A DNA stretch of 64,000 nt from positions 427,681 to 491,680 of the forward strand of contig JBBEBQ010000005.1 in the NCBI GenBank assembly GCA_040882285.1. Direction: 5' to 3'. The position numbers were made by a program, and so were the translations under genes. Shown here piece after piece: positions 1-64,000 of the stretch; positions within the stretch are counted from its first letter, which is position 1, and every line of letters begins with the position of its first letter. The DNA is from Gemmatimonadaceae bacterium (GTDB lineage Bacteria > Gemmatimonadota > Gemmatimonadetes > Gemmatimonadales > Gemmatimonadaceae). A model generated the notes under the pieces. It saw nothing but the letters and a program-made list of their open reading frames with translations. It did no database searches and was not told the DNA's origin.

Positions 1-54
1 GCCCCGTCCAGCGCCCGTCACCAGCGCGGCCTGTCCCGAGAGCGCGAGATTCAT
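1..54 (-). CDS. Short-chain dehydrogenase/reductase, N-terminus only (runs off the window)
   Basis: Only the first 18 codons are present, starting at ATG 54-52. They read MNLALSGQAALVTGAGRG, which contains the TGxxxGxG dinucleotide-binding motif that opens classical SDR proteins. It is the last visible gene of the minus-strand aromatic operon, 15 bp after the ring-hydrolase stop. In Rhodopseudomonas the SDR BadH oxidises 2-hydroxycyclohexanecarboxyl-CoA just before the ring hydrolase BadI, so a comparable hydroxyacyl-CoA dehydrogenase role is a reasonable inference. Substrate cannot be judged from this fragment. Confidence 0.7.
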   Translation of the reverse strand, partial: MNLALSGQAALVTGAGRG

Positions 55-68
55 CGTGGTCCGTGGTC

Positions 69-1025
69 CTAGGCGAGCCCGGCCCCGCAGCTGCCGCAGA
101 AGCTGAACTGCTCCGGCATTCCCTTCGCCCCGCACTTGCCGCACGCCTTGTCGTACGGGCCCCAGAGGAACTCGCTGCTACCTTCGCCGGCGGCTTTGCG
201 CCGCAGCCCCATGAAGTCCACCTTCCGCTTCTCGACGAACGCCTGCATTCCCTCGTACGGCTCGAGCGTCGTGAAGTGCGTCGACAGCCAGTCGCGCGCG
301 TGGCCGACCGTCGCGTGCCACGACACCTCCTTCCAGTAGTTCACCTGCTGCTTGGTGTACCGGGTGCACTCGGGGAACTTCTCGAGCAGCTGGCCGACGA
401 GCGTGGCGACTTCCTCGTCGAGCTTCGCGCGGGGGACTACGCGATTCACCAGCCCCCATTCCAGCGCTTTCACCGCTGGAATCCGCGGATTGAGAAACAG
501 CATCTCGCGCGCGCGACGATCGCCTACGTGGATCGACAGCCATTGGGTCGCGCCGCCGCATGCTACGCTGCCGACGCTCGTTCCCACCTGGGCCAGGTAC
601 GTGTCGTCGGCCATGACCGCGAGATCGCACGCCAGCTGGGTCTCGTTTCCGCCGCCGACCGCGATCCCGTTGATGCGCGCGATCGTCACCTTGCCGCTCC
701 GGAGGATGCTCTCGATGTACTTGGCGAACAGCCCCATGTACTTGAAGTAGTCGTGCGGACTCCTGGTGTAGACGTTCGCGTACTCTTTTACGTCGCCGCC
801 GGTGCAGAACGCCTTGTCGCCGGCGCCGGTAAGCACGATCACCCCGACGTTGTCGTCGTTCGAGGCGTCGTCGACGGCGGTGATCAGCTCCTGCAGCGTG
901 GACGTCGTGTAACAATTGAACGACTCGGGGCGGTTGATCGTGATGCGGCCGACCCAGTCCTTCTTCTCGTACAGGATGTCCTTGAAGCCGAATCCGGCGG
1001 CGTCTTTCGGAGCGAAGTAGTTCAT
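69..1025 (-). CDS. Enoyl-CoA hydratase-superfamily ring hydrolase (BadI/Oah-like) with C-terminal zinc ribbon
   Basis: The 318-residue protein has a crotonase fold. Blocks such as GAGDKAFCTGGDVKEYA, AVGGGNETQLACDL and GGATQWL resemble the alicyclic ring-cleaving hydrolases BadI (2-ketocyclohexanecarboxyl-CoA hydrolase) and Oah/BamA (6-oxocyclohex-1-ene-1-carbonyl-CoA hydrolase), as I recall those families. The last 30 residues hold CGKCGAKGMPEQFSFCGSCG, two CxxC pairs forming a zinc ribbon that is not part of the usual crotonase domain. In-frame TTG (1031), GTG (1028) and ATG (1025) are all possible starts; ATG lies 9 nt after AGAGGA. Next to bcrCBAD it probably opens the ring after reduction. 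Which of the two substrates it uses is not decidable here. Confidence 0.8.
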   Translation of the reverse strand: MNYFAPKDAAGFGFKDILYEKKDWVGRITINRPESFNCYTTSTLQELITAVDDASNDDNVGVIVLTGAGDKAFCTGGDVKEYANVYTRSPHDYFKYMGLFAKYIESILRSGKVTIARINGIAVGGGNETQLACDLAVMADDTYLAQVGTSVGSVACGGATQWLSIHVGDRRAREMLFLNPRIPAVKALEWGLVNRVVPRAKLDEEVATLVGQLLEKFPECTRYTKQQVNYWKEVSWHATVGHARDWLSTHFTTLEPYEGMQAFVEKRKVDFMGLRRKAAGEGSSEFLWGPYDKACGKCGAKGMPEQFSFCGSCGAGLA

Positions 1026-1055
1026 CACCAAGGTTCCTCTGGCAGTCGTATGTGT

Positions 1056-2267
1056 TCAGCGCGTGTCGACCCTTAGCACGATCGCGGCGGCGCTGTCGCC
1101 TGCGGCACAGCCGGTGAATAGCCCATAACCTCCGCCGAGGGTCACCAGGTCCTCGATCAGCTCCATTATCGAGCGAAGCCCGGTCGGCCCCTGGGGGTGT
1201 CCCCACACGAGCGAGCACCCGTGCCGGTTCATCCGCTCGGCGTCGAACTTCAGCTCGCGGACGAAGTACACGTCGTTCACGGCGAACGCGGTGTGGGTCG
1301 TGACGCTCGCGAGATCGCTCGCCCGGATCCCCGCGCGCTCGAGCGCGAGCTGCGCGGCGGGGACGACCGCCATCGGCATGAAGCCCTTCCGTGCGCGCGC
1401 CTGCCCGTAGGAGAGGAGCTGTACGTCCACGTTGCCGTCGGGCGCCAACGAGCGGGCGCGCGCGCGGCCCGCCGTGAGCAGCATGGCGGCGTTCCCGTCG
1501 GCGGGGCGCGTCTGTGTGCCATACGTGACCGTACCGCCTTCGAGAACCGGCCGGAGTCCGGCAAGTCCCGCGGCCGTCGTAGGGAAAACCCCCTCGTCTC
1601 CGGTTACCGTCGCGAGGACCTTCTTCCCACGCGCGTCCCTGACCTCCACCGGATTCAACATGTAGCGGCCGAAAAACGCGCCACCGTCTACACGAGCGGA
1701 CTCGTACTGCCCGTACCTGAGCAGCGCGATCTCGTCCTGCGCCTCGCGCGTGATCCCGGCCTCGCGCGCCACGTTCTCCGCCGTCTGGAGCATGGATCCC
1801 TTGGCGTAGGGATCGTGGCCGAAGCTGTCGAGCACGATGTTCTCCGATTCGCCGGTACCGCCCGGAGCCGCCGGGTTCGGATAGAACACGTGCGGCCCGT
1901 TGCTCGTGCGGTCCGCGGTTGCGGCGAGATAGGTGCGCGCGCCGTTCGACTCGAGCTCCTGCGCGCCCTGCACGACGCAGCGCACCGAGGTCGCGCACGC
2001 CTGATTGATCGTCGGCCCGCTCAAGTGCCCCAGACCGGCGAGTCCCGCGAACCACGGCGCGCCGTAAAAGGAATGCTTGCTCGCGACGGTCGTGCCGAGA
2101 CACATGCCGTCGATGTCGGTCGCGGCGATGCCGCGCTCCGACAGCGCCCGCGCCGCCATCTCCGCGGCGAACGGGATCGGGGGTAGCGCGGCGAACGAGC
2201 CCTGCCACGCGCTGAAGGGCGTGCACCAGTATCCGCCGTACGGAATCCAGACATCGTTGAACTGCAC
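1056..2267 (-). CDS. Thiolase-family protein (divergent acetyl-CoA acyltransferase)
   Basis: This is a 403-residue thiolase-fold protein. The nucleophile region reads INQACATSVRC, matching the N-terminal active-site cysteine. The C-terminal part has GHPQGPTGLR in place of GHPxGATG, and GCAAGDSA where the second catalytic cysteine usually sits in CxGxG. Where thiolases have NEAFA it reads HTAFAVND. These changes suggest a divergent (SCP2/BbsB-like) thiolase acting on an unusual acyl-CoA. A long frame starts at TTG 2273, but AGGAGG (2274-2279) touches that codon and lies 6 nt before GTG 2267, so GTG is chosen. In this operon it would cleave a 3-oxoacyl-CoA formed after ring opening. Confidence 0.8.
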   Translation of the reverse strand: MQFNDVWIPYGGYWCTPFSAWQGSFAALPPIPFAAEMAARALSERGIAATDIDGMCLGTTVASKHSFYGAPWFAGLAGLGHLSGPTINQACATSVRCVVQGAQELESNGARTYLAATADRTSNGPHVFYPNPAAPGGTGESENIVLDSFGHDPYAKGSMLQTAENVAREAGITREAQDEIALLRYGQYESARVDGGAFFGRYMLNPVEVRDARGKKVLATVTGDEGVFPTTAAGLAGLRPVLEGGTVTYGTQTRPADGNAAMLLTAGRARARSLAPDGNVDVQLLSYGQARARKGFMPMAVVPAAQLALERAGIRASDLASVTTHTAFAVNDVYFVRELKFDAERMNRHGCSLVWGHPQGPTGLRSIMELIEDLVTLGGGYGLFTGCAAGDSAAAIVLRVDTR

Positions 2268-2315
2268 GCCCAACCTCCTGAGTGAAGTACCGGAAAGCGC
2301 GCACGGCGCCCCGGA

Positions 2316-2969
2316 TCAGCCGCTTCGTTTTGTGCCCTTGAGTCCGTGTAACAGCATATCGCGCATCTCCCGTCCTATCTGCTCGACCGAACCGTGCCGC
2401 GCGGGGTCGTACCACATGAAGATCCAGTTCAGCATTCCGAAGATGTACAGCGAGGCGTGCCGGCTCTGGCGGGTCTCCCTCGCGCCCGCCGCCGGCCCGT
2501 CGATCACCTGCGCGACCACGGAGGCCATGAGCCTGTAATACCGGCGCCGGATCTCCTCCGCGAGCTTGTACGGCTTCGGGCCGAGCGACTCGAGCTCGAA
2601 CGTGCACACCTTGAGCTCGTTGGTGTGCCGGGAGTAGAACTGGAGATGGCCTGTGAGCAGCCGCTCGAGCCGCTCCTCGGGCGTGCCCGGCTGCTCGGCG
2701 ATCTTCTCCTGCTGCTCGAGCAGCGCCGCGAACGTGCGGTACTGCAGCTGGAAGAGAAGATCTTCCTTGCTCGCGAAGTAGTGGTACAGTCCGGCCAGGC
2801 TCATGCCGAGAGCGGTGCTCAGCTCGCGCATCGTCATCGCGTTGAACCCGTTCTTCGCGATGAGCGCGGCCGCCTTGCTCAGCAGCCGGTCCAGCTTCTT
2901 CTGCGAGGACGGGCGGACGAGCCGGGACGGCCGGATGTCGTCGATCGGTGCTATGCGCGGCGCGCTCAT
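2316..2969 (-). CDS. TetR-family transcriptional regulator
   Basis: The 217-residue protein has an N-terminal helix-turn-helix (MTMRELSTALGMSLAGLYHY around residues 45-65) typical of TetR. Its C-terminal ligand domain resembles regulators of acyl-CoA metabolism. The start ATG overlaps the stop of the preceding molybdenum-hydroxylase gene (ATGA), so it is co-transcribed with the catabolic genes. A longer in-frame start would intrude on that gene. The ligand could be an aromatic or alicyclic acyl-CoA, and the likely operator is the palindrome at 11366-11381. Both points are inference. Confidence 0.88.
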   Translation of the reverse strand: MSAPRIAPIDDIRPSRLVRPSSQKKLDRLLSKAAALIAKNGFNAMTMRELSTALGMSLAGLYHYFASKEDLLFQLQYRTFAALLEQQEKIAEQPGTPEERLERLLTGHLQFYSRHTNELKVCTFELESLGPKPYKLAEEIRRRYYRLMASVVAQVIDGPAAGARETRQSRHASLYIFGMLNWIFMWYDPARHGSVEQIGREMRDMLLHGLKGTKRSG

Positions 2970-5860
2970 GCGGGGACTCCCTCGGTCGTCGTCCGTCCGG
3001 CGAGGCCGGACAGATTCGCCCCGGGATGCGCCGCCGCTCCGTCGCCTTGGGCGCGCTCCGCCAGGCCGCGCAGAATCTTCTCCGGAGACGCGGGTAGCTC
3101 CGTCACGCGCACGCCGCACGCATCGTAAATCGCGTTGGCGATGGCGCCGAGCACTGGTACCAGCGATCCCTCGCCGACTTCCTTCGCGCCGAACGGTCCA
3201 TTGGGCTCGAAGCTCTCCACCGCCGCGGTATGGATCTCGGGTGTCTCCTGCATCGTCGGGATCAGGTAGTCGTGGAGATTCGGGTTCATCGCGCTCCCTT
3301 TAGAGTCGAACAGCGTATCCTCGAGCAGCGTCTCGCCGAGCCCCATGATGATCGAGCCTTCCACCTGTCCGTGGAACGTCACGGGATTGATGACCGTGCC
3401 CGCGTCGCTGAAGTCCGTCACGCGATCCACGGACACCTGCCCCGTCTCCAGATCCACCGTGACTTCCGCGATCACGGTCGAGAAACTGTACGCCGGCGAC
3501 GTGCCGACCGCGCCTCCCTTGAAGTCGCCGCCGAGATCCTTCGGCGGTTGATACGATCCCGTCCCGACGACGGGACCGTGCCGGCCGAACGCGAGCCGCG
3601 CCGCGGCCGCCCACTCCATCTCCACCGCGGGCTCGTCCCGCGCGAAGATGCGTCCGCTCCGCGCCACGAGCGACGCGGGGTCGCGCGACAGCTCGCCGGC
3701 GGCGATCGCCAGCACCTGCGCGCGGACGTTGGCCGCCGCGCGCTGCACCGCGTGCCCGGCCATGAGCGTCACCCTGCTGGAGTACGAGCCCAGGTCCAGC
3801 GGACTCGTCGTCGTGTCGCAGTCCGCCAGCCAGACCCACTCGTACGGCACGCCCAGCTCTTCCGCGGCCATCTGCACGAGCACCGTGTCGGACCCTTGCC
3901 CGATCTCCGCCGCGGCTATGTGCAGCGACACGCCGGTGCCGTCCTCGTGCACGCGGATGACGGCGTTCGAGTGCGGGAAGTCCGACCGGTAGATGGGATA
4001 TCCCGCGCCCGAGACGAAGCCGCCGCAGCCGACGCCGATTCCCCGCCCGCGCGGCAGCTGGCCCTTCTTGTCCGGCCACTTCGAGGTGTCGCGCGCGCGG
4101 ACAAGCGTCGCCGTGAACTCGCACGAAGAGATGTCGAGCGCGTTGCACGTGCGCGTGTTCGGCAGCGTCGCGTTCCTGAGCCGGATGTCGATGGGATCGA
4201 GACCGATGTCCTCCGCGATCATGTCGAGCAGCGACTCGAACGCGAAGCGCGGCTGCGGCACGCCGTGGCCGCGGAACGCGCCGGACGCCGGCAGGTTGGT
4301 GTAGACGCGGATCCCCTCGTAGCGGTAGTTCGGCATCCGGTACAACGTGGGCAGCATCGAGCCGGCGTAGTACGCCGTGATCACGCCGTACGAGGTGTAC
4401 GCGCCGCCGTCCAGCACGACGCGCTGCTCCACTGCCGTGATCGTGCCGTCGCGCTTCACGCCGATCCTGAGGTCGATGTACTGCTTGTGGCGGCCGCGAA
4501 AGTGCCGGAACATCTCTTCGCGCGAATACTCCATCATCACCGGCCTGCCGGTGCGCTTCGCGAAGATCGCGGAGCAGTAATCGAGCGGGGTCGCCTCGGC
4601 CTTCGCGCCGAACCCGCCGCCCACCGGCGGCCGGATCACGCGGATGTTCCCCATCGGCATGCCGAGCATGCGCGAGAGCGAGCGGTGGACGTAGTGTGGC
4701 GTCTGCGTCGAGGTCCAGATCGTGAGCCGATCCGCGTGGTTTTCCCAGCGCGCGAGCGCAGCGTGCGGCTCCATCGGCGCCTGGTACGTGCGGTTCCCGA
4801 CGAATCGCTGCCCGCGTATGTGGTCCGCTTCCGCGAAGCCCTTCTCCACGTCGCCGAAGTGCCAGTCCACGCGCGTGTTGACGTTGCCGGCGTAACGCGG
4901 CTTCTCGGGGTGAATCACCGGCGCGCCCGGCGCCATCGCCGCCTCCGGATCGAACACGGCCGGCAGCTCCTCGAATTCCACCTCGATGAGCTGTATCGCG
5001 CGCAGCGCCGTCTCCTCGTCCACCGCCGCCACGGCGGCGATCTCGTCGCCCACGTAGCGCACGCGGTCACTGGCGAGCAGCTGCTCGTCCTCGCGCGCGG
5101 GGCTGACGCCGTACCACACATCCGGCACGTCGGCGGCGGTCAGCACGTCCACCACGCCCGGCAACGCGCGGGCCCGGGACACGTCGAGCCGCGTGATGCG
5201 CCCGTGCGCGATGGGGCTGCCGAGAATCTTGCCGTACAGCATGCCGGGCAGCCGCAGGTCGGCGGTGTACTTGGCGCGCCCGGTGACCTTGTCGGGACCG
5301 TCGTAGCGCGTGACGCCGCGGCCCACCACCGCGTGGTCGCGCTCCTGGTCGCTCTCGCCGTGCGCGCGCGGCTGCGTGTCGAGCGCGACTCCGTCGTGCT
5401 CTCTCCATCCCTCGACCGCGCTGACCATGCGGCCGTAGGTGCCGCACCGGCAGAGATTCCCGCTGAGCGCGGCCTTGATCTCGTCGCGCGACGGGTCGGG
5501 GTCGCGGTCGAGCAGCGCCTTCGCCGACATCAGCGCGCCGCTCGTGCAGTAGCCGCACTGGAGCGCGCCGTGCTTGACGAACGCTTTCTGCAGCGGGTGC
5601 AGCTCGCCGCCGCGCGCGAGGCCCTCCACCGTCGCGACCGACTTTCCGTCGGCGGCCGCGGCCAGCATCAGGCACGACGCCACCGGCTCCCCTTCCACCT
5701 GCACCGTGCACGCGCCGCAGTCTCCCGCGCCGCATCCCCGCTTTGCTCCGGTTAGGCCGAGATCGTCGCGCAGCACGGCGAGCAGCGTCGCGTTCGGGCG
5801 CACGGCGAAAGCGCGATCCTCGCCGTTCACGTTCAGCCGGATCATCAGCTCCCCGCTCAT
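2966..5860 (-). CDS. Fused [2Fe-2S] and molybdopterin subunit of a molybdenum hydroxylase (4-hydroxybenzoyl-CoA reductase-like)
   Basis: The 964-residue protein joins two normally separate subunits. Residues 1-155 are the small Fe-S subunit: C43, C48, C51 and C63 bind the plant-type cluster and C102, C105, C137 and C139 bind the second cluster. From about residue 175 it is the large xanthine-oxidase-family subunit, with PPVGGGFGAKAEA, GAFRGHGVPQ, EIGQGSDT and the catalytic-glutamate motif GAKEVGEGS. The start ATG overlaps the FAD-subunit stop by 4 nt. 4-Hydroxybenzoyl-CoA reductase (HcrCAB) feeds benzoyl-CoA reductase by removing the para-hydroxyl, which fits this position. A different purine-like or heterocyclic hydroxylase cannot be excluded. 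Confidence 0.85.
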   Translation of the reverse strand: MSGELMIRLNVNGEDRAFAVRPNATLLAVLRDDLGLTGAKRGCGAGDCGACTVQVEGEPVASCLMLAAAADGKSVATVEGLARGGELHPLQKAFVKHGALQCGYCTSGALMSAKALLDRDPDPSRDEIKAALSGNLCRCGTYGRMVSAVEGWREHDGVALDTQPRAHGESDQERDHAVVGRGVTRYDGPDKVTGRAKYTADLRLPGMLYGKILGSPIAHGRITRLDVSRARALPGVVDVLTAADVPDVWYGVSPAREDEQLLASDRVRYVGDEIAAVAAVDEETALRAIQLIEVEFEELPAVFDPEAAMAPGAPVIHPEKPRYAGNVNTRVDWHFGDVEKGFAEADHIRGQRFVGNRTYQAPMEPHAALARWENHADRLTIWTSTQTPHYVHRSLSRMLGMPMGNIRVIRPPVGGGFGAKAEATPLDYCSAIFAKRTGRPVMMEYSREEMFRHFRGRHKQYIDLRIGVKRDGTITAVEQRVVLDGGAYTSYGVITAYYAGSMLPTLYRMPNYRYEGIRVYTNLPASGAFRGHGVPQPRFAFESLLDMIAEDIGLDPIDIRLRNATLPNTRTCNALDISSCEFTATLVRARDTSKWPDKKGQLPRGRGIGVGCGGFVSGAGYPIYRSDFPHSNAVIRVHEDGTGVSLHIAAAEIGQGSDTVLVQMAAEELGVPYEWVWLADCDTTTSPLDLGSYSSRVTLMAGHAVQRAAANVRAQVLAIAAGELSRDPASLVARSGRIFARDEPAVEMEWAAAARLAFGRHGPVVGTGSYQPPKDLGGDFKGGAVGTSPAYSFSTVIAEVTVDLETGQVSVDRVTDFSDAGTVINPVTFHGQVEGSIIMGLGETLLEDTLFDSKGSAMNPNLHDYLIPTMQETPEIHTAAVESFEPNGPFGAKEVGEGSLVPVLGAIANAIYDACGVRVTELPASPEKILRGLAERAQGDGAAAHPGANLSGLAGRTTTEGVPA

Positions 5861-6735
5861 TGCACGGAGCCTCCGGCGCGCGCCACGGCTTCCTGGAACG
5901 CGCGGCGAGCCAGCACGCGGACCAGCTCCCTCCGGTAATCGGCCGATCCGCGCACGTCGCTGATAGGCAGCGCGGCCTGCGCGCACAGCTCGCCGGCCGC
6001 CTCGAAGAGCGCGGCGGAGGGCGTCTCCCCCTCGAGCAGCGCCGCGGCGCGCGCGACGGTGAGCGGAGTCGGAGAGACCGCGCCAAGCGCGATGCGTGCC
6101 TCCGAGACTCTGTCCCCGTCGAGCGTCACCCTGGCCGCGACCGCCGCGACGGCGAGCGCCGGACCGCGCCGCCTGGCGAACCGCTGGTAGCTCGCGCCGG
6201 AGTGCGGCGGCTGCGCCGGAAGCACGATCTCCACCAGCACTTCCCCCGGGCCAAGCGCGGTCGCGCGCACGCCGGTGAAGAAGTCCACGGCGTCGAGCTC
6301 GCGCGCGCCCGCCGTGCCGACGAGCCGCACCCGCGCCGCGGATACGATCGCGGCGGGCGGAGTGTCGGCGCACGGCACCGCGCGGCAGAAATTTCCGCCG
6401 ATGGTCGCCATACTCCGGATCTGCGGGCTCCCGATGGCGCGCGCCGCGTCGGCGAGCGCGGGGACCAGCGCGCGCACGAGCGGCGACGCGGCGATCTCGG
6501 CGATCGTCGTGAGCGCGCCGATCCGCAGCGCTCCCTTATCCTCCGAGATCCCCCGCAGCTCGGGGACCGACTCGAGCGCGATCAGGTGTTGCGCCGTCTC
6601 CCGCGCGCGCTGGTAGTCGGGAATCAGCTCGGTTCCGCCGGCCAGAAACGCCGCGTCGCGCCCGTACCGCAGCCCGAGCGCGCACGCCTCGGCCAGGCTC
6701 GCCGGGCGGTGCCAGGCGATGGGCGCGATCGTCAT
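5857..6735 (-). CDS. FAD-binding medium subunit of the molybdenum hydroxylase (HcrB/CoxM-like)
   Basis: The 292-residue protein contains the two FAD motifs of this family, LAGGTELIPD near residue 35 and TIGGNFCRAVPCADTPP near residue 110. It passes electrons between the Fe-S clusters and the external partner. The Thauera 4-hydroxybenzoyl-CoA reductase beta subunit has an insertion of about 40 residues carrying an extra [4Fe-4S] cluster; no such cysteine-rich insertion is visible here and the protein is shorter. ATG 6735 is chosen over longer frames because it begins the conserved domain and lies 28 nt after bcrD. Partner of the fused subunit encoded immediately downstream. Confidence 0.85.
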   Translation of the reverse strand: MTIAPIAWHRPASLAEACALGLRYGRDAAFLAGGTELIPDYQRARETAQHLIALESVPELRGISEDKGALRIGALTTIAEIAASPLVRALVPALADAARAIGSPQIRSMATIGGNFCRAVPCADTPPAAIVSAARVRLVGTAGARELDAVDFFTGVRATALGPGEVLVEIVLPAQPPHSGASYQRFARRRGPALAVAAVAARVTLDGDRVSEARIALGAVSPTPLTVARAAALLEGETPSAALFEAAGELCAQAALPISDVRGSADYRRELVRVLARRAFQEAVARAGGSVQ

Positions 6736-6763
6736 CGGGCGCGCGTTCCCGGGACGGTAGGGA

Positions 6764-7621
6764 CTATGCTGTAGCGGCGGCCCACGCGACGCCTCCCTGG
6801 CCCAGCTTCCGGTACCTGAATCCACCGCACAGCGCGGCGCCGATGGCGCCGGCGAAGATCGCGTCCGCATGCGTCACGACTTCGAGCGGGGCGCTGGTCT
6901 TGCCCGCCTTCTTGGCGAGGCCGTCGCGCAGCGCGCCGAGCAACCCGACGTCCGACGCGAGCCCTCCGCTCACGAACGCGGGGCCGTCGAACTGGAGCGA
7001 ACGCAGCAGCCGCACGAACCGGTCGGCCATGCTCTCGTGCACCCCGCGCAGGATGTCCTGCGTCGTGATTCCGCGCGACACCATGTTGATGACGTCGGTC
7101 TCCGCCAGCACCGCGCAGATCGAGCTCACCTTCTCCGGCTGCCGCGCCTCCAGCGAAAGCTGCCCGATCTCGTCGTGTGAGACGCCGAGGTAGCGCGCGA
7201 TGTTCTCGAGGAACTGGCCGGAGCCGGACGCGCACTGGCTGGTCATCTTGTAATCCAGCACGCGGCCGCGCGCATCCATCGCGACGGCGCGGGTGTGCAG
7301 CGCGCCCACGTCGAGCACCGCGCGGGCGCGCGGATCGAGGAACAGCGCGCCGCGCGCGTGGGTGGTCATGCCGTAGAAGTGTCCCGTCGCGAATGGAAAA
7401 TCCGCTCCCTCGCCGGTGGTGGCGACGTAGTGGATCTCGCCCACGTCCGCCGCCGACACCGCGGCCTCGAACACCTCGTCCACGACCTTGGCGACTTCCC
7501 GCCGCCGGATGCGCGCCGACTCCTGCGACAGGACCGTTCCATCGATGTCGCCGTCCGTGGACATTATCGCCACCTTGACGGCGCCGCTGCCCGCGTCGAT
7601 TCCTGCCGAGATGTGTGTCAT
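6764..7621 (-). CDS. bcrD: Benzoyl-CoA reductase subunit D (ATPase/activator module)
   Basis: This 285-residue ASKHA-fold ATPase belongs to the BcrD/BadG branch. It starts with [15 protein letters not shown] (phosphate loop) and has the [10 protein letters not shown] variant, where BcrA has [10 protein letters not shown]. The Fe-S ligand regions are [18 protein letters not shown] and [19 protein letters not shown]. With BcrA it shares a [4Fe-4S] cluster and couples hydrolysis of two ATP to electron transfer onto the BC module. The length matches Thauera and Rhodopseudomonas BcrD/BadG. Its start overlaps the bcrA stop by 4 nt. Confidence 0.92.
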
Positions 7622-8889
7622 GCCGCTATCCTGCTGGCGAAGAGCGCCGCGCCAAGCGCGCCCGTGTAGATGCTGTCCGGGGAGATGTTGAGCGTCCGCT
7701 CGCCGTAGTTCTCTCCGACGAGATCACGAATCGCGTGCACGGCGGCGGGATTCTTGGCGACTCCGCCGGTGAACGTGAACTCGTCGGACACTCCCCCGGA
7801 GCGGGCCAGCAGGCTCATCGCGCGAATGACGATCGCGCGGTGCAGCCCGGCGAGAATGTCCTCGCGCTTCTCGCCGAGCCCGAGACGCTCCCGCAGCTCG
7901 GCGCCGGCGAACACGGTGCACGTGGAGTTGATCTTCACGCACCGCTTCGATTGCTCGGCGAGCGGCCCCAGCTCGTGCAGGCCGAGGTTCATCTCGTCGG
8001 CGATGTAGCCGAGGTAGCGACCGCAGCCGGCGGCGCACCGGTCGTTCATCTGGAAGTTCGTCACGATCCCCTGCTCGTCCACCTGGATCGCCTTGGTGTC
8101 CTGTCCGCCGATGTCGAGGACCGTGCGCGTGCCGGGGAACATCGCGTGCGCGCCGAGACCGTGACACAGGATCTCGGAGCGGATCTGTTCCTTCGGGAAG
8201 GGGAGGCGCGCGCGACCGTAGCCGGTTCCCACCGTGTACGACGGCTCGAGGTCCCTGGCCACGGCGTACTCGACCGCGTCGGCGAGCCCCGGCGGGTTGC
8301 CCACGCGCCGCAGCGCGTCCCCGATGTGATCGCGGAAGTCGAGGTCGAGCGGCTCGTTCTCCACGCGGATGATGCACTTGTCGTACACGCCCACCAGCCG
8401 GTCGAAGCTGACGCCCGCGGGATCGGCGAGCTGCTCGGCGATACGCATGAACGCCGAGCCCGCCGCGTCGCGGAAGAAATCGGAGCGCAGCATCGGCGGC
8501 TGCTTGAAGCGCTGCTCCTCCTCCACCGCGATCCGCCGGCAGATCTCCTCGATGCTCGCCCTGAACGCGGACTTGAGGTGGTCCGGCGCCGAGCGCTCGG
8601 TCTCCTCGAGCATCAGCTGCTCCAGCCTGCGCAGCTGCTGGAGTATCTGCTCCATCACGAAGGCGCGGCGCAAGCGGCTCACCATCGCCGCCGTCTCCGT
8701 CGCCTGGAGCTGCTGCTCGACGAGGCCGAAGCGCGCGTTGATGAATCCCTCCGTCCTCGCCACCGCGGCCGCGAGGTCGTAGTTGGAGCGCGAGTTCGTG
8801 ATGCCGCGCCCGAGCACCTCGCAGTTCTCGTCGAGGATGACCGCCTTGGTGGTGGTCGAGCCCAGGTCTATGCCGACGACGCAGCTCAT
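7618..8889 (-). CDS. bcrA: Benzoyl-CoA reductase subunit A (ATPase/activator module)
   Basis: The 423-residue ASKHA ATPase has [15 protein letters not shown] at its N-terminus and [13 protein letters not shown] in the second half. Cysteines for the bridging [4Fe-4S] cluster lie in [13 protein letters not shown] and [11 protein letters not shown]. Compared with the short BcrD it has an extra region of about 150 residues between the two ATPase halves, as in Thauera BcrA. ATG 8889 overlaps the bcrB stop; longer in-frame extensions would read through bcrB and are rejected. It delivers low-potential electrons to the ring-reducing BC subunits. Confidence 0.92.
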
Positions 8890-10160
8890 GCTGTCTTCCC
8901 GAGTCGCCGCGCGTCGATCATCTGGAAGTAGCTCTCCAACCGGTTCTTGATGTTCGCGGCGGAGAAGTAGCGCGGATCCACCAGGTCGGACTCGATGAAC
9001 GCTCCGGGTATGCCGGTGCGCTTCTCGACTTCGCGGAGGATCATCAGCTGACCCGCCGAGAAGGAATTGCACGATTTCACCGAGTTGATCAGGAATCCGT
9101 CGGCCTGATATTCCTCGATGTAGCGCGAGATCATGTCGATCCGCGACGGCAGGTTCAGGTTGGTGTAGCAGCCGCTGCAGTAGTCGGCGAGGGTGCCGAG
9201 CGGATCGTCCGGATCGTGCCGGAAGCCGAAGTCGTACGTGCCGCCGACTTTCGTGTACGTGGACGCGACCACGACTGCCTTCTCGTCGGAGAACATCTTC
9301 CAGAAGTCGCGGAACGACGTCCAGTTCGGCGGGCCTTCGACGACCAGGCGATAGCGCTCCCCCTCGAGCGGTCCGTCGGGGGTGATCGGTCCGAGCCCGA
9401 GCGCCGCGCGCTCCTCGACTTCCGCCCGCAGGGTCCGGTAGTACTCGACGCCCTCCTCGGTTCCGCGGAACGCGCTGAAGATCGGGCCGACGTAGTACAC
9501 GGTGCCGAAGTAGCCGTCGATCGGACTCGGCCTGTTCTTTCCGGCCTGGAGCACGGCCACCAGGTCGTCCTCGGCTTGCGCGGACAGCGCGAGATTATGG
9601 CGCAGCTTGTCTTCGTCGTACTTGCGGCCGGTCGCTTTCTCGAGCGCGGGAATCACCTGCTCCCTGAGCTGCCGCAGCATGTAGCTGCGATGCTCCGGCT
9701 CGAGCACGCCGTCACCCTGATACGGCACATGGAACATGACCGTCGGGCAGTCGTATTCCTCGCGCAGCAGCTCGAACCACTTCATGAACGTGTAGCAGCC
9801 CGTGTACGAGAGTAGCAGCAGGTCCGGCTTCGGCAGCTTCAAGCCGCCCGGACCCAGGTTGCCCGAGCGCATCATCCCGATGTCGCACTTCACGTAGGTG
9901 CAGACGTCCTCCGAATGGCCCGCGCGCTCCGCCTCCGCGATGTAGTCGCCGGACAGCTTGCGCATCCCCGACTGCAGCGCGTTGATCTCCGGCAGCACCG
10001 GCAGCGCGTCGAAGGAGCGGATCAGCTCGGTGAGATTCCCCGGAACGAATGTGTACACCACCGGCTCGCCCGTCTCCGGAGCGCGGGCCAGCCGCTCGAA
10101 ATGGCGCGCGATCATCTCCTTCTGCAGCAGCATCGAGCGGTCTTTCAGCGCTTCGGCCAT
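8886..10160 (-). CDS. bcrB: Benzoyl-CoA reductase subunit B (substrate-reducing module)
   Basis: The 424-residue protein belongs to the HgdB/BcrB family of Fe-S dehydratase/reductase subunits. Cysteines at conserved-looking positions include [35 protein letters not shown] and [13 protein letters not shown]; some of these should ligate the double-cubane or [4Fe-4S] clusters of the BC module. Length fits the family (about 430-440). Its ATG shares one base with the bcrC stop (TGATG). With BcrC it performs the Birch-like two-electron reduction of benzoyl-CoA to a cyclohexadiene-carboxyl-CoA. Confidence 0.92.
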
Positions 10161-11344
10161 CAGGCGGCCCCCCAGAGCTTGATCGAGTCGGCGAACGTTC
10201 CGGCCTGCTCGCGGAATTGCTGGAATTGTCCGGTGTTCTCGGCGTACTTGAACGCGATGCACGGGATGCACGCCTTCTCCGCGCCGTTGCGGAGCATCGG
10301 CTGGTCGAGCAGCGCGGGGTCGCAGAAGCTCGGCGTCGCGAAGATGATCCCGTCGGCGCCGGCGGCGGCGACGCGCTCCTGCATGACGCGCTTCTTCCCC
10401 AGCGGATCGCTCTCGTACAGCACCGACGTGCACTGGTCGCTGGAGACGAACGCCTCCGCGAGCGCGCGCACGGGATCGCCGTCGAGCGGCACGTCGCGGA
10501 GGAGGAACCGGTTGCCGAGGAGGAAGTCGTCGTCCACGACGTAGCATCCGGCGCGCTCGATCGAGATGATGAGGCCCAGCGGCGGCTGCTCGCAGAAGGC
10601 GCCGACCACCACCACGCGGCTGTTGTCGCGCGGCCGCCCGGGCTCCGCCTCCACCGCGGCGAGGTACTCCCGCGCCAGCTCGATGAATTCTTCCGGGGGA
10701 ATCATCTCCCCCGCGCGAAGCAGCACGTACAGCTCCTCGCTTGGCAGGTCCCACGGGCGCTCGCGGCGCGCCGTGTACAGCGCGCGAACCATCGCCCTGG
10801 TCTGGTTGTACAGCTCCACCGACGCGCGCAGGTCGGCGTCAGTCGGGTGATGGCCTGATACGGCTCCGAGGTCGTCCACGAGCCGCCGAAGCTCGCTCTC
10901 CCAGAAGTCGGCTCCCACCTCCCTGTCCGGGGTCTGCGGAACGTCGATGTAGCGGACGTACGCTTCGGGGTAGAGCAGCTTCCACATCCCCGAGAGGTTG
11001 CGGATCACGTCGCATGTCGACGGGAACAGCACCGCCGACAGCATGTCCAGCCGCCCGGACTGCGCCAGCTCGATGACCGAGCGCGGCAAATGACAGATGT
11101 AGGACTGGTAGAAGGCGTCGCCGCGGATGATCTCGAGCCGGTCGCCGCCGCCGTGGATGCCCACAGGCAGCAGCCCGCACGCGTGGATGATCTCGCGCGG
11201 CACGTACACGGGCAGGTAGCCCGCCGCCTTGCATCCCGGATGCTCGGCGAGCCAGCGGCGGACGGCACCGAAGTCGAGGTCGTCGTAGATGTCGCGGGCC
11301 TTTTCCACCAGCGCGGCGCGCGTCGGGGCGTGTCCAGCGGCCAT
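10160..11344 (-). CDS. bcrC: Benzoyl-CoA reductase subunit C (substrate-reducing module)
   Basis: First gene of the minus-strand operon, 394 residues, HgdB/BcrC family. Conserved-type cysteine blocks include IIHACGLLPVGIHG, FPSTCDVIRNLSGMWK and ACIPCIAFKYAENTGQFQQ. The order C-B-A-D is the one described for Thauera aromatica and for badDEFG of Rhodopseudomonas. ATG 11344 follows a good ribosome site (GAGGGAGG, about 7 nt spacing); a TTG two codons upstream is in frame but worse placed. The leader contains the palindrome proposed as the TetR operator. Confidence 0.92.
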   Translation of the reverse strand: MAAGHAPTRAALVEKARDIYDDLDFGAVRRWLAEHPGCKAAGYLPVYVPREIIHACGLLPVGIHGGGDRLEIIRGDAFYQSYICHLPRSVIELAQSGRLDMLSAVLFPSTCDVIRNLSGMWKLLYPEAYVRYIDVPQTPDREVGADFWESELRRLVDDLGAVSGHHPTDADLRASVELYNQTRAMVRALYTARRERPWDLPSEELYVLLRAGEMIPPEEFIELAREYLAAVEAEPGRPRDNSRVVVVGAFCEQPPLGLIISIERAGCYVVDDDFLLGNRFLLRDVPLDGDPVRALAEAFVSSDQCTSVLYESDPLGKKRVMQERVAAAGADGIIFATPSFCDPALLDQPMLRNGAEKACIPCIAFKYAENTGQFQQFREQAGTFADSIKLWGAA

Positions 11345-11365
11345 GCCCAACCTCCCTCTCGAATT

Positions 11366-11381
11366 TCGAACGGACGTTCGA
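11366..11381. promoter_or_regulatory. Perfect 16-bp palindrome, probable TetR operator
   Basis: TCGAACGGACGTTCGA is two 7-bp half sites around GA, located between the divergent bcrC and dehydrogenase/hydratase genes. Such palindromes are typical TetR-family operators. It directly abuts TATACT (11382-11387), a good plus-strand -10 hexamer, so bound repressor would cover that promoter. A consensus TTGACA on the minus strand lies at 11413-11418, but no good -10 follows at standard spacing. One operator could therefore control both divergent units. Confidence 0.6.
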
Positions 11382-11387
11382 TATACT
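11382..11387 (+). promoter_or_regulatory. Putative -10 element (TATACT) for the dehydrogenase/hydratase gene
   Basis: TATACT matches the bacterial housekeeping -10 consensus at five of six positions. It lies about 95 bp upstream of ATG 11483 and directly next to the palindrome. No convincing -35 hexamer is visible 17 bp upstream, so the assignment is tentative. Confidence 0.4.
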
Positions 11388-11482
11388 ACATATGGGCTTG
11401 GCCGGCGGCCGGTGTCAATAGCGATTGCTCCAGCCGCCCCTGGAACGCACGTTGAGCCTCAGATCAACCGGAGAACTCGGCC

Positions 11483-13504
11483 GTGGGATACCGCTTCAGT
11501 GGTTTCCAGATCGACAAGATCGGAGTCATCGGGTCCGGGCAGATCGGCCCCGACATCGCGCTGCACTTCGCCAAAGCGATGCACACCCGGGACGTCCCCG
11601 TCGTCGTGGTGGACGTTTCCGCCGAGGCGGTCGAGCGCGGGCGCGCCAAGGCCGACCGGAAGATCGCCAAGGGTCGGGAGAGCGGCGCATTCACCCCCGA
11701 AGCCGCGGAGAGCATGGCCCGTCTCCTCTCGTTCACCAGCGACTACGAGCAGCTGCGCGGCGCCGGCCTCGTCATCGAGGCGGCCACCGAGAACCTCGAG
11801 GTGAAGCGCCGCATCTTCGCGGAGCTGGAAGAGCTGTGCGGACCCGAAGCGATCCTGGCGTCCAACTCGTCGCACATCGAGCCGGACGAGCTTTTCGCGG
11901 AGCTCGGCACGCGCGCCCGCGCGCTGGTCATTCATTATTTCTTCCCGGCGGACCGCAACCATCTGGTGGAGATCATCCCGGGAAGCCAGACCGCGCCCGT
12001 GCTGGTCGACGCCCTGCTGGCGCTGTACGAGGAGATCGGCAAGGTGCCCGTCAGGGTCGGCGGGCGGTACGGCTTCGCCGTGAACCCCGTGTTCGAGGGG
12101 CTATTCCTCGCCGCGGCCCTCGCGGTGGAAGCCGGCCTGGGCTCCGTCAAGGAAGTCGATGCCGCGGCCCGCGCTGCACTCGGCATGGGGGTGGGGCCGT
12201 TCACGGCGATGAACCTCACCGGCGGCAACCCAATCACCGATCACGCGCTGGACGAGATGACGTCGAAGCTGGGACCGTGGTGGCGCTCGCCGCAACTAAT
12301 GAAGGAGGCGATGGCCTCCGGCAAGCCGTGGGACGTGCCCGGGCGGGACGAGAAAGTCGAGCTGTCGCCGGAGCGGGAGGAGCGGATCCGCGACACCATG
12401 CGCGGCGCGTACTTCGGACTCGTGGGACAGATACTCGACAGCGGAATCATCTCTCTCGCCGACCTCGAGGTCGCGGTCGAGACCGGGCTCGCGATGCGGG
12501 CGCCGTTCGAGCTGATGAACGAGCTGGGAGCTCCCCGGGCGCTGGCGCTGGTAGAAGCGTACGCCGCGGATCATCCCGGCTTTGCCGTGCCGCGCTGCAT
12601 CTCGGCGCAAGCCAGCGCGGGGCGGCCGTTCCGCGTCTCGCACGTGCTCAGGCGCGACACGGGCGACGTGGCCGTGCTCACGATTCGCCGCCCGCGGGTC
12701 CTCAACGCGCTCAACGAAGACGTGTTCGAGCAGCTGTACGAACACTTCGTCGCATTACGTTCGGACCCGAGAATCGCAGCCGTAGTGCTGACCGGTTTTG
12801 GCACGAACTCGTTCGTCTCCGGCGCCGATGTGAACTTCCTGGCGCGGATCGAGAGTCCGGTGCACGGCACGAAGACAGCGGACCGTTCGAAGCGCGCCGG
12901 GAATCTGATCGAGCAGCTGGGGAAACCCGTCGTGTGCGCGCTCAACGGCTCGGCGTTGGGAGGGGGCAATGAGCTCGCCATGTGCTGCACCGCGCGCGTC
13001 GCGCGCAAAGGTCTCGCACTGGCGGCCGCACAGCCCGAAGTGAACCTCGGCATCATCCCCGGCGCTGGTGCGACCCAGCGCCTCCCGCGACTGGTGGGGA
13101 TGGAGAAGGCCGCCGAGATGCTGCGCACGGGGCGTGGCCTGTCGGGAGCGGAGGCGGTCGCATGCGGCCTGATCCGCGAGGAGGTGGACGGCAACGTCGT
13201 GGAGCGGGCGATCGAGCTCGCGCGCGCAGCCGCCCGTGGCGAGGTCACGCTGCCGGTGCTCGATCCAGGCCCGATGCCGACGCCCGCGATTCTTCCCCCG
13301 GTAGAGATAGGACACCGGAGCCGGGCCATCGACGGACTGCTGTGCCGCGCGCTACTCGAAGGCTGCAACCAACCGCTTGCCGACGGCCTGCAGGTCGAAT
13401 CCGAGATGTTCGGGGCGTGCTGCGCGACGGAGGACATGCGGATCGGCGTCGGGAACTTCCTCGCCAACGGCCCGCGGTCGAAGGCGGAGTTCGTGCATCG
13501 GTGA
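11483..13504 (+). CDS. Bifunctional 3-hydroxyacyl-CoA dehydrogenase / enoyl-CoA hydratase (HAD-ECH order)
   Basis: The 673-residue protein has an N-terminal NAD-binding 3-hydroxyacyl-CoA dehydrogenase (GVIGSGQIGPDIA near residue 15; catalytic-His region IHYFFPADRNHLVEIIPG) and a C-terminal crotonase domain from about residue 395. Both hydratase glutamates appear present (ALGGGNELAM and PEVNLGIIPGAGATQRLPR). This order is opposite to E. coli FadB and resembles FadN or archaeal fusions. A further C-terminal tail of about 70 residues follows; its last 46 codons recur at 24710-24850. Divergent from bcrC, it probably oxidises ring-cleavage products such as hydroxypimelyl-CoA, or performs the hydration and oxidation before ring cleavage. 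Substrate is inferred. Confidence 0.88.
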   Translation: MGYRFSGFQIDKIGVIGSGQIGPDIALHFAKAMHTRDVPVVVVDVSAEAVERGRAKADRKIAKGRESGAFTPEAAESMARLLSFTSDYEQLRGAGLVIEAATENLEVKRRIFAELEELCGPEAILASNSSHIEPDELFAELGTRARALVIHYFFPADRNHLVEIIPGSQTAPVLVDALLALYEEIGKVPVRVGGRYGFAVNPVFEGLFLAAALAVEAGLGSVKEVDAAARAALGMGVGPFTAMNLTGGNPITDHALDEMTSKLGPWWRSPQLMKEAMASGKPWDVPGRDEKVELSPEREERIRDTMRGAYFGLVGQILDSGIISLADLEVAVETGLAMRAPFELMNELGAPRALALVEAYAADHPGFAVPRCISAQASAGRPFRVSHVLRRDTGDVAVLTIRRPRVLNALNEDVFEQLYEHFVALRSDPRIAAVVLTGFGTNSFVSGADVNFLARIESPVHGTKTADRSKRAGNLIEQLGKPVVCALNGSALGGGNELAMCCTARVARKGLALAAAQPEVNLGIIPGAGATQRLPRLVGMEKAAEMLRTGRGLSGAEAVACGLIREEVDGNVVERAIELARAAARGEVTLPVLDPGPMPTPAILPPVEIGHRSRAIDGLLCRALLEGCNQPLADGLQVESEMFGACCATEDMRIGVGNFLANGPRSKAEFVHR

Positions 13505-13525
13505 GCTGATAAGAACGAATTCCCG
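13364..13525 (+). repeat. Left copy of the 3'-end duplication flanking the hydrogenase module
   Basis: The last 141 bp of the dehydrogenase/hydratase gene, from the Cys-Asn codons to TGA, are repeated in the same orientation at 24710-24850. By hand alignment there are 17 mismatches in 141 positions with no gaps. Weaker similarity runs about 21 bp beyond the stop (15 of 21 match). Roughly 11 kb of hydrogenase genes lie between the copies. Confidence 0.9.
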
Positions 13526-13881
13526 AGAAGCACGGTTTCTCCGCGCAGGCCTATGTTCGCGAGGACCGGCGGGGTCGCGATCCGAAATGGCACGTTCCGG
13601 TGTGGTCCCACACCGCCCGGCACGCCGAGTATCGTCGTCATCTCCGATTCCGCGGTGTGGCCCGCACAAATGCGTCGTACGGCAGATGTTATCGGGCGGG
13701 AAGGGGAGCGGATTCGGGGATCAGCGCGGCATGTATAGGGGAATCCCTGTCGGAAAATCAGGTTAAGGCCTGGAGTGCTGACTGCCGCCGCGTCCTATCG
13801 TCTGGGCGTGACAATCGGCGCGGGGGCCGGACATTGGTCGTCGCGAGCTGGTTCGCATGATCATCACGCGGAGGGCGTGCG
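13505..13881. other. Non-coding gap before the hydrogenase genes
   Basis: These 377 bp contain no convincing gene; frames here lack family motifs and ribosome sites. A small perfect hairpin (CGGTGTG / CACACCG, loop GTCC) at 13598-13615 could be a transcription terminator for the upstream gene, but no T-run follows. The promoter of the hypC operon should lie in the last 100 bp, though no clear hexamers can be pointed to. Confidence 0.5.
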
Positions 13882-14208
13882 ATGTGCCTGGGCATTCCTG
13901 GCAGGATTGTCGAGCTTCGGGACGACGGCGGATTTCCCATGGGAGTGGTGGACTTCGGCGGCGTGCGGCGCGAGGTGTGCCTGTCGTACGTGCAGGCCGA
14001 CGCCGGCGTGGGGGACTACGTGATCGTGCACGTCGGCTTCGCGATCTCGAAGGTCGACGAATCCGAGGCGCGCCGCACCTTCGAAGTGCTCCGTGAGATG
14101 AGCCGACTCGACGAACTCGACTGGATTGGCGAGGTGGCCGATGCGGCGCTCGCCGGCCAATCCGCTGCGCCCGCGCCGGGCGGAGCTACGCTGACCCAAG
14201 GAACCTGA
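13882..14208 (+). CDS. hypC: Hydrogenase maturation chaperone HypC
   Basis: The protein begins [12 protein letters not shown], the invariant HypC start in which Cys2 is essential for carrying the Fe(CN)2CO precursor together with HypD. At 108 residues it is somewhat longer than typical HypC (75-95), with an Ala/Pro-rich tail after about residue 85. First gene of the hydrogenase cluster, 37 nt upstream of hypD. Confidence 0.93.
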
Positions 14209-14245
14209 CCATGGCAACCACCGCGGCAGCGCGGGGCCGGGCACC

Positions 14246-15370
14246 GTGAAGTACCTCACCGAGTACCGAGACGCGACGATCGCGCGCCCGCTGATCGAGC
14301 GGATCAAGCGCACGGCCACGCGCCCGTGGACGCTCATGGAAGTGTGCGGTGGCCAGACGCATACCATCGTGCGGCAGGGGCTCGACGAGCTGCTCGAGGG
14401 CGCGATCGAGATGATCCACGGACCCGGTTGCCCGGTGTGCGTGACCCCGCTCGAGCAGATCGACAAGGCGCTCATGCTTGCCGCGCGTCCCGACGTGATC
14501 TTCACCTCGTTCGGTGACATGCTGCGCGTGCCGGGCAGCGACTGCGACCTGCAACAGGTTCGCGCGCGCGGCGGCAACGTGCGCATCGTGTACTCGCCCC
14601 TCGACGCGCTCGAGATCGCGCGTCGCAACCCGGACCGCGAAGTGGTCTTCTTCGCCGTCGGGTTCGAGACCACGGCCCCCGCGAACGCGATGGCCGTCTG
14701 GCGGGCCCGCGAGCTCGGCGTGCCGAACTTCAGCGTGCTCGTCTCGCACGTCACTGTCCCGCCCGCGATCAGCGCGATCATGCAATCGCCGGACAACCGC
14801 GTGCAGGGGTTTCTCGCCGCCGGCCACGTCTGCGCGGTGATGGGATGGACGGAATACGAGCCCCTCGCGATGCGATATGGCGTCCCGATCGTCGTCACGG
14901 GGTTCGAGCCGCTCGATATTCTCGAGGGGATGCTGATGGCGGTGCAGCAGCTCGAGGCCGGCCGACACATCGTGGAGAACCAATACGTGCGCTCCGTGCG
15001 GCGTGAGGGAACGCCGGCGGCCCGCATGCGCGTGCAGGAAGTCTTCGAGCTCGCCGACCGGAAATGGCGCGGCATTGGGGAGATCCCGATGAGCGGCTTG
15101 CGGCTCCGGCCGGAGTTCGCCGCCTTCGACGCGGAGCTGAAGTTCGGCCTGGGCGACGTTCACGTGAACGAATCCTCCGAGTGCCACGCCGGCGAAGTGC
15201 TCACGGGAAAGCTCAAGCCGCCGCGATGCCCCGCGTTCGGCACCCGCTGCACTCCCGAGCGCCCCCTTGGCGCGCTCATGGTATCCACCGAGGGTGCGTG
15301 CGCGGCGTACTACCATCTCGCGAAGTACCGCGAGTCCGGCGACCCCGCGGCGGCAGGAGCGGTGTCGTGA
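14246..15370 (+). CDS. hypD: Hydrogenase maturation protein HypD
   Basis: The 374-residue Fe-S protein is the scaffold on which the Fe(CN)2CO group is assembled with HypC and HypE. Recognisable blocks are [12 protein letters not shown] (the CGGQTH motif), [11 protein letters not shown] and [12 protein letters not shown], plus late cysteines for the [4Fe-4S] cluster ([20 protein letters not shown]). Start is GTG 14246; the nearby ATG 14211 is out of frame. The stop overlaps the hypE start. Confidence 0.94.
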
Positions 15371-16422
15371 CGGCCGTGAGTTCGGTCACGCTCGCCTGCC
15401 CGGCGCCGCTCGATGCTTCCGACCGTGTGCAACTGGGCCACGGCTCCGGCGGGAAGATGAGCGCGGCGCTGCTTCGCCAGCGCTTCCTTCCGGCGCTCGC
15501 CAACGAGGCCCTGGCGCAGCTCGGCGACGGCTCGGTGGTGAATGTCGCGGGAGTCGAGGTCGTGGTCTCGACCGATACGTTCGTCGTGAGTCCGCTGGAG
15601 TTCCCGGGAGGCGACATCGGGTCGCTCGCCGTGCACGGCACGCTGAACGACGTCGCCATGATGGGGGCGCGGCCCGTGTGCCTGACGGCTGGCTTCGTGC
15701 TCGAGGAAGGGCTCCCTCTCGATATCCTCGACCGCATCGTTCGCTCGATGGCGGATGCGGCGAGCCTGGCGGGGGTGCCCGTCGTGGCCGGTGACACGAA
15801 GGTCGTGGAGCGCGGCAAGGCCGATGGTCTCTACATCAATACCACTGGCATCGGGGCGGCCGACGCGCGATTCCGCCCGGCGCCGGAGCGCGCGCGGGCC
15901 GGCGATGCAGTGATCGTGAGCGGCGCCATCGGCCGCCATGGCATGGCGATCATGGCCGCGCGTGAAGGGCTGGCGTTCGAGACGACGATCACCAGCGACA
16001 GTACCTGCCTGGTCGGCCTCGTCGAGCGCCTGCGCACGGCGCGCGTCGACGTGCACGTGCTGCGCGATCCAACGCGCGGCGGCGTGGCGAGCGCGCTCAA
16101 CGAGATCGCCGCAGCATCCGGGGTCGGTGTCGAAATTGACGAGACCGTACTTCCCGTTCCGGACGACGTACGCGCTGCGTGCGAAGTGCTCGGGCTCGAC
16201 CCCCTTTATGTAGCCAACGAGGGCATCCTGCTCGCCTTCGTCCCCGCCCGCGACGCCGAGCGTGTGCTGGCGGCGCTGCGCTCGCACCCTCTGGGTGCAG
16301 GCGCGCTCCAGATCGGCCGCGTGATCGCGGCGCACCCCGGCGTGGTGGCCCTGCGCACCTCGCTTGGCGGTACACGCATCGTTGACCTTCTGCCGGGGGA
16401 CCAGCTCCCTCGCATATGCTAG
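15367..16422 (+). CDS. hypE: Hydrogenase maturation protein HypE (carbamoyl dehydratase)
   Basis: The 351-residue PurM-like ATPase converts the carbamoyl group placed by HypF on its C-terminal cysteine into thiocyanate for the active-site iron. It ends in the diagnostic PRIC, with the modified Cys as the last residue. Other family blocks are [28 protein letters not shown] and [17 protein letters not shown] 15367 overlaps the hypD stop (GTGA); longer in-frame extensions would run through hypD. Confidence 0.94.
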
Positions 16423-16550
16423 GGGAACATTTCACTCCGGATTCACGGCGATTCGCGGTGCGCGGATAACCCGTACGTCCATTCCTCCTTTCCCTTACAG
16501 TCGCACCGCCCATCGTGTCGTAAGGTGACTCACGCCATCCCGAGGTTCCG

Positions 16551-17696
16551 ATGATGACTCCCTCCGCGTACGCTTGGACCGAAGGTGAAACCCTGGCCCA
16601 GCATTTCGAATCGCACGGTGTCTCGCGCCGCGATTTTGTGAAGTTCTGCAGCGAGATCGCTGTCGCACTTGGTCTCGGGATCGCCGCCGGCCCGCGCATC
16701 GCCAGGGCGCTCGAATCGGTGAAGCGGCCGAGCGTCATCTGGCTGCAGTTGCAGGAGTGCACCGGCTGTGTCGAGAGCGTGCTCCGCACCGCCGACCCGA
16801 CCATCGGCGATCTTCTCCTCGACGTCGTATCGCTCGACTACAACCACACGCTCATGGCGAGTGCGGGCGACGCTGTCGAACGCGCCAGGCAGAGCGCGAT
16901 GGCCGCCAACAAGGGGAAGTACATCCTCGTCGTCACTGGGTCGATCCCCACGAAGGAAGACGGGATCTACACGGTGATTGGTGGGCGCACCGCCGAAGAT
17001 CTCTTGCGAGAAGCGGCTGACGGCGCCGCCGCGATCCTTGCCGTCGGCGCGTGTGCGCACTGGGGGAGCGTGCAGGCTGCGCGTCCCAACCCGACGGGCG
17101 CGGTGGGCGTGCGCGACATCATCAAGAACCGGCCGATCGTGAACATCGCGGGCTGTCCACCCATCGGGGATGTGATCACCGCGACGGTCGTGCACTACCT
17201 GACGTTCGGGCGCCTGCCGGCCGTGGATCGCGAGGGGCGGCCCCTCTTCGCCTACGGCAAACGAATCCACGACCAGTGCACGCGCCGCGCGCATTTCGAC
17301 GCAGGACAGTTCGTCGAGTCGTTCGACGACGAGTCAGCACGCAAGGGATGGTGCCTGTACTCCGTGGGATGCAAGGGCCCGGCGACGTTCTCACCGTGCC
17401 CGATCTTCCAGTGGAATACGCGCACGAGCTGGCCCATAGGCGCCGGCCATCCCTGCATCGGCTGCACCGAGCCGCACTTCTGGGATACGATGACGCCCTT
17501 CTACGGGCGCCTCCCGAACGTTGGCGGTTTCGCTGTTGAACAGCGCGTCGACACGATCGGTGCCGCGCTCGCAGTCGGTGCGGCAGCAGGTGTCGCGGCA
17601 CATGCAGCCGCCACTGTGTTCACGCAGATCAGGCGCCGCAAGGCGACCCACCAGGTGCCGGAGACCGGAACCGAAACGGAGAATGACGATGGCTAG
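16551..17696 (+). CDS. hyaA: [NiFe] hydrogenase small subunit (group 1, membrane-bound)
   Basis: The 381-residue precursor has a twin-arginine signal (VSRRDFVKFCS, residues 24-34). The proximal cluster motif is LQECTGCVES, with the ordinary CTGC rather than the extra cysteines of oxygen-tolerant group 1d enzymes. Further ligands lie in VGACAHWGS, IAGCPPIGD, HDQCTRRAHF, GWCLYSVGCKGP and GHPCIGCTEPHFWD. A C-terminal hydrophobic segment (around residues 335-360) followed by RRRK is the membrane anchor. It carries electrons from the NiFe site to cytochrome b in the periplasm. A 128-bp gap after hypE may hold its own promoter. The exact group 1 subgroup is not assignable by eye. Confidence 0.93.
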   Translation: MMTPSAYAWTEGETLAQHFESHGVSRRDFVKFCSEIAVALGLGIAAGPRIARALESVKRPSVIWLQLQECTGCVESVLRTADPTIGDLLLDVVSLDYNHTLMASAGDAVERARQSAMAANKGKYILVVTGSIPTKEDGIYTVIGGRTAEDLLREAADGAAAILAVGACAHWGSVQAARPNPTGAVGVRDIIKNRPIVNIAGCPPIGDVITATVVHYLTFGRLPAVDREGRPLFAYGKRIHDQCTRRAHFDAGQFVESFDDESARKGWCLYSVGCKGPATFSPCPIFQWNTRTSWPIGAGHPCIGCTEPHFWDTMTPFYGRLPNVGGFAVEQRVDTIGAALAVGAAAGVAAHAAATVFTQIRRRKATHQVPETGTETENDDG

Positions 17697-19404
17697 AACC
17701 AGGGTTGTCGTTGATCCGATCACCCGCATCGAGGGCCACCTGCGCATCGAGGCGCAGTCCGAGAACGGGAAGATCGCGAAGGCGTGGGCGTCGTCAACGC
17801 AGTTCCGCGGCATCGAGATCATCATGCAGGGGCGCGACCCGCGCGACGCGTGGGCCTTCACCCAGCGGATCTGCGGCGTGTGCACCGCCGTCCACGCCAT
17901 AGCGAGCTGCCGCGCTGTGGAAGACGCGCTGAACATCAGGATTCCCGCAAACGCGAACACCATCAGGAACCTCGTGCACGGGATGCAGTTCATCCAGGAT
18001 CACGTCGTCCACTTCTACCACCTGCATGCGCTCGACTGGGTGGACGTGGTGAGCGCGCTCTCGGCCGACCCTGCCGCGGCGGCGAAGATCGGGCAATCGC
18101 TGTCGCCATGGCCGAATAATGGAGAAGCCCAGCTGCGAGCCGTGCAGACTCGACTCAAGCAGTTCGTCGGCACCGGCCAGCTCGGCATCTTCACGAACGG
18201 CTACTGGGGTCACCCGGCGTACAAGCTGCCACCCGAGGTCAATCTGCTCGCGGTGTCACACTACCTCGAGGCGCTCGACTGGCAGCGCGACGTGATTCGC
18301 CTCCACACCGTGTTCGGCGGCAAGAACCCACATCCGAACTTCCTGGTGGGCGGCATGGCGTCGGCGATCAACATTGACAGCACCGCGACGATCAACGCCG
18401 AGCGCATCACCGACCTCACGGGGATGATCACGCGGGCGCGGGCCTTCGTCGAGCAGGTGTACTGGCCCGACCTCGTCGCCATCGCCGGCTTCTATAAAGA
18501 TTGGGGCGCCATTGGCGGTGGCGTGCCCAACTTCCTCGCGTGCGGCGAGTTCCCCGAGGCTGACGTGCGGGACCTCGACTCGCTCTACTTTCCGCGCGGG
18601 ATCATCCTCGACAAGGACCTCACGAAGGTCCACGAGTACGACCCGCAGAAAGTCCGCGAGTACATCCACAGCTCCTGGTACGAGTATGAGAAAGGAGACG
18701 CGGTTGGGCTGCATCCTTACGAAGGGGAAACGACTCCGAAGTACACCGGCCCCAAGCCGCCGTGGACGTATCTGCAGGACGAGACCAAGTACACGTGGAT
18801 GAAGGCGCCGCGGTACGACGGGCGGGCGATGCAGGTGGGGCCACTCGCCCGGATGCTCGTCGCATACGCGAGCGGCCATAAGGATGTCCAGGCGATGGTA
18901 GGCGAGACCCTCGGCAAGCTGAACGTCGGTCCCGCGGTTCTCTTCTCCACGCTCGGGCGCACCGCTGCGCGCGGAATCGAAACGGTTCTGCTCGCGCGCA
19001 AGATGGAACAGTGGCTCGGCGAACTCACCGGCCGCATTCGCAACGGCGATGTCGCCACGTTCACGAAGGACAAGTGGGAGCCGGAGTCGTGGCCGGCGAA
19101 AGCTGAAGGCTACGGCTATCTCGACGCGCCGCGCGGAGCGCTTGGTCACTGGGTGCAGATCGCGGACGGCAAGATCGCCCGCTACCAGTGCGTAGTGCCG
19201 TCCACCTGGAACTGCTCGCCGCGTGACGCGCAGGGACAAGCGGGTCCGTACGAGGCGTCGCTGGAGGACAATCACCCGCTCGTCGACCCCGAACGGCCGC
19301 TCGAGATCCTGCGGACCATTCATTCCTACGATCCGTGCATGGCGTGCGGCGTCCACGTACTCGACGCTACGGGCAGGGAGGTCGTGGAGGTGAAAGTGCA
19401 ATGA
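17689..19404 (+). CDS. hyaB: [NiFe] hydrogenase large subunit
   Basis: The 571-residue catalytic subunit carries both NiFe-binding motifs: RICGVCTAVHAIAS (L1, around residue 60) and DPCMACGVH (L2), followed by a 15-residue tail that the maturation protease would remove. ATG 17689 is preferred over ATG 17683 because GGAG ends only one base before the latter but about 7 nt before the former. It overlaps the small-subunit stop by 8 nt. Oxidises H2 and, with the small subunit, forms the Tat-exported heterodimer. Confidence 0.95.
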   Translation: MARTRVVVDPITRIEGHLRIEAQSENGKIAKAWASSTQFRGIEIIMQGRDPRDAWAFTQRICGVCTAVHAIASCRAVEDALNIRIPANANTIRNLVHGMQFIQDHVVHFYHLHALDWVDVVSALSADPAAAAKIGQSLSPWPNNGEAQLRAVQTRLKQFVGTGQLGIFTNGYWGHPAYKLPPEVNLLAVSHYLEALDWQRDVIRLHTVFGGKNPHPNFLVGGMASAINIDSTATINAERITDLTGMITRARAFVEQVYWPDLVAIAGFYKDWGAIGGGVPNFLACGEFPEADVRDLDSLYFPRGIILDKDLTKVHEYDPQKVREYIHSSWYEYEKGDAVGLHPYEGETTPKYTGPKPPWTYLQDETKYTWMKAPRYDGRAMQVGPLARMLVAYASGHKDVQAMVGETLGKLNVGPAVLFSTLGRTAARGIETVLLARKMEQWLGELTGRIRNGDVATFTKDKWEPESWPAKAEGYGYLDAPRGALGHWVQIADGKIARYQCVVPSTWNCSPRDAQGQAGPYEASLEDNHPLVDPERPLEILRTIHSYDPCMACGVHVLDATGREVVEVKVQ

Positions 19405-20225
19405 CCGCCCGCGGAGAATCAGCAACGGGATCGCGGCGACCCGGGTTGTTTGGTCTTGGGCGCGGACTTTCCCGCGAGCGAGGCAACTTCACCTGGGTGT
19501 ACCTGTGGGGTGCGCCACTTCGTGCCATGCACTGGGTCGCGGCAGCGTGCATCGTCGTGCTGATCGTGACAGGATTCTACATCGGTCGCCCGTACTTCAT
19601 GACGTCGGGAGAGGCGAGTGCCCACTATCTCATGGGCCGCGTGCGCTTCACCCACTTCACTGCGGCTGCAGTGCTCGTCATGACCGGCATCGTGCGCGTC
19701 TACTGGCTCTTCGCGGGAAACCGTTTCGAGCGATTCCCGGCGCTCTTCCCCGTGACGCCGAAGAACCTCAGGAGGACAGTACGAACAGCGACCGCGTACC
19801 TCACCTTCCGTCCGGAAAAACAGTCGAGCATGGTAGGGCACGAGCCCCTGCAACAGTACGCGTACACGATTCTCTATCTGATGACGATCGTGACTGTCGT
19901 GACAGGGTTCACGATGTACGGACAATCGAATCCGGGCGGAATCATCTTCCGAGCGTTTGCGTGGGTCCCGCCGCTCCTCGGCGGACTCCAGGTCGTGCGG
20001 CTCGTTCACCACGTGCTGGCCTGGGGTTACATCATCTTCGCTGTGCTACACGTCTATTTCACGCTTCGCTCCGACTACGTCGACCGCGTAGGAAGGGTGT
20101 CGTCGATCATCACCGGCGGCCGTTACGTGTCAACGGACGAGACGTACGAAGACTACGATATCAGCAAGGTGCCGGCGCATCCGTGGCCGACGCCCGAGCA
20201 CCCTGATCCGAAGAAGGACGCATGA
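19401..20225 (+). CDS. hyaC: Hydrogenase b-type cytochrome subunit
   Basis: The 274-residue membrane protein has four hydrophobic segments, roughly at residues 38-60, 80-105, 150-172 and 205-230. Histidines usable as haem b ligands lie in LRAMHWVAA, RFTHFTAAA, RLVHHVLAW and AVLHVYFTL. It anchors the hydrogenase and passes electrons to the quinone pool, here probably menaquinone. Its start overlaps the large-subunit stop and its stop overlaps the protease gene. Confidence 0.92.
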   Translation: MTARGESATGSRRPGLFGLGRGLSRERGNFTWVYLWGAPLRAMHWVAAACIVVLIVTGFYIGRPYFMTSGEASAHYLMGRVRFTHFTAAAVLVMTGIVRVYWLFAGNRFERFPALFPVTPKNLRRTVRTATAYLTFRPEKQSSMVGHEPLQQYAYTILYLMTIVTVVTGFTMYGQSNPGGIIFRAFAWVPPLLGGLQVVRLVHHVLAWGYIIFAVLHVYFTLRSDYVDRVGRVSSIITGGRYVSTDETYEDYDISKVPAHPWPTPEHPDPKKDA

Positions 20226-20722
20226 GCGGCAGCGCCGTGATCGGTCTGGGCAATCCGCTGATGGGCGACGACGGTTTCGGCCTCGTTGCGCTCGCGCGCC
20301 TTCGCGACGAGTGGACGCTGGAAGGCGTCGAGCTGGCCGACGGTGGCACGTGGGGAATGTCCCTCCTCCCGTTGATCGAGGACTCCGACCGTGTGGTGCT
20401 GCTCGACGCCATCGCAGCGGACGCCAAGCCGGGTGATGTCGTCGTGCTCGAGCGCGACCGGCTGCCGATCTACCTCACCCGCAAGCTTTCCCCGCATCAG
20501 ATAGACATGCGTGACGTCCTCGCGACCGCTGAGTGGCGCGGCAACCTTCCGACAGAGACGGTCGCGATCGGTGTCCAGCCGCTGTCGGTAGAGATGTCAC
20601 TCGAACTCAGCCCGGAAGTGGATCGCGCTGTGGACGCCGCGATCGGAGCTGTGATCGCTCGCCTGGTGCAATGGGGGCATCGCTGCTCGCCTCGCGAACC
20701 GGCGGCGTCGTGCATGAGATGA
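20222..20722 (+). CDS. hyaD: Hydrogenase maturation endopeptidase
   Basis: This 166-residue M52-family protease starts with SAVIGLGNPLMGDDGFG, where the Asp and nearby Glu/His bind nickel in the immature large subunit before its C-terminal tail is cut. Length matches HyaD/HupD (about 160-195). The last residues overlap the hypA start by 13 nt. Confidence 0.92.
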   Translation: MSGSAVIGLGNPLMGDDGFGLVALARLRDEWTLEGVELADGGTWGMSLLPLIEDSDRVVLLDAIAADAKPGDVVVLERDRLPIYLTRKLSPHQIDMRDVLATAEWRGNLPTETVAIGVQPLSVEMSLELSPEVDRAVDAAIGAVIARLVQWGHRCSPREPAASCMR

Positions 20723-20967
20723 GTCTCGCGATGGAAATTGCCCGTATCGCCGAGGTGAAGCTCGGGCGTGCGGCTTCGCAATTAGTGACCGTTGCCGTTG
20801 ACGTCGGCGACAGCGCGGGCGTCGAGCCCTCGAGTCTCGAGTTCTGCCTCGAAGCCGTGTTCGCTACTCCGCCCTTCGCCGGAGCGAAGCCGCACATCGT
20901 GCGCTGCGCCGGCGATGTGCTGCGCGTGGCATACCTGGAGGTTGACGATGGCCGTCCGGACGATTGA
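20710..20967 (+). CDS. hypA: Nickel chaperone HypA, lacking the zinc-binding domain
   Basis: GTG 20710 gives (M)HEMSLAMEIARIAE, the canonical HypA start with the nickel-binding MHE. The protein is only 85 residues; HypA is normally about 113-118. After AGAKPHIVRC the sequence goes straight to GDVLRVAYLEV, the final strand, so the stretch with two CxxC zinc pairs is absent. The nickel site is intact, so it may still hand nickel to HypB. The reading frame is uninterrupted and tightly packed between hyaD and hypB, so it looks like a maintained short form rather than decay. Confidence 0.85.
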   Translation: MHEMSLAMEIARIAEVKLGRAASQLVTVAVDVGDSAGVEPSSLEFCLEAVFATPPFAGAKPHIVRCAGDVLRVAYLEVDDGRPDD

Positions 20968-21622
20968 AGTTCGCGAGCGCGTGATGGCGCGCAACAACGA
21001 GATTGCCGCGGACGTGCGCTTGCGCCTCGCGGGACATGGCGTGACGGCGATCAACCTCGTCTCCTCGCCCGGCTCGGGGAAGACGACGCTCCTCGAGCGC
21101 ACGCTCGGCGCCCTCGGTGAGGAGATGGACATCGCCGTCATCACGGGTGACGTGCAGACGCAGAACGACGCCGACCGGCTCGCCGCGCACACCCCGCGCG
21201 TCGTCAGCGCGGTTGTCACTGGTGGCGCCTGCCACCTCGACGCACTGCAGGTGCTTACAGCCATCGACGAGATCGAGCTCGATCGTACGCGGCTGCTCTT
21301 CATCGAGAATGTGGGCAACCTCGTCTGCCCGGCGAGCTGGGATCTTGGCGAAAAGGAGATGATCGTCCTGTTCGCCGTTACCGAGGGCGAGGATAAGCCC
21401 CTGAAGTACCCGAAGATGTTCGAGAACGCGCGCCGTGTGGTCATGACCAAGATCGACTTGCTGCCGCACGTTCCATTCGACATGGATCGCGCCGTTGCCA
21501 ACGCGCTTTCCGTGAACCCGGAACTCGGGGTATTCCGCGTGTCGGCCCTGACCGGACAGGGGCTCGGCGAATGGTTCGACTTCCTGCGCGATTCCGCTCG
21601 CCCGGTCAGCACGTCAGGATGA
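20948..21622 (+). CDS. hypB: Hydrogenase nickel-insertion GTPase HypB
   Basis: The 224-residue SIMIBI GTPase has SSPGSGKTTLLER (Walker A), GGACHLDALQ (the Cys-His metal site in the G domain) and ENVGNLVCPASWDLG, plus TKIDLL for guanine specificity. The N-terminal CxxCGC high-affinity nickel motif and His-rich region of some HypB proteins are absent. ATG 20948 sits 5 nt after GGAGG. It overlaps hypA by 20 nt and hypF by 4 nt. Confidence 0.94.
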   Translation: MAVRTIEVRERVMARNNEIAADVRLRLAGHGVTAINLVSSPGSGKTTLLERTLGALGEEMDIAVITGDVQTQNDADRLAAHTPRVVSAVVTGGACHLDALQVLTAIDEIELDRTRLLFIENVGNLVCPASWDLGEKEMIVLFAVTEGEDKPLKYPKMFENARRVVMTKIDLLPHVPFDMDRAVANALSVNPELGVFRVSALTGQGLGEWFDFLRDSARPVSTSG

Positions 21623-23910
21623 CGGCCGCGCCCGCGATCACCGCGCGGGTGCTTTGCGTGACGGGCGTTGTTCAGGGAGTGGGCTTTCGCCCGTTCGTGT
21701 ACCGCCTGGCCGCGCGACACGCACTGACCGGGTGGGTGCGCAACGTCGCCGGAACAGTCGAGATTCACGTGGAGGGCGGATCGGAGGAGCTCGACGTCTT
21801 TCAGCAGGAGCTTCGAACGGAGGCGCCGCCTGTTGCGCGGATCGATGCCCTGGAGCTCGCCGCCGCAGTGCCGGCCGGCGCGCACGACTTCCGGATCATC
21901 GCCAGCGCCGACGTGGAAGGCATCCGCCCGGTCACCCCGGATCTCGCGATGTGTGCGGAATGTGAAGCCGAGCTGTTCGACACCGCGGATCGCCGCTTTT
22001 GGCACCCGTTCATTACCTGCACGAATTGCGGCCCGCGATACACGGTCATCCGCTCGCTGCCCTATGACCGCGAACGCACCTCGATGGCAGCCTTTCCGCT
22101 CTGCGCGCGCTGCGAGGTCGAGTATCGCACGCCGGCCGACCGTCGCCACCACGCGGAAACAGTGGCCTGCCCCGAGTGCGGCCCCCGAGTCTGGCTCGCC
22201 CGTGCGGACGCCATCGCGCTGTCGGACGGAGACGCCGCCATCCGCGACGCCGCCGCGGAGTTGCGCATCGGTCGCATCATCGCGATTCGCGGCGTCGGCG
22301 GATTCCATCTCGCATGCGACGCGACCAACGACATCGTGGTGCGCCGGCTCCGCGAACGCAAGCAGCGCGACGCCAAGCCCTTCGCGGTGATGGTCCGGAC
22401 CATCGGCGAGGCCCGCGCCCTCGGCGCCGTCTCCGCGCAGGAGGCCCGGCTCCTCGGCGGCGCGGAGCGTCCGGTGGTGCTCCTCGAGCGCGTTGTCGGG
22501 TCGCGCATCGCGCCATCCGTGTCGCCCCGGCTCGACCGCGTGGGCGTGATGATCGCATACACGCCGCTCCACCACCTGCTGCTCGAGGCCGTCGGTCGGC
22601 CCCTCGTGATGACCAGCGGCAACCTGAGCGACGAGCCGATCGCCATTGGGAACGCCGAGGCGCGAATCCGACTGCGCGACATCGCCGACCTGTTCCTGCT
22701 CCACGACCGGGAGATCCTCTCGCGCATCGACGACTCGGTCGCCCGCGTCGTCGACGGCGTGCCGGTGCTGTTGCGCCGCGCCCGGGGTTACGCGCCACTC
22801 GCCCTGACGCTTCCCGTTCCGTCTCCCCGGCCGCTCCTGGCAGTTGGGCCCCAACTCAAGAACACTTTCACGCTGGTCCGTGGCCGCGCGGCCCATGTGA
22901 GCCCGCACATCGGTGACCTCGACAGCATCGAGAGTCTCGAGCACTTCCGCGCCGCCCTCGCGCGATACCAGGACCTCTTCCGCATCGCGCCGGAAGTGGC
23001 CGTGCGCGACCTGCATCCCGGCTACCTGTCCACCCGCGTGGCCGAGGAGCTCGGGCTGTCGAGAACCATCGCGGTGCAGCATCACCACGCCCACATCGCC
23101 GCGGTGGCGGCTGAGCATGGGGTCACGACGCCGGTGGTCGGGCTGGCTTTCGACGGCACGGGGCTCGGCGACGACGGACACGTGTGGGGCGCTGAGACAT
23201 TGGTCGCCGACCTCAACGGATACCGGCGCGCGGCGCACTTGCGGTATGTGCCACTCCCGGGAGGCGACCTTGCGGCGCGCGAACCGTGGCGCGTGGCGCT
23301 CGGCTACTTGTCATTGGAGCCCGGCGTTGCCGACGCGTTCGAGTTGGCGTTCCGCAACGTCGTGCCCGACCACCGAGCCACTGCCGAGCGCCAGATCGAG
23401 CGGCGGCTCAACGCACCGCTCGCGTCATCGATGGGACGGCTCTTCGATGCCGCATCCGCCATCCTCGGCCTCCGGCAGCGCGCCAGCTACGAAGGACAGG
23501 CGGCGATGGAACTTGAATCACTCGCCGGCGCGCAGCCGGCCGAACCATTGACATTTCCGGTGCGCGAGACCGGCGACTCTCTCGTGCTCGATCCCATTCC
23601 TCTGCTCGCCGCACTCGGCGAGCAGCGCCAACGTGGCATTGACGCTGGCCTCCTGGCGGCACGCTTCCACGAGAGCTTGGTCCGTGCGGCTGCTGCGGTC
23701 GCCATCACCGTGGCGGACGGCGCCGGCATCGATATCGTGGCACTGGGCGGAGGGTCGTTCCAGAACGCGCGACTCCTCGCCGGCGTCCGCGGGCGCCTCG
23801 AGGCGCGCGGCCTGCGCGTGCTCGTGCCGCGCCAGCTCGGGCCAAACGACGGCGCCATCAGCTTTGGCCAGGCGGCCATCGTCGCGTCGCTGCTCGCTCG
23901 CGGGGACTGA
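21619..23910 (+). CDS. hypF: Carbamoyltransferase HypF
   Basis: The 763-residue protein transfers carbamoyl from carbamoyl phosphate to HypE. Domains in order: N-terminal acylphosphatase (VTGVVQGVGFRPFVYRLA), two zinc-finger-like segments (CAECEAE / CTNCGPRY and CARCEVEY / CPECGPR), a YrdC-like domain (about residues 200-385) and a Kae1-like domain with the metal-binding QHHHAHIAAV. Length and order match the family. ATGA overlap with hypB fixes the start. Confidence 0.95.
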   Translation: MTAAPAITARVLCVTGVVQGVGFRPFVYRLAARHALTGWVRNVAGTVEIHVEGGSEELDVFQQELRTEAPPVARIDALELAAAVPAGAHDFRIIASADVEGIRPVTPDLAMCAECEAELFDTADRRFWHPFITCTNCGPRYTVIRSLPYDRERTSMAAFPLCARCEVEYRTPADRRHHAETVACPECGPRVWLARADAIALSDGDAAIRDAAAELRIGRIIAIRGVGGFHLACDATNDIVVRRLRERKQRDAKPFAVMVRTIGEARALGAVSAQEARLLGGAERPVVLLERVVGSRIAPSVSPRLDRVGVMIAYTPLHHLLLEAVGRPLVMTSGNLSDEPIAIGNAEARIRLRDIADLFLLHDREILSRIDDSVARVVDGVPVLLRRARGYAPLALTLPVPSPRPLLAVGPQLKNTFTLVRGRAAHVSPHIGDLDSIESLEHFRAALARYQDLFRIAPEVAVRDLHPGYLSTRVAEELGLSRTIAVQHHHAHIAAVAAEHGVTTPVVGLAFDGTGLGDDGHVWGAETLVADLNGYRRAAHLRYVPLPGGDLAAREPWRVALGYLSLEPGVADAFELAFRNVVPDHRATAERQIERRLNAPLASSMGRLFDAASAILGLRQRASYEGQAAMELESLAGAQPAEPLTFPVRETGDSLVLDPIPLLAALGEQRQRGIDAGLLAARFHESLVRAAAAVAITVADGAGIDIVALGGGSFQNARLLAGVRGRLEARGLRVLVPRQLGPNDGAISFGQAAIVASLLARGD

Positions 23911-23913
23911 GAG

Positions 23914-24555
23914 ATGCACGGTCTCCTGCTTGCCTTCGTGGCCAGCCTTCTGCTCGGGATGCGTCACGCTACAGATGCGGACCACATAGTCGCGGTTACT
24001 ACGATCGTAAGCCGCGAGCGCTCGGTGTGGAAGGCGGGGGACATCGGCGCGCTCTGGGGGGTGGGGCACACGCTGACGATCTTTCTCGTCGGAGGCGCGA
24101 TCATCCTTTTCAAGGTCGCCTTCAGCGCGCGAGTCGGGCTGTGGATGGAGCTCACAGTCGCCATCATGCTGGTCGTGCTGGGGCTGCTCAACCTGTTCAA
24201 TGTGCAGACGAAGCCGAGCGCGCTTTCGACGATGCGGCCACTGTTCGTGGGAATCGTCCACGGTCTCGCGGGCTCAGCCGCGGCCACGCTTCTCATCCTG
24301 CCGCTGATCGATGACCCTCGCTGGGCGGTGCTCTACCTGGTCGTATTCGGATTCGGGACTACCGTCGGGATGGCGTCCATCACGCTGGCCATCGCCGCGC
24401 CGTCGGTTCTCGCATCCGCCCGTGTGGCCAGCATGCAGCACTCTCTGCGCGTCGTCTCGGGCGCGGTCAGCCTCTTGTTCGGGGTCTACCTCGCGCACAA
24501 GATCGGCTTCACCGATGGACTGTTTCTCGGCGACCCACGCTGGACGCCGCGATAG
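23914..24555 (+). CDS. Nickel/cobalt permease (NicO/NiCoT-like)
   Basis: This 213-residue, very hydrophobic protein has about six membrane segments. LGMRHATDADHIVAVTT near residue 15 contains the HxxxxDH nickel-recognition signature of NiCoT transporters. It is shorter than classical HoxN/NixA (about 330-350). It starts 3 nt after hypF, so it is co-expressed and most likely supplies nickel for the hydrogenase. Confidence 0.85.
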   Translation: MHGLLLAFVASLLLGMRHATDADHIVAVTTIVSRERSVWKAGDIGALWGVGHTLTIFLVGGAIILFKVAFSARVGLWMELTVAIMLVVLGLLNLFNVQTKPSALSTMRPLFVGIVHGLAGSAAATLLILPLIDDPRWAVLYLVVFGFGTTVGMASITLAIAAPSVLASARVASMQHSLRVVSGAVSLLFGVYLAHKIGFTDGLFLGDPRWTPR

Positions 24556-24677
24556 AAGACTTGCCCGGGCCGTATGTCACCGGGCCGGCAGCGAAGAAAT
24601 TGACTGCGGATGCTTTTACACTCGTGGCTAACTTCGCCAGGTTACAAGGCTTACAGCGATTCAGGAACCTGTGTCAG

Positions 24678-24698
24678 GCGCCGGTAAAAGACCGGCGC
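24678..24698 (+). terminator. Perfect 8-bp hairpin after the nickel permease gene
   Basis: GCGCCGGT and ACCGGCGC form an exact stem around the loop AAAAG, 120 bp after the permease stop. It could end the hydrogenase transcript, but it is followed by AACAGCAAAG rather than a T-run, so it is not a standard intrinsic terminator. It sits 11 bp before the orphan gene fragment. Confidence 0.35.
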
Positions 24699-24709
24699 AA
24701 CAGCAAAGA

Positions 24710-24850
24710 TGCAACAAGCCTCTCCCCGATGGCCTGCACTTCGAATCGGAGATGTTCGGGGAGTGCTGTGCGGCCGAGGACATGCGGATCGGCGTGGGGA
24801 ATTTCCTCGCCAACGGCCCCCGCTCGAAGGCGGAGTTCGTGCATCGGTGA
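24710..24850 (+). pseudogene. Orphan 3' fragment of a dehydrogenase/hydratase gene (right copy of the flanking repeat)
   Basis: The frame encodes 46 residues (beginning CNKPLPDGLHFESEMFGECC, ending RSKAEFVHR) and a TGA. It aligns without gaps to the C-terminus of the protein at 11483-13504. No start codon, crotonase domain or upstream homology exists; similarity begins abruptly at the TGC codon. Differences are mostly at third positions, so it diverged under coding constraint before being cut off, or came from a related allele. The remaining sequence from 24851 to 25018 holds no gene. Confidence 0.85.
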
Positions 24851-25018
24851 GCGGATAAGACCGGGATTCCGTCGGCCCGTCCTGATCAATGTGCTCCGCT
24901 TTTGTCACATTCGGTTTGAAGACCCCCTCAGCTCCTTTCCCCCTCTGTGGGAGCGAGGAAGAGTTTCTTGCTGCTTTCGTCAACCATCCACGACCGAGCG
25001 ACTCCTAAGTCGGGAGAT

Positions 25019-25762
25019 TCAAGGGAAATTTGTCGACGGTGGTGAGACCTCACGGCGCGGCAATGGTCCGGCTGACGCCGATACGGTAACAGCTTCCGCG
25101 CTCACATTGAGCGCTGGAGTAAAGCGGGCGACTCTGGTCACCGAGTCTCGAGCTGCGTCCCGGATGCGGTCGAACTGTTTGGATGCAATCCAGTCCGGCG
25201 GCGCCATCCACGATCCGCCACACGCGACCACGCTCTTGAGCGCGAGATAGCTCTCGAAGTTTGCGGCAGTGAGTCCGCCACTTGGGTTGAACTCGACGCC
25301 AAAGAACGGGCCGGACAGGAGCTGAAGGTACGCGACGCCACCCAGCGTTTCGATCGGCCACAGCTTGAGCAGGTTGAGTCCCGCCTCGAGCGCGGCTTCG
25401 ATCTCGGTTGCAGTGGCGACACCCGGGTAAACGGGAACGTCGTGCTCGAGACAGTAGTCAACGACTGCGCGAGAGAATCCCGGCGACACGACGAACTTCG
25501 CTCCGGCATCTCTTGCCTGCGCGGCTTGCGCGACGTTTAGCACAGTGCCCGCTCCAGCGAACATTCCGGGCTGCTCCTGTGTGATGCGGCGCAACGCTTC
25601 CAGTGCCCCGGGAGTGCGAAGTGCGATTTCGGCGATCGGCAATCCACCGGCCAGCAGCGCGTTCGCGAGCGGGACCGCATTCTTCGGATCGCTGATAGTG
25701 ATCACTGGAATGATGCGCGAGCGCCGAAGCGCTACCGTCATCGCCGACTGCTGGGCGTTCAT
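25019..25762 (-). CDS. eda: 2-Keto-3-deoxy-6-phosphogluconate/4-hydroxy-2-oxoglutarate aldolase
   Basis: The 247-residue class I aldolase splits KDPG to pyruvate and glyceraldehyde-3-phosphate. Catalytic Glu lies in PIAEIALRTPGA and the Schiff-base Lys in NLLKLWPIETLGG; GAGTVLN is also typical. The family is usually 205-215 residues, so the last 30-35 residues are an extra tail. GGAG six bases before ATG 25762 supports the start. No Entner-Doudoroff partner is adjacent. Confidence 0.88.
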   Translation of the reverse strand: MNAQQSAMTVALRRSRIIPVITISDPKNAVPLANALLAGGLPIAEIALRTPGALEALRRITQEQPGMFAGAGTVLNVAQAAQARDAGAKFVVSPGFSRAVVDYCLEHDVPVYPGVATATEIEAALEAGLNLLKLWPIETLGGVAYLQLLSGPFFGVEFNPSGGLTAANFESYLALKSVVACGGSWMAPPDWIASKQFDRIRDAARDSVTRVARFTPALNVSAEAVTVSASAGPLPRREVSPPSTNFP

Positions 25763-25862
25763 GTCATCTCCACATATGCGTTGCAGATAAAGCTACATAT
25801 TCTCCGCTCGGCAAAGGGGCACCGGCGCCAGCGCCCCATTCAGACATTTCGCGCGGCCCACC

Positions 25863-27992
25863 TCAGATGATCCGCAGCACGTCCTCCGTCGGCCCGGCGT
25901 CGCCATCGGGCAGAAGGACGGCGATGTGCGTGAGGGCTTCGCGCTCGCGCGGCCAGGCGAAACGGCCTGCGGCGACGGTCAGCGTCAGCCACTCGAATTT
26001 CACGTGCTCGAGGCCGAGCGTTACAGGTAACGCGTTCGATACCATGGCGGCGAAGGCGATGGAGAGTTGAACGGTTTGCTCGCGGTGCAGATAAAAAGCA
26101 TTCACCGTGAGGTTGTAAAGCCGCTCGGCCTCGAGACCGGTCTCTTCCCGCAGTTCGCGGAGCGCGGCGTCCTCCGGCTTCTCGCCGTCGGCGATGTGGC
26201 CGTGAATGGATTCCCAGGAGCCGGGACAGCGCGTGTCGTCGGCGCGCTGCAAGGCCAGTACGCGCCACTCGCTCCCCTCGCGCGCGAGCACGTACACGTC
26301 GACCACACCGGCTTTTATCTGGGTCATCTCGCCTTTCGCTTTTTTGATGCTGGAATGATACCGGGACGTCCTCCCGGCCGGCACGGCTTCCTCCAGCGGA
26401 CGTTCGGCGACGCGCAGAAGCTCTTCGAGGGTCGTGTCACCGGCCGACACGTGCGTGAGCCCCGACTCCCAGATCGCACCGGCCCCATCCACGCGCGCGG
26501 CTTCTGTCAGCGACGCCACGCCGTCGCCGCGGGCGATTCGCCTTTTCAGCTCCGGCGTCGAGATGACGATCTCGGCCACCGCGATCCGGCCATGATAGCC
26601 GGTGCCGCCACACCGCGCGCAGCCGCCGGGCGCGCCGCACGAGCACAGCCGGCGCACCAGCCGCTGCGCGATGACGCCCTTCAGCGCCGCGGCCATTTTC
26701 TGCGGCTCCACACCGAGATCGGTCATGCGCGCGATCGAGCTGCAAGCGTCGATGGTGTGCAGCGTGGCGAGCACGAGATGTCCGGTCAGCGAGGCCTGAA
26801 TCGCGATGGTCGCGGTCTCCCGGTCCCTGATCTCGCCGATCAGCACGATGTCGGGGTCCTGCCGCAGGATCGAGCGCAGCGCGGCGGCGAACGTCAGCCC
26901 GGCTTTCTCGTTGACCTGCACCTGCACGATGCCCGGCGTCCTGTATTCGACCGGATCTTCGACCGTGACGATGTTGACGCCGCGCGCCTGCAGGTGGCGC
27001 AGCATCGCGTACAGAGTCGTCGTCTTGCCGGATCCTGTCGGACCGGTGACCAGCACGAGCCCCTCGCGCGCGTCGAGCAGCCGGTGGATGCGCGCGGATT
27101 CGTCGCGCGCGAAGCCGAGCGAGTCGAGCGAGCGCGCCGTGGTGCGCGCGTCGAGAATGCGGATCACGACCTTCTCGCCGTGCGCCGAGGGGAGCGTGGA
27201 GACGCGGAGATCTATGCCGACGCCGTTCGCGCCGACTCGCGCCCGTCCACCCTGCGGCCGCAGACGGTCGGCGATGTCCATGTTCGCCATGATCTTGATG
27301 CGCGACACGAGCGGGACGCCGATCATGCGCGGCAGCGTCATCGCCTGCCGCAGGACGCCGTCCACGCGATACCGCACGGCGATTCCCTGCTCTTCGGCTT
27401 CGAGATGGATGTCGCTCGCGCGCGAGGCGATCCCTTCGGCCACTATATGGTCCACCAGCTTGACGATCGGCCGCTCGATGGCCGAGTCGTCGAGGTAGCC
27501 GGGCGACTCTTCGACGGGCTCCGGCACCGCGTCCAGCTCGCGCCGCTCGGCGACTCCGTCGAGAATCTTCGCGACGGCGTCCTCCGGGCGATACACCTCG
27601 TCGATCCGCTTGGCGATGCTCGCGGGCGGCGCCAGCAGCATGCGCACGCGGCGCCCGGACGAGAACGCGAGCGTGCGCTCGCAATCCATGTCGTACGGGT
27701 TGGAGGTCGCTATCTCGAGCGTGTCGCCCGTGACCGACAGCGGGAGAATCCTGTATCGCCGCGCCAGCTCCTCCGGCACCCGCTCGCGTGCCTGTGAGCT
27801 GACCAGCAGCCGCTTCGCCACCGGTACCCGGAGCCGCTCCGACACGGCGGCGGTGATCTCGTCATCCGTGAGTGGCGACACGCGAGCGGCGGTTTCCCAG
27901 TAGCTCGTCGTGACCGCCGCGTCGATCCCGGAGAGGTCGCTCGGCTTGAGCAGATCAGCGAGAATCGGTCGGAGCCAGGAATCGGCGGGCAC
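25863..27992 (-). CDS. GspE/PilB-type secretion ATPase fused to a C-terminal Nudix hydrolase
   Basis: One uninterrupted frame of 709 codons. Residues 1-130 form an N1/N2-like domain; 165-535 are the motor ATPase with LVTGPTGSGKTTTL (Walker A, about 315), VEDPVEYR (Asp box), DIVLIGEIRD (Walker B) and a four-cysteine zinc segment CSCGAPGGCARC. Residues 556-709 are a Nudix domain whose box GHIADGEKPEDAALRELREE plus TGL fits GX5EX7REUXEEXGU. The Nudix part begins at an ATG (26327-26325) preceded by AAAGGCGAG, so it could also be translated separately. The ATPase would power type IV pilus or type II secretion assembly. No other pilus or secretion genes are nearby. Start is GTG 27992. Confidence 0.85.
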   Translation of the reverse strand: MPADSWLRPILADLLKPSDLSGIDAAVTTSYWETAARVSPLTDDEITAAVSERLRVPVAKRLLVSSQARERVPEELARRYRILPLSVTGDTLEIATSNPYDMDCERTLAFSSGRRVRMLLAPPASIAKRIDEVYRPEDAVAKILDGVAERRELDAVPEPVEESPGYLDDSAIERPIVKLVDHIVAEGIASRASDIHLEAEEQGIAVRYRVDGVLRQAMTLPRMIGVPLVSRIKIMANMDIADRLRPQGGRARVGANGVGIDLRVSTLPSAHGEKVVIRILDARTTARSLDSLGFARDESARIHRLLDAREGLVLVTGPTGSGKTTTLYAMLRHLQARGVNIVTVEDPVEYRTPGIVQVQVNEKAGLTFAAALRSILRQDPDIVLIGEIRDRETATIAIQASLTGHLVLATLHTIDACSSIARMTDLGVEPQKMAAALKGVIAQRLVRRLCSCGAPGGCARCGGTGYHGRIAVAEIVISTPELKRRIARGDGVASLTEAARVDGAGAIWESGLTHVSAGDTTLEELLRVAERPLEEAVPAGRTSRYHSSIKKAKGEMTQIKAGVVDVYVLAREGSEWRVLALQRADDTRCPGSWESIHGHIADGEKPEDAALRELREETGLEAERLYNLTVNAFYLHREQTVQLSIAFAAMVSNALPVTLGLEHVKFEWLTLTVAAGRFAWPREREALTHIAVLLPDGDAGPTEDVLRII

Positions 27993-28091
27993 GTCGTAGC
28001 GTACTCCGGCCAGCCGTCACGAGATGCACCGTGTGGAGACGGCCGTGATCGAAATGCGGCGCGAGGACCGCCTTACCGCCTACAGCTATGG

Positions 28092-28280
28092 ATGGACGGG
28101 AACCGCTACGATAGCCCCTCCTCGGCGGCGCAAGCTGTGGGATATGGCTCCGTCAACGGATGGGCTGTATGGGAGTACTACGATGAAGCCGACGGAAAAT
28201 GGCTCAGCCTCAATCATCTCCGCGCAAAACTCGAAACGCGTACGGAAAGTCAATCGCTTGCGGCCCAATCTCCGGCGTGA
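28092..28280 (+). pseudogene. Short RAMA/DUF4357-like open frame (fragment or tiny gene)
   Basis: The 62-codon frame reads MDGNRYDSPSSAAQAVGYGS and then NGWAVWEYYDEADGKWLSLN, strongly resembling the RAMA (DUF4357) domain found in restriction-modification and GIY-YIG proteins. It lies in the 446-bp gap between the divergent GspE-Nudix and Uma2 genes. No ribosome site precedes its ATG, and the frame stays open but unremarkable upstream, so it looks like the remnant of a larger protein. The rest of the gap (27993-28091 and 28281-28438) shows nothing else. Confidence 0.45.
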
Positions 28281-28438
28281 ATCGTCACCCGGTCGAGTTG
28301 GTCAACCAGGAGCAAGGCGAGAAGGTTGGATTGAAATGCCACGCTGAGTTGCGCGGCGGAACGGTGCCGCCGATGGCGATGTGACCGCGCAACATCGTGG
28401 ATGCGCACTTGCCCGGCTATACGCGAGGAATGCATCCT

Positions 28439-29008
28439 ATGGGAATGCCAGCGACTACACCGATACGTTGGACCGCAGAGATGGTGCGGGCGCTCCCGAG
28501 CGATCGGAACCGATACGAGGTTGTCGGCGGGGAGCTATACGTGACTCCGTCCCCACCGCTTCCACATCAATATGCCGCCGGCGAGCTGTACCATCTGCTT
28601 CGGCTCTACCTCTCCGACCATCCGGTGGCTCAGGTCGTGATCGCGCCGTCCGACGTGGAGTTCGACCGGCAGAACATGGTCCAGCCGGATGTCTTCGCGC
28701 TACCGCTGGTCGAGGGCCGGAGACCGATAAGCGTTGAGGAGGCGGGTTCGCTTCTACTCGCCGTCGAAGTTCTGTCGCCAAGTAGCGCACGCTCCGACCG
28801 CAACTCGAAGCGAAAGCTGTACCAGCGCTTTCGCGTACCGGACTACTGGATAGTGGATCTGGACGCTCGGGTAGTCGAGCGGTGGAGGCCAGACGATGAG
28901 CGGCCTGAGATATTGATCGATGCGGTTGATTGGCAGCCAGATCTGGCGCACCCGGCCTTCGTCGTCGACCTTGCCGCTTTCTTTCAAAGGATCTGTGGTG
29001 ACAAGTAG
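28439..29008 (+). CDS. Uma2-family (DUF820) putative endonuclease
   Basis: The 189-residue protein has the Uma2 restriction-like fold pattern: RYEVVGGELYVTPSP, PSDVEFDRQNMVQPDVF, LLLAVEVLSPSS and KRKLYQRFRVPDYWIVD, giving the D-ExK-type core. Biological role of this widespread family is not settled. ATG 28439 lies 9 nt after AGGA; in-frame ATGs at 28430 and 28445 are alternatives. It stands alone between two probable gene fragments. Confidence 0.85.
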   Translation: MGMPATTPIRWTAEMVRALPSDRNRYEVVGGELYVTPSPPLPHQYAAGELYHLLRLYLSDHPVAQVVIAPSDVEFDRQNMVQPDVFALPLVEGRRPISVEEAGSLLLAVEVLSPSSARSDRNSKRKLYQRFRVPDYWIVDLDARVVERWRPDDERPEILIDAVDWQPDLAHPAFVVDLAAFFQRICGDK

Positions 29009-29313
29009 CTACGTATGTACGGCGTCGCTATAAGTCAGCGGACAAAGCTCTCGCCGAGATAGAACCCATAGCGCCTCAGCTCGAAGACGCTGAACAGCGG
29101 AACAACTATCCTCGCGATGTTGCCAGCTGGTTCGCTGTCGTGTCCGAGGTGCGGCACGCCGTTGTTCACTCGAATCTCGCCATCGCCACGCGTATCACGA
29201 AAAACCTCGCTACAGCACCGGCCAGAAATCCCGATTTAGGTCGATCGACATGGTCCAACGCCCGTCACGCAGTCCGCGCGCCACGTCGACGCGTAGTATT
29301 TCGAATACCGTGA
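29002..29313 (+). pseudogene. Possible gene fragment with HEPN-like motif, no start codon
   Basis: A frame opens just after a TGA at 28999 and runs to TGA at 29311. Its first two thirds have protein-like composition (SADKALAEIEPIAPQLEDAE, then EVRHAVVHSN). RHAVVHSN resembles the R-x4-6-H motif of HEPN domains. There is no ATG, GTG or TTG at its beginning, and its last 35 codons lie antisense within the neighbouring secreted-protein gene. I read it as a truncated remnant, with low certainty. Confidence 0.3.
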
Positions 29314-31357
29314 GCGCGCCCACCCCGATGCTCGGATACAGCCCGTGCCCGCTGCGCAGCGATCCCGCGCCGCTGTTGATCCCGACCACGTTGACGTAAG
29401 GCGCCAGGGTCATTCGTGCCGGCGCCCGCCCAAACCGGCCAAGGGATATCGCTGGAAACGGCGCGGGCAGCTGCCACTCGATCCGCGCGGACCCGCCTGA
29501 GGTACCGACGAATTCGTGGAAATCGTAACCCGGGCCAGTCACCGGTCCGCCGAGAAACACGAGCTGTTGCGGCTGCAGGGATCGCGACGGACGCGGCGTC
29601 GCATCTGCTGGATAGACGTAGTCGCCCTGCCTGTCCGTGGCCGCCGCGAAGGTGAACTGCGTGACCAGCCGGCTCGTCCCGTACGGTCGCTCGACGTTCG
29701 CGCGCAGCGCGATCTTCACTCCGGTCTGCCAGTTGCCGGGAAACTGCAAGGCCGCATACCGGAACCCGGAGCCGGCGATGCGATACCTGGCTTCGAATCC
29801 GCCGAAGGTCAGCCGCGTGGGACGCTCGAGGACCAGCTCCAGCCGCTGCTCCTCAATGCGCGCGGCGGCCAGTGTACTGTCGAACTCGCCCGACGCCGGG
29901 CTCGCGTTCACGGAAAGCAGCCGGTGCTTCTCGAGCGCTAGCGACACCGACGCGCGCCACGCTCCGACAGGCGGCGAGTGCGCCGACAGTTCGAATCCGC
30001 GCGAACCGAACGGATCCGTGTAATCGCTGCCGAATTCCTGCGCGGCCACGCTGTTGATGAGCATCGACCGCTCGGAATCCTCGCCCACCAGCTCATGATC
30101 GTCGTACGCGGCGACGGAGAGGCCGGCTCCGCTCGCCTGCCGGTACGAGATTCCAGCTCGGCCCTTCCAATCGTGATCCGAAAAGCCGTACCGCCCGCCG
30201 GCGACGAGCGACACGCCCGCGCCGAGCCGCTGCGACAGACCCAAGCCGAGCGCGAGACCCTCGACGCGATTGAACCGCGCGAAGTCGGAGATTCGCCGGC
30301 CGGATAAAGACGTAGTACGCGTGCGCGCCAACGCTTGGGCCCGCACGAGCGCGCGCGCCTCCTCCTGCACCGCGAGCACCTCGGCGTCGGTCACCGCGCG
30401 GACGTCGTCCGGCAGGCCGTCGAGGATGTCGCCGGTGAACAGCGGCGCCCGCGCGGTATCGCCCGGGGCGGGCGCGGGCGTGAACTGGGGCACGATTTCC
30501 GGGCCGGCGAACAGCGCGGGATTCAATCCGGTGTTCACCGCGTAGCAGCAGATCTCCCAGCGGCCGCGGATGATCCCGCGCGCGGGGTAATCGAGCCACC
30601 TGCCGGTGCGCCGGATCTCGATCTCCTGCCTGCGCGGCAGCCAAAAGCGCTCCTCTATGAGTCCGTTCTCCAGTACGACCGCGACGTCCTCGAGCTCGCG
30701 GTCCTTGAGCGCGGCCCGCGTGAAGCTGAGCGCCATCCGCGCGAGCGACGCGGTCTCGCGATCGATGTACAGCGCGCCGATCGCGCGCGGCTGGCGGTCG
30801 TCCCGCGGCCGCACGCGAACCTCGTACACCTGCAGCGTCCTGGGTCCGAGCCTGATCTCCAGCGAGTCGCTGATCGAGAAGTCGTACTCCTCGAGTCCGG
30901 CCGGCGACAGCGGATGGGGCACGTCGCGCACCTCGTCGCCGTCGCCCAGCCGGATGATGTGGGGAAAGTTGTTCTGAATTATCCCGAGATGATCCCGGTG
31001 GTAGTTGATGTCGGTTGGAAGCAGCAGCGTGTCGCGCCTCCCGCGGATGAGCTGTTTGCTCCGGTCCGGCGCCATCCAGTAAACGTCCAGGGCGAGCTGG
31101 TCGGCCTTGACGATCTTTGGGGGCTCGGTGAACCCTTCGCCCAGCTGGGCGAGAAAGGTCACGTAGCCGCGAGCCTCGGCGCGGTAGTCGCGTAGGGCCG
31201 TATCGGCCAGCTGCATGGCCCGGAGCGCGGTTGCCCGCTCAACCAGGGCCCGCGCGCGCGTATCATTCCACCGTTGCGCGCCGGCCGGGCTCGCGGCGCC
31301 GGCGACGGCGATGCAGCACAGCAGCGTGGCGACGGCCGTCGCGGGCTTCACCTTCAT
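29210..31357 (-). CDS. Secreted protein with probable outer-membrane beta-barrel
   Basis: The 715-residue protein has a clear signal peptide ending near PAGAQ (residue 28). The N-terminal half is a lipid-binding-like beta domain (VYEVRVRPRDDRQPRAIGAL, FWLPRRQEIEIRRTGRW). The second half, from about residue 370, shows alternating hydrophobic strands and Gly-rich turns ending near the C-terminus in aromatic strands, as expected for a barrel. It resembles hypothetical outer-membrane proteins but I cannot name a function. Its ATG lies only 31 bp from the divergent trpE start. Confidence 0.65.
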   Translation of the reverse strand: MKVKPATAVATLLCCIAVAGAASPAGAQRWNDTRARALVERATALRAMQLADTALRDYRAEARGYVTFLAQLGEGFTEPPKIVKADQLALDVYWMAPDRSKQLIRGRRDTLLLPTDINYHRDHLGIIQNNFPHIIRLGDGDEVRDVPHPLSPAGLEEYDFSISDSLEIRLGPRTLQVYEVRVRPRDDRQPRAIGALYIDRETASLARMALSFTRAALKDRELEDVAVVLENGLIEERFWLPRRQEIEIRRTGRWLDYPARGIIRGRWEICCYAVNTGLNPALFAGPEIVPQFTPAPAPGDTARAPLFTGDILDGLPDDVRAVTDAEVLAVQEEARALVRAQALARTRTTSLSGRRISDFARFNRVEGLALGLGLSQRLGAGVSLVAGGRYGFSDHDWKGRAGISYRQASGAGLSVAAYDDHELVGEDSERSMLINSVAAQEFGSDYTDPFGSRGFELSAHSPPVGAWRASVSLALEKHRLLSVNASPASGEFDSTLAAARIEEQRLELVLERPTRLTFGGFEARYRIAGSGFRYAALQFPGNWQTGVKIALRANVERPYGTSRLVTQFTFAAATDRQGDYVYPADATPRPSRSLQPQQLVFLGGPVTGPGYDFHEFVGTSGGSARIEWQLPAPFPAISLGRFGRAPARMTLAPYVNVVGINSGAGSLRSGHGLYPSIGVGALTVFEILRVDVARGLRDGRWTMSIDLNRDFWPVL

Positions 31358-31388
31358 GAACCAAAGTTATGTCGCGCACTAAGCAGCC

Positions 31389-32891
31389 GTGACCTTCGAA
31401 GAGTTCGAGCGCCGCGCGCGCGCGGGCGGGCTGATCCCGCTACGGTCGGAGATCCTGCTGGACCTGGACTCTCCGGTGTCCGCGTTCGCGAAAATCAGGC
31501 GCGGGCAGTTCTCCTTCCTGCTGGAGTCGGCGCCCGCCGGCGGCGAGACGTGGTCGCGCTACACGTATCTCGGGACCGAGCCGCGCGCGGCGTGGCGGCT
31601 GCGCGACGGCGTCGTCGAGGACTGGACGCTCGCGAAGGGCTGGCACAACCGGCGCGAGCCGGCCGATCCGATCGACGACCTGGACGCGCTGATCCACGCG
31701 GACCGGCCGCAGACGGCGCCCGAGCTGGGGCCGTTCTGGACGGGAGCGGTCGGCTACTTCGGCTACGACGTCGTGCGGCACTTCGAGCGCATCGGCACTC
31801 CGCCGCCGCGCAGCGGTGACGTGCCGGACGCGATGTTCATATTCACGCGCTCGCTGGTGGTGATAGACAATCTGCACGGCACGGCTAACATCGTGATCAC
31901 CGTGCGCGTCCCCGCCGACGCCGACGAGCCGCAGCTCCGCGACGCCTACGACTCCGCGATGGCGGAAGCGGCCGAGCTGCGCGAGCGTCTCCAGGGTCTG
32001 TCGCCGCTCGCGCCGCTCCAGCTCGGCGAGGACCGCAGGCTGTCCGGCAAGTCGAGTCTGGACCAGCCGCAGTTCGAGCGCGCCGTCGAGCGGATCAAGG
32101 AGCACATCCTCGCCGGCGACGCGTTTCAGGTGGTGCTCACACGCCGCATCGATCTGCCCGCGACGTTCGATACGATCGATCTCTACCGGGCGCTGCGCGC
32201 GATCAATCCGTCGCCGTACATGTACTGTCTAACTCTCGACGAGATGGAGATCGTGGGCAGCTCGCCCGAGCTGCTCGTGCGGCTGCAGGACGGCATGGTC
32301 ACTGTGCGTCCGATAGCCGGGACGCGGCCGCGGCCCGCGCCGGGCGCGACTCCCGACTACGACAGCGTCGCCGCCGAGCTGCTCAACGATCCGAAGGAGC
32401 GCGCCGAGCATCTAATGCTGGTGGACCTCGGCCGCAACGACATCGGCCGCGTGGCGGAGTACGGCACCGTCGAAGTCACGGCGCTGCTGCGGGTGGAGAA
32501 ATACTCGCACGTGCTGCACCTCGTGAGTGACGTCCGGGGCAAGGTGCGGAGCGGCGTCTCCGCGCTGCAGGTGCTCCGCGCTACGTTTCCCACGGGGACA
32601 CTCACCGGCGCACCGAAAGTCAGGGCCATGCAGATCATCGACGACCTCGAGACGGTCCGGCGCGGCCCGTACGGCGGCGCCCTTGGTTACGTGGCGGCCG
32701 GCGGGGCGCGAATGGAGCTCGCCGTGACCATCCGGTCGTGCGTGATCACCGGCGGCATCGCGGCGGTGCAGTCCGGCGCGGGGATAGTCGCCGATTCGGT
32801 GCCCGAGCTGGAGTGGGTCGAGACCGAGAACAAGGCGCGCGCCATCATGTCCGCGATCGGGCGCATCCCGGAACGCGGCAAGAGGGACTGA
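31389..32891 (+). CDS. trpE: Anthranilate synthase component I
   Basis: The 500-residue chorismate-utilising enzyme makes anthranilate with a glutamine amidotransferase partner. Signature blocks are EIVGSSPELLVRL, PIAGTRPRP, LVDLGRNDIGRVAEYG, FPTGTLTGAPKVRAM and the C-terminal QSGAGIVADSVPE. N-terminal LLESAPAGGETWSRYTYLG matches the tryptophan-binding region of feedback-inhibited TrpE. Start is GTG 31389 without a visible ribosome site. No trpG or other trp gene is adjacent. Paralogues such as PabB are less likely given length and the N-terminal domain. Confidence 0.9.
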   Translation: MTFEEFERRARAGGLIPLRSEILLDLDSPVSAFAKIRRGQFSFLLESAPAGGETWSRYTYLGTEPRAAWRLRDGVVEDWTLAKGWHNRREPADPIDDLDALIHADRPQTAPELGPFWTGAVGYFGYDVVRHFERIGTPPPRSGDVPDAMFIFTRSLVVIDNLHGTANIVITVRVPADADEPQLRDAYDSAMAEAAELRERLQGLSPLAPLQLGEDRRLSGKSSLDQPQFERAVERIKEHILAGDAFQVVLTRRIDLPATFDTIDLYRALRAINPSPYMYCLTLDEMEIVGSSPELLVRLQDGMVTVRPIAGTRPRPAPGATPDYDSVAAELLNDPKERAEHLMLVDLGRNDIGRVAEYGTVEVTALLRVEKYSHVLHLVSDVRGKVRSGVSALQVLRATFPTGTLTGAPKVRAMQIIDDLETVRRGPYGGALGYVAAGGARMELAVTIRSCVITGGIAAVQSGAGIVADSVPELEWVETENKARAIMSAIGRIPERGKRD

Positions 32892-32893
32892 CC

Positions 32894-33652
32894 GTGCGAA
32901 TCGGAATCCCCGGGTACGTGCGATTTCGGGTGGGACGCGCGCGGGTGACGGCGCTGGCGGACGCGGAGCAGCCCATCCGCGAAGCGCTGCGCCACGGCAC
33001 GCTGTACGAGTACGCGGACCGCCATCCGGACCGCCGCCGGATGAAGGGTCGCGGCGACGTGTTCGCGGCGCCGCTTCCCGGACAGGAAGAGTCCGTCGTC
33101 GTCCGCCACGCGTTCCGCGGAGGCGCGCCGGCGCGCCTGACGCGCGATCTCTTCCTTCCTCCCACGCGCGGCCTCCGCGAGCTACTCGTGTCGCAGCGCC
33201 TCCGGGCGGCGGGCGTGAACACTCCCGAGGTCGTGGCGTACGTGACGTATCCGGCCGGCACGATACTGCGGCGATTCGACATCGCCACGCGCGAGATCCC
33301 GAATGGCGCCGACCTGTTTGCCTGGCTCGCGGCCACGGACGACGTGGGCGCGCGCGACGTCGTGCTCAACGCCGCGGCGGGCGCGGTGGCCTCGCTGGTG
33401 GCCGCCGGCGCGCACCATCCCGACCTCAACATCCGCAACGTCCTCGTCGCGCCGGGCCCCGACGGCGGCCTCGTCGGCTGGATCCTGGACGTGGACCGCG
33501 TACGCTTTCACAGCCCGGGCTCGCCCACGGTACGCGACGCCAACGTCACGCGGCTGCGGCGGTCGTTGAAGAAGTCCATGCGGCTGGGCCTTTCCATCAC
33601 CAGCGAAGAGATCGTCGCGATCCTGGATCGCGTGCTGGAGCTGTCCGAGTGA
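32894..33652 (+). CDS. LPS-core (Kdo/heptose-type) kinase
   Basis: The 252-residue protein belongs to the KdkA/WaaP/RIO-like kinase group that phosphorylates sugars of the LPS inner core. The catalytic loop HHPDLNIRNVLV contains HxDLNxxN and is followed by WILDVDRVRF, the metal-binding Asp. GTG 32894 follows the trpE stop by 2 nt, so the genes are linked. The stop overlaps the glycosyltransferase start, supporting a joint role in core assembly. Confidence 0.8.
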   Translation: MRIGIPGYVRFRVGRARVTALADAEQPIREALRHGTLYEYADRHPDRRRMKGRGDVFAAPLPGQEESVVVRHAFRGGAPARLTRDLFLPPTRGLRELLVSQRLRAAGVNTPEVVAYVTYPAGTILRRFDIATREIPNGADLFAWLAATDDVGARDVVLNAAAGAVASLVAAGAHHPDLNIRNVLVAPGPDGGLVGWILDVDRVRFHSPGSPTVRDANVTRLRRSLKKSMRLGLSITSEEIVAILDRVLELSE

Positions 33653-34701
33653 CGAACTTGCTAAACCGCGTGTGCATAGTGATGATGAGCGCGGTCGGCG
33701 ACGCGGTGCACGTGCTGCCGGTGATCAACGCGATCAAGCGGCACTCACCGCGGAGCCGCATCACGTGGGTCGTGCAGCCGGGGCCGGACTCGCTCGTGCG
33801 CGGCCACCCCGCGCTGGACGAGACAATCGTCTTCAACCGCGCGGCCGGGCTGCGCGCCTTCCGCGACATCCGCGCCGCGCTCGACGCGCGCGAGTTCGAC
33901 GTCGTCCTCAACCTCCAGGTGTACTTCAAGGCGGGCGTCGTGACGGCCTTCACGCGCGCGCCGGTGAAGGTCGGCTTCGACAGGGTGCGCGCGCGGGACA
34001 TGAACACGATGTTCACCACGCACACGATCCCGCCGCACGCGCCGCAGCACGTGCAGGACCAGTACTTCGAGTTTCTCACCTACCTGGGAGTCCCGCACGA
34101 GCCGGTGGAGTGGGGGCTCGGCCCGTGGCCGAACGAGCTCGAGTGGCAGCGGTCCTTCGCCGCGCAGTTCGACCGGCCGCTCGCGTCCGTGGTCGTCGGA
34201 ACCAGCAAGCCGGTGAAGGACTGGGCGCCGGAGCGCTGGGCCGAAGTGTGCGACGCGCTGTACACTGACCATGGGCTGCAGCCGGTGCTCGTCGGCGGTG
34301 GGTCGGAGCGCGAGCGGCGGGCGGAGCGCATCATTCTGGAGACCGCCAGACATCCGCACTTCTCCGCGCTCGGCAGCGGACTCCGCAACCTCGTGGGCAT
34401 TCTCGACGCGTCCGCGCTGGTCCTCGCGCCCGACACCGGCCCGCTGCACATGGCCGTCGCGCTCGACCGGCCGGTCATATCGCTCATGGGCTACACCAAT
34501 CCCAAGCGCAGCGGACCGTACCGCAAGTTCCACGACCTGATCGTGGATGCGTTCGCCGATCCCGGGGAGAGCTACGACGCCTCGGCGAAGAACCGCCCCG
34601 GACGAATGCGGCGCATCACGCCCCGCGACGTGCTGGAGAAGGTTGACGTCTGGAAGGCCCGCTACTCGGCGGCCGCGCTCTCCAGACTTCCGAAGCGGTA
34701 G
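33649..34701 (+). CDS. Glycosyltransferase family 9 (heptosyltransferase-like)
   Basis: The 350-residue GT-B protein starts with CIVMMSAVGDAVHVLPVINA, the family 9 nucleotide-sugar fold entry. It also has VVVGTSKPVKDWAPERWAEV and the donor-site block VLAPDTGPLHMAVALDRPVI. GTG 33649 overlaps the kinase stop. It should add heptose or a related sugar to the LPS core on the cytoplasmic face. Its last 40 bp overlap the convergent maf gene. Confidence 0.87.
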   Translation: MTNLLNRVCIVMMSAVGDAVHVLPVINAIKRHSPRSRITWVVQPGPDSLVRGHPALDETIVFNRAAGLRAFRDIRAALDAREFDVVLNLQVYFKAGVVTAFTRAPVKVGFDRVRARDMNTMFTTHTIPPHAPQHVQDQYFEFLTYLGVPHEPVEWGLGPWPNELEWQRSFAAQFDRPLASVVVGTSKPVKDWAPERWAEVCDALYTDHGLQPVLVGGGSERERRAERIILETARHPHFSALGSGLRNLVGILDASALVLAPDTGPLHMAVALDRPVISLMGYTNPKRSGPYRKFHDLIVDAFADPGESYDASAKNRPGRMRRITPRDVLEKVDVWKARYSAAALSRLPKR

Positions 34702-35264
34702 CGCACGCCGACCTCGCGCAGAAGACCCACCAGGCGAACGAGCGGCAGACCCATCACCGCGAAGTAGTCGCCTTCGATCCGCTCGACGATCGTCGCGCCG
34801 AATCCCTGAATGCCGTACGCGCCGGCCTTGTCCATCCCTTCCCCGGTCGCGACGTAAGCGTCCACCTCGTCGTCGCCGAGCCGCCGGAACGTGACCGCGA
34901 CCTGCTCGGCGCCCTGGCGGATATCGCCGCCGTACGCTACCGCGACCGCGGTGATGACCGTGTGCGTCCGGCCGTTGAGCGCCCGCAACGTCTCGCGCGC
35001 GGCGGCGTGGGTCGGCGGCTTGTCCAGCACCTTGCCGTCCAGCACGACCACGGTGTCGGCGCCAATGACGACCGCGTCCGGGTGGGCGGTCGCTACGGCG
35101 CCGGCCTTCTCCACGGCCAGCCGCAGCGCGTGCCCGAGCGGCTCCTCCCCGGGGTGCATCGTCTCGTCGAAGTTCGAAGGAACCACCGAGTGCTCGATGC
35201 CGATGAGCGTGAGCAGCTCGCGCCGCCGCGGCGACGCCGATGCCAGGACCACGTTCGGCTTCAT
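34662..35264 (-). CDS. maf: Maf-family nucleoside triphosphate pyrophosphatase
   Basis: The 200-residue protein has [13 protein letters not shown] at the N-terminus and [16 protein letters not shown] in the middle, both diagnostic for Maf/YhdE enzymes that hydrolyse dTTP/UTP or modified nucleotides. C-terminal [14 protein letters not shown] also fits. Its ATG overlaps the dtd stop, forming a two-gene proofreading operon. Confidence 0.92.
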
Positions 35265-35698
35265 CGCTCCAGCACCAGCGTGACGGGGCCGTCGTTCATT
35301 AGCTCGACGCTCATCATCGCGCCGAACTCGCCGGTAGCCACCGGGTGTCCGCGAACCCTGAAGGCTTCCACGAAGCGCCCGTACAACGGGACGGCGATCG
35401 CGGGCTGCGCCGCGTCGATGAAGCTGGGACGGCGCCCCTTGGCCGCGTCGCCGTATAGCGTGAACTGCGATACGACCAGCACGGCCCCGCCGACGTCGCC
35501 GAGCGAGAGGTTCATCTTCCCGGCGTCGTCGCCGAAGATGCGCAGCGTGGCGATCTTGTCGGCCATCCAGTCCACGGCGTCCGCGGTGTCCGTCGCGGTG
35601 AAGCCGGCGAGCAGCAGGAGGCCGCGGCCGATCTCGCCGGTTACGCGGCCGTCGACGGTTACGCGGGCGCTGGAGACGCGTTGCAGCACTACGCGCAC
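35261..35698 (-). CDS. dtd: D-aminoacyl-tRNA deacylase
   Basis: The 145-residue enzyme hydrolyses D-aminoacyl- and glycyl-mischarged tRNAs. Both family signatures are present: [10 protein letters not shown] and the cross-subunit [12 protein letters not shown]. Start is GTG 35698. The heptad-repeat hairpin at 35705-35799 lies directly upstream, so the leader of this mRNA consists of repeat sequence. Confidence 0.93.
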
Positions 35699-35704
35699 GA
35701 CTGC

Positions 35705-35799
35705 GCTCTTGGCTGTTGGCTATTGGCTCTTGGCGACGGCGGAAAAACTGGAGGCGCAGGGCTGTTAGCCAACAGCCAATAGCTAATAGCCAATAGCTC
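35705..35799. repeat. Heptad-repeat hairpin, copy 1
   Basis: The left arm (35705-35734) is about four heptads of the form TTGGCTN. The right arm (35761-35799) carries the complementary NAGCCAA type, so the two arms can pair across a 26-nt spacer. It fills the gap between dtd and glmS and touches the glmS stop codon. Similar elements occur at 51028 and 54093. Confidence 0.85.
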
Positions 35800-37625
35800 T
35801 ATTCCACAGTTACGGACTTGGCCAAATTCCTAGGCTGGTCCACATTCGCCCCGCGCTTGACCGCGATGTAGTACGCCAGGAGCTGCAGCGGCACCACGGC
35901 CAGCACCGGGATCAGCATCTCGATCGTGGGCGGGATCCTGATCTCGTAGTCGATCTTCCCCTCGAGCGACGGCTCCTCGCCGGTGGTGATGGCGATCACG
36001 CGCGCGCCGCGAGCCTTCACCTCCTGCACGTTGGACACGACCTTGTCGAACACCGAGTCGTGCGGCGTGATGAACACGACCGGCATCTCGGCATCGATCA
36101 GCGCGATGGGCCCGTGCTTCATCTCGGCGGCCGGATAACCCTCGGCGTGGATGTAGCTGATCTCCTTCAGCTTCAGCGCGCCCTCGAGTGCCGTGGGAAA
36201 ATTGTAGCCGCGTCCGAGGTACAGGAAATTCGTGCTGTCCTTGAACTCCTCCGCGAGGTTCTCGATCCGCGGCGCCGAATCGAGGATCTTCTGGATCTGC
36301 GCCGGCAATGCGCGCATCGCCTCGATGATCTCCCGGCCGCGCACGACCGACAGGTTCCGCAGGCGCGCGAGCTTGAGCGTGAACAGCAGCAGCGCGATCA
36401 CCTGGCAGGTGAACGCCTTGGTGGACGCCACTCCGATCTCGGGGCCGGCGTGCACGTAGATGCCGCCGTCGCTCTCGCGCGCGATGGACGAGCCTACGAC
36501 GTTCACGATTCCATAAGTGAACGCGCCGCGGTTCTTCGCCTCGCGCATCGCCGCGAGGGTGTCCGCCGTCTCGCCCGACTGCGAGATGACGATGCACAGC
36601 GTCCTGTCGTTGATGATCGGATTCCTGTAGCGGAACTCCGACGCGTACTCCACCTCCACCGGGATCCGCGCCATCTCCTCCAGCATGTGCTCGCCGATGA
36701 GCGCGGAATGCCAGCTCGTGCCGCACGCCGTGATCACGACGTTGTCGAACTGAAGCAGCTCTTCGTCGCTCAGGTTGATTCCGCCGAGCTTGGACGTGCC
36801 CTCAGCGTCGAGCAGGCGGCCCCGCATGGTATTCTCGATGCTGGCGCCCTGCTCGAAGATCTCCTTGAGCATGAAATGGTCGAACCCGCCGCGCTCGATC
36901 TGGTCCAGGTCCCAGTCGATGCGGCTCACTTTCTTCGACAGGCGGCGGGAGCGCTCGTCGAGGATGTGGTAGCCCTTCCGGTCGAGCACCGCGATGTCGC
37001 CGTCGTCCAAATACACGACGTCGCGCGTGTGCGCCAGAATCGCCGACGCGTCGCTCGCCACGTAGAACTCGTTGTCGCCGATTCCCAGCAGGAGCGGGCT
37101 CCCCTTCCTCGCCGCGACGATCTTGTCGGGATCGTCGCTGGAGATGACCGCGATGCCGTAGGTGCCGTCGACTTCCTGGAGCGCGTCGATGACCGCGTCC
37201 TCCAGGCTCCCGTGAAACGCCTCTTCGATGAGATGCGCGAGCGTCTCGGTGTCGGTCTCGGACACGAACTTGTGCCCGGCGGCCTCGAGCTGTTTGCGCA
37301 GAACCGACGAGTTCTCGATGATGCCGTTGTGCACGACCGCGATGTGGCCCTTGCAGTCCACGTGTGGGTGGGCGTTGCACTCGGTCGGCGCGCCGTGCGT
37401 CGCCCAGCGGGTGTGCGCGATGCCGGTGTTGCCCTCGATCGGCGACGCGGCCAGCGCCTCCTCCAGGCGCGAGATCTTACCCGCCGCCTTCCGCGTCTCC
37501 AGCCCATTCCCGTTCATCACGGCGATCCCGGCCGAGTCGTAGCCGCGATACTCCAGCCGTCGAAGGCCCTCTATGAGAACCGGATTGGCGAGATTGGGAC
37601 CAACGTATCCAACAATGCCACACAT
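35799..37625 (-). CDS. glmS: Glutamine--fructose-6-phosphate aminotransferase
   Basis: The 608-residue enzyme makes glucosamine-6-phosphate for peptidoglycan and LPS. The N-terminus is MCGIVGYVG with catalytic Cys2, followed by LRRLEYRGYDSAGIA; two SIS domains follow (SQSGETADTLAAM) and the C-terminus ends NLAKSVTVE, as in all GlmS. It lies 19 nt downstream of glmM on the same strand. No glmS ribozyme-like leader is possible in so short a gap. Confidence 0.96.
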   Translation of the reverse strand: MCGIVGYVGPNLANPVLIEGLRRLEYRGYDSAGIAVMNGNGLETRKAAGKISRLEEALAASPIEGNTGIAHTRWATHGAPTECNAHPHVDCKGHIAVVHNGIIENSSVLRKQLEAAGHKFVSETDTETLAHLIEEAFHGSLEDAVIDALQEVDGTYGIAVISSDDPDKIVAARKGSPLLLGIGDNEFYVASDASAILAHTRDVVYLDDGDIAVLDRKGYHILDERSRRLSKKVSRIDWDLDQIERGGFDHFMLKEIFEQGASIENTMRGRLLDAEGTSKLGGINLSDEELLQFDNVVITACGTSWHSALIGEHMLEEMARIPVEVEYASEFRYRNPIINDRTLCIVISQSGETADTLAAMREAKNRGAFTYGIVNVVGSSIARESDGGIYVHAGPEIGVASTKAFTCQVIALLLFTLKLARLRNLSVVRGREIIEAMRALPAQIQKILDSAPRIENLAEEFKDSTNFLYLGRGYNFPTALEGALKLKEISYIHAEGYPAAEMKHGPIALIDAEMPVVFITPHDSVFDKVVSNVQEVKARGARVIAITTGEEPSLEGKIDYEIRIPPTIEMLIPVLAVVPLQLLAYYIAVKRGANVDQPRNLAKSVTVE

Positions 37626-37644
37626 GGAATCGCCGTTAGGGGTG

Positions 37645-39033
37645 CTAAGCTAGCCGGTCGAGGAGCGTCCGGGCCTCTAGTATCATATGCCGTGCCCCCG
37701 CCTCGTCGGGAGCTTCGGCGATCACGCGAACGATCGGCTCGGTCCCCGAAGGCCTGACGTGGACCCAGCGGTCGGCCCACGCCAGCCTGAGCCCGTCCTG
37801 CGTGTCGGGCGTAGCATCGGGAAACGCCTTCCTGAGCGCGTCGTACACGCCGTCGAGTGGCACGGCCGGCCGGTCGAGCTTGTCCTTCACGATCGAGTAC
37901 CGCGGATAGCCCGCGACTATCTCCGACAGCGGCTTCCCCTCGCTCGCGAGCAGGTGCAGAACCAGCGCGGCCCCAACCGGCGCGTCCCGGCCGAGGTGGA
38001 CTTCCGTCAGAATGACGCCGCCGTTCCCCTCGCCGCCGATCGGCGCCCCTTCCTCCCGCATGCGTACAGCGACGTTCACTTCCCCGACCGGCGCCCGGAT
38101 CACCTCACGCCCCGACTGCGCGGCGACGTCCTCCATGATCCGGCTCGTGGACAGGTTCGTGACGAGGTTGCCGGGCCGGTGCTGCAGCACCACGCGGGCG
38201 GCGAGCGCGAGCGTGAAGTCCTCGCCGATGGCCCTGCCTTCGTCGGATACCAGCGCGAGCCGGTCCACGTCGGGATCGACGGCGAGGCCGATGTCCGCGC
38301 CGTGCGCCTTGACCAGCTCTTCGAGCTCTCCGAGGTTCTCCGCGACGGGCTCCGGCGCGCGCGGGAAGCGCCCGTCGGTCTCCATGTTGATCGCGGTGAC
38401 CTTGCAGCCGAGACGGTCCAGCAGCACGGGCATGATCACCGCGCCGGCGCCCCGCACGCAGTCGAGCGCGACGTGGAAGCGGCGGCCGCGGATGGCGTCC
38501 GCGGCGAGGAACGGGATCGCCAGGATCCGCTCGATGTGCCGCGCGACCGCGCCGGTGTCCTCCGTGAGCGCGCCAAGGCCGTCCCACGACGCGCGGGGAA
38601 TAGCGGCCTCCAGCATCTTTCGCATCGCCGCGCCCTGCGCGGCATCCAGGAACAGCCCCGAGGACGCGATGAACTTCAGCGCGTTCCACTCGATCGGGTT
38701 GTGGCTGGCCGTGATGGCTAGGCCGCCCGCCGCGTGGTGATGCTCGACCGCGAGCTGCACCGTCGGCGTGGGAACCATCCCGATGTCGATGATGTCGCAG
38801 CCCACGGACTGCAGCGCCGAGACGACGACGCGGTGAAACATGGGTCCCGACACCCTGCTGTCGCGCCCGAGCACCACCTTGGCCCGCGCTCCCTTCGCCC
38901 GCGCGCTCGCGGATTCACCCGCGGCCCACGCGCCGAACGCGGCCGCGAAGTGGGCCACGACTTCCGGTGTCAGCCCCTCGCCCACGCGCCCGCGGACGCC
39001 GGATACCCCGACCATCAATCCTTCGTGAGTCAT
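37645..39033 (-). CDS. glmM: Phosphoglucosamine mutase (phosphohexomutase family)
   Basis: The 462-residue protein interconverts GlcN-6-P and GlcN-1-P. Family sites are ITASHNPIEW (phosphoserine), DPDVDRLALV (metal), EGNGGVILTEV (sugar binding) and VRPSGTEPIVRV (phosphate binding). Being directly upstream of glmS favours GlmM over phosphomannomutase, although the EGNGG variant of the sugar loop leaves some doubt. The N-terminus is slightly extended relative to the family. Confidence 0.85.
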   Translation of the reverse strand: MTHEGLMVGVSGVRGRVGEGLTPEVVAHFAAAFGAWAAGESASARAKGARAKVVLGRDSRVSGPMFHRVVVSALQSVGCDIIDIGMVPTPTVQLAVEHHHAAGGLAITASHNPIEWNALKFIASSGLFLDAAQGAAMRKMLEAAIPRASWDGLGALTEDTGAVARHIERILAIPFLAADAIRGRRFHVALDCVRGAGAVIMPVLLDRLGCKVTAINMETDGRFPRAPEPVAENLGELEELVKAHGADIGLAVDPDVDRLALVSDEGRAIGEDFTLALAARVVLQHRPGNLVTNLSTSRIMEDVAAQSGREVIRAPVGEVNVAVRMREEGAPIGGEGNGGVILTEVHLGRDAPVGAALVLHLLASEGKPLSEIVAGYPRYSIVKDKLDRPAVPLDGVYDALRKAFPDATPDTQDGLRLAWADRWVHVRPSGTEPIVRVIAEAPDEAGARHMILEARTLLDRLA

Positions 39034-39105
39034 TTCGTCGTGGTTATCGGAAAAATGCCGCGTGCCGCCGCTGGGGAAAATCTAGTCGCGGTCCGGCCGC
39101 GCTCC

Positions 39106-39213
39106 CTAAACCGCGGAGCGGAATCCTTCTCCGGCCATGAGCCGTACCAACACCTGCCGCAGACGCGGCTCGTCGTCGACCACGAGGCAGTTGACGCCTT
39201 CGCGCTTAGACAA
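39106..39213 (-). pseudogene. N-terminal fragment of a response-regulator receiver domain
   Basis: A 35-codon frame reads EGVNCLVVDDEPRLRQVLVR followed by LMAGEGF and a stop. The DDE triplet and following helix are the start of a CheY-like receiver, but the phosphorylated Asp and the rest are missing. The only start is TTG 39213. It lies between divergent glmM and the trans-sulfuration gene and is best read as a decayed response-regulator gene. Confidence 0.6.
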
Positions 39214-39261
39214 AGCGCTTTTGGTTAACTTTTCGCGGCAAGCCCTTCCTCCATCGATCTC

Positions 39262-40425
39262 ATGACTCGCATCTTCGACAGCGATCTCGAATCCGCCTTC
39301 GCTACCCGCGCAATTCATGCGGGGCAGCGCCCGGAGCCCCTGGCGGGCGCGATAATGACCCCGGTCTACCTCACGTCCACTTATGTGCAGACCGGACTGG
39401 GCGAAAACAAGGGGTATGAGTACGCTCGCGGTAAGAATCCTACACGCGAAGCGCTGGAGCGGAACGTCGCGGCCCTCGAGGGCGCGCGGCACGGCTTCGC
39501 CTTCTCCAGCGGCATGGGCTGTCTCGACTCTATCATGAAGCTGTTCTCCGCTGGCGACCACATCGTCTGCGGGGAGAGCGTGTACGGCGGGACGTTCCGC
39601 CTGTTCGACAAGATACTTAGCCGGATGGGCATGTCCTTCTCGTTCGTGGATACGCGCGATCCGAACAGGATCTCGGAGGCCGTCACCGCTTCGACGCGCG
39701 CGATCCTGGTCGAGACGCCCACCAATCCACTGATGCGCCTCACCGACCTCTCGGCGGCTGCGACGATCGCGCGGGACGCCGGCGCGCTGCTCATCGTGGA
39801 CAACACGTTCGCCAGCCCGTACTTCCAGCGCCCGCTGGAGCACGGCGCCAGCATCGTGTACCACTCGACCACCAAGTACCTCAACGGCCACAGCGACATG
39901 ATCGGCGGTATCGCGGTGACCAGCGACGACTTGCTGGCCGAGCGGCTGCAGTTCATCGTGAACGCGGCGGGCGCGATTCCGGGCCCATTCGACTGCTGGC
40001 TCGCGCTCCGCGGCACCAAGACGCTGCATCTGCGCATGGAGCGGCACGACAGCAACGGCCGCGCGATCGCGCAGTGGCTGGCCGGGCGCGTGGGCGAGGA
40101 AAACGTGCTTTATCCTGGGCTACCCTCCCACCCGCAGCACGAGTTAGCCAAAAAGCAGATGAGCGGCTTCGGCGGGATGATCTCGGTCGAGCTTGGCACG
40201 AAGGACCGCGCCGACGCCGTTCTCCGCAAGGTTCGCGTCTTCTCCCTGGCCGAGTCGCTCGGCGGCGTCGAGAGTCTCATCAGCAACCCGGCGTCGATGA
40301 CGCACGCGTCGGTTCCCGCCGAGCGTCGCGCGCAGCTCGGGCTGTCGGACGGGCTCATCCGGCTGTCGTGCGGCGTGGAGGACGTGGGCGATCTCATCGC
40401 CGATCTGGATCAGGCATTGGGATGA
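39262..40425 (+). CDS. Cystathionine gamma-synthase/lyase-type PLP enzyme
   Basis: The 387-residue trans-sulfuration enzyme has the PLP lysine in HSTTKYLNGHSD, plus YEYARGKNPTREALE, LVETPTNPL and SLGGVESLISNPASMTHAS. The family covers cystathionine gamma-synthase (MetB), gamma-lyase, and O-acetyl/succinylhomoserine sulfhydrylases; sequence reading alone does not separate them. Its stop overlaps the purD start by 4 nt. Confidence 0.88.
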   Translation: MTRIFDSDLESAFATRAIHAGQRPEPLAGAIMTPVYLTSTYVQTGLGENKGYEYARGKNPTREALERNVAALEGARHGFAFSSGMGCLDSIMKLFSAGDHIVCGESVYGGTFRLFDKILSRMGMSFSFVDTRDPNRISEAVTASTRAILVETPTNPLMRLTDLSAAATIARDAGALLIVDNTFASPYFQRPLEHGASIVYHSTTKYLNGHSDMIGGIAVTSDDLLAERLQFIVNAAGAIPGPFDCWLALRGTKTLHLRMERHDSNGRAIAQWLAGRVGEENVLYPGLPSHPQHELAKKQMSGFGGMISVELGTKDRADAVLRKVRVFSLAESLGGVESLISNPASMTHASVPAERRAQLGLSDGLIRLSCGVEDVGDLIADLDQALG

Positions 40426-41681
40426 AGGTCCTGCTCGTCGGAGGAGGCGGGCGCGAGCACGCGCTGGCCTGGAAGCTTCACTCCGATGATCCGTCAATCG
40501 AGCTGATAGCCGCGCCGGGAAACCCGGGGATCGCGGAGCACGCGCGGTGCGAAAACGTCGCGCCTGCCGATCTCGGCGGACTGCTGGCGCTCGCCGAGCG
40601 GGAGCAGGTCGGCCTCACGGTCGTCGGGCCCGAGGCTCCGCTCGCCGCGGGCATCGTGGACCGCTTTCGCGAGCGGGGGCACGCCATCTTCGGGCCGACG
40701 GCGGCCGCGGCTCGCATCGAGAGCTCGAAATCGTTCGCGAAGCGCATGATGGGCGAAGCCGGTGTCCCCACGGCGCGCGCCGTCGCGACCGGCGACGTAG
40801 CGCTGGCGAAGCGTACTGTCGCTGACTACGGCGCGCCTGTCGTGATCAAGGCCAGCGGGCTCGCGGCCGGAAAGGGCGTCGTGGTGGCGCAGACCATCAC
40901 CGAAGCCGAAGCGGCCATCGACCGGCTGCTCGGCGAGCGCGCGCTGGGCGACGCCGGCAGCGAGATCCTCGTGGAAGAGTTCATGGAGGGCGAGGAGCTG
41001 TCGCTGTTCGTGCTCACCGATGGCACGACGGCGATTCCGATGCTGGCCGCGCAGGATCACAAGCGGCTGCTCGACGGCGACGCCGGACCGAACACGGGCG
41101 GGATGGGGGCGTACGCGCCCGTCGCGATCGGGACTCCGGCCCTGGTGCGCGACGTCATGGAGCGAATCATCCACCCGTCGCTGCGCTGGATGCGCGAGAA
41201 CAAATCGGCGTTCACCGGCCTGCTGTACGCGGGGTTGATGGTCACCCGCGATGGGCCGAAGGTGGTGGAGTTCAATTGCCGGTTCGGCGATCCGGAGACG
41301 CAGGCCCTGCTCCCTCTGCTGGTGACTCCGCTCTTGCCGCTGCTTGAGGGTGCGGCCGGCCGCCTCGTGGATTCAGGGTTGACGTGGCGAAGCGGAGCGT
41401 CGGTGACGACGGTGGTTGCGGCCGCCGGTTACCCCGACGCGCCGCGGACCGGAGACGTGGTGACGATCCCGCGGGTCGCGGGCGACGTGCATGTCTTTCA
41501 CGCGGGAACGGCGCGGGACGCGGCCGGTCGGCTCGTCAGCGCCGGCGGGCGCGTGCTGAGCATTACGGCGCTGGGGACCGACGTCCGAGGGGCGGCGTTA
41601 CTCAGCAGGACGGTCGCTGAGCAGGTCGGTCTCGTGGGGAAGCAACTGCGTCGGGACATCGGGTGGCGTTCGATCGGATGA
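40422..41681 (+). CDS. purD: Phosphoribosylamine--glycine ligase
   Basis: The 419-residue ATP-grasp enzyme performs step two of purine synthesis. Signatures are MKVLLVGGGGREHALAWKL at the start, SGLAAGKGVVVA in the ATP-grasp region, AAQDHKRLLDGDAGPNTGG and EFNCRFGDPETQ. Longer in-frame starts would run into the preceding gene and are rejected. The last 84 bp overlap the convergent uracil-glycosylase gene. Confidence 0.95.
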   Translation: MKVLLVGGGGREHALAWKLHSDDPSIELIAAPGNPGIAEHARCENVAPADLGGLLALAEREQVGLTVVGPEAPLAAGIVDRFRERGHAIFGPTAAAARIESSKSFAKRMMGEAGVPTARAVATGDVALAKRTVADYGAPVVIKASGLAAGKGVVVAQTITEAEAAIDRLLGERALGDAGSEILVEEFMEGEELSLFVLTDGTTAIPMLAAQDHKRLLDGDAGPNTGGMGAYAPVAIGTPALVRDVMERIIHPSLRWMRENKSAFTGLLYAGLMVTRDGPKVVEFNCRFGDPETQALLPLLVTPLLPLLEGAAGRLVDSGLTWRSGASVTTVVAAAGYPDAPRTGDVVTIPRVAGDVHVFHAGTARDAAGRLVSAGGRVLSITALGTDVRGAALLSRTVAEQVGLVGKQLRRDIGWRSIG

Positions 41682-42353
41682 CAAAACCTCATAATATTTC
41701 TCGACGTATTCGTCGATCCGCGGCTGCTGGTATTGCATGATCCACCGAGGGTGCTCTAGCGCCACCAGTTCCCGAAAGAAACCGTGCTCAGCGTTGAGTT
41801 CTCGTAGAAACCGAAAATTCTCACTTATACCCAGGACGAAAACTCGGTCGGTTTTACCGCCCATGGCAATCTGACGCTCGATCGTTTCTACGATGAACGG
41901 CTTCAGCGACCGGGCCAGCAAGCGGTCGTCATAATAGTTCAGATTGATTCCCTTTCTGATGAAGCCAAGCGGAGAGACCGCGGTAAGGAAAAAGTTGCGA
42001 TAGAACTTTCGCGGCCCGCCGAACCGGTCGATGACCTTGTAAATAAATACGGACGAAAGCTCGTGTTTCCTGGGCAAGCTGTTGCGGACGCCACAAGGGT
42101 CGGCGAGCGCTTTCGGATCGGTGAAGGTGACGCCTGTGATTCCGGCGCCGAATCTCCCCGGATTGATTCCTAGCACCAGAGTGCGCGGCCGGTTGTCGTC
42201 GAAGTACTTCTCGAGAAACAGCCGAACGTAGCTGCGGACTCGCGCGTCCATGTACGGATTCATCACGATCACTCCACGGGGCGTCCGGGGCGAAGTCAGC
42301 CCCTTGTAAAACCGGAATGCGCGCGCCGCAAAGGTGTCTCCGCTCCTGGCCAT
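41598..42353 (-). CDS. SMUG-like uracil-DNA glycosylase family protein (DUF4918/SMUG2 type)
   Basis: The 251-residue protein has VLGINPGRFGAGITGVTFTD, the motif-1 region of SMUG-family glycosylases, LSSVFIYKVIDRFGGPRKFY, and a motif-2-like EHPRWIMQY. It should excise uracil or a related damaged base. Base composition is visibly less GC-rich than in adjacent genes, suggesting transfer. Its tail (about 28 codons) is read antisense to the purD end, an unusually long overlap. Start ATG 42353 lies 70 bp from divergent mutM. Confidence 0.75.
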   Translation of the reverse strand: MARSGDTFAARAFRFYKGLTSPRTPRGVIVMNPYMDARVRSYVRLFLEKYFDDNRPRTLVLGINPGRFGAGITGVTFTDPKALADPCGVRNSLPRKHELSSVFIYKVIDRFGGPRKFYRNFFLTAVSPLGFIRKGINLNYYDDRLLARSLKPFIVETIERQIAMGGKTDRVFVLGISENFRFLRELNAEHGFFRELVALEHPRWIMQYQQPRIDEYVEKYYEVLSSDRTPPDVPTQLLPHETDLLSDRPAE

Positions 42354-42409
42354 GAGACGTACCTTAAACGCGCGGAACTCCAACGCCAATCCGCGCGTGT
42401 TCGGCCGCT

Positions 42410-42418
42410 TGCTATAAT
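42410..42418 (+). promoter_or_regulatory. Extended -10 promoter for mutM, probably giving a leaderless transcript
   Basis: TGCTATAAT is a perfect extended -10 element (TGn plus TATAAT). The hexamer ends 5 bp before the mutM start codon GTG at 42424, so transcription would begin at or next to the start codon. No -35 consensus is needed for extended -10 promoters and none is visible. Confidence 0.6.
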
Positions 42419-42423
42419 CCAGC

Positions 42424-43230
42424 GTGCCCGAGCTTCCTGAAGTCGAGACCATGGCCCGCGACCTCCACAAGCGGGTGCGCGGCCGCACTGTCGTCGGCGT
42501 CTCGGTCCACAGGCCCGACGTCCTCAGGGGCGCTTCGCCGCGGAAGCTCGAGCGGGTTCTCGTGGGCAGCCGGATCGTGCGGGTGTGGCGCCGGGCGAAG
42601 CTCGCGGTCATCGATTTCGACTCGGGCGCGCGCGTCGCCGTGCAGCCGCGGTTCACCGGGAGCTTCGTGGTCGAGCGCTCCGGCCGCGGGGCCGACCAGT
42701 ACTGCACGCTGCATCTCGCTCTCGACGACGGCCGCCGGCTGCATTACCGTGACGTGCGGCGGCTGGGGACCTTCCAGCTTTTCACACCGAAGGAATTCGA
42801 GGCGTATGTATCCAAGCTCGGCCCGGAGCCGCTCGAGGCGGATTTCACGGGCGACTCGCTGTACGAGCTGTTACAGAAGTCCATCAGGCCGGTCAAGCCG
42901 CTGATCATGGACCAGCACCGGCTCGCTGGAGTGGGCAACATCTACGCGAGCGAAGCGCTCTGGCGCGCGAAGATCGACCCGTCGCGCTCCTCCCGCACGG
43001 TCGCCCGGAGGGAGGCGCAGCTGCTGCGTGACGCGATCGTGTCGGTCCTTACCGAATCCATCGAGCTGCGCGGCACGACGATCCGTGATTATGCGGAGGG
43101 AGCATTCGCCGAGAAGCTCGACGCGTACGACCGCGCGGGCGAGCCGTGCCACCGGTGCAAGACCAGGATCGCGCTCACCCACGCGATCGATGGGCGCGCC
43201 ACGTATTTCTGCCCCCGGTGCCAGCGCTGA
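42424..43230 (+). CDS. mutM: Formamidopyrimidine-DNA glycosylase
   Basis: The 268-residue enzyme removes oxidised purines. It begins (M)PELPEVETMAR, where Pro1 is the catalytic nucleophile, includes the helix-two-turn-helix block LAGVGNIYASEALWRAKIDP, and ends in the zinc finger PCHRCKTRI...YFCPRCQR. Start is GTG 42424, fixed by the family N-terminus. No ribosome site fits between the -10 element and the start. Confidence 0.94.
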   Translation: MPELPEVETMARDLHKRVRGRTVVGVSVHRPDVLRGASPRKLERVLVGSRIVRVWRRAKLAVIDFDSGARVAVQPRFTGSFVVERSGRGADQYCTLHLALDDGRRLHYRDVRRLGTFQLFTPKEFEAYVSKLGPEPLEADFTGDSLYELLQKSIRPVKPLIMDQHRLAGVGNIYASEALWRAKIDPSRSSRTVARREAQLLRDAIVSVLTESIELRGTTIRDYAEGAFAEKLDAYDRAGEPCHRCKTRIALTHAIDGRATYFCPRCQR

Positions 43231-43231
43231 C

Positions 43232-44335
43232 ATGAGGCGGAAGACCGCGCGGGCCGCGTACGTCACCGACGCCGAGCTGGACGCGATGCGCCGGTACGTC
43301 CGCGGGAGCGCGCTCGACAAGCCCGGCGTGTACCGGATGATCTCTCCCGGCGGCGAGGTGCTGTACGTCGGCAAGTCCAAGCGGATCCGCGCGCGGCTGA
43401 TGAGCTACTTCCGCTGCGAGTTCCCCGCCGAGAAGGGCGCGCGGATGCTGCGCGAGGCGAACGCCATTGACTGGGAATACACGCCGAGCGAGTTCGCCGC
43501 GCTGCTGCAAGAGCTGCGGCTGATCAAGAAATTCCGTCCGCGGTTCAACGTGATGATGAAGTCGGACGGGAGGCATTACGCGTTCATCAAGCTGGCCGAC
43601 TCCACCGCGCCGAAGCTGCTGGTGGTGCGGGCGCCGACGCTCGACGACAGCTCGGTGTACTACGGCCCATTCCACGGCGCGCAGCGGCTCGGCGAGGCGG
43701 TGCGGGAGCTGAGCGACGCGCTCGGCCTGCGCGACTGCGCCCTCGATCACAAGATGGTGTTCTCCGATCAGCCGGAGCTGTTCGAGACGCCGCCGATCAC
43801 GCCGGGGTGCATCCGGTACGAGATCGGCAAGTGCGTGGGTCCGTGCTGCGGCGCGACCTCGGTGGCGCGGTACATGAGCCGCGTGACCGACGCGCGCGCG
43901 TTTCTCGAGGGGCGGCACGACGGGCCGATCGAAGCACTGCGCGAGTCCATGATCATAGCCAGCGAGCTGATGCACTTCGAGCGCGCCGCTTCCCTGCGCG
44001 ACAAGCTCCAGCGGCTGGAAGACCTGCGGGAGGAGTTCACGGGGCTGCGGTTCGCGGTCGAGACGCTGTCGTTCACCTACACGGTGAAGGGCTTCGAGGG
44101 CGACGACCGCGTGTACGTGATCAGGCGCGGGCTCGTGCGCGCCGAGCAGCAGAAGCCGAAATCGCGGAAGGAGAAGTCCGCGTTGCAGCGGATGGTGCAG
44201 TCCATGTTCGCCAACGAGCCGCAGCCGGCGCCGGGCGTGGTCCCGACGCACGCGATCGACGAGCTGATGCTCGTGTCGTCCTGGTTCCGCCGTCATCCGA
44301 AGGAGCTGAAGCGGACGAAACCGCTCGTCGCGTAG
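43232..44335 (+). CDS. UvrC/Cho-like GIY-YIG nuclease lacking the C-terminal nuclease half
   Basis: The 367-residue protein has a GIY-YIG domain (KPGVYRMISPGGEVLYVGKSK), the cysteine region GCIRYEIGKCVGPCCG and a UvrB-interaction-type helix pair (around residues 250-280). Full UvrC is about 600 residues with an RNase H-like 5'-nuclease and HhH domain, both absent here. It resembles Cho-type nucleases that make only the 3' incision. It directly follows mutM (1-nt gap), forming a repair unit. Confidence 0.82.
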   Translation: MRRKTARAAYVTDAELDAMRRYVRGSALDKPGVYRMISPGGEVLYVGKSKRIRARLMSYFRCEFPAEKGARMLREANAIDWEYTPSEFAALLQELRLIKKFRPRFNVMMKSDGRHYAFIKLADSTAPKLLVVRAPTLDDSSVYYGPFHGAQRLGEAVRELSDALGLRDCALDHKMVFSDQPELFETPPITPGCIRYEIGKCVGPCCGATSVARYMSRVTDARAFLEGRHDGPIEALRESMIIASELMHFERAASLRDKLQRLEDLREEFTGLRFAVETLSFTYTVKGFEGDDRVYVIRRGLVRAEQQKPKSRKEKSALQRMVQSMFANEPQPAPGVVPTHAIDELMLVSSWFRRHPKELKRTKPLVA

Positions 44336-44341
44336 GAGCCG

Positions 44342-44710
44342 CTACGTCGCCAGCTGCTCGCCCCCCGTGGATGGCCGGCGGAGGATCCGCCGGACCGCGA
44401 GCAGACCCATGATCCAACCTACCGGGTAGGGCAGAATCAGAAGGCCCCACCAGTTGGAGCGTCCCGAGTTTCCGCCGAATCCTCCGACGGAGCTCAACGC
44501 CCACAGGGCGCCGACGCCGAACACCACCAGCGCGAAAGCCCAGTAGAGGAGCTTCTCTTGCCGGCCGTGTCCCAGCCAGGCACCGAACGTGACCAGGGCA
44601 ATCCCGGCCAGAATCACGAGCGATCCCTCCATCAGGTCGAGAATTCCGGCCAGCATAGCGACCAGACCGACGATCACGAGTATTCGCGGCCAACGCGCAC
44701 TTCGGTTCAT
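44342..44710 (-). CDS. Small membrane protein of unknown function
   Basis: The 122-residue protein has hydrophobic segments at roughly residues 8-24, 27-43, 52-72 and 87-104, with RRILRRP near the end. Nothing in it identifies a family. ATG 44710 follows GGAGGCTCC-like sequence on the minus strand and begins just before the first membrane helix. It lies between the convergent nuclease gene and an upstream lipoprotein gene. Confidence 0.6.
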   Translation of the reverse strand: MNRSARWPRILVIVGLVAMLAGILDLMEGSLVILAGIALVTFGAWLGHGRQEKLLYWAFALVVFGVGALWALSSVGGFGGNSGRSNWWGLLILPYPVGWIMGLLAVRRILRRPSTGGEQLAT

Positions 44711-44746
44711 TGGAGCCTCCGCGGATAGCACTTGTGTAACTAGTGG

Positions 44747-45316
44747 TTACCTGCCTTGTCGTCGCGAACGGATGAGGTCGCCCACCAGCACCGCCGCCGG
44801 ATAGAGGACTTCTTCCTCCGTCTGCGCGTGCAGCGCGAGCTCCTCGGCGAACTGCTCGTATCTCGCCACGTCGGCGGACTGGGCCGCGGCGCGCAGGGCG
44901 CCGACAGCCGCGCGAATGCGCACGTGCTCCTGCAGCATCCCGGGGAGCTCGGCCTTCAGCGAATCGGACATCGCCAGCGCCTGAGACTGAACCGCGTCCG
45001 AGATGGATGCTCCCGCGGCGAGCGACGAGAGGAGTCCGAGTGGCGGCAATGCGATCTGCTCCTCGCGCACGAAGTGCGGATCCAGCACGGCGGCTAGCGC
45101 CCTGGCAGCCTCGCCGACGGCGCCCTCGGCACGCGTCCCCTCCACCAACGTTGAATGAATCTCCTCGTGCTCGGCGCGAAGCGATTGCGGGATCTCGATC
45201 GCCGTGAGGTCAGCGGGTTCCGTGGCGTTCAGCTCGGCGGCCGGGCGGTCGCTACAGGCCAGGCCCGCGACGAAGAAAACCGAGAGTGCCGAAAGGGAAA
45301 GGAATGCGTGTCGCAT
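44747..45316 (-). CDS. Lipoprotein with hemerythrin-like (HHE) domain
   Basis: The 189-residue protein has a lipoprotein signal (SVFFVAGLACSD, Cys about residue 22). The mature part is helical with spaced histidine/glutamate motifs: RAEHEEIHSTL, DPHFVREEQIALPP, LQEHVRIRAAV and LHAQTEEEVLYPAA, matching the HHE di-iron pattern. It may bind O2, NO or iron at the periplasmic side; the exact ligand is inferred. Longer in-frame starts lack a signal peptide and were rejected. Confidence 0.75.
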   Translation of the reverse strand: MRHAFLSLSALSVFFVAGLACSDRPAAELNATEPADLTAIEIPQSLRAEHEEIHSTLVEGTRAEGAVGEAARALAAVLDPHFVREEQIALPPLGLLSSLAAGASISDAVQSQALAMSDSLKAELPGMLQEHVRIRAAVGALRAAAQSADVARYEQFAEELALHAQTEEEVLYPAAVLVGDLIRSRRQGR

Positions 45317-45521
45317 CGACCAGTCTCCGGCGTGGCGGCGCGGGTCCGGGATGCAGACCAAATCGCCCAGGCTCGCCGGCCGGCTTGCCGCGTGAATTTT
45401 CGTGCGCCGGAAGCGTATCCGGCAAGCTCGGAAGCGAAACGGGCCGCGCAATCGGGAAACTCCAGTTGAAGGCGTGCGGGTTTTCCTCACCACGCACTGC
45501 CTCCCCGGCTGGAATTGCTGC

Positions 45522-45854
45522 CTACGTCAGCGGGCCGAGCCGGCGCTCGCGGAAATAGAGGAAGAGCGGGAGCGTACCGCCGAGCCCGAACAGCAGAGTC
45601 AACACCCAGAAGATCCAGACGTTGCCGACGCGCACGCGGCGCGCCTCGCGGGTGATCCAGATGAGCGCGACGAGCACGACAACCATGAGGTCGAGAGTGA
45701 ACGCCGTGCTCGTGAGATTTCCAAATAATCCGTCGATCGTCAGCTGTGGCTTCGTCCAGAACAGGATGTTGCCGGTTCGCGCGGACTCCATGAGCATCGG
45801 AACGCCTGTGAGCAGGTAGCCGAGCAGGGCAAGCGCGAGATACACATGCTGCAT
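45522..45854 (-). CDS. DUF2834-like small membrane protein
   Basis: The 110-residue protein has three hydrophobic segments (about residues 2-20, 48-68 and 76-96) and the pattern of the DUF2834 family (FGNLTSTAFTLDLMVV, GLGGTLPLFLYFRER). Function unknown. ATG 45854 starts at the first helix; upstream in-frame codons add a non-hydrophobic extension and seem less likely. Confidence 0.65.
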   Translation of the reverse strand: MQHVYLALALLGYLLTGVPMLMESARTGNILFWTKPQLTIDGLFGNLTSTAFTLDLMVVVLVALIWITREARRVRVGNVWIFWVLTLLFGLGGTLPLFLYFRERRLGPLT

Positions 45855-45933
45855 CGTTCGGCTACTCGATGGCGCCATCATCCATCCCTCCGGAACGGGA
45901 ACCGCCCCAGCCCGGAGCAAGCGAAATGCACGG

Positions 45934-46407
45934 CTAGGTCGCCGGCAGATCGGTCGAGATGCCCCGCGCTATCTTCCACGTCCCATCAGCCTGTTTCCGC
46001 CAGACGAGCAGGAAGCGGCCGCTTATCGTCTGCGCGGCGCCTCCCTGCGTCGGCTGTAAAGTCTCCGAAAAAGTGCCGGTCTGGAAAGCGAGGTCCCCGT
46101 CTACGATGGTCTCGTCGACCTCGGCCGTGACTTCGGTGACCCGCATCTTCGCGAATGTGTCTCGCACGTGCGAATCGAAAGCCGCGTGCCCGCGGATCGT
46201 CGCCGCTCCAAGGGCGATGTACACCGCATCCTCGCTCCAGAACCCGGAAATTGCGGCTGCATCGCTGCTACGAAGGGCTGACACGTAGCCGTCCATGGCA
46301 GCGGCAACGGCTGTGCTGTCGGCAGCGTGGTCGCGAGTGGTCGACGACTCACGCGCACAGGCCGCAAGAAGGATCGCGAGACCGATGAAGAGCCTTTTGG
46401 CATGCAT
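45934..46407 (-). CDS. SnoaL/DUF4440-like (NTF2-fold) lipoprotein
   Basis: The 157-residue protein has a lipoprotein signal, LAILLAACARE, with Cys about residue 17. The mature part is an NTF2-like domain: MDGYVSALRSSDAAAISGFW, SEDAVYIALG, GRFLLVWRKQADGTWKIARG. Such proteins bind small molecules or act as isomerase-like enzymes; no catalytic assignment is possible. Preceded on the same strand by a 118-bp gap without features. Confidence 0.75.
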   Translation of the reverse strand: MHAKRLFIGLAILLAACARESSTTRDHAADSTAVAAAMDGYVSALRSSDAAAISGFWSEDAVYIALGAATIRGHAAFDSHVRDTFAKMRVTEVTAEVDETIVDGDLAFQTGTFSETLQPTQGGAAQTISGRFLLVWRKQADGTWKIARGISTDLPAT

Positions 46408-46525
46408 GGGACTGCTCCAGCGTTAAGGTCTGAACCTTGGAGTCATGACTGAGTCTGTCCGTCTTCCGATGGATATACTGCGAAGAACGACTAGAGGCTG
46501 CAACGGTTCCTCTGCTGGAGGTTCT

Positions 46526-47164
46526 TCAGGGTCCTTTTGCGTCCGGCGTCGCCCTGGCCCCGCCACCCCATCGGCTGCCGAGCTGGTGCGGGATCTCGAG
46601 CTGGTCGAGCACGCGCGCCACCACGAAGTCCACGAGATCGCTGACTTCGCGCGGACGATTGTAGAAGCCGGGCGCTGCCGGCAAGACGACGGCCCCCGCG
46701 CGCGCTACCCGCAGCATGTTGCCGAGGTGGATGGTGCTCAGCGGCGTCTCGCGCGTAACGAGCACCAGCTTCCGCCGCTCTTTCAATGTCACATCCGCCG
46801 CCCGCTCGATCAGCGAGCGGGACGATCCCATCGCAACCGCTGACAGCGTCCCCATCGAGCACGGGCAGATCACCATCCCGCGGCTGAGCGCCGAGCCGGA
46901 CGCCGGCGCGGCGCCCCGGTCGTCGTCGTCGAACACGGTGACCGACGCATCCCACGCAGCCGCGTCTCCGCCGGCCGCCGCGCGCAGCGCCGGAAGATCG
47001 GCGATCGAAGATTCAGTATCGAGCAGCCGCCAGCCGTGCCCCGAGACGATCAGCGATATCCGCGTGCGCGAGGCGACGAACTGCTCGAGCAGCCGCACCG
47101 CGTACGGCGCGCCCGAGGCGCCCGTTATCGCGAAGATCAGCGGCGCGTCGGCGGATTGGCTCAC
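46526..47164 (-). CDS. ubiX: Flavin prenyltransferase UbiX
   Basis: The 212-residue enzyme makes prenylated FMN for UbiD-type decarboxylases. Blocks include FAITGASGAPYAVRLLEQ, VICPCSMGTLSAVAMGSS, ERRKLVLVTRETPLS and LPAAPGFYNRPREV. GTG 47164 overlaps the ubiA stop (GTGA). The C-terminus is about 20 residues longer than typical, Gly/Arg-rich. Last gene of the quinone block. Confidence 0.93.
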   Translation of the reverse strand: MSQSADAPLIFAITGASGAPYAVRLLEQFVASRTRISLIVSGHGWRLLDTESSIADLPALRAAAGGDAAAWDASVTVFDDDDRGAAPASGSALSRGMVICPCSMGTLSAVAMGSSRSLIERAADVTLKERRKLVLVTRETPLSTIHLGNMLRVARAGAVVLPAAPGFYNRPREVSDLVDFVVARVLDQLEIPHQLGSRWGGGARATPDAKGP

Positions 47165-48060
47165 GCCAGCATCCGCTCGAGCAGCACGAACCCGAAGAAC
47201 GCGATGCTGATCACCCCGTTCATCGTGAAGAACGCGGCGTCGAGCTTGGAGAGATCGCCGGGTCGCACGAGCGAATGCTCGTAGCCGAGGAGGAACGCGA
47301 CGACTCCGACGCCGACCCAGTACGGGCTCCCCGCGCCCGCCGCGAATCCCGCGGCGATCAGCCAGATCACGGCCAGAGCGTGCAGCGCTCGCGCCAGCGT
47401 CAGCGCGCGCGACTCGCCCACCGCCGCGGGAATCGAGTACAGCCGCTGCGACCTGTCGAACTCCACGTCCTGCAGCGAGTACAGGATGTCGAACCCCGCT
47501 ACCCACGCCGCCACCGCCGCCGCGAGCGCGACCAGCAGCCACCACGGCGTGCTCCACGCCCCCGTCACCGCGAGATACCCGCCCACCGGGGCGATCGCGA
47601 GCCCTATCCCGAGCACGACGTGCGACAGGCGCGTGAACCGCTTGGTGTAGCTGTACAGAAGAACCCAACCCAGCGCGAGCGGCGCGAGCACGAAGCAGAG
47701 CGGGTTGATTCGATACGACGCGTACAGGAACAGCGCCGACGCGACGAACACAGCCGCGCCCGCCGCCGTCACGCTCAGCTCGCCAGCCGGGATCTCGCGC
47801 GTCGCCGTGCGCGGATTCGCCGCGTCCAGCTCGCGGTCAACTATTCTGTTGAATCCCATCGCCGCGAACCGCGCCGCGGTGAACGCGAGCACGATCCAGC
47901 CGAACAGCGCCGGCGTCACCGGCGCCACGTAGCTCGCGAGCGTCGCGCCCACCAGCGCGAACGGCAGCGCGAACACCGTGTGTGGCAGCTTCACGAAGTT
48001 CACGTATCGCACGAGCAGCGACCGGCCGCCGAACGTCTGCCCCTCCCGCACCGCCGTCAT
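47161..48060 (-). CDS. ubiA: UbiA-family prenyltransferase (4-hydroxybenzoate/futalosine-type)
   Basis: The 299-residue, multi-spanning membrane protein has both Asp-rich motifs of the family, MGFNRIVDRELDAANPRTA and YSLQDVEFDRSQ. It attaches a polyprenyl chain to an aromatic acid. With ubiD, ubiX and menG/ubiE side by side and no other ubiquinone genes, it could be the MqnP-type prenyltransferase of the futalosine menaquinone pathway. Starts at ATG 48060, overlapping the ubiD stop. Confidence 0.9.
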   Translation of the reverse strand: MTAVREGQTFGGRSLLVRYVNFVKLPHTVFALPFALVGATLASYVAPVTPALFGWIVLAFTAARFAAMGFNRIVDRELDAANPRTATREIPAGELSVTAAGAAVFVASALFLYASYRINPLCFVLAPLALGWVLLYSYTKRFTRLSHVVLGIGLAIAPVGGYLAVTGAWSTPWWLLVALAAAVAAWVAGFDILYSLQDVEFDRSQRLYSIPAAVGESRALTLARALHALAVIWLIAAGFAAGAGSPYWVGVGVVAFLLGYEHSLVRPGDLSKLDAAFFTMNGVISIAFFGFVLLERMLA

Positions 48061-49535
48061 CCGCGAATTCCCAGCCGCGGCCACATGGCGTCCACTCGCG
48101 CCTTGGTCGCGTCGTCCATCTCGATCAGCGCCGGCCAGTTGCGCGTGAAGCCCTCCTCCGGCCACTTCCGCGTGGCATCGATCCCCATCTTGGAGCCGTA
48201 GGTGAACGCGCGCGACGAATGGTCCAGCACGTCGATCGGTCCCATCGTGAACCGCGTGTCCCTCTCCGGATCGATGTTGTTCAGCGCGATCCACCACGCC
48301 TCCTTGGGATCGCGCACGTTCACTTCCTTGTCCACGACGATGATCACCTTGGCGAGCGCCATCAGCCCCTGCCCCCACAGCGCGTTCATCACCTTGTGCG
48401 CGTGCCCCGGGAACTGCTTGTCTATCGAGACGAACACGAGGTTGTGAAAGATCCCCTCGGCCGGCATGTGATAATCCACGACCTCCGGCAGCGTCAGCCG
48501 CAGCAAGGGCAAGAAAATTCTCTCCGTCGCATGGCCCAGGTAAAAGTCCTCCATCGGCGGGCGGCCCACGATCGTCGTCGCGTACACCGGCGATTGCCGC
48601 ATCGTGATCGCGGTCACGTGCACCAGTGGATACAGATCGGCCTCGGAATAAAATCCGGTGTGATCGCCGAACGGACCCTCGGTCACCAGCGGCTCGGCGG
48701 GATCTATGTATCCCTCGATGACGAACTCGGCGTCCGCCGGCACTTCCAGATCACACGTGACCGCCTTCGCCAGATGCACCGGCGACGCCCGCAGGAAGCC
48801 GGCAAACAGAAACTCGTCCACCGTCGGCGGCAGCGGCGCCGACGCCGAGTACACCGACGCGGGGTCGCCCCCCACGGCGACCACGACGTGCATCCGCTCG
48901 CCGCGCTCGGCCATCTCCCGCCAGTGCGCGGCGCCGACCTTGTGCCGCTGCCAGTGCATCGCGAGCGTGTTCCTGCTCAGCTTCTGCACGCGATACATCC
49001 CGACGTTGCGGATCCCGCGCTTCGGATCGCGCGAGATCACCATCGGCAGCGTGATGTACGGCCCGCCGTCCTCTGGCCAGCAGGTGATGATCGGCAGGAT
49101 GTCGAGGTTCACGTCGTCGCCCTGCAGAACCACGTCCTGACACGACGGCTTTCCGCCCTTCAGCCGCGGAGGAAACTTGCCGACCTCCAGCAGCCGCGGC
49201 AGCAGCGCCAGCTTCGCGAGCAGTCCCTCGGGCACCTTCATCTCCAGCAGCTCCGATATCCGCGCGCCGATCTCGTCCAGGCTCTCCACGCCGAGCGCGA
49301 GCTGCATCCGCCGCATGGAGCCGAACAGATTGATCGCGACCGGATACTCCGACACGGCGCCGTTGTCGAGCAGCACGTTCTCGAACAGCAGGGCCGGTCC
49401 GCCCCCCGGCATTTTCATCGCGCGGTCCGCGATCTCGCACAGCTCGAGCTTCGCCCTGACCGGCTCGCGCACGCGCACCAGCTCGCCCGCGGACTCGACC
49501 GCGTCTATGAACTCGCCCAGCGTGTCGAGCGCCAT
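48057..49535 (-). CDS. ubiD: UbiD-family prenyl-FMN-dependent decarboxylase
   Basis: The 492-residue enzyme decarboxylates the prenylated aromatic acid. Family blocks are ENVLLDNGAVSEYPVAINLFG, ITCWPEDGGPYITLPMVISRD, EPLVTEGPFGDHTGFYS (catalytic E-E-D region) and TMGPIDVLDHSSRAFTYGSKMGIDATRK. Full-length relative to E. coli UbiD. It needs the prenyl-FMN from the adjacent ubiX product. Confidence 0.93.
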   Translation of the reverse strand: MALDTLGEFIDAVESAGELVRVREPVRAKLELCEIADRAMKMPGGGPALLFENVLLDNGAVSEYPVAINLFGSMRRMQLALGVESLDEIGARISELLEMKVPEGLLAKLALLPRLLEVGKFPPRLKGGKPSCQDVVLQGDDVNLDILPIITCWPEDGGPYITLPMVISRDPKRGIRNVGMYRVQKLSRNTLAMHWQRHKVGAAHWREMAERGERMHVVVAVGGDPASVYSASAPLPPTVDEFLFAGFLRASPVHLAKAVTCDLEVPADAEFVIEGYIDPAEPLVTEGPFGDHTGFYSEADLYPLVHVTAITMRQSPVYATTIVGRPPMEDFYLGHATERIFLPLLRLTLPEVVDYHMPAEGIFHNLVFVSIDKQFPGHAHKVMNALWGQGLMALAKVIIVVDKEVNVRDPKEAWWIALNNIDPERDTRFTMGPIDVLDHSSRAFTYGSKMGIDATRKWPEEGFTRNWPALIEMDDATKARVDAMWPRLGIRG

Positions 49536-49536
49536 G

Positions 49537-50358
49537 CTAGAAGCTCCCTGCGTTTGAGCCGGTCATTCGAATCACCTCGGGCGCGGATTTGGCGACGGGC
49601 TTGAGTCCCACGTGGATCGCCACGATACCAAACGTGAGGCTCGTCCAGCTCGTGTCCACGAAGCCGCGCGCGCGCATCCGCCGCGCCAGCTCGGCCTCCT
49701 CGGGAAACGCGTCCACCGACTTCGGAAGATAGCTGTACGCCGTAGGGTGTCCGCTGAGCGCGCCGCCGATCTTCGGCAGAACGTGATGGAAATAGAAGCG
49801 GTACAGCCCGGCGAACACCGGCGCGCGCGGCGTGGAGAACTCCAGTATCACGAACCGGCCGCCCGGCAGCAGCACGCGGTGCGCTTCGGCGAGGCAGTCG
49901 TCCAGCCCGGCGACGTTGCGGATTCCGAACGCGACGATCGCTCCGGCCACGCTGTCGTCCGCGAGCGGCAGCCGCACGGCGTCGGCCGCGACGGGATGAA
50001 CCGCCGGACCGGCTTTCCGCAGCCCGGCGCGCAGCATCGGCTCCGCGAAATCGGCGCCGACCACGCGGCCGCGAAAGCCGGGCTGCCGCGCGATGTGCGC
50101 CGCGATGTCGAGCGTGCCCGCGCACAGGTCGAGATACACGCCGTCGGGGACGCGCGCGATGTCCAGCGCCCGGATCGCCCGCTTCCGCCAGCCGCGATCC
50201 ACGTTCAGCGCGAGGATGTGGTTGAGCATGTCGTACCGCGGCGCGATGTCGGAGAACATGCGCCGCACGTACTCGCGCTTCTCGCCGTTCCCGTCGCCGG
50301 TCAGCGGTCCGGACGCGCCCTGGCGCGCTGCCGCTCTCTCGGCGTCGGTTGTCTGCAT
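49537..50358 (-). CDS. ubiE: Demethylmenaquinone/ubiquinone methyltransferase
   Basis: The 273-residue SAM-dependent enzyme methylates the quinone ring in the final step. Conserved blocks: RRMFSDIAPRYDMLNHILAL, LDLCAGTLDIAAHIAR (SAM site), AFGIRNVAGLDDCLAEAHRV and PGGRFVILEFSTP. The N-terminus has 25-30 extra residues. Its stop lies 1 bp from the ubiD start. Divergent from the ECF sigma gene across 57 bp. Confidence 0.92.
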   Translation of the reverse strand: MQTTDAERAAARQGASGPLTGDGNGEKREYVRRMFSDIAPRYDMLNHILALNVDRGWRKRAIRALDIARVPDGVYLDLCAGTLDIAAHIARQPGFRGRVVGADFAEPMLRAGLRKAGPAVHPVAADAVRLPLADDSVAGAIVAFGIRNVAGLDDCLAEAHRVLLPGGRFVILEFSTPRAPVFAGLYRFYFHHVLPKIGGALSGHPTAYSYLPKSVDAFPEEAELARRMRARGFVDTSWTSLTFGIVAIHVGLKPVAKSAPEVIRMTGSNAGSF

Positions 50359-50415
50359 GGCGAGGGGAAAGTTGACTGGCCGTGCGGGGGCGTGCAACCT
50401 TCCGCGCAGCTCTAC

Positions 50416-51015
50416 ATGCCCCCACTTCCCGATCTCGCGAACCTGCCTGATGCCGACGTCGTCCTGCTCGCGCAACAGGGCCGGGACGCCGCCTTCCGCG
50501 AGCTGCTGAGACGGTACGAGCGGCCGGTCTTCTCGCTGGTGTTCCGCATGGTCCGCGACCGCGACACCGCCGAGGACCTGGCGCAGGAAAGCTTCATCAA
50601 GGTGCTCAACAACATCGACCGGTACCGGCCGGAGTTCAAATTCTCCAGCTGGCTGTTCAAGATCGCCAACAACGTCGCGATCGATCACCTCCGGAAGCGG
50701 ACGGTGGACACGGTCAGCCTGGAGGGCTCCCGGTACGCCACGACGACCGCGGAAGCCGAATCCACGGCGATCCCCGTGGCCTCGAAGGACCAGTCGGCCC
50801 TGGAGGAGATGGAGTCGAAGGAGCTGGGCGGAGCCATAGAGCAGGCCGTGGCCGCCCTGCGTCCGGAGTACCGGGCCTGCATCCTCCTCAGGCACGTCGA
50901 GGACCGCTCCTATGAGGAGATCGCGGCGACCCTGGATCTGCCGCTCGGTACGGTAAAAACATATATCCATCGAGCGAGACATGAGCTCCGCAAAGCGCTG
51001 GAGGATGTCCGGTGA
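50416..51015 (+). CDS. ECF-type RNA polymerase sigma factor
   Basis: The 199-residue protein has region 2 (FSLVFRMVRDRDTAEDLAQE, SFIKVLNNIDRYRP, FSSWLFKIANNVAIDHLRKR) and region 4 (RPEYRACILLRHVEDRSYEE, LGTVKTYIHRARHELRKAL), giving a two-domain ECF sigma factor. ATG 50416 begins the conserved sequence. The probable anti-sigma gene follows, but a repeat hairpin of about 90 nt separates the two. Confidence 0.92.
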   Translation: MPPLPDLANLPDADVVLLAQQGRDAAFRELLRRYERPVFSLVFRMVRDRDTAEDLAQESFIKVLNNIDRYRPEFKFSSWLFKIANNVAIDHLRKRTVDTVSLEGSRYATTTAEAESTAIPVASKDQSALEEMESKELGGAIEQAVAALRPEYRACILLRHVEDRSYEEIAATLDLPLGTVKTYIHRARHELRKALEDVR

Positions 51016-51027
51016 CTGATCAACGGT

Positions 51028-51120
51028 GCTATTGGCTCTTGGCTGTTGGCTATTGGCACAGCGGAATTAATGGGAACCCGGGGCTTTTGGCTAATAGCCA
51101 AGAGCCAATAGCCAACAGCT
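51028..51120. repeat. Heptad-repeat hairpin, copy 2
   Basis: The left arm (51028-51058) carries TTGGCTN heptads and the right arm (51085-51120) their complements, around a 26-nt spacer. The element sits between the sigma-factor stop and the anti-sigma gene. The arms share long identical runs with the copies at 35705 and 54093, while the spacers differ. Confidence 0.85.
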
Positions 51121-51178
51121 TCGTTTCATCCTTGAAACCACCCCGGCACACCCCCCGTAGGACCAACTGGATATCCCA

Positions 51179-51757
51179 ATGAACAGACACCTTCTACCCG
51201 ATGAATTCGATCTCCTCGTAGACGAGGAAATTGGATTTGGAGTTCCCGAGCTCCAGGCCCACGTCAGGGAATGCGACCAGTGCCGGCTCGAGCTCGAGTC
51301 GGCGCGCACAGTCATGTCCCGGATCGAGAGCCTGTCGCATCTCGCGCCCTCGCCGCTGTTCGCGGAGAAGGTGATGGCCCGGGTGAACGTCTTCGAGCCC
51401 TGGCACGTCGCCGCCGGCAATACGATTCGCGCGCTCGTGCCGCGGTATCGTCCGGTGCGCGTCGCCCTCGCGGCCGCGGCCTTGACGGGCTGCGTTACGC
51501 TGACCACGATGGCGCTGTGGATCGCTTCCCGCTTCGACTCCGCGATACTGCTCGCCGGCATGATATACGACAGCGCCGCCGCGGCCGCGCTGGGCGCGCT
51601 GACGGCGGTCGTCGGTCCGCGCACGGTCGAGACATTGCAGACCGGCGGAGCGCCGATGGTCCTCACGCTCTCGTCGATCGTGGCCGTAGCGGCGATAGCC
51701 AGCATCATCGGCATCAGCCGAGCTTCGCGACTCCTGGCGGCTCAGAGCAGGTCGTGA
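51179..51757 (+). CDS. Anti-sigma factor with zinc-finger-like (ZAS) N-terminus and membrane segments
   Basis: The 192-residue protein has the HxxxCxxC pattern in LQAHVRECDQCRLELES, the hallmark of zinc-containing anti-sigma domains. Three hydrophobic segments follow (about residues 95-115, 118-142 and 160-180), so it is membrane-tethered. By position it should bind the ECF sigma factor encoded upstream and release it on an envelope signal. Confidence 0.85.
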   Translation: MNRHLLPDEFDLLVDEEIGFGVPELQAHVRECDQCRLELESARTVMSRIESLSHLAPSPLFAEKVMARVNVFEPWHVAAGNTIRALVPRYRPVRVALAAAALTGCVTLTTMALWIASRFDSAILLAGMIYDSAAAAALGALTAVVGPRTVETLQTGGAPMVLTLSSIVAVAAIASIIGISRASRLLAAQSRS

Positions 51758-52674
51758 GGGCCCTCGCCCTGGCATGCTCGCTCGCGCTGCTCACGCTCGC
51801 GGGGGGCTTCTCGCGTGTAAGCGCGCAGGACGCGCCGGCCGGACAATCGCCGAGCACCGCCACACAGCCGCCAGCACCGCAGCCGGCTGCGACCCGCGCC
51901 GCCGCGGACTCCGCGTGCGTGGCGCCCGCATTCCCGTTCAAGGGATCGTTCATCTTCGCCGGGCTTCGTGAAGCGATAGCCGACGCGCGCGGCTGGGCCA
52001 GCGCGCCGCCGCTTCCGCCTGGCCAGGCAACCGTGCGCGCACTCAAGCTCACGCTCGCCTGGTCGGCTGTACTCCTGCTGCTGGGACTCGGCGTGCTGGT
52101 GTTCGCGCCGGAGAAGCTGCGGCGCATCACCGACACGCTCGGTGATGATCCCGTGAACGCGCTCGTGACCGGTTTGATCGTCGACCTCGCGACGATTCCC
52201 GCGCTGATCGTCCTGCTCATACTCCTGACCGTCACGTTGATCGGCATCCTGCTGATCCCCTTCGCGATCGTGGCGTTCCTGCTGATGTGGATGGGCATCG
52301 CCGCGCTCGGCTTTTTCGCCGTGGCGCAGGTCAGCGGAATGGCGGTCATGGGACCGAAGCAGCGCTCCATGTCGCAGCGGGGCGCGGCGCTCGGCGGGCT
52401 GATCACGGGACTCCTGCTCTTTCTGGTGCCCTGGCTCGCCGCGGCCGCCATGACGTGGAGCAGCACGCCCGCTCTGATCCTGCGCGCCATCGCGGTAACC
52501 GTCACGGCGGTGGCCGTGACGGCCGGTCTCGGAGCGGTTGTGCGCGCCCACAAGCCGGTCAGAGCCGCGGAATACGTCCCGCCCGCCACGCACACGCGGG
52601 AAGAGCTCGCGTGGCAGACCCCGACTCCGGTCGGCGGGGTTGTCGCGGCCAAGCGCCCGGCGAAAGCCCGCTAG
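51754..52674 (+). CDS. Membrane protein of unknown function with signal peptide
   Basis: The 306-residue protein has a signal peptide (ALACSLALLTLAGGFSRVSA), an Ala/Pro/Gln-rich linker, then about six hydrophobic segments from residue 95 to 265. LVTGLIVDLATIPALIVLLI and LLIPFAIVAFLLMWMG resemble other uncharacterised membrane proteins. GTG 51754 overlaps the anti-sigma stop, so it belongs to the sigma operon and may be its target or part of signal sensing. Function unknown. Confidence 0.7.
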   Translation: MRALALACSLALLTLAGGFSRVSAQDAPAGQSPSTATQPPAPQPAATRAAADSACVAPAFPFKGSFIFAGLREAIADARGWASAPPLPPGQATVRALKLTLAWSAVLLLLGLGVLVFAPEKLRRITDTLGDDPVNALVTGLIVDLATIPALIVLLILLTVTLIGILLIPFAIVAFLLMWMGIAALGFFAVAQVSGMAVMGPKQRSMSQRGAALGGLITGLLLFLVPWLAAAAMTWSSTPALILRAIAVTVTAVAVTAGLGAVVRAHKPVRAAEYVPPATHTREELAWQTPTPVGGVVAAKRPAKAR

Positions 52675-53807
52675 CCGATCAGATCGACGAGCCGTCGCCC
52701 AAGATCCAGTAGCGCCTTCCCCGCGACGGAATCGGGCTCGGCCAGCACTATCGGCTTGCCGGTGTCACCGCCCTCGAGCACGCGGCCGTACAGCGGGATC
52801 CGCGCGAGCAGCGGCAGGCCGAGCTCCTTCGCGAGCCGCTCGCCTCCGCCCGACCCGAAGATCGTCGTCTCCGCGTTGCAGTGCGGGCACTCGAAGTAGC
52901 TCATGTTCTCGATGATGCCGAGGACCGGCACCCCGACGCGCTGAAACATCTTCGCGCCGCGGAGCGCGTCGCCGGTGGAGACCTCCTGCGGCGTCGTGAC
53001 TATCAGCGATCCCTCCACATGCGTCGCCTGCACCAGCGACAGCTGCGCGTCGCCGGTTCCCGGCGGGAGATCGACGATGAAATAGTCCAGCTCGCCCCAC
53101 ATGACGTCGCGCAGGAACTGCGTGATGATCTTCATGATGATGGGACCGCGCCAGATGGCGGGCTGATCGCGCTCCATGAGGAAGCCGAGGCTCATCACCT
53201 TCACACCGTGCGCCTCGAGCGGGATGATCTTCTCGCCGCGTACTTCCGGCTGCTCGTTCACGCCGAGCATCGCGGGGATGTTGGGGCCGTAGATGTCGGC
53301 GTCCATGAGCCCGACGCGCGCGCCCGTCTGCGCCAGCGCCACCGCGACGTTGGCGGCGACGGTGGACTTGCCCACGCCGCCCTTGCCGCTCGACACCGCG
53401 ATGATGTGGCCGAGGTTCGGATACGCCACCGGCGTCGGAGCCGGGACCGCGGCGCGCTGCGACTGAGGCTCCTGACCCATGACCGGGAGCGACCGTCCGG
53501 CGCCCGGCTTCTTCTCCCGCGGCGGCGCGGCGGCGGCGGCCGCGGCAGCCGCGGCGGCGGTGGAAGAATCCTTCACGTCGACACGCACGTCGCGAACTCC
53601 TTCGAGCCCGGCGACGGCCGAGCGGACCCGACCAACGAGTCCGGCGTCGTCGGCGGGATCGAGCAGCAGGGTGAGGCGGACGCGTCCATCGGTCGTGGTC
53701 GCGACGTCGCGCACCTGCTCGGCGGACACGATGTCACTGCCGAGGCGGGCGTTCCGCACGCGGACGAGCGCGCCAGCTATGCGCTCCTGGAGAGACTGGG
53801 CCGCCAC
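52671..53807 (-). CDS. mrp: Mrp/ApbC-type Fe-S cluster carrier P-loop ATPase
   Basis: The 378-residue protein has an N-terminal MIP18/DUF59-like domain (residues 1-80), an Ala-rich linker, and a P-loop ATPase with AVSSGKGGVGKSTVAANVA (deviant Walker A), LMDADIYGPNIPAMLG and DYFIVDLPPGTGDAQLS. The cluster-binding CxxC is in YFECPHCNAETTIFG. It starts with GTG directly after the stop of the NifU-like gene, so the two Fe-S genes form a pair. Its stop overlaps the convergent membrane-protein stop by 3 nt. Confidence 0.93.
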   Translation of the reverse strand: MAAQSLQERIAGALVRVRNARLGSDIVSAEQVRDVATTTDGRVRLTLLLDPADDAGLVGRVRSAVAGLEGVRDVRVDVKDSSTAAAAAAAAAAAPPREKKPGAGRSLPVMGQEPQSQRAAVPAPTPVAYPNLGHIIAVSSGKGGVGKSTVAANVAVALAQTGARVGLMDADIYGPNIPAMLGVNEQPEVRGEKIIPLEAHGVKVMSLGFLMERDQPAIWRGPIIMKIITQFLRDVMWGELDYFIVDLPPGTGDAQLSLVQATHVEGSLIVTTPQEVSTGDALRGAKMFQRVGVPVLGIIENMSYFECPHCNAETTIFGSGGGERLAKELGLPLLARIPLYGRVLEGGDTGKPIVLAEPDSVAGKALLDLGRRLVDLIG

Positions 53808-54077
53808 CTAGCGCGGCCGCGCGGAAGCTCGAACGCCCGCGATCCCGGGGATCCGTCGGCGGAGGTGCGCCTCGATCCCCTCCACGAAAGTTGCAGCTTT
53901 CATGTCGCAGTCGGGGCAGTCCCCGCTGATCTCCAGGTACACGACCTTCTCGGATGCGTCGAAGCGGTCGAGCCGGAGCGCGGAGGACTCGAGCTTGAGC
54001 ATTGGGGCCAGGGACTCGATCTCGCGCTCGATCTGCTTCTCGATGTTGGCAGCCGTCTTCGATCGTCGGAAGGCCAT
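53808..54077 (-). CDS. NifU C-terminal-domain protein (Fe-S scaffold)
   Basis: The 89-residue protein matches the NifU-like domain, with the cluster motif SGDCPDCDMKAATFVEGIEA (CxxC) and a C-terminal IPGIAGV-type ending. Standalone NfuA-like scaffolds of this size are common. It lies directly upstream of mrp. ATG 54077 excludes upstream repeat sequence from the coding region. Confidence 0.85.
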   Translation of the reverse strand: MAFRRSKTAANIEKQIEREIESLAPMLKLESSALRLDRFDASEKVVYLEISGDCPDCDMKAATFVEGIEAHLRRRIPGIAGVRASARPR

Positions 54078-54092
54078 AGCCGGAACATAGCT

Positions 54093-54156
54093 AGCTGTTG
54101 GCTGTTGGCTATTGGCTGTTGGCCCAGCTAACAGCCAACAGCTAAGAGCCAACAGC
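54093..54156. repeat. Heptad-repeat hairpin, copy 3
   Basis: Left arm 54093-54123 (GCTGTTGGCTGTTGGCTATT type) and right arm 54126-54156 (AACAGCC/AAGAGCC type) are separated by only 2 nt, giving a nearly complete hairpin. It lies between the NifU-like start and nrnA, and its right arm supplies the final codons and stop of nrnA. Confidence 0.85.
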
Positions 54157-55162
54157 GCCGTGCTTTTCCAGGAACACCCGCGCCGCGGTGATCACGTCGT
54201 GCCGGACCTCTTCCAGGGTCCCCGCGATCAGCGCGCCCGACGCCTTCGCGTGGCCGCCGCCGCCGAACTCCCTGGCGAACGCGTTCACGTCCACCTCGCC
54301 GGCGCTGCGGAACGACACCTTCACCTTGCCGTGGCCGAGGTCGCGGAAGAAGACGGCCAGCTTCGTGCCGGCGACCGACCGCGGGTGCTCGGCGATCCCG
54401 TCCAGGTCCTCCGATTTGAGCCCGTGAGTCTCGGGCGCACCGGCTTCCACTGAGATCCAGGCGATGCCGTAGTCGGGGTCCACCTCGAGAGTCGCCAGGG
54501 CGTCGCGCAGAAGATGCAGCCGGCCGATCGGCACCGACGCGTAGATCCGCCGATACATCGCTTCGGGATCCACGCCCGCGGCCAGCAGCGCGCCCGCGAT
54601 CGCGTGGCAGCGCGCGCTCGTGTTGCTGAACCTGAAGCCCCCGGTGTCGGTCAGCAGCGCGACGTACAGCGCCTCCGCGACCGGCGCCGTGAGCTCGAGG
54701 TCGAGCACCGCGGCGAGATCGTAGATCAGCTCGCCCGTCGCGCACGCGGCCGTGTCGCACAGCGCGAGCTCGGTGATCGCCATCTCGGACGGGTGGTGGT
54801 CTATCACGATCTTGGTCGCCTGCGACGCGCGCACGACCGGGCCGAGCTGGCCGAGCCGCCGCAGATCGCTGATGTCGAGCACGACGATGAGATCGGATTT
54901 CCGGATCGTCCTCTCGGCGTCGTTCGACTCGTTGCGCACGTCGTCGCCGAGCAGAAAGTCGAACATCGCGGGCCACGGCGTGGGGTTCGCGATGCTGGCT
55001 TCGATGCCGAGCTGGGTCAGCAGGTGGGCGAGCGCGACCTCGGAGCCGCAGCCGTCACCGTCGGAGTTGATGTGGGTCGAGAGCGCGACCGGCCGGCCGG
55101 CGCGAAACTCCCGCGCGAGGTGCTGTATCGCCGAGCGGCGCGCGTCGGGGATGGCGAGCAGA

Positions 55163-55176
<14 letters not shown>
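54142..55176 (-). CDS. nrnA: DHH-family oligoribonuclease/PAP phosphatase
   Basis: The 344-residue enzyme degrades nanoRNA and pAp. DHH-family motifs are present: THINSDGDGCGSE, VLDISDLRR, VIDHHPSE and TDTGGFRFSNT, plus the DHHA1 ending EFGGGGHAKASG. ATG 55176 follows GGGCGG by a few bases; ATG 55209 lies inside the permease gene and lacks a ribosome site. The last five codons (AVGS and stop) are repeat sequence. Confidence 0.92.
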
Positions 55177-58239
<3,063 letters not shown>

Positions 58240-58244
58240 TTAAC

Positions 58245-58341
58245 GGGAATCCAAGTTCGGAGTGTCGCAGTACGGAGTCCGCAGTTGGGAGTGACTCCTG
58301 ACTGACAACTCCCAACTGCCACACTCCAAACTTGGATTCCC
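58245..58341. repeat. Long inverted repeat between guaB and a DUF1232 gene
   Basis: Outer arms GGGAATCCAAGTT (58245-58257) and AACTTGGATTCCC (58329-58341) are exact complements. Inner arms GGAGTGT/ACACTCC and GCAGTTGGGAGT/ACTCCCAACTGC also pair, leaving a short loop around 58293-58306 and a bulge on the left side. It is unrelated in sequence to the TTGGCTN elements. Confidence 0.85.
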
Positions 58342-58358
58342 CGTCAGCCTTCCTGGAC

Positions 58359-58832
58359 CTACAGCGGCCTCCCAATAGCCCGAAGCCTCCGGCGGACTCG
58401 TCGCGGCAGGAAGAACGCAGCCGCCATCAGCACATGCTGAAGATTCATGGAATCCAGCGACGCCGCGTCGCCGCTCCAGTGGTTCAGCACCACCGACCGC
58501 CCGGCATTAGCGATCAGCCGCTTGAGCGACATGACGAGCACGAACACGTCGTCCACTTCCCCGAAGAACGGGATGAAGTCCGGCATCATGTCGAGCGGCA
58601 TCAGGATGTACGCGACCGCGGCGCCCACCAGGAGCTTGTCGACGCCGTTCACGCGCGGATCAGTGATCAGCCCGTACAGCAGCCGGAGAAAGTTCGGGAG
58701 CTGCGCGATCGTGTCGGCCACGGCGCGCTTGGCGCCGGTGCGCGGCCGTTGCTCGTCACCGCGGGCCGTCTTGCGGGCGGCGCGCTTCTGTCTGGATCTG
58801 CGGGCTGCTGCTCTCTCTGCTTGCGTGCTCAC
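58359..58832 (-). CDS. DUF1232 (YkvA-like) membrane-associated protein
   Basis: The 157-residue protein has a basic N-terminus (residues 1-36), then the DUF1232 core VGAAVAYILMPLDMMPDFIP followed by FFGEVDDVFVL. Function of this family is unknown. The region between it and guaB is occupied by the inverted repeat. Confidence 0.85.
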   Translation of the reverse strand: MSTQAERAAARRSRQKRAARKTARGDEQRPRTGAKRAVADTIAQLPNFLRLLYGLITDPRVNGVDKLLVGAAVAYILMPLDMMPDFIPFFGEVDDVFVLVMSLKRLIANAGRSVVLNHWSGDAASLDSMNLQHVLMAAAFFLPRRVRRRLRAIGRPL

Positions 58833-58868
58833 GGCGCTCTCCGGGTAGTCCGTACGCCGCGCTGGGCG

Positions 58869-59222
58869 CTACTCGCGGCCTGACGGCGGCGACTGCGCTG
58901 GCGGCGGCGGCGACGACGGCTTCGTCACCACGTTGACCACGTCCGTTGCAACAGACTTGCCAACGTTCGCGACACCGTTGATCACGCCCGCCGCCTTGCT
59001 GAGGATGTTCATGGTCCCGGCGATGGCCCCGGCGGACACCTTGCCGGCCCGGAGGGTGTCTTCGACGTTCTCGGCGAGCCGCTGGATCGGGTTCTGCGCG
59101 GGCTCGGCGCGGCGGGCGTACTTCGATTCGAGAAAGTCGATGTAATCGAGGATCTCGTACACGCGATCGTCAGGGAGCGAGTCGAGCTTGCGGACGATCC
59201 GCTCGCGCATGATGTCGTTCAC
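58869..59222 (-). CDS. Hypothetical protein, DUF2281-like N-terminus
   Basis: The 117-residue protein starts with a helical segment, LPDDRVYEILDYIDFLESKY, as in short DUF2281/antitoxin-like proteins. A Gly/Ala/Val-rich middle (SAGAIAGTMNILSKAAGVIN) and a Pro-rich tail follow. GTG 59222 and ATG 59210 are both possible starts; GGAG lies close to the first. Function unknown. Confidence 0.6.
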   Translation of the reverse strand: MNDIMRERIVRKLDSLPDDRVYEILDYIDFLESKYARRAEPAQNPIQRLAENVEDTLRAGKVSAGAIAGTMNILSKAAGVINGVANVGKSVATDVVNVVTKPSSPPPPAQSPPSGRE

Positions 59223-59234
59223 TCCGGGGCGGGC

Positions 59235-60278
59235 TCAGCCGCGCCAGCGAGTCTTCTTCCCACGCGTGTCGATGTGCACATACGGAGTCCTGCCCCGCGA
59301 GTACAGGCCGAGCCCGCCGGCGAGATGCGGGTGCTTCAGCTCCACGATCTCCACGGCCAGGCCGAGCATCTGGTTGTCCGACGCGGTGAACTTGCCGTCC
59401 CCATTCACGTCGATCGCCACGTCGGCCGCGTCGCCGTACTGATGCCGGCTATCGCGCGCGGCGCGGCGGATCCTGCGGTTGTGATCCGGCGAGCGGAATC
59501 CCGATCTCACGTCCAGCGCCAACTCGACTTCCCCTCCGTGCCAGCGCTGAATCTCGCTCACCACCAGCTCGAGCTTGTCCAGCAGGCGGGGGCTCGCCGC
59601 GGCGTACCGCGGCCACGACTTCTGGTTGTCGTGCGTCACGAAGTCGCGCACGCGCAGGTGCTTGGTGATGCTCAGCCCGAGATCGCCCGGCATGATCTCC
59701 ATGAATCCTTCGGGCGGAGGCCGGTTGCCGCTGACCTTCTCGCTCAGGTACGTGCCGATCCGGTAGCCGTTCAGGATGCCACCGACTTTCTGCTCGAACG
59801 GCATCAGCACCGCGACGGCCAGGCCGTCGATCACCCGACGCTCGCTTCCCCTGATCAGCACGACACGGTAGAAGCCGGGCTTCTGCGGTCCGTCGAGGAT
59901 TGCGCCGCCGAGCGGCTTTGGAGGAGCCACTGTGACACTGTCGCCCAGCCTCACCCACGTGTACGAGAGACCGTTCGGATCGCCCTGGATCTGGAGCGGA
60001 TACTCGAGCGTCTCGCCCGGCATCACGAACCTGACCTTCACTTCCCCGCTCGCTCCGTACGCGTCCATCGAGGGGCTCGCGACGATCATGGGGCGGGGCT
60101 TCAGGAAGCCGCCGAACGGCGACATTGCGGCGCTGCGGCCGGCGTAGAACTGAATGACCCCGACGGCGGCCACGACGAACAGGACGAGCGTGATGACGCT
60201 TTCCCTGGCATTGGAGCGCGGCCGTCTGGCCGCGCGACTTGGCGGCCGCCTGCGCCTGTCGGGCGTATTCAAAGACAT
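59235..60278 (-). CDS. Membrane-anchored M15A-type peptidase-like protein
   Basis: The 347-residue protein has one N-terminal membrane segment (residues 28-45) after a basic head. The C-terminal domain is M15A/DUF882-like, with DVRSGFRSPDHNRRI, RHQYGDAADVAID and GRTPYVHIDTRG, giving a His-Asp-His zinc-site pattern. It likely trims or binds peptidoglycan in the periplasm. The middle (residues 60-215) is an uncharacterised beta-rich region. Confidence 0.8.
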   Translation of the reverse strand: MSLNTPDRRRRPPSRAARRPRSNARESVITLVLFVVAAVGVIQFYAGRSAAMSPFGGFLKPRPMIVASPSMDAYGASGEVKVRFVMPGETLEYPLQIQGDPNGLSYTWVRLGDSVTVAPPKPLGGAILDGPQKPGFYRVVLIRGSERRVIDGLAVAVLMPFEQKVGGILNGYRIGTYLSEKVSGNRPPPEGFMEIMPGDLGLSITKHLRVRDFVTHDNQKSWPRYAAASPRLLDKLELVVSEIQRWHGGEVELALDVRSGFRSPDHNRRIRRAARDSRHQYGDAADVAIDVNGDGKFTASDNQMLGLAVEIVELKHPHLAGGLGLYSRGRTPYVHIDTRGKKTRWRG

Positions 60279-60384
60279 CCGGATAAAGATAGTTGGTTAG
60301 GGCTTTGGAGGCGTAAACAAAAGACGATTTAGTGCTGCGCCGGGTTACGTCATTTTGCCGCGACTTCGGATCGAGGACTTTGCG

Positions 60385-61239
60385 TCAGTAGATGTACACC
60401 GGAGTCCCCACCGGGACCATCTCGAACAGCCGCTCGATGTCCTCGTTCCGCATGCGGACGCAGCCGTGGCTGACCGCCCGGCCGACCGTCTCCGGCTTGT
60501 TCGTCCCGTGGATCCCGTAGCCGTCGCCCAGGTTGAGCCGCCGCGTGCCGAGCACGCCCTCGTACCGCCGCGCGTTCGTGCCGAACGGCGGGATGATGAT
60601 GTTCCCGCCGGCGACGACCTCACGATCCTCCCGCCCTCCTCCGAGCGACACGACGCTGCCGCCGGCCGAGCGCTTCACCAGCTCGGAGCCGGATGTATAG
60701 ATCATCCCGCCGTCGCCCGTCGGGACGCTCTCGTTGCGCGCCAGCTTCACCACGCCGAGTCCGCGCTTCCGCGCCAGCTCGATGTAGTGCCAGTCGGGCG
60801 GCACCCACGCGGGATCTACCTCCTTCAGCCGCACCACGAGCCGTCCGCGCGGAGTCTGGAAGCGGAACCGGTTGGTGCCGCTGACGAGCTCTTTCCCGCT
60901 CCCGGTCGCGACCGGCGCCTGGAACAGGGTCTCCGGACCGCGCTTGAACCAGAGCTTTCGCTCGGCGATGCTGATCACGATGTACGGCTGGTCGGCGGCC
61001 GCGACGGGGGCAGCGGCGAGCACGTTCTTCAGGCTGTCGGTGGTCGTGCCGATCTTGGCCCTGACTTCCTCGAGCACGCCGAGGTTGTCGTTGAAGACCA
61101 TGCGGTTGACGTCGCGCTCGTACCGGAGCTCCGCGGTGCGAGTCACCAGCACGGCGCTGGGCGCCGCGGCGACGGTGAATCCGCCGACCAGGAGCCAGGC
61201 GTTGCGCCCGCCGAACCTGAATGCGTCTACGATGGACAT
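60385..61239 (-). CDS. L,D-transpeptidase (YkuD domain)
   Basis: The 284-residue protein has one N-terminal membrane helix (about residues 15-32) and a C-terminal YkuD catalytic domain: GIHGTNKPETVGRAVSHGCVR contains the His and Cys of HxnSHGCxR, followed by RNEDIERLFEMVPVGTPVYI. It would form 3-3 cross-links or anchor proteins to peptidoglycan. It begins 1 bp after the stop of the degenerate paralogue upstream. Confidence 0.92.
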   Translation of the reverse strand: MSIVDAFRFGGRNAWLLVGGFTVAAAPSAVLVTRTAELRYERDVNRMVFNDNLGVLEEVRAKIGTTTDSLKNVLAAAPVAAADQPYIVISIAERKLWFKRGPETLFQAPVATGSGKELVSGTNRFRFQTPRGRLVVRLKEVDPAWVPPDWHYIELARKRGLGVVKLARNESVPTGDGGMIYTSGSELVKRSAGGSVVSLGGGREDREVVAGGNIIIPPFGTNARRYEGVLGTRRLNLGDGYGIHGTNKPETVGRAVSHGCVRMRNEDIERLFEMVPVGTPVYIY

Positions 61240-61240
61240 G

Positions 61241-61972
61241 TCAGTAGAAGAATACCTTCGTACCGGGGGAAAGGTTCTCTACGATGGCCTTCAGATCGGC
61301 TTCGCTCGCGCGCACGCTTCCGGGTAGCACGTACGACGAATCCGCGAGCGGACCGGCGCTCGGCAGCGAATAGATCACGGTGCCGCCGTCAAGCAGCAAC
61401 GCTATCGGTCCGAGCGCACCCCGCACCGGGCCCCCTGATCCCGGGAGCTTCCTGTCCGCGTACACCCACGCGGGTACGTTCCACGATTCGCCGGCGAGAA
61501 CTTCGACGATCGTGCGCTCGCCGCGCGGGATCGCGATGTGAATCGTGTCGGGCGGCGTTCCGACCGAGCGCTCCGGTCCAACCTCCGCGGGCATCTCCCG
61601 GAGTATCGCGCCTTCGCGCTCGAGGTATATCCGCCCGCTGTCCACGGGGATCGACAGGTGAATGCGCTTGGCGAGCTGCGCCTGCCTGCGCGCCAGCTCG
61701 ACCGCCATGCGCAGCTTGTCCTGCTCCGCGGCGATGATGAGATCGGTCTTCTGCCGCTCCGCCGCGCTCATGCTCGCGCGCAGCCGCTCGACTTCCTTCG
61801 TGTACGCGAATCGCTTGTACACGAGCCAGCCGTCGATCGCGATGAGCGCGGCGACGCCGAGCACCATCGTGAAGATGAACCCTGGGTAGCTGCGCCTGAA
61901 GTCGCGCCAGCCGGCGCGGCGCCGGTCGCTGCGGAATTCACCCTGTCTGCGGTCGGAATCGGGATCGGTCAT
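61241..61972 (-). CDS. Degenerate L,D-transpeptidase-like membrane protein, catalytic residues lost
   Basis: The 243-residue protein has one membrane helix (about residues 32-50) and a coiled-coil-like stretch (58-100). Its C-terminus, VLPGSVRASEADLKAIVENL then SPGTKVFFY, lines up with the end of the neighbouring transpeptidase (VSHGCVRMRNEDIERLFEMV, GTPVYIY). In place of SHGC it reads LPGS, so both catalytic His and Cys are gone. It may be a scaffold or regulator of the active enzyme. Linked by ATGA overlap to the upstream SH3-like gene. Confidence 0.72.
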   Translation of the reverse strand: MTDPDSDRRQGEFRSDRRRAGWRDFRRSYPGFIFTMVLGVAALIAIDGWLVYKRFAYTKEVERLRASMSAAERQKTDLIIAAEQDKLRMAVELARRQAQLAKRIHLSIPVDSGRIYLEREGAILREMPAEVGPERSVGTPPDTIHIAIPRGERTIVEVLAGESWNVPAWVYADRKLPGSGGPVRGALGPIALLLDGGTVIYSLPSAGPLADSSYVLPGSVRASEADLKAIVENLSPGTKVFFY

Positions 61973-62622
61973 TGAGCGCGGGTGAGGGCCTGAAGATCGA
62001 GCACCGGAACGCCGATCGGGTCGCTCCGGCCGAAACGTATCCGGGCGACGATGGTGAGCTGCGCGAGCGGCGGGATCGCACGAGCCATGCCGAGCAGCGA
62101 GGGCGGAACCGCGATGTAGAGCAGCGAGCGCTCTTCGCCGGGACCCTGCGCGAGGATGTACGGCTCGCCGTCGACGAGCCCTTTGCGGAGCGGATCGGCC
62201 GTGCGCAGCGCGACGAACTCGACCGCCCAGCGGACGAGCTTCCCGCGGCTGCCCGCCGAGTCCGCGCGCAGGTCCGCCGCGCTCATGCGAGTCAGCTCGC
62301 CGGAGTCCGCCGGGAGCATGTCGGTCGCGAGGACCCATCCCTCGGTCCGCACCCGGAGCCAGTTGCGGTCGCGCGCGAGCACCTCGAGCCGCGCGCTCGT
62401 GTCGACGCGCGCGGTGGGCCTGCCGTCCGGCGAGGCGCGCAGCACGGCCGGGCGAGCGGGAATCACGGTCCGCGTCGCAGGCGGCCGGATCGTGTCCTGG
62501 GCCTGAGCCGGGTGGGCCGAGACCAGCACGGCGACGAGAAGCAGCTGGATCGCTGGAGAGGGCAGATGAATCCGGGTTAGATTGAGCAACTCACGGGCGG
62601 TCGAACATATCACCGTCAGCAT
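61969..62622 (-). CDS. Secreted SH3-like domain protein
   Basis: The 217-residue protein has a signal peptide ending near AHPAQA (residue 41). It then has an SH3b-like segment: VLRASPDGRPTARVDTSARL, RNWLRVRTEGWVLATDML. The rest is of unknown fold. It heads the operon with the degenerate and active L,D-transpeptidases, suggesting a peptidoglycan-binding partner. ATG 62622 is the only good start upstream of the signal. Confidence 0.7.
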   Translation of the reverse strand: MLTVICSTARELLNLTRIHLPSPAIQLLLVAVLVSAHPAQAQDTIRPPATRTVIPARPAVLRASPDGRPTARVDTSARLEVLARDRNWLRVRTEGWVLATDMLPADSGELTRMSAADLRADSAGSRGKLVRWAVEFVALRTADPLRKGLVDGEPYILAQGPGEERSLLYIAVPPSLLGMARAIPPLAQLTIVARIRFGRSDPIGVPVLDLQALTRAQ

Positions 62623-62639
62623 ACCCCGCCAATATCACT

Positions 62640-64000
62640 TTGAACCGCCCTGTCGCGCTCGTCGTTCTCGATGGATGGGGCTTCCGCGAGGCCCGTGAGG
62701 GTAACGCGATCGCCCTCGCCACCACGCCCGCGTGGGACGGCCTCTGGTCGCTTCCCTCAAGGACGCTGCTCGAGGCGTCAGGTCTGCGGGTTGGACTGCC
62801 GCACGGGCAGATGGGCAACAGCGAGGTAGGCCACCTGAACCTCGGCGCCGGCCGCGTGGTGATGCAGGACCTCGTGCGCATCAACACGTCCATCGAGGAC
62901 GGGTCCTTCTTCACGAATCCGGCGCTCGTGGCCGCGTGCGAGCAGGTGAGGGCGCGCGATGCGACGCTGCACCTCATGGGGCTCGTCGGATGCGGCGGGG
63001 TGCACGCGCTCGACCGGCATCTGTTCGCGCTCATCGATCTCGCCGAGCGCGCGGGGGTGAGGCGCGTCGCCATTCACGCGCTGCTCGACGGGCGCGACAC
63101 GATGCCGACGTCCGGGCTGGCGTACCTCGACGAGCTGATCGCGCACGCGCGCGGGCGCGCGTTCATCGCCAGCATCGGCGGCCGGTACTACGGCATGGAC
63201 CGCGACCGCCGCTGGGACAGAACGCAGCTGTTCTATCGGGCGGCCGTGCAGGGCGCCGGTCCGGCGGTCTCCGACCCGCGCGACGCCGTGCTCGCGTCGT
63301 ACACCGCCGGGCTGACCGACGAGTTCATGCTGCCCGTGGTGATCGCCGACCACGGCACGCCCCGCGCGCCGATGCGCAGCGGCGACGCGGTGATCTGCTT
63401 CAACTTCCGGTCCGACCGGATGCGGCAGATGGTGCGCGCGTTGATCGAGCCGGATTTCGACGGGTTCGACGCGCGGCACCGCCCCGACGTGTCGGTCACG
63501 ACGATGACCGTGTACGACCCGCGCTTCAATCTCCCGGTCGCGTTCGAGCCGCAGTCGATGGCGCGGATCGTGGTGCAGGTGCTGGCCGAGCGCGAGAGAT
63601 CGATCCTCAAGACGGCGGAAACGGAGAAGTATCCGCACGTGACTTACTTCTTCAACGGGGGCAACGAGCCGCCGGTTCGCGGTGAGGATCGCGTGCTCAT
63701 TCCCAGTCCGAAGGTCGCGACGTACGATCTCAAGCCGGAGATGAGCGCGCACGGAGTCTCGGAAGCGCTGTGCGGCGCGATCGACCGGAAGTCGCACGAT
63801 TTCCTGCTGTGCAACTTCGCCAATGCCGACATGGTCGGGCACAGCGGCTCCATTCCCGCTACTATTCGCGCGGTGGAGGCCGTGGACGAATGTCTCGGCC
63901 GCGTCGTGCAGGCGTGCGACCGGACGGGGACGCGGCTGATCGTTACCGCGGACCACGGCAACGCCGAGCTTATGATCGACCCGGCGACGGGCGGTCCGCA
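62640..64000 (+). CDS. gpmI: 2,3-bisphosphoglycerate-independent phosphoglycerate mutase (3' end outside window)
   Basis: About 453 codons are present, continuing past 64000. VALVVLDGWGF opens the alkaline-phosphatase-like domain. GQMGNSEVGHLNLGAGR contains the catalytic Ser, and HALLDGRDTMPTSG, CFNFRSDRMRQM, FFNGGNEPP and VTADHGNAE supply further metal and substrate ligands. It interconverts 3- and 2-phosphoglycerate in glycolysis. No ATG precedes the domain in frame; TTG 62640 gives the expected N-terminus (LNRPVALVVLD), without a clear ribosome site. Confidence 0.92.
   Translation, partial: MNRPVALVVLDGWGFREAREGNAIALATTPAWDGLWSLPSRTLLEASGLRVGLPHGQMGNSEVGHLNLGAGRVVMQDLVRINTSIEDGSFFTNPALVAACEQVRARDATLHLMGLVGCGGVHALDRHLFALIDLAERAGVRRVAIHALLDGRDTMPTSGLAYLDELIAHARGRAFIASIGGRYYGMDRDRRWDRTQLFYRAAVQGAGPAVSDPRDAVLASYTAGLTDEFMLPVVIADHGTPRAPMRSGDAVICFNFRSDRMRQMVRALIEPDFDGFDARHRPDVSVTTMTVYDPRFNLPVAFEPQSMARIVVQVLAERERSILKTAETEKYPHVTYFFNGGNEPPVRGEDRVLIPSPKVATYDLKPEMSAHGVSEALCGAIDRKSHDFLLCNFANADMVGHSGSIPATIRAVEAVDECLGRVVQACDRTGTRLIVTADHGNAELMIDPATGGP

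Follow-up and report, generated by a model that had tools for sequence, protein, structure and literature searches.

A conserved palindrome upstream of the benzoyl-CoA reductase operon of a Gemmatimonadaceae bacterium as the probable operator of an operon-encoded TetR repressor

The window, by which we mean the whole stretch of 64,000 nucleotides analysed, carries a run of minus-strand genes from bcrC to oah and, diverging from it, a plus-strand gene for a 3-hydroxyacyl-CoA dehydrogenase/enoyl-CoA hydratase (HAD/ECH) (Table 1). All four genes bcrCBAD score over their NCBIfam cut-offs, which identifies a class I benzoyl-CoA reductase of the bcr type. From bcrC to tetR most neighbouring genes overlap by a few bases, and the ATG of tetR overlaps the stop codon of hcrCA as ATGA; given this overlap and the close packing of the genes, tetR is most likely a member of the bcr operon, in which it is gene 7. 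We read bcrCBAD-hcrB-hcrCA-tetR-thiolase-oah as probably forming one transcript. Inside this operon (2966-6735, minus strand) a 4-hydroxybenzoyl-CoA-reductase-like enzyme with fused iron-sulfur and molybdenum subunits is encoded. In the divergent HAD/ECH gene the dehydrogenase comes first and the crotonase second, the reverse of the FadB/FadJ model order. The bcr region is adjoined by genes for [NiFe] hydrogenase subunits together with hypC, hypD and hypE (13882-19404, plus strand).

Table 1. Features of the bcr region, in window coordinates
Feature	Position	Strand	Basis or remark
oah (label used here), crotonase like the ring hydrolases badI/oah/menB	69..1031	-	TIGR03210/TIGR03200 below cut-off
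thiolase-like gene, downstream of tetR	1056..2273	-	TIGR01930 below cut-off
tetR, proposed repressor	2316..2969	-	PF00440 and PF17932 over cut-off; pLDDT 90.2
hcrCA (label used here), fused 2Fe-2S and molybdenum subunit, 4-hydroxybenzoyl-CoA-reductase-like	2966..5860	-	Pfam; TIGR03194 924.5 bits, cut-off 994.55; start from gene junctions
hcrB (label used here), xanthine-dehydrogenase-family FAD subunit	5857..6735	-	XdhB models best, all below curated cut-offs
bcrD	6764..7621	-	TIGR02261, 331.8 bits, cut-off 312.85
bcrA	7618..8889	-	TIGR02259, 581 bits, barely over cut-off 578
bcrB	8886..10160	-	TIGR02260, 699.7 bits, cut-off 486.55; start from gene junctions
bcrC, benzoyl-CoA reductase subunit C	10160..11344	-	TIGR02263, 491.1 bits, cut-off 421.15
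operator palindrome TCGAACG-GA-CGTTCGA	11366..11381	.	15/15 close relatives, upstream of bcrC, centre variable
TATACT, proposed -10 of divergent promoter	11382..11387	+	adjoins operator
TTGACA, proposed -35 of bcrC promoter	11413..11418	-	31 bp before operator
divergent fused HAD/ECH gene	11483..13504	+	PF02737, PF00725 and PF00378 over cut-off

The sequence TCGAACGGACGTTCGA is present exactly as the original prediction had written it, as an inverted repeat without mismatch composed of 7-bp arms and a 2-bp spacer. It is placed in the 138-bp gap between the ATG of bcrC, 21 bases away, and the start of the plus-strand gene, and the hexamer TATACT directly adjoins its end. The genome scan for the 16-mer which the prediction had proposed returned one perfect copy (TCGAACGNNCGTTCGA) in 2.89 Mb. 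Taken alone the palindrome is ordinary and within chance: the window contains 69 perfect inverted repeats with arms of at least 7 and spacers of up to 6 bases, and shuffling of the 138-bp gap produced such a repeat in 115 of 2000 cases. With up to two mismatches there are 40 matches genome-wide against 40 for the reversed control, a count on which a multi-site regulon in this genome was rejected. Both one-mismatch sites of the genome are covered by open frames, which carries little weight in a GC-rich genome. The palindrome is considered functional because it is kept across genomes, unremarkable as the repeat itself may be.

Among 395 sampled genomes of the phylum, sixteen have a BcrC match (E<=1e-90). 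Identity is 75-100% in fifteen of these and 47-48% in G037. At all fifteen close loci, which come from related genomes and are thus non-independent samples, the operator is found upstream of bcrC, perfect in thirteen cases and with one outermost base changed in two; a chance palindrome is rejected on this conservation. In G037 tetR is beside bcr, yet the operator was not found upstream of bcrC. The two central bases vary (GA, TA, AA and AT in plus orientation) and the arms are kept, which fits a palindrome contacted by a protein. The spacing from the matched BcrC start differs by over 100 bases among loci, which does not fit a fixed leader element. The gene order bcrC-B-A-D-hcrB-hcrCA-tetR-thiolase-oah is the same in all 12 clusters for which enough sequence was retrieved, that of the window among them; the contigs of G244 and G282 stop short of tetR, in G225 tetR and bcrC are on separate contigs, and in G117 bcrC itself is split over two contigs.

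The bcr loci show some further features. Distant BcrB/BcrA-like genes (about 24-36% identity) are found downstream of oah (L060:798-4697; L143, L144 and L146 beyond 15500). G315 carries a second tetR (L122, G315:C60), 85% identical to that of the window and accompanied by hcrCA, thiolase and oah, while its bcr cluster has another one. In L142 a BcrA match at 95% is beside a tetR of the hcrCA-thiolase-oah kind.

In the direction of bcrC, 14 of the 15 bcr loci have a TTGAC box whose distance before the operator is 28-31 bp, compared with 128 of 30000 random 16-base slots; the -10 positions on this side vary among loci. On the other side, 11 of 14 rows have a hexamer TATACT, TATAAT, TAGAAT or TAGGAT directly against the operator, including G067 with TATAAT (the fifteenth locus, L106, was dropped by a position filter). 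A consensus scan of the region found no sigma-70 promoter and recognised no -35 on the plus side, so that the putative promoter elements rest on their conservation. The -10 hexamer of the original prediction does adjoin the palindrome, but the plus-strand promoter is weak by consensus, having no recognisable -35. The supposed divergent beta-oxidation unit consists of one fused gene, with hypC 377 bases further on; HAD/ECH lies divergent beyond the operator at 14 of 15 loci, and it was looked for there in G067 and not found. As G067 keeps the operator and the abutting TATAAT, this locus counts against the hexamer being a divergent promoter. Upstream of the operator, on the bcrC strand, G067 has a 409-codon open frame (L098:1-1500).

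The protein encoded by tetR belongs to the TetR family, with a helix-turn-helix domain (TetR_N, PF00440, 52.1 bits) and an all-helical ligand domain (TetR_C_24, PF17932, 70.7 bits), both over cut-off. The structure alignment consisted of the window protein and 55 of the 79 named loci described below. The predicted structure (pLDDT 90.2) matches TetR structures with Z scores of up to 22.7. The top structural match is 3ccy, which has no named function, and the nearest folds include the acyl-CoA regulators AibR (an isovaleryl-CoA regulator), KstR2 and FadR. The window genome has four further TetR_N proteins, none with an operator nearby (best 4-6 mismatches). At the start of the window's own tetR no operator is found nearby either (best 5 mismatches), hence autoregulation rests on the operon reading.

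A closely similar TetR (E<=1e-45) is present in 19 of the 395 genomes, namely in 13 of the 15 with a close bcrC and in 6 of the 380 others. The latter are G014, where tetR-thiolase-oah stands at a contig start, and five genomes with box-type regulators, in which the operator precedes the matched tetR start by 55-123 bp, the mismatches numbering 0, 0, 1, 1 and 2. The box assignment covers four of these: BoxC and BoxB are over cut-off among the neighbours in G132, BoxC is so in G055, and boxC is also matched in G141 and G185; the fifth regulator genome is G372. A gene of the benzoate-CoA-ligase family, over cut-off, is found upstream of tetR in G132 and G141.

Among 60 relatives surveyed there were 17 TetR loci at a greater distance (31-38% identity). 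Fifteen of these have the operator close to the start of tetR with no more than one mismatch; in the sixteenth (G044) the matched stretch itself contains a perfect copy, and near tetR of the seventeenth (G037) no operator was found. In the three clusters of this type that were looked at, G050, G042 and the named locus L214, the best matches of neighbouring genes include models for PaaA, PaaC or PaaD, and a neighbour in G036 matches BoxB; none of these matches reaches its curated cut-off. Of the 60 genomes, 23 have the TetR (E<=1e-20) and 16 of these contain a perfect site, against 2 of the 37 without it; in two of the sixteen, G023 and G045, the copy and the TetR are on different contigs. G032, which has no window-type TetR, carries 13 perfect copies (e.g. 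L090:4453, L091:4150, L092:4161 and L093:4063); of five copies read, two are intragenic (in an FHA-domain gene and an acetate-CoA-ligase gene) and one precedes a 352-codon frame.

The TetR alignment was also used to scan named genomes, and the best 79 loci among the matches listed come from Gemmatimonadota, Planctomycetota, Acidobacteriota, Krumholzibacteriota, Myxococcota and other phyla. Two tetR matches were too close to a contig end to be counted; among the remaining 77 listed, 34 have the operator with at most one mismatch at -300 to +60 of tetR and 43 have no such site near the tetR start. The corresponding figure for background windows is 8 of 2862, and seven control palindromes gave 0. 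Several of the sites away from tetR are at operon starts of clusters which have tetR further downstream. Twelve loci among the matches listed carry hcrCA and tetR without a close bcr, a block which is present in other phyla. Eight of them have a site with at most two mismatches some 1.0-2.2 kb upstream of the hcrCA match, in three the contig begins inside hcrCA, and in L162 no site was found within two mismatches. Of the loci with tetR-bcrCBA, L213 of Planctomycetota has a one-mismatch site before tetR and L215 of Parvularculaceae one about 3 kb before tetR-bcrCBA, while in L205 and L206 of Myxococcales no site was found within one mismatch. In a branch of Planctomycetota TetRs (such as L173, L178 and L192) the gene frequently diverges from one for a crotonase similar to oah (48-61% identity), and an operator-like site is often present between the two.

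TetRs with a recognition helix of the type SL[AGS]G.Y.Y are mostly accompanied by the operator, exceptions including L176, L197, L207 and L216, whose nearby copies have three mismatches. No site within two mismatches was found near TetRs with the helices RSLASFYHLF, RGLASFYHLF, RSLAAFYNYF or KSLATAYNYF. This helix-site comparison is weakened by the scan itself, which used a peptide pattern overlapping the recognition helix. In a quick tree of 106 rows, from which duplicates and short proteins had been dropped and in which cluster labels were assigned by hand, the bcr- and box-type regulators group together (SH-aLRT 99), nested in a larger group with the hcr type (SH-aLRT 100); the outgroup is poor, its branches being very long, which leaves the root uncertain.

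From these data the palindrome is probably the operator of the gene-7 TetR, which would repress the bcr operon, and probably the divergent gene too, until relieved by an aromatic acyl-CoA. The comparison supports this TetR-operator model well, and the window TetR appears to be a PaaR-like repressor. We infer that the protein binds here, and that it represses rather than activates. A TetR dimer on the operator would cover the start region of the presumed bcrC promoter, the TTGACA of which lies 31 bp upstream, and would also sit directly against the -10-like hexamer of HAD/ECH, so that one site could shut both. Filling of the TetR pocket by an aromatic acyl-CoA, most likely benzoyl-CoA, would make the repressor leave the DNA and allow transcription of bcrCBAD-hcrB-hcrCA-tetR-thiolase-oah, and probably of the divergent gene. 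As tetR is inside the operon which it would repress, the loop could be autoregulated with no separate tetR operator. The original prediction had proposed the core of this scheme, with one palindrome holding ring reduction and beta-oxidation together under an acyl-CoA-responsive TetR of the same regulon. Its dependence on conservation in related bcr loci is answered by the 15 close loci, and the link to the TetR, which the prediction drew from nearness, is now backed by the co-occurrence of site and regulator across pathways and phyla; less firm are the ligand and the joint control of both sides, HAD/ECH not having been found at G067 and the plus-strand promoter being weak.

As to the ligand, we give benzoyl-CoA itself slightly better than an even chance. 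It is the best guess because the bcr and the box pathways both have it as their substrate, because the predicted fold is close to those of TetRs including AibR, PfmR, KstR2 and FadR, and because PaaR is reported to answer to phenylacetyl-CoA and MbdR to 3-methylbenzoyl-CoA (PMC4424350).

The TetR could bind the operator and control the bcr operon alone, HAD/ECH being controlled separately, which we regard as possible, at perhaps one chance in four. The weak consensus of the plus-strand promoter points in this direction, as do the box-type and more distant relatives, where the site precedes tetR itself, and the conservation of operator and abutting TATAAT in G067 with no HAD/ECH found beyond makes bcr-only control more plausible. 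Against it are the -10-like hexamer adjoining the operator in most rows compared and the HAD/ECH gene lying divergent beyond the site at all close loci except G067. It is improbable that the TetR is a passenger and the palindrome serves another regulator. This reading would draw on the lack of a site near the window's own tetR, and TetR binding is itself deduced from comparison, but the site adjoins tetR in otherwise different clusters of several phyla.

The palindrome matches perfectly the actinobacterial LexA box, TCGAAC-N4-GTTCGA, and a LexA/SOS box would put DNA damage rather than aromatics in control. Besides this exact fit there are the thirteen perfect copies in G032, where one LexA-domain gene has a one-mismatch copy upstream. 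In the window genome, by contrast, CGAACN4GTTCG occurs only twice, neither time at lexA nor at recA, and the best sites upstream of the two stronger of three LexA-domain matches and of recA have 5 and 4 mismatches, respectively. As neither copy is near recA or these two LexA-domain genes, and with the site following the TetR genes of one subfamily, we rate a LexA box as very unlikely. A hairpin in the leader RNA of bcrC, or mere chance, would agree with the location of the palindrome within the leader and with the abundance of such repeats in the window, but is hardly credible. The arms are kept as sequence and not as pairing alone, with compensatory arm changes in none of the 15 bcr loci, the spacing from the matched BcrC start differs by over 100 bases among loci, and the same letters are found upstream of operons with other genes.

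Beyond the single locus, the TetR-operator reading can be extended with moderate confidence: the operator word CGAACG-NN-CGTTCG and one TetR branch (SL[AGS]G.Y.Y) may have been kept across phyla while the regulator moved among aromatic-CoA pathways, the pocket and not the DNA code having changed. The pathways that appear to share the word are those for phenylacetyl-CoA (paa-like), aerobic benzoyl-CoA (box), hydroxybenzoyl-CoA-reductase-like enzymes (hcr) and anaerobic benzoyl-CoA reduction (bcr). Since box- and bcr-type regulators group together, both probably read benzoyl-CoA. The interest is in an operator code common to several aromatic-CoA pathways. If it holds true, bcr-carrying Gemmatimonadota gain a defined switch for anaerobic aromatic breakdown, a motif becomes available for finding aromatic regulons in uncultured genomes, and the TetRs would represent a natural series with one DNA code and probably different aromatic-CoA ligands.

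In the open-access literature, outside of which most subscription papers lie, no TetR regulator-operator pair for a bcr-type benzoyl-CoA reductase was found among the matches listed. For the Gram-positive bad-ali clusters a paper on that pathway reports TetR-like genes, the text available naming no operator for them (PMC9795900), another paper speculates on a TetR for 4-methylbenzoate in Magnetospirillum (PMC4268860), and in a 2026 survey on phenylacetate pathways PaaR is dealt with through its gene context, the word 'operator' being absent from the main text (PMC13186573). Other regulators reading acyl-CoA esters in benzoate and cyclohexanecarboxylate pathways are reported to be BzdR, BoxR and BadR (PMC4424350, PMC9795900); they differ from the window TetR in belonging to the XRE or MarR families, and the operator reported for BadR is CAAN4TTG (PMC9795900). 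AibR, KstR2, PfmR and FadR are among the nearest solved folds (Z 17.7-22.6), but serve other pathways and have 19-26% identity to the window TetR.

MbdR of Azoarcus sp. CIB, a TetR repressor of the anaerobic 3-methylbenzoate genes with 3-methylbenzoyl-CoA as inducer, has operators of the form ATACN10GTAT at several promoters and was, according to its authors, the first TetR-family regulator described for the anaerobic catabolism of aromatics (PMC4424350). The window TetR shares its fold (4uds, Z 17.3, rmsd 3.3 over 184 residues, 17% identity) and presumably the control of anaerobic aromatic catabolism by an aromatic acyl-CoA, whereas the sequence is distant (E 3.8e-5) and the operator unrelated. 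The MbdR operator was looked for by eye in the 138-bp gap, and the sole ATAC (11383-11386) has no GTAT ten bases on.

A further likeness is to PaaR of Thermus thermophilus (TTHA0973), described as a TetR repressor of phenylacetate genes with the operator consensus CNAACGNNCGTTNG (PMC6651687), for which phenylacetyl-CoA is the reported effector (PMC4424350). TTHA0973 was compared by operator consensus and gene context. The window differs in that tetR is inside the operon and the neighbours are bcrCBAD and oxygen-free ring reduction, not paa genes. Both regulators are of the TetR family, some relatives of the window TetR have the same or a similar site beside Paa-like genes (below cut-offs), and positions 11367-11380 fit CNAACGNNCGTTNG exactly, as the only match in the window.
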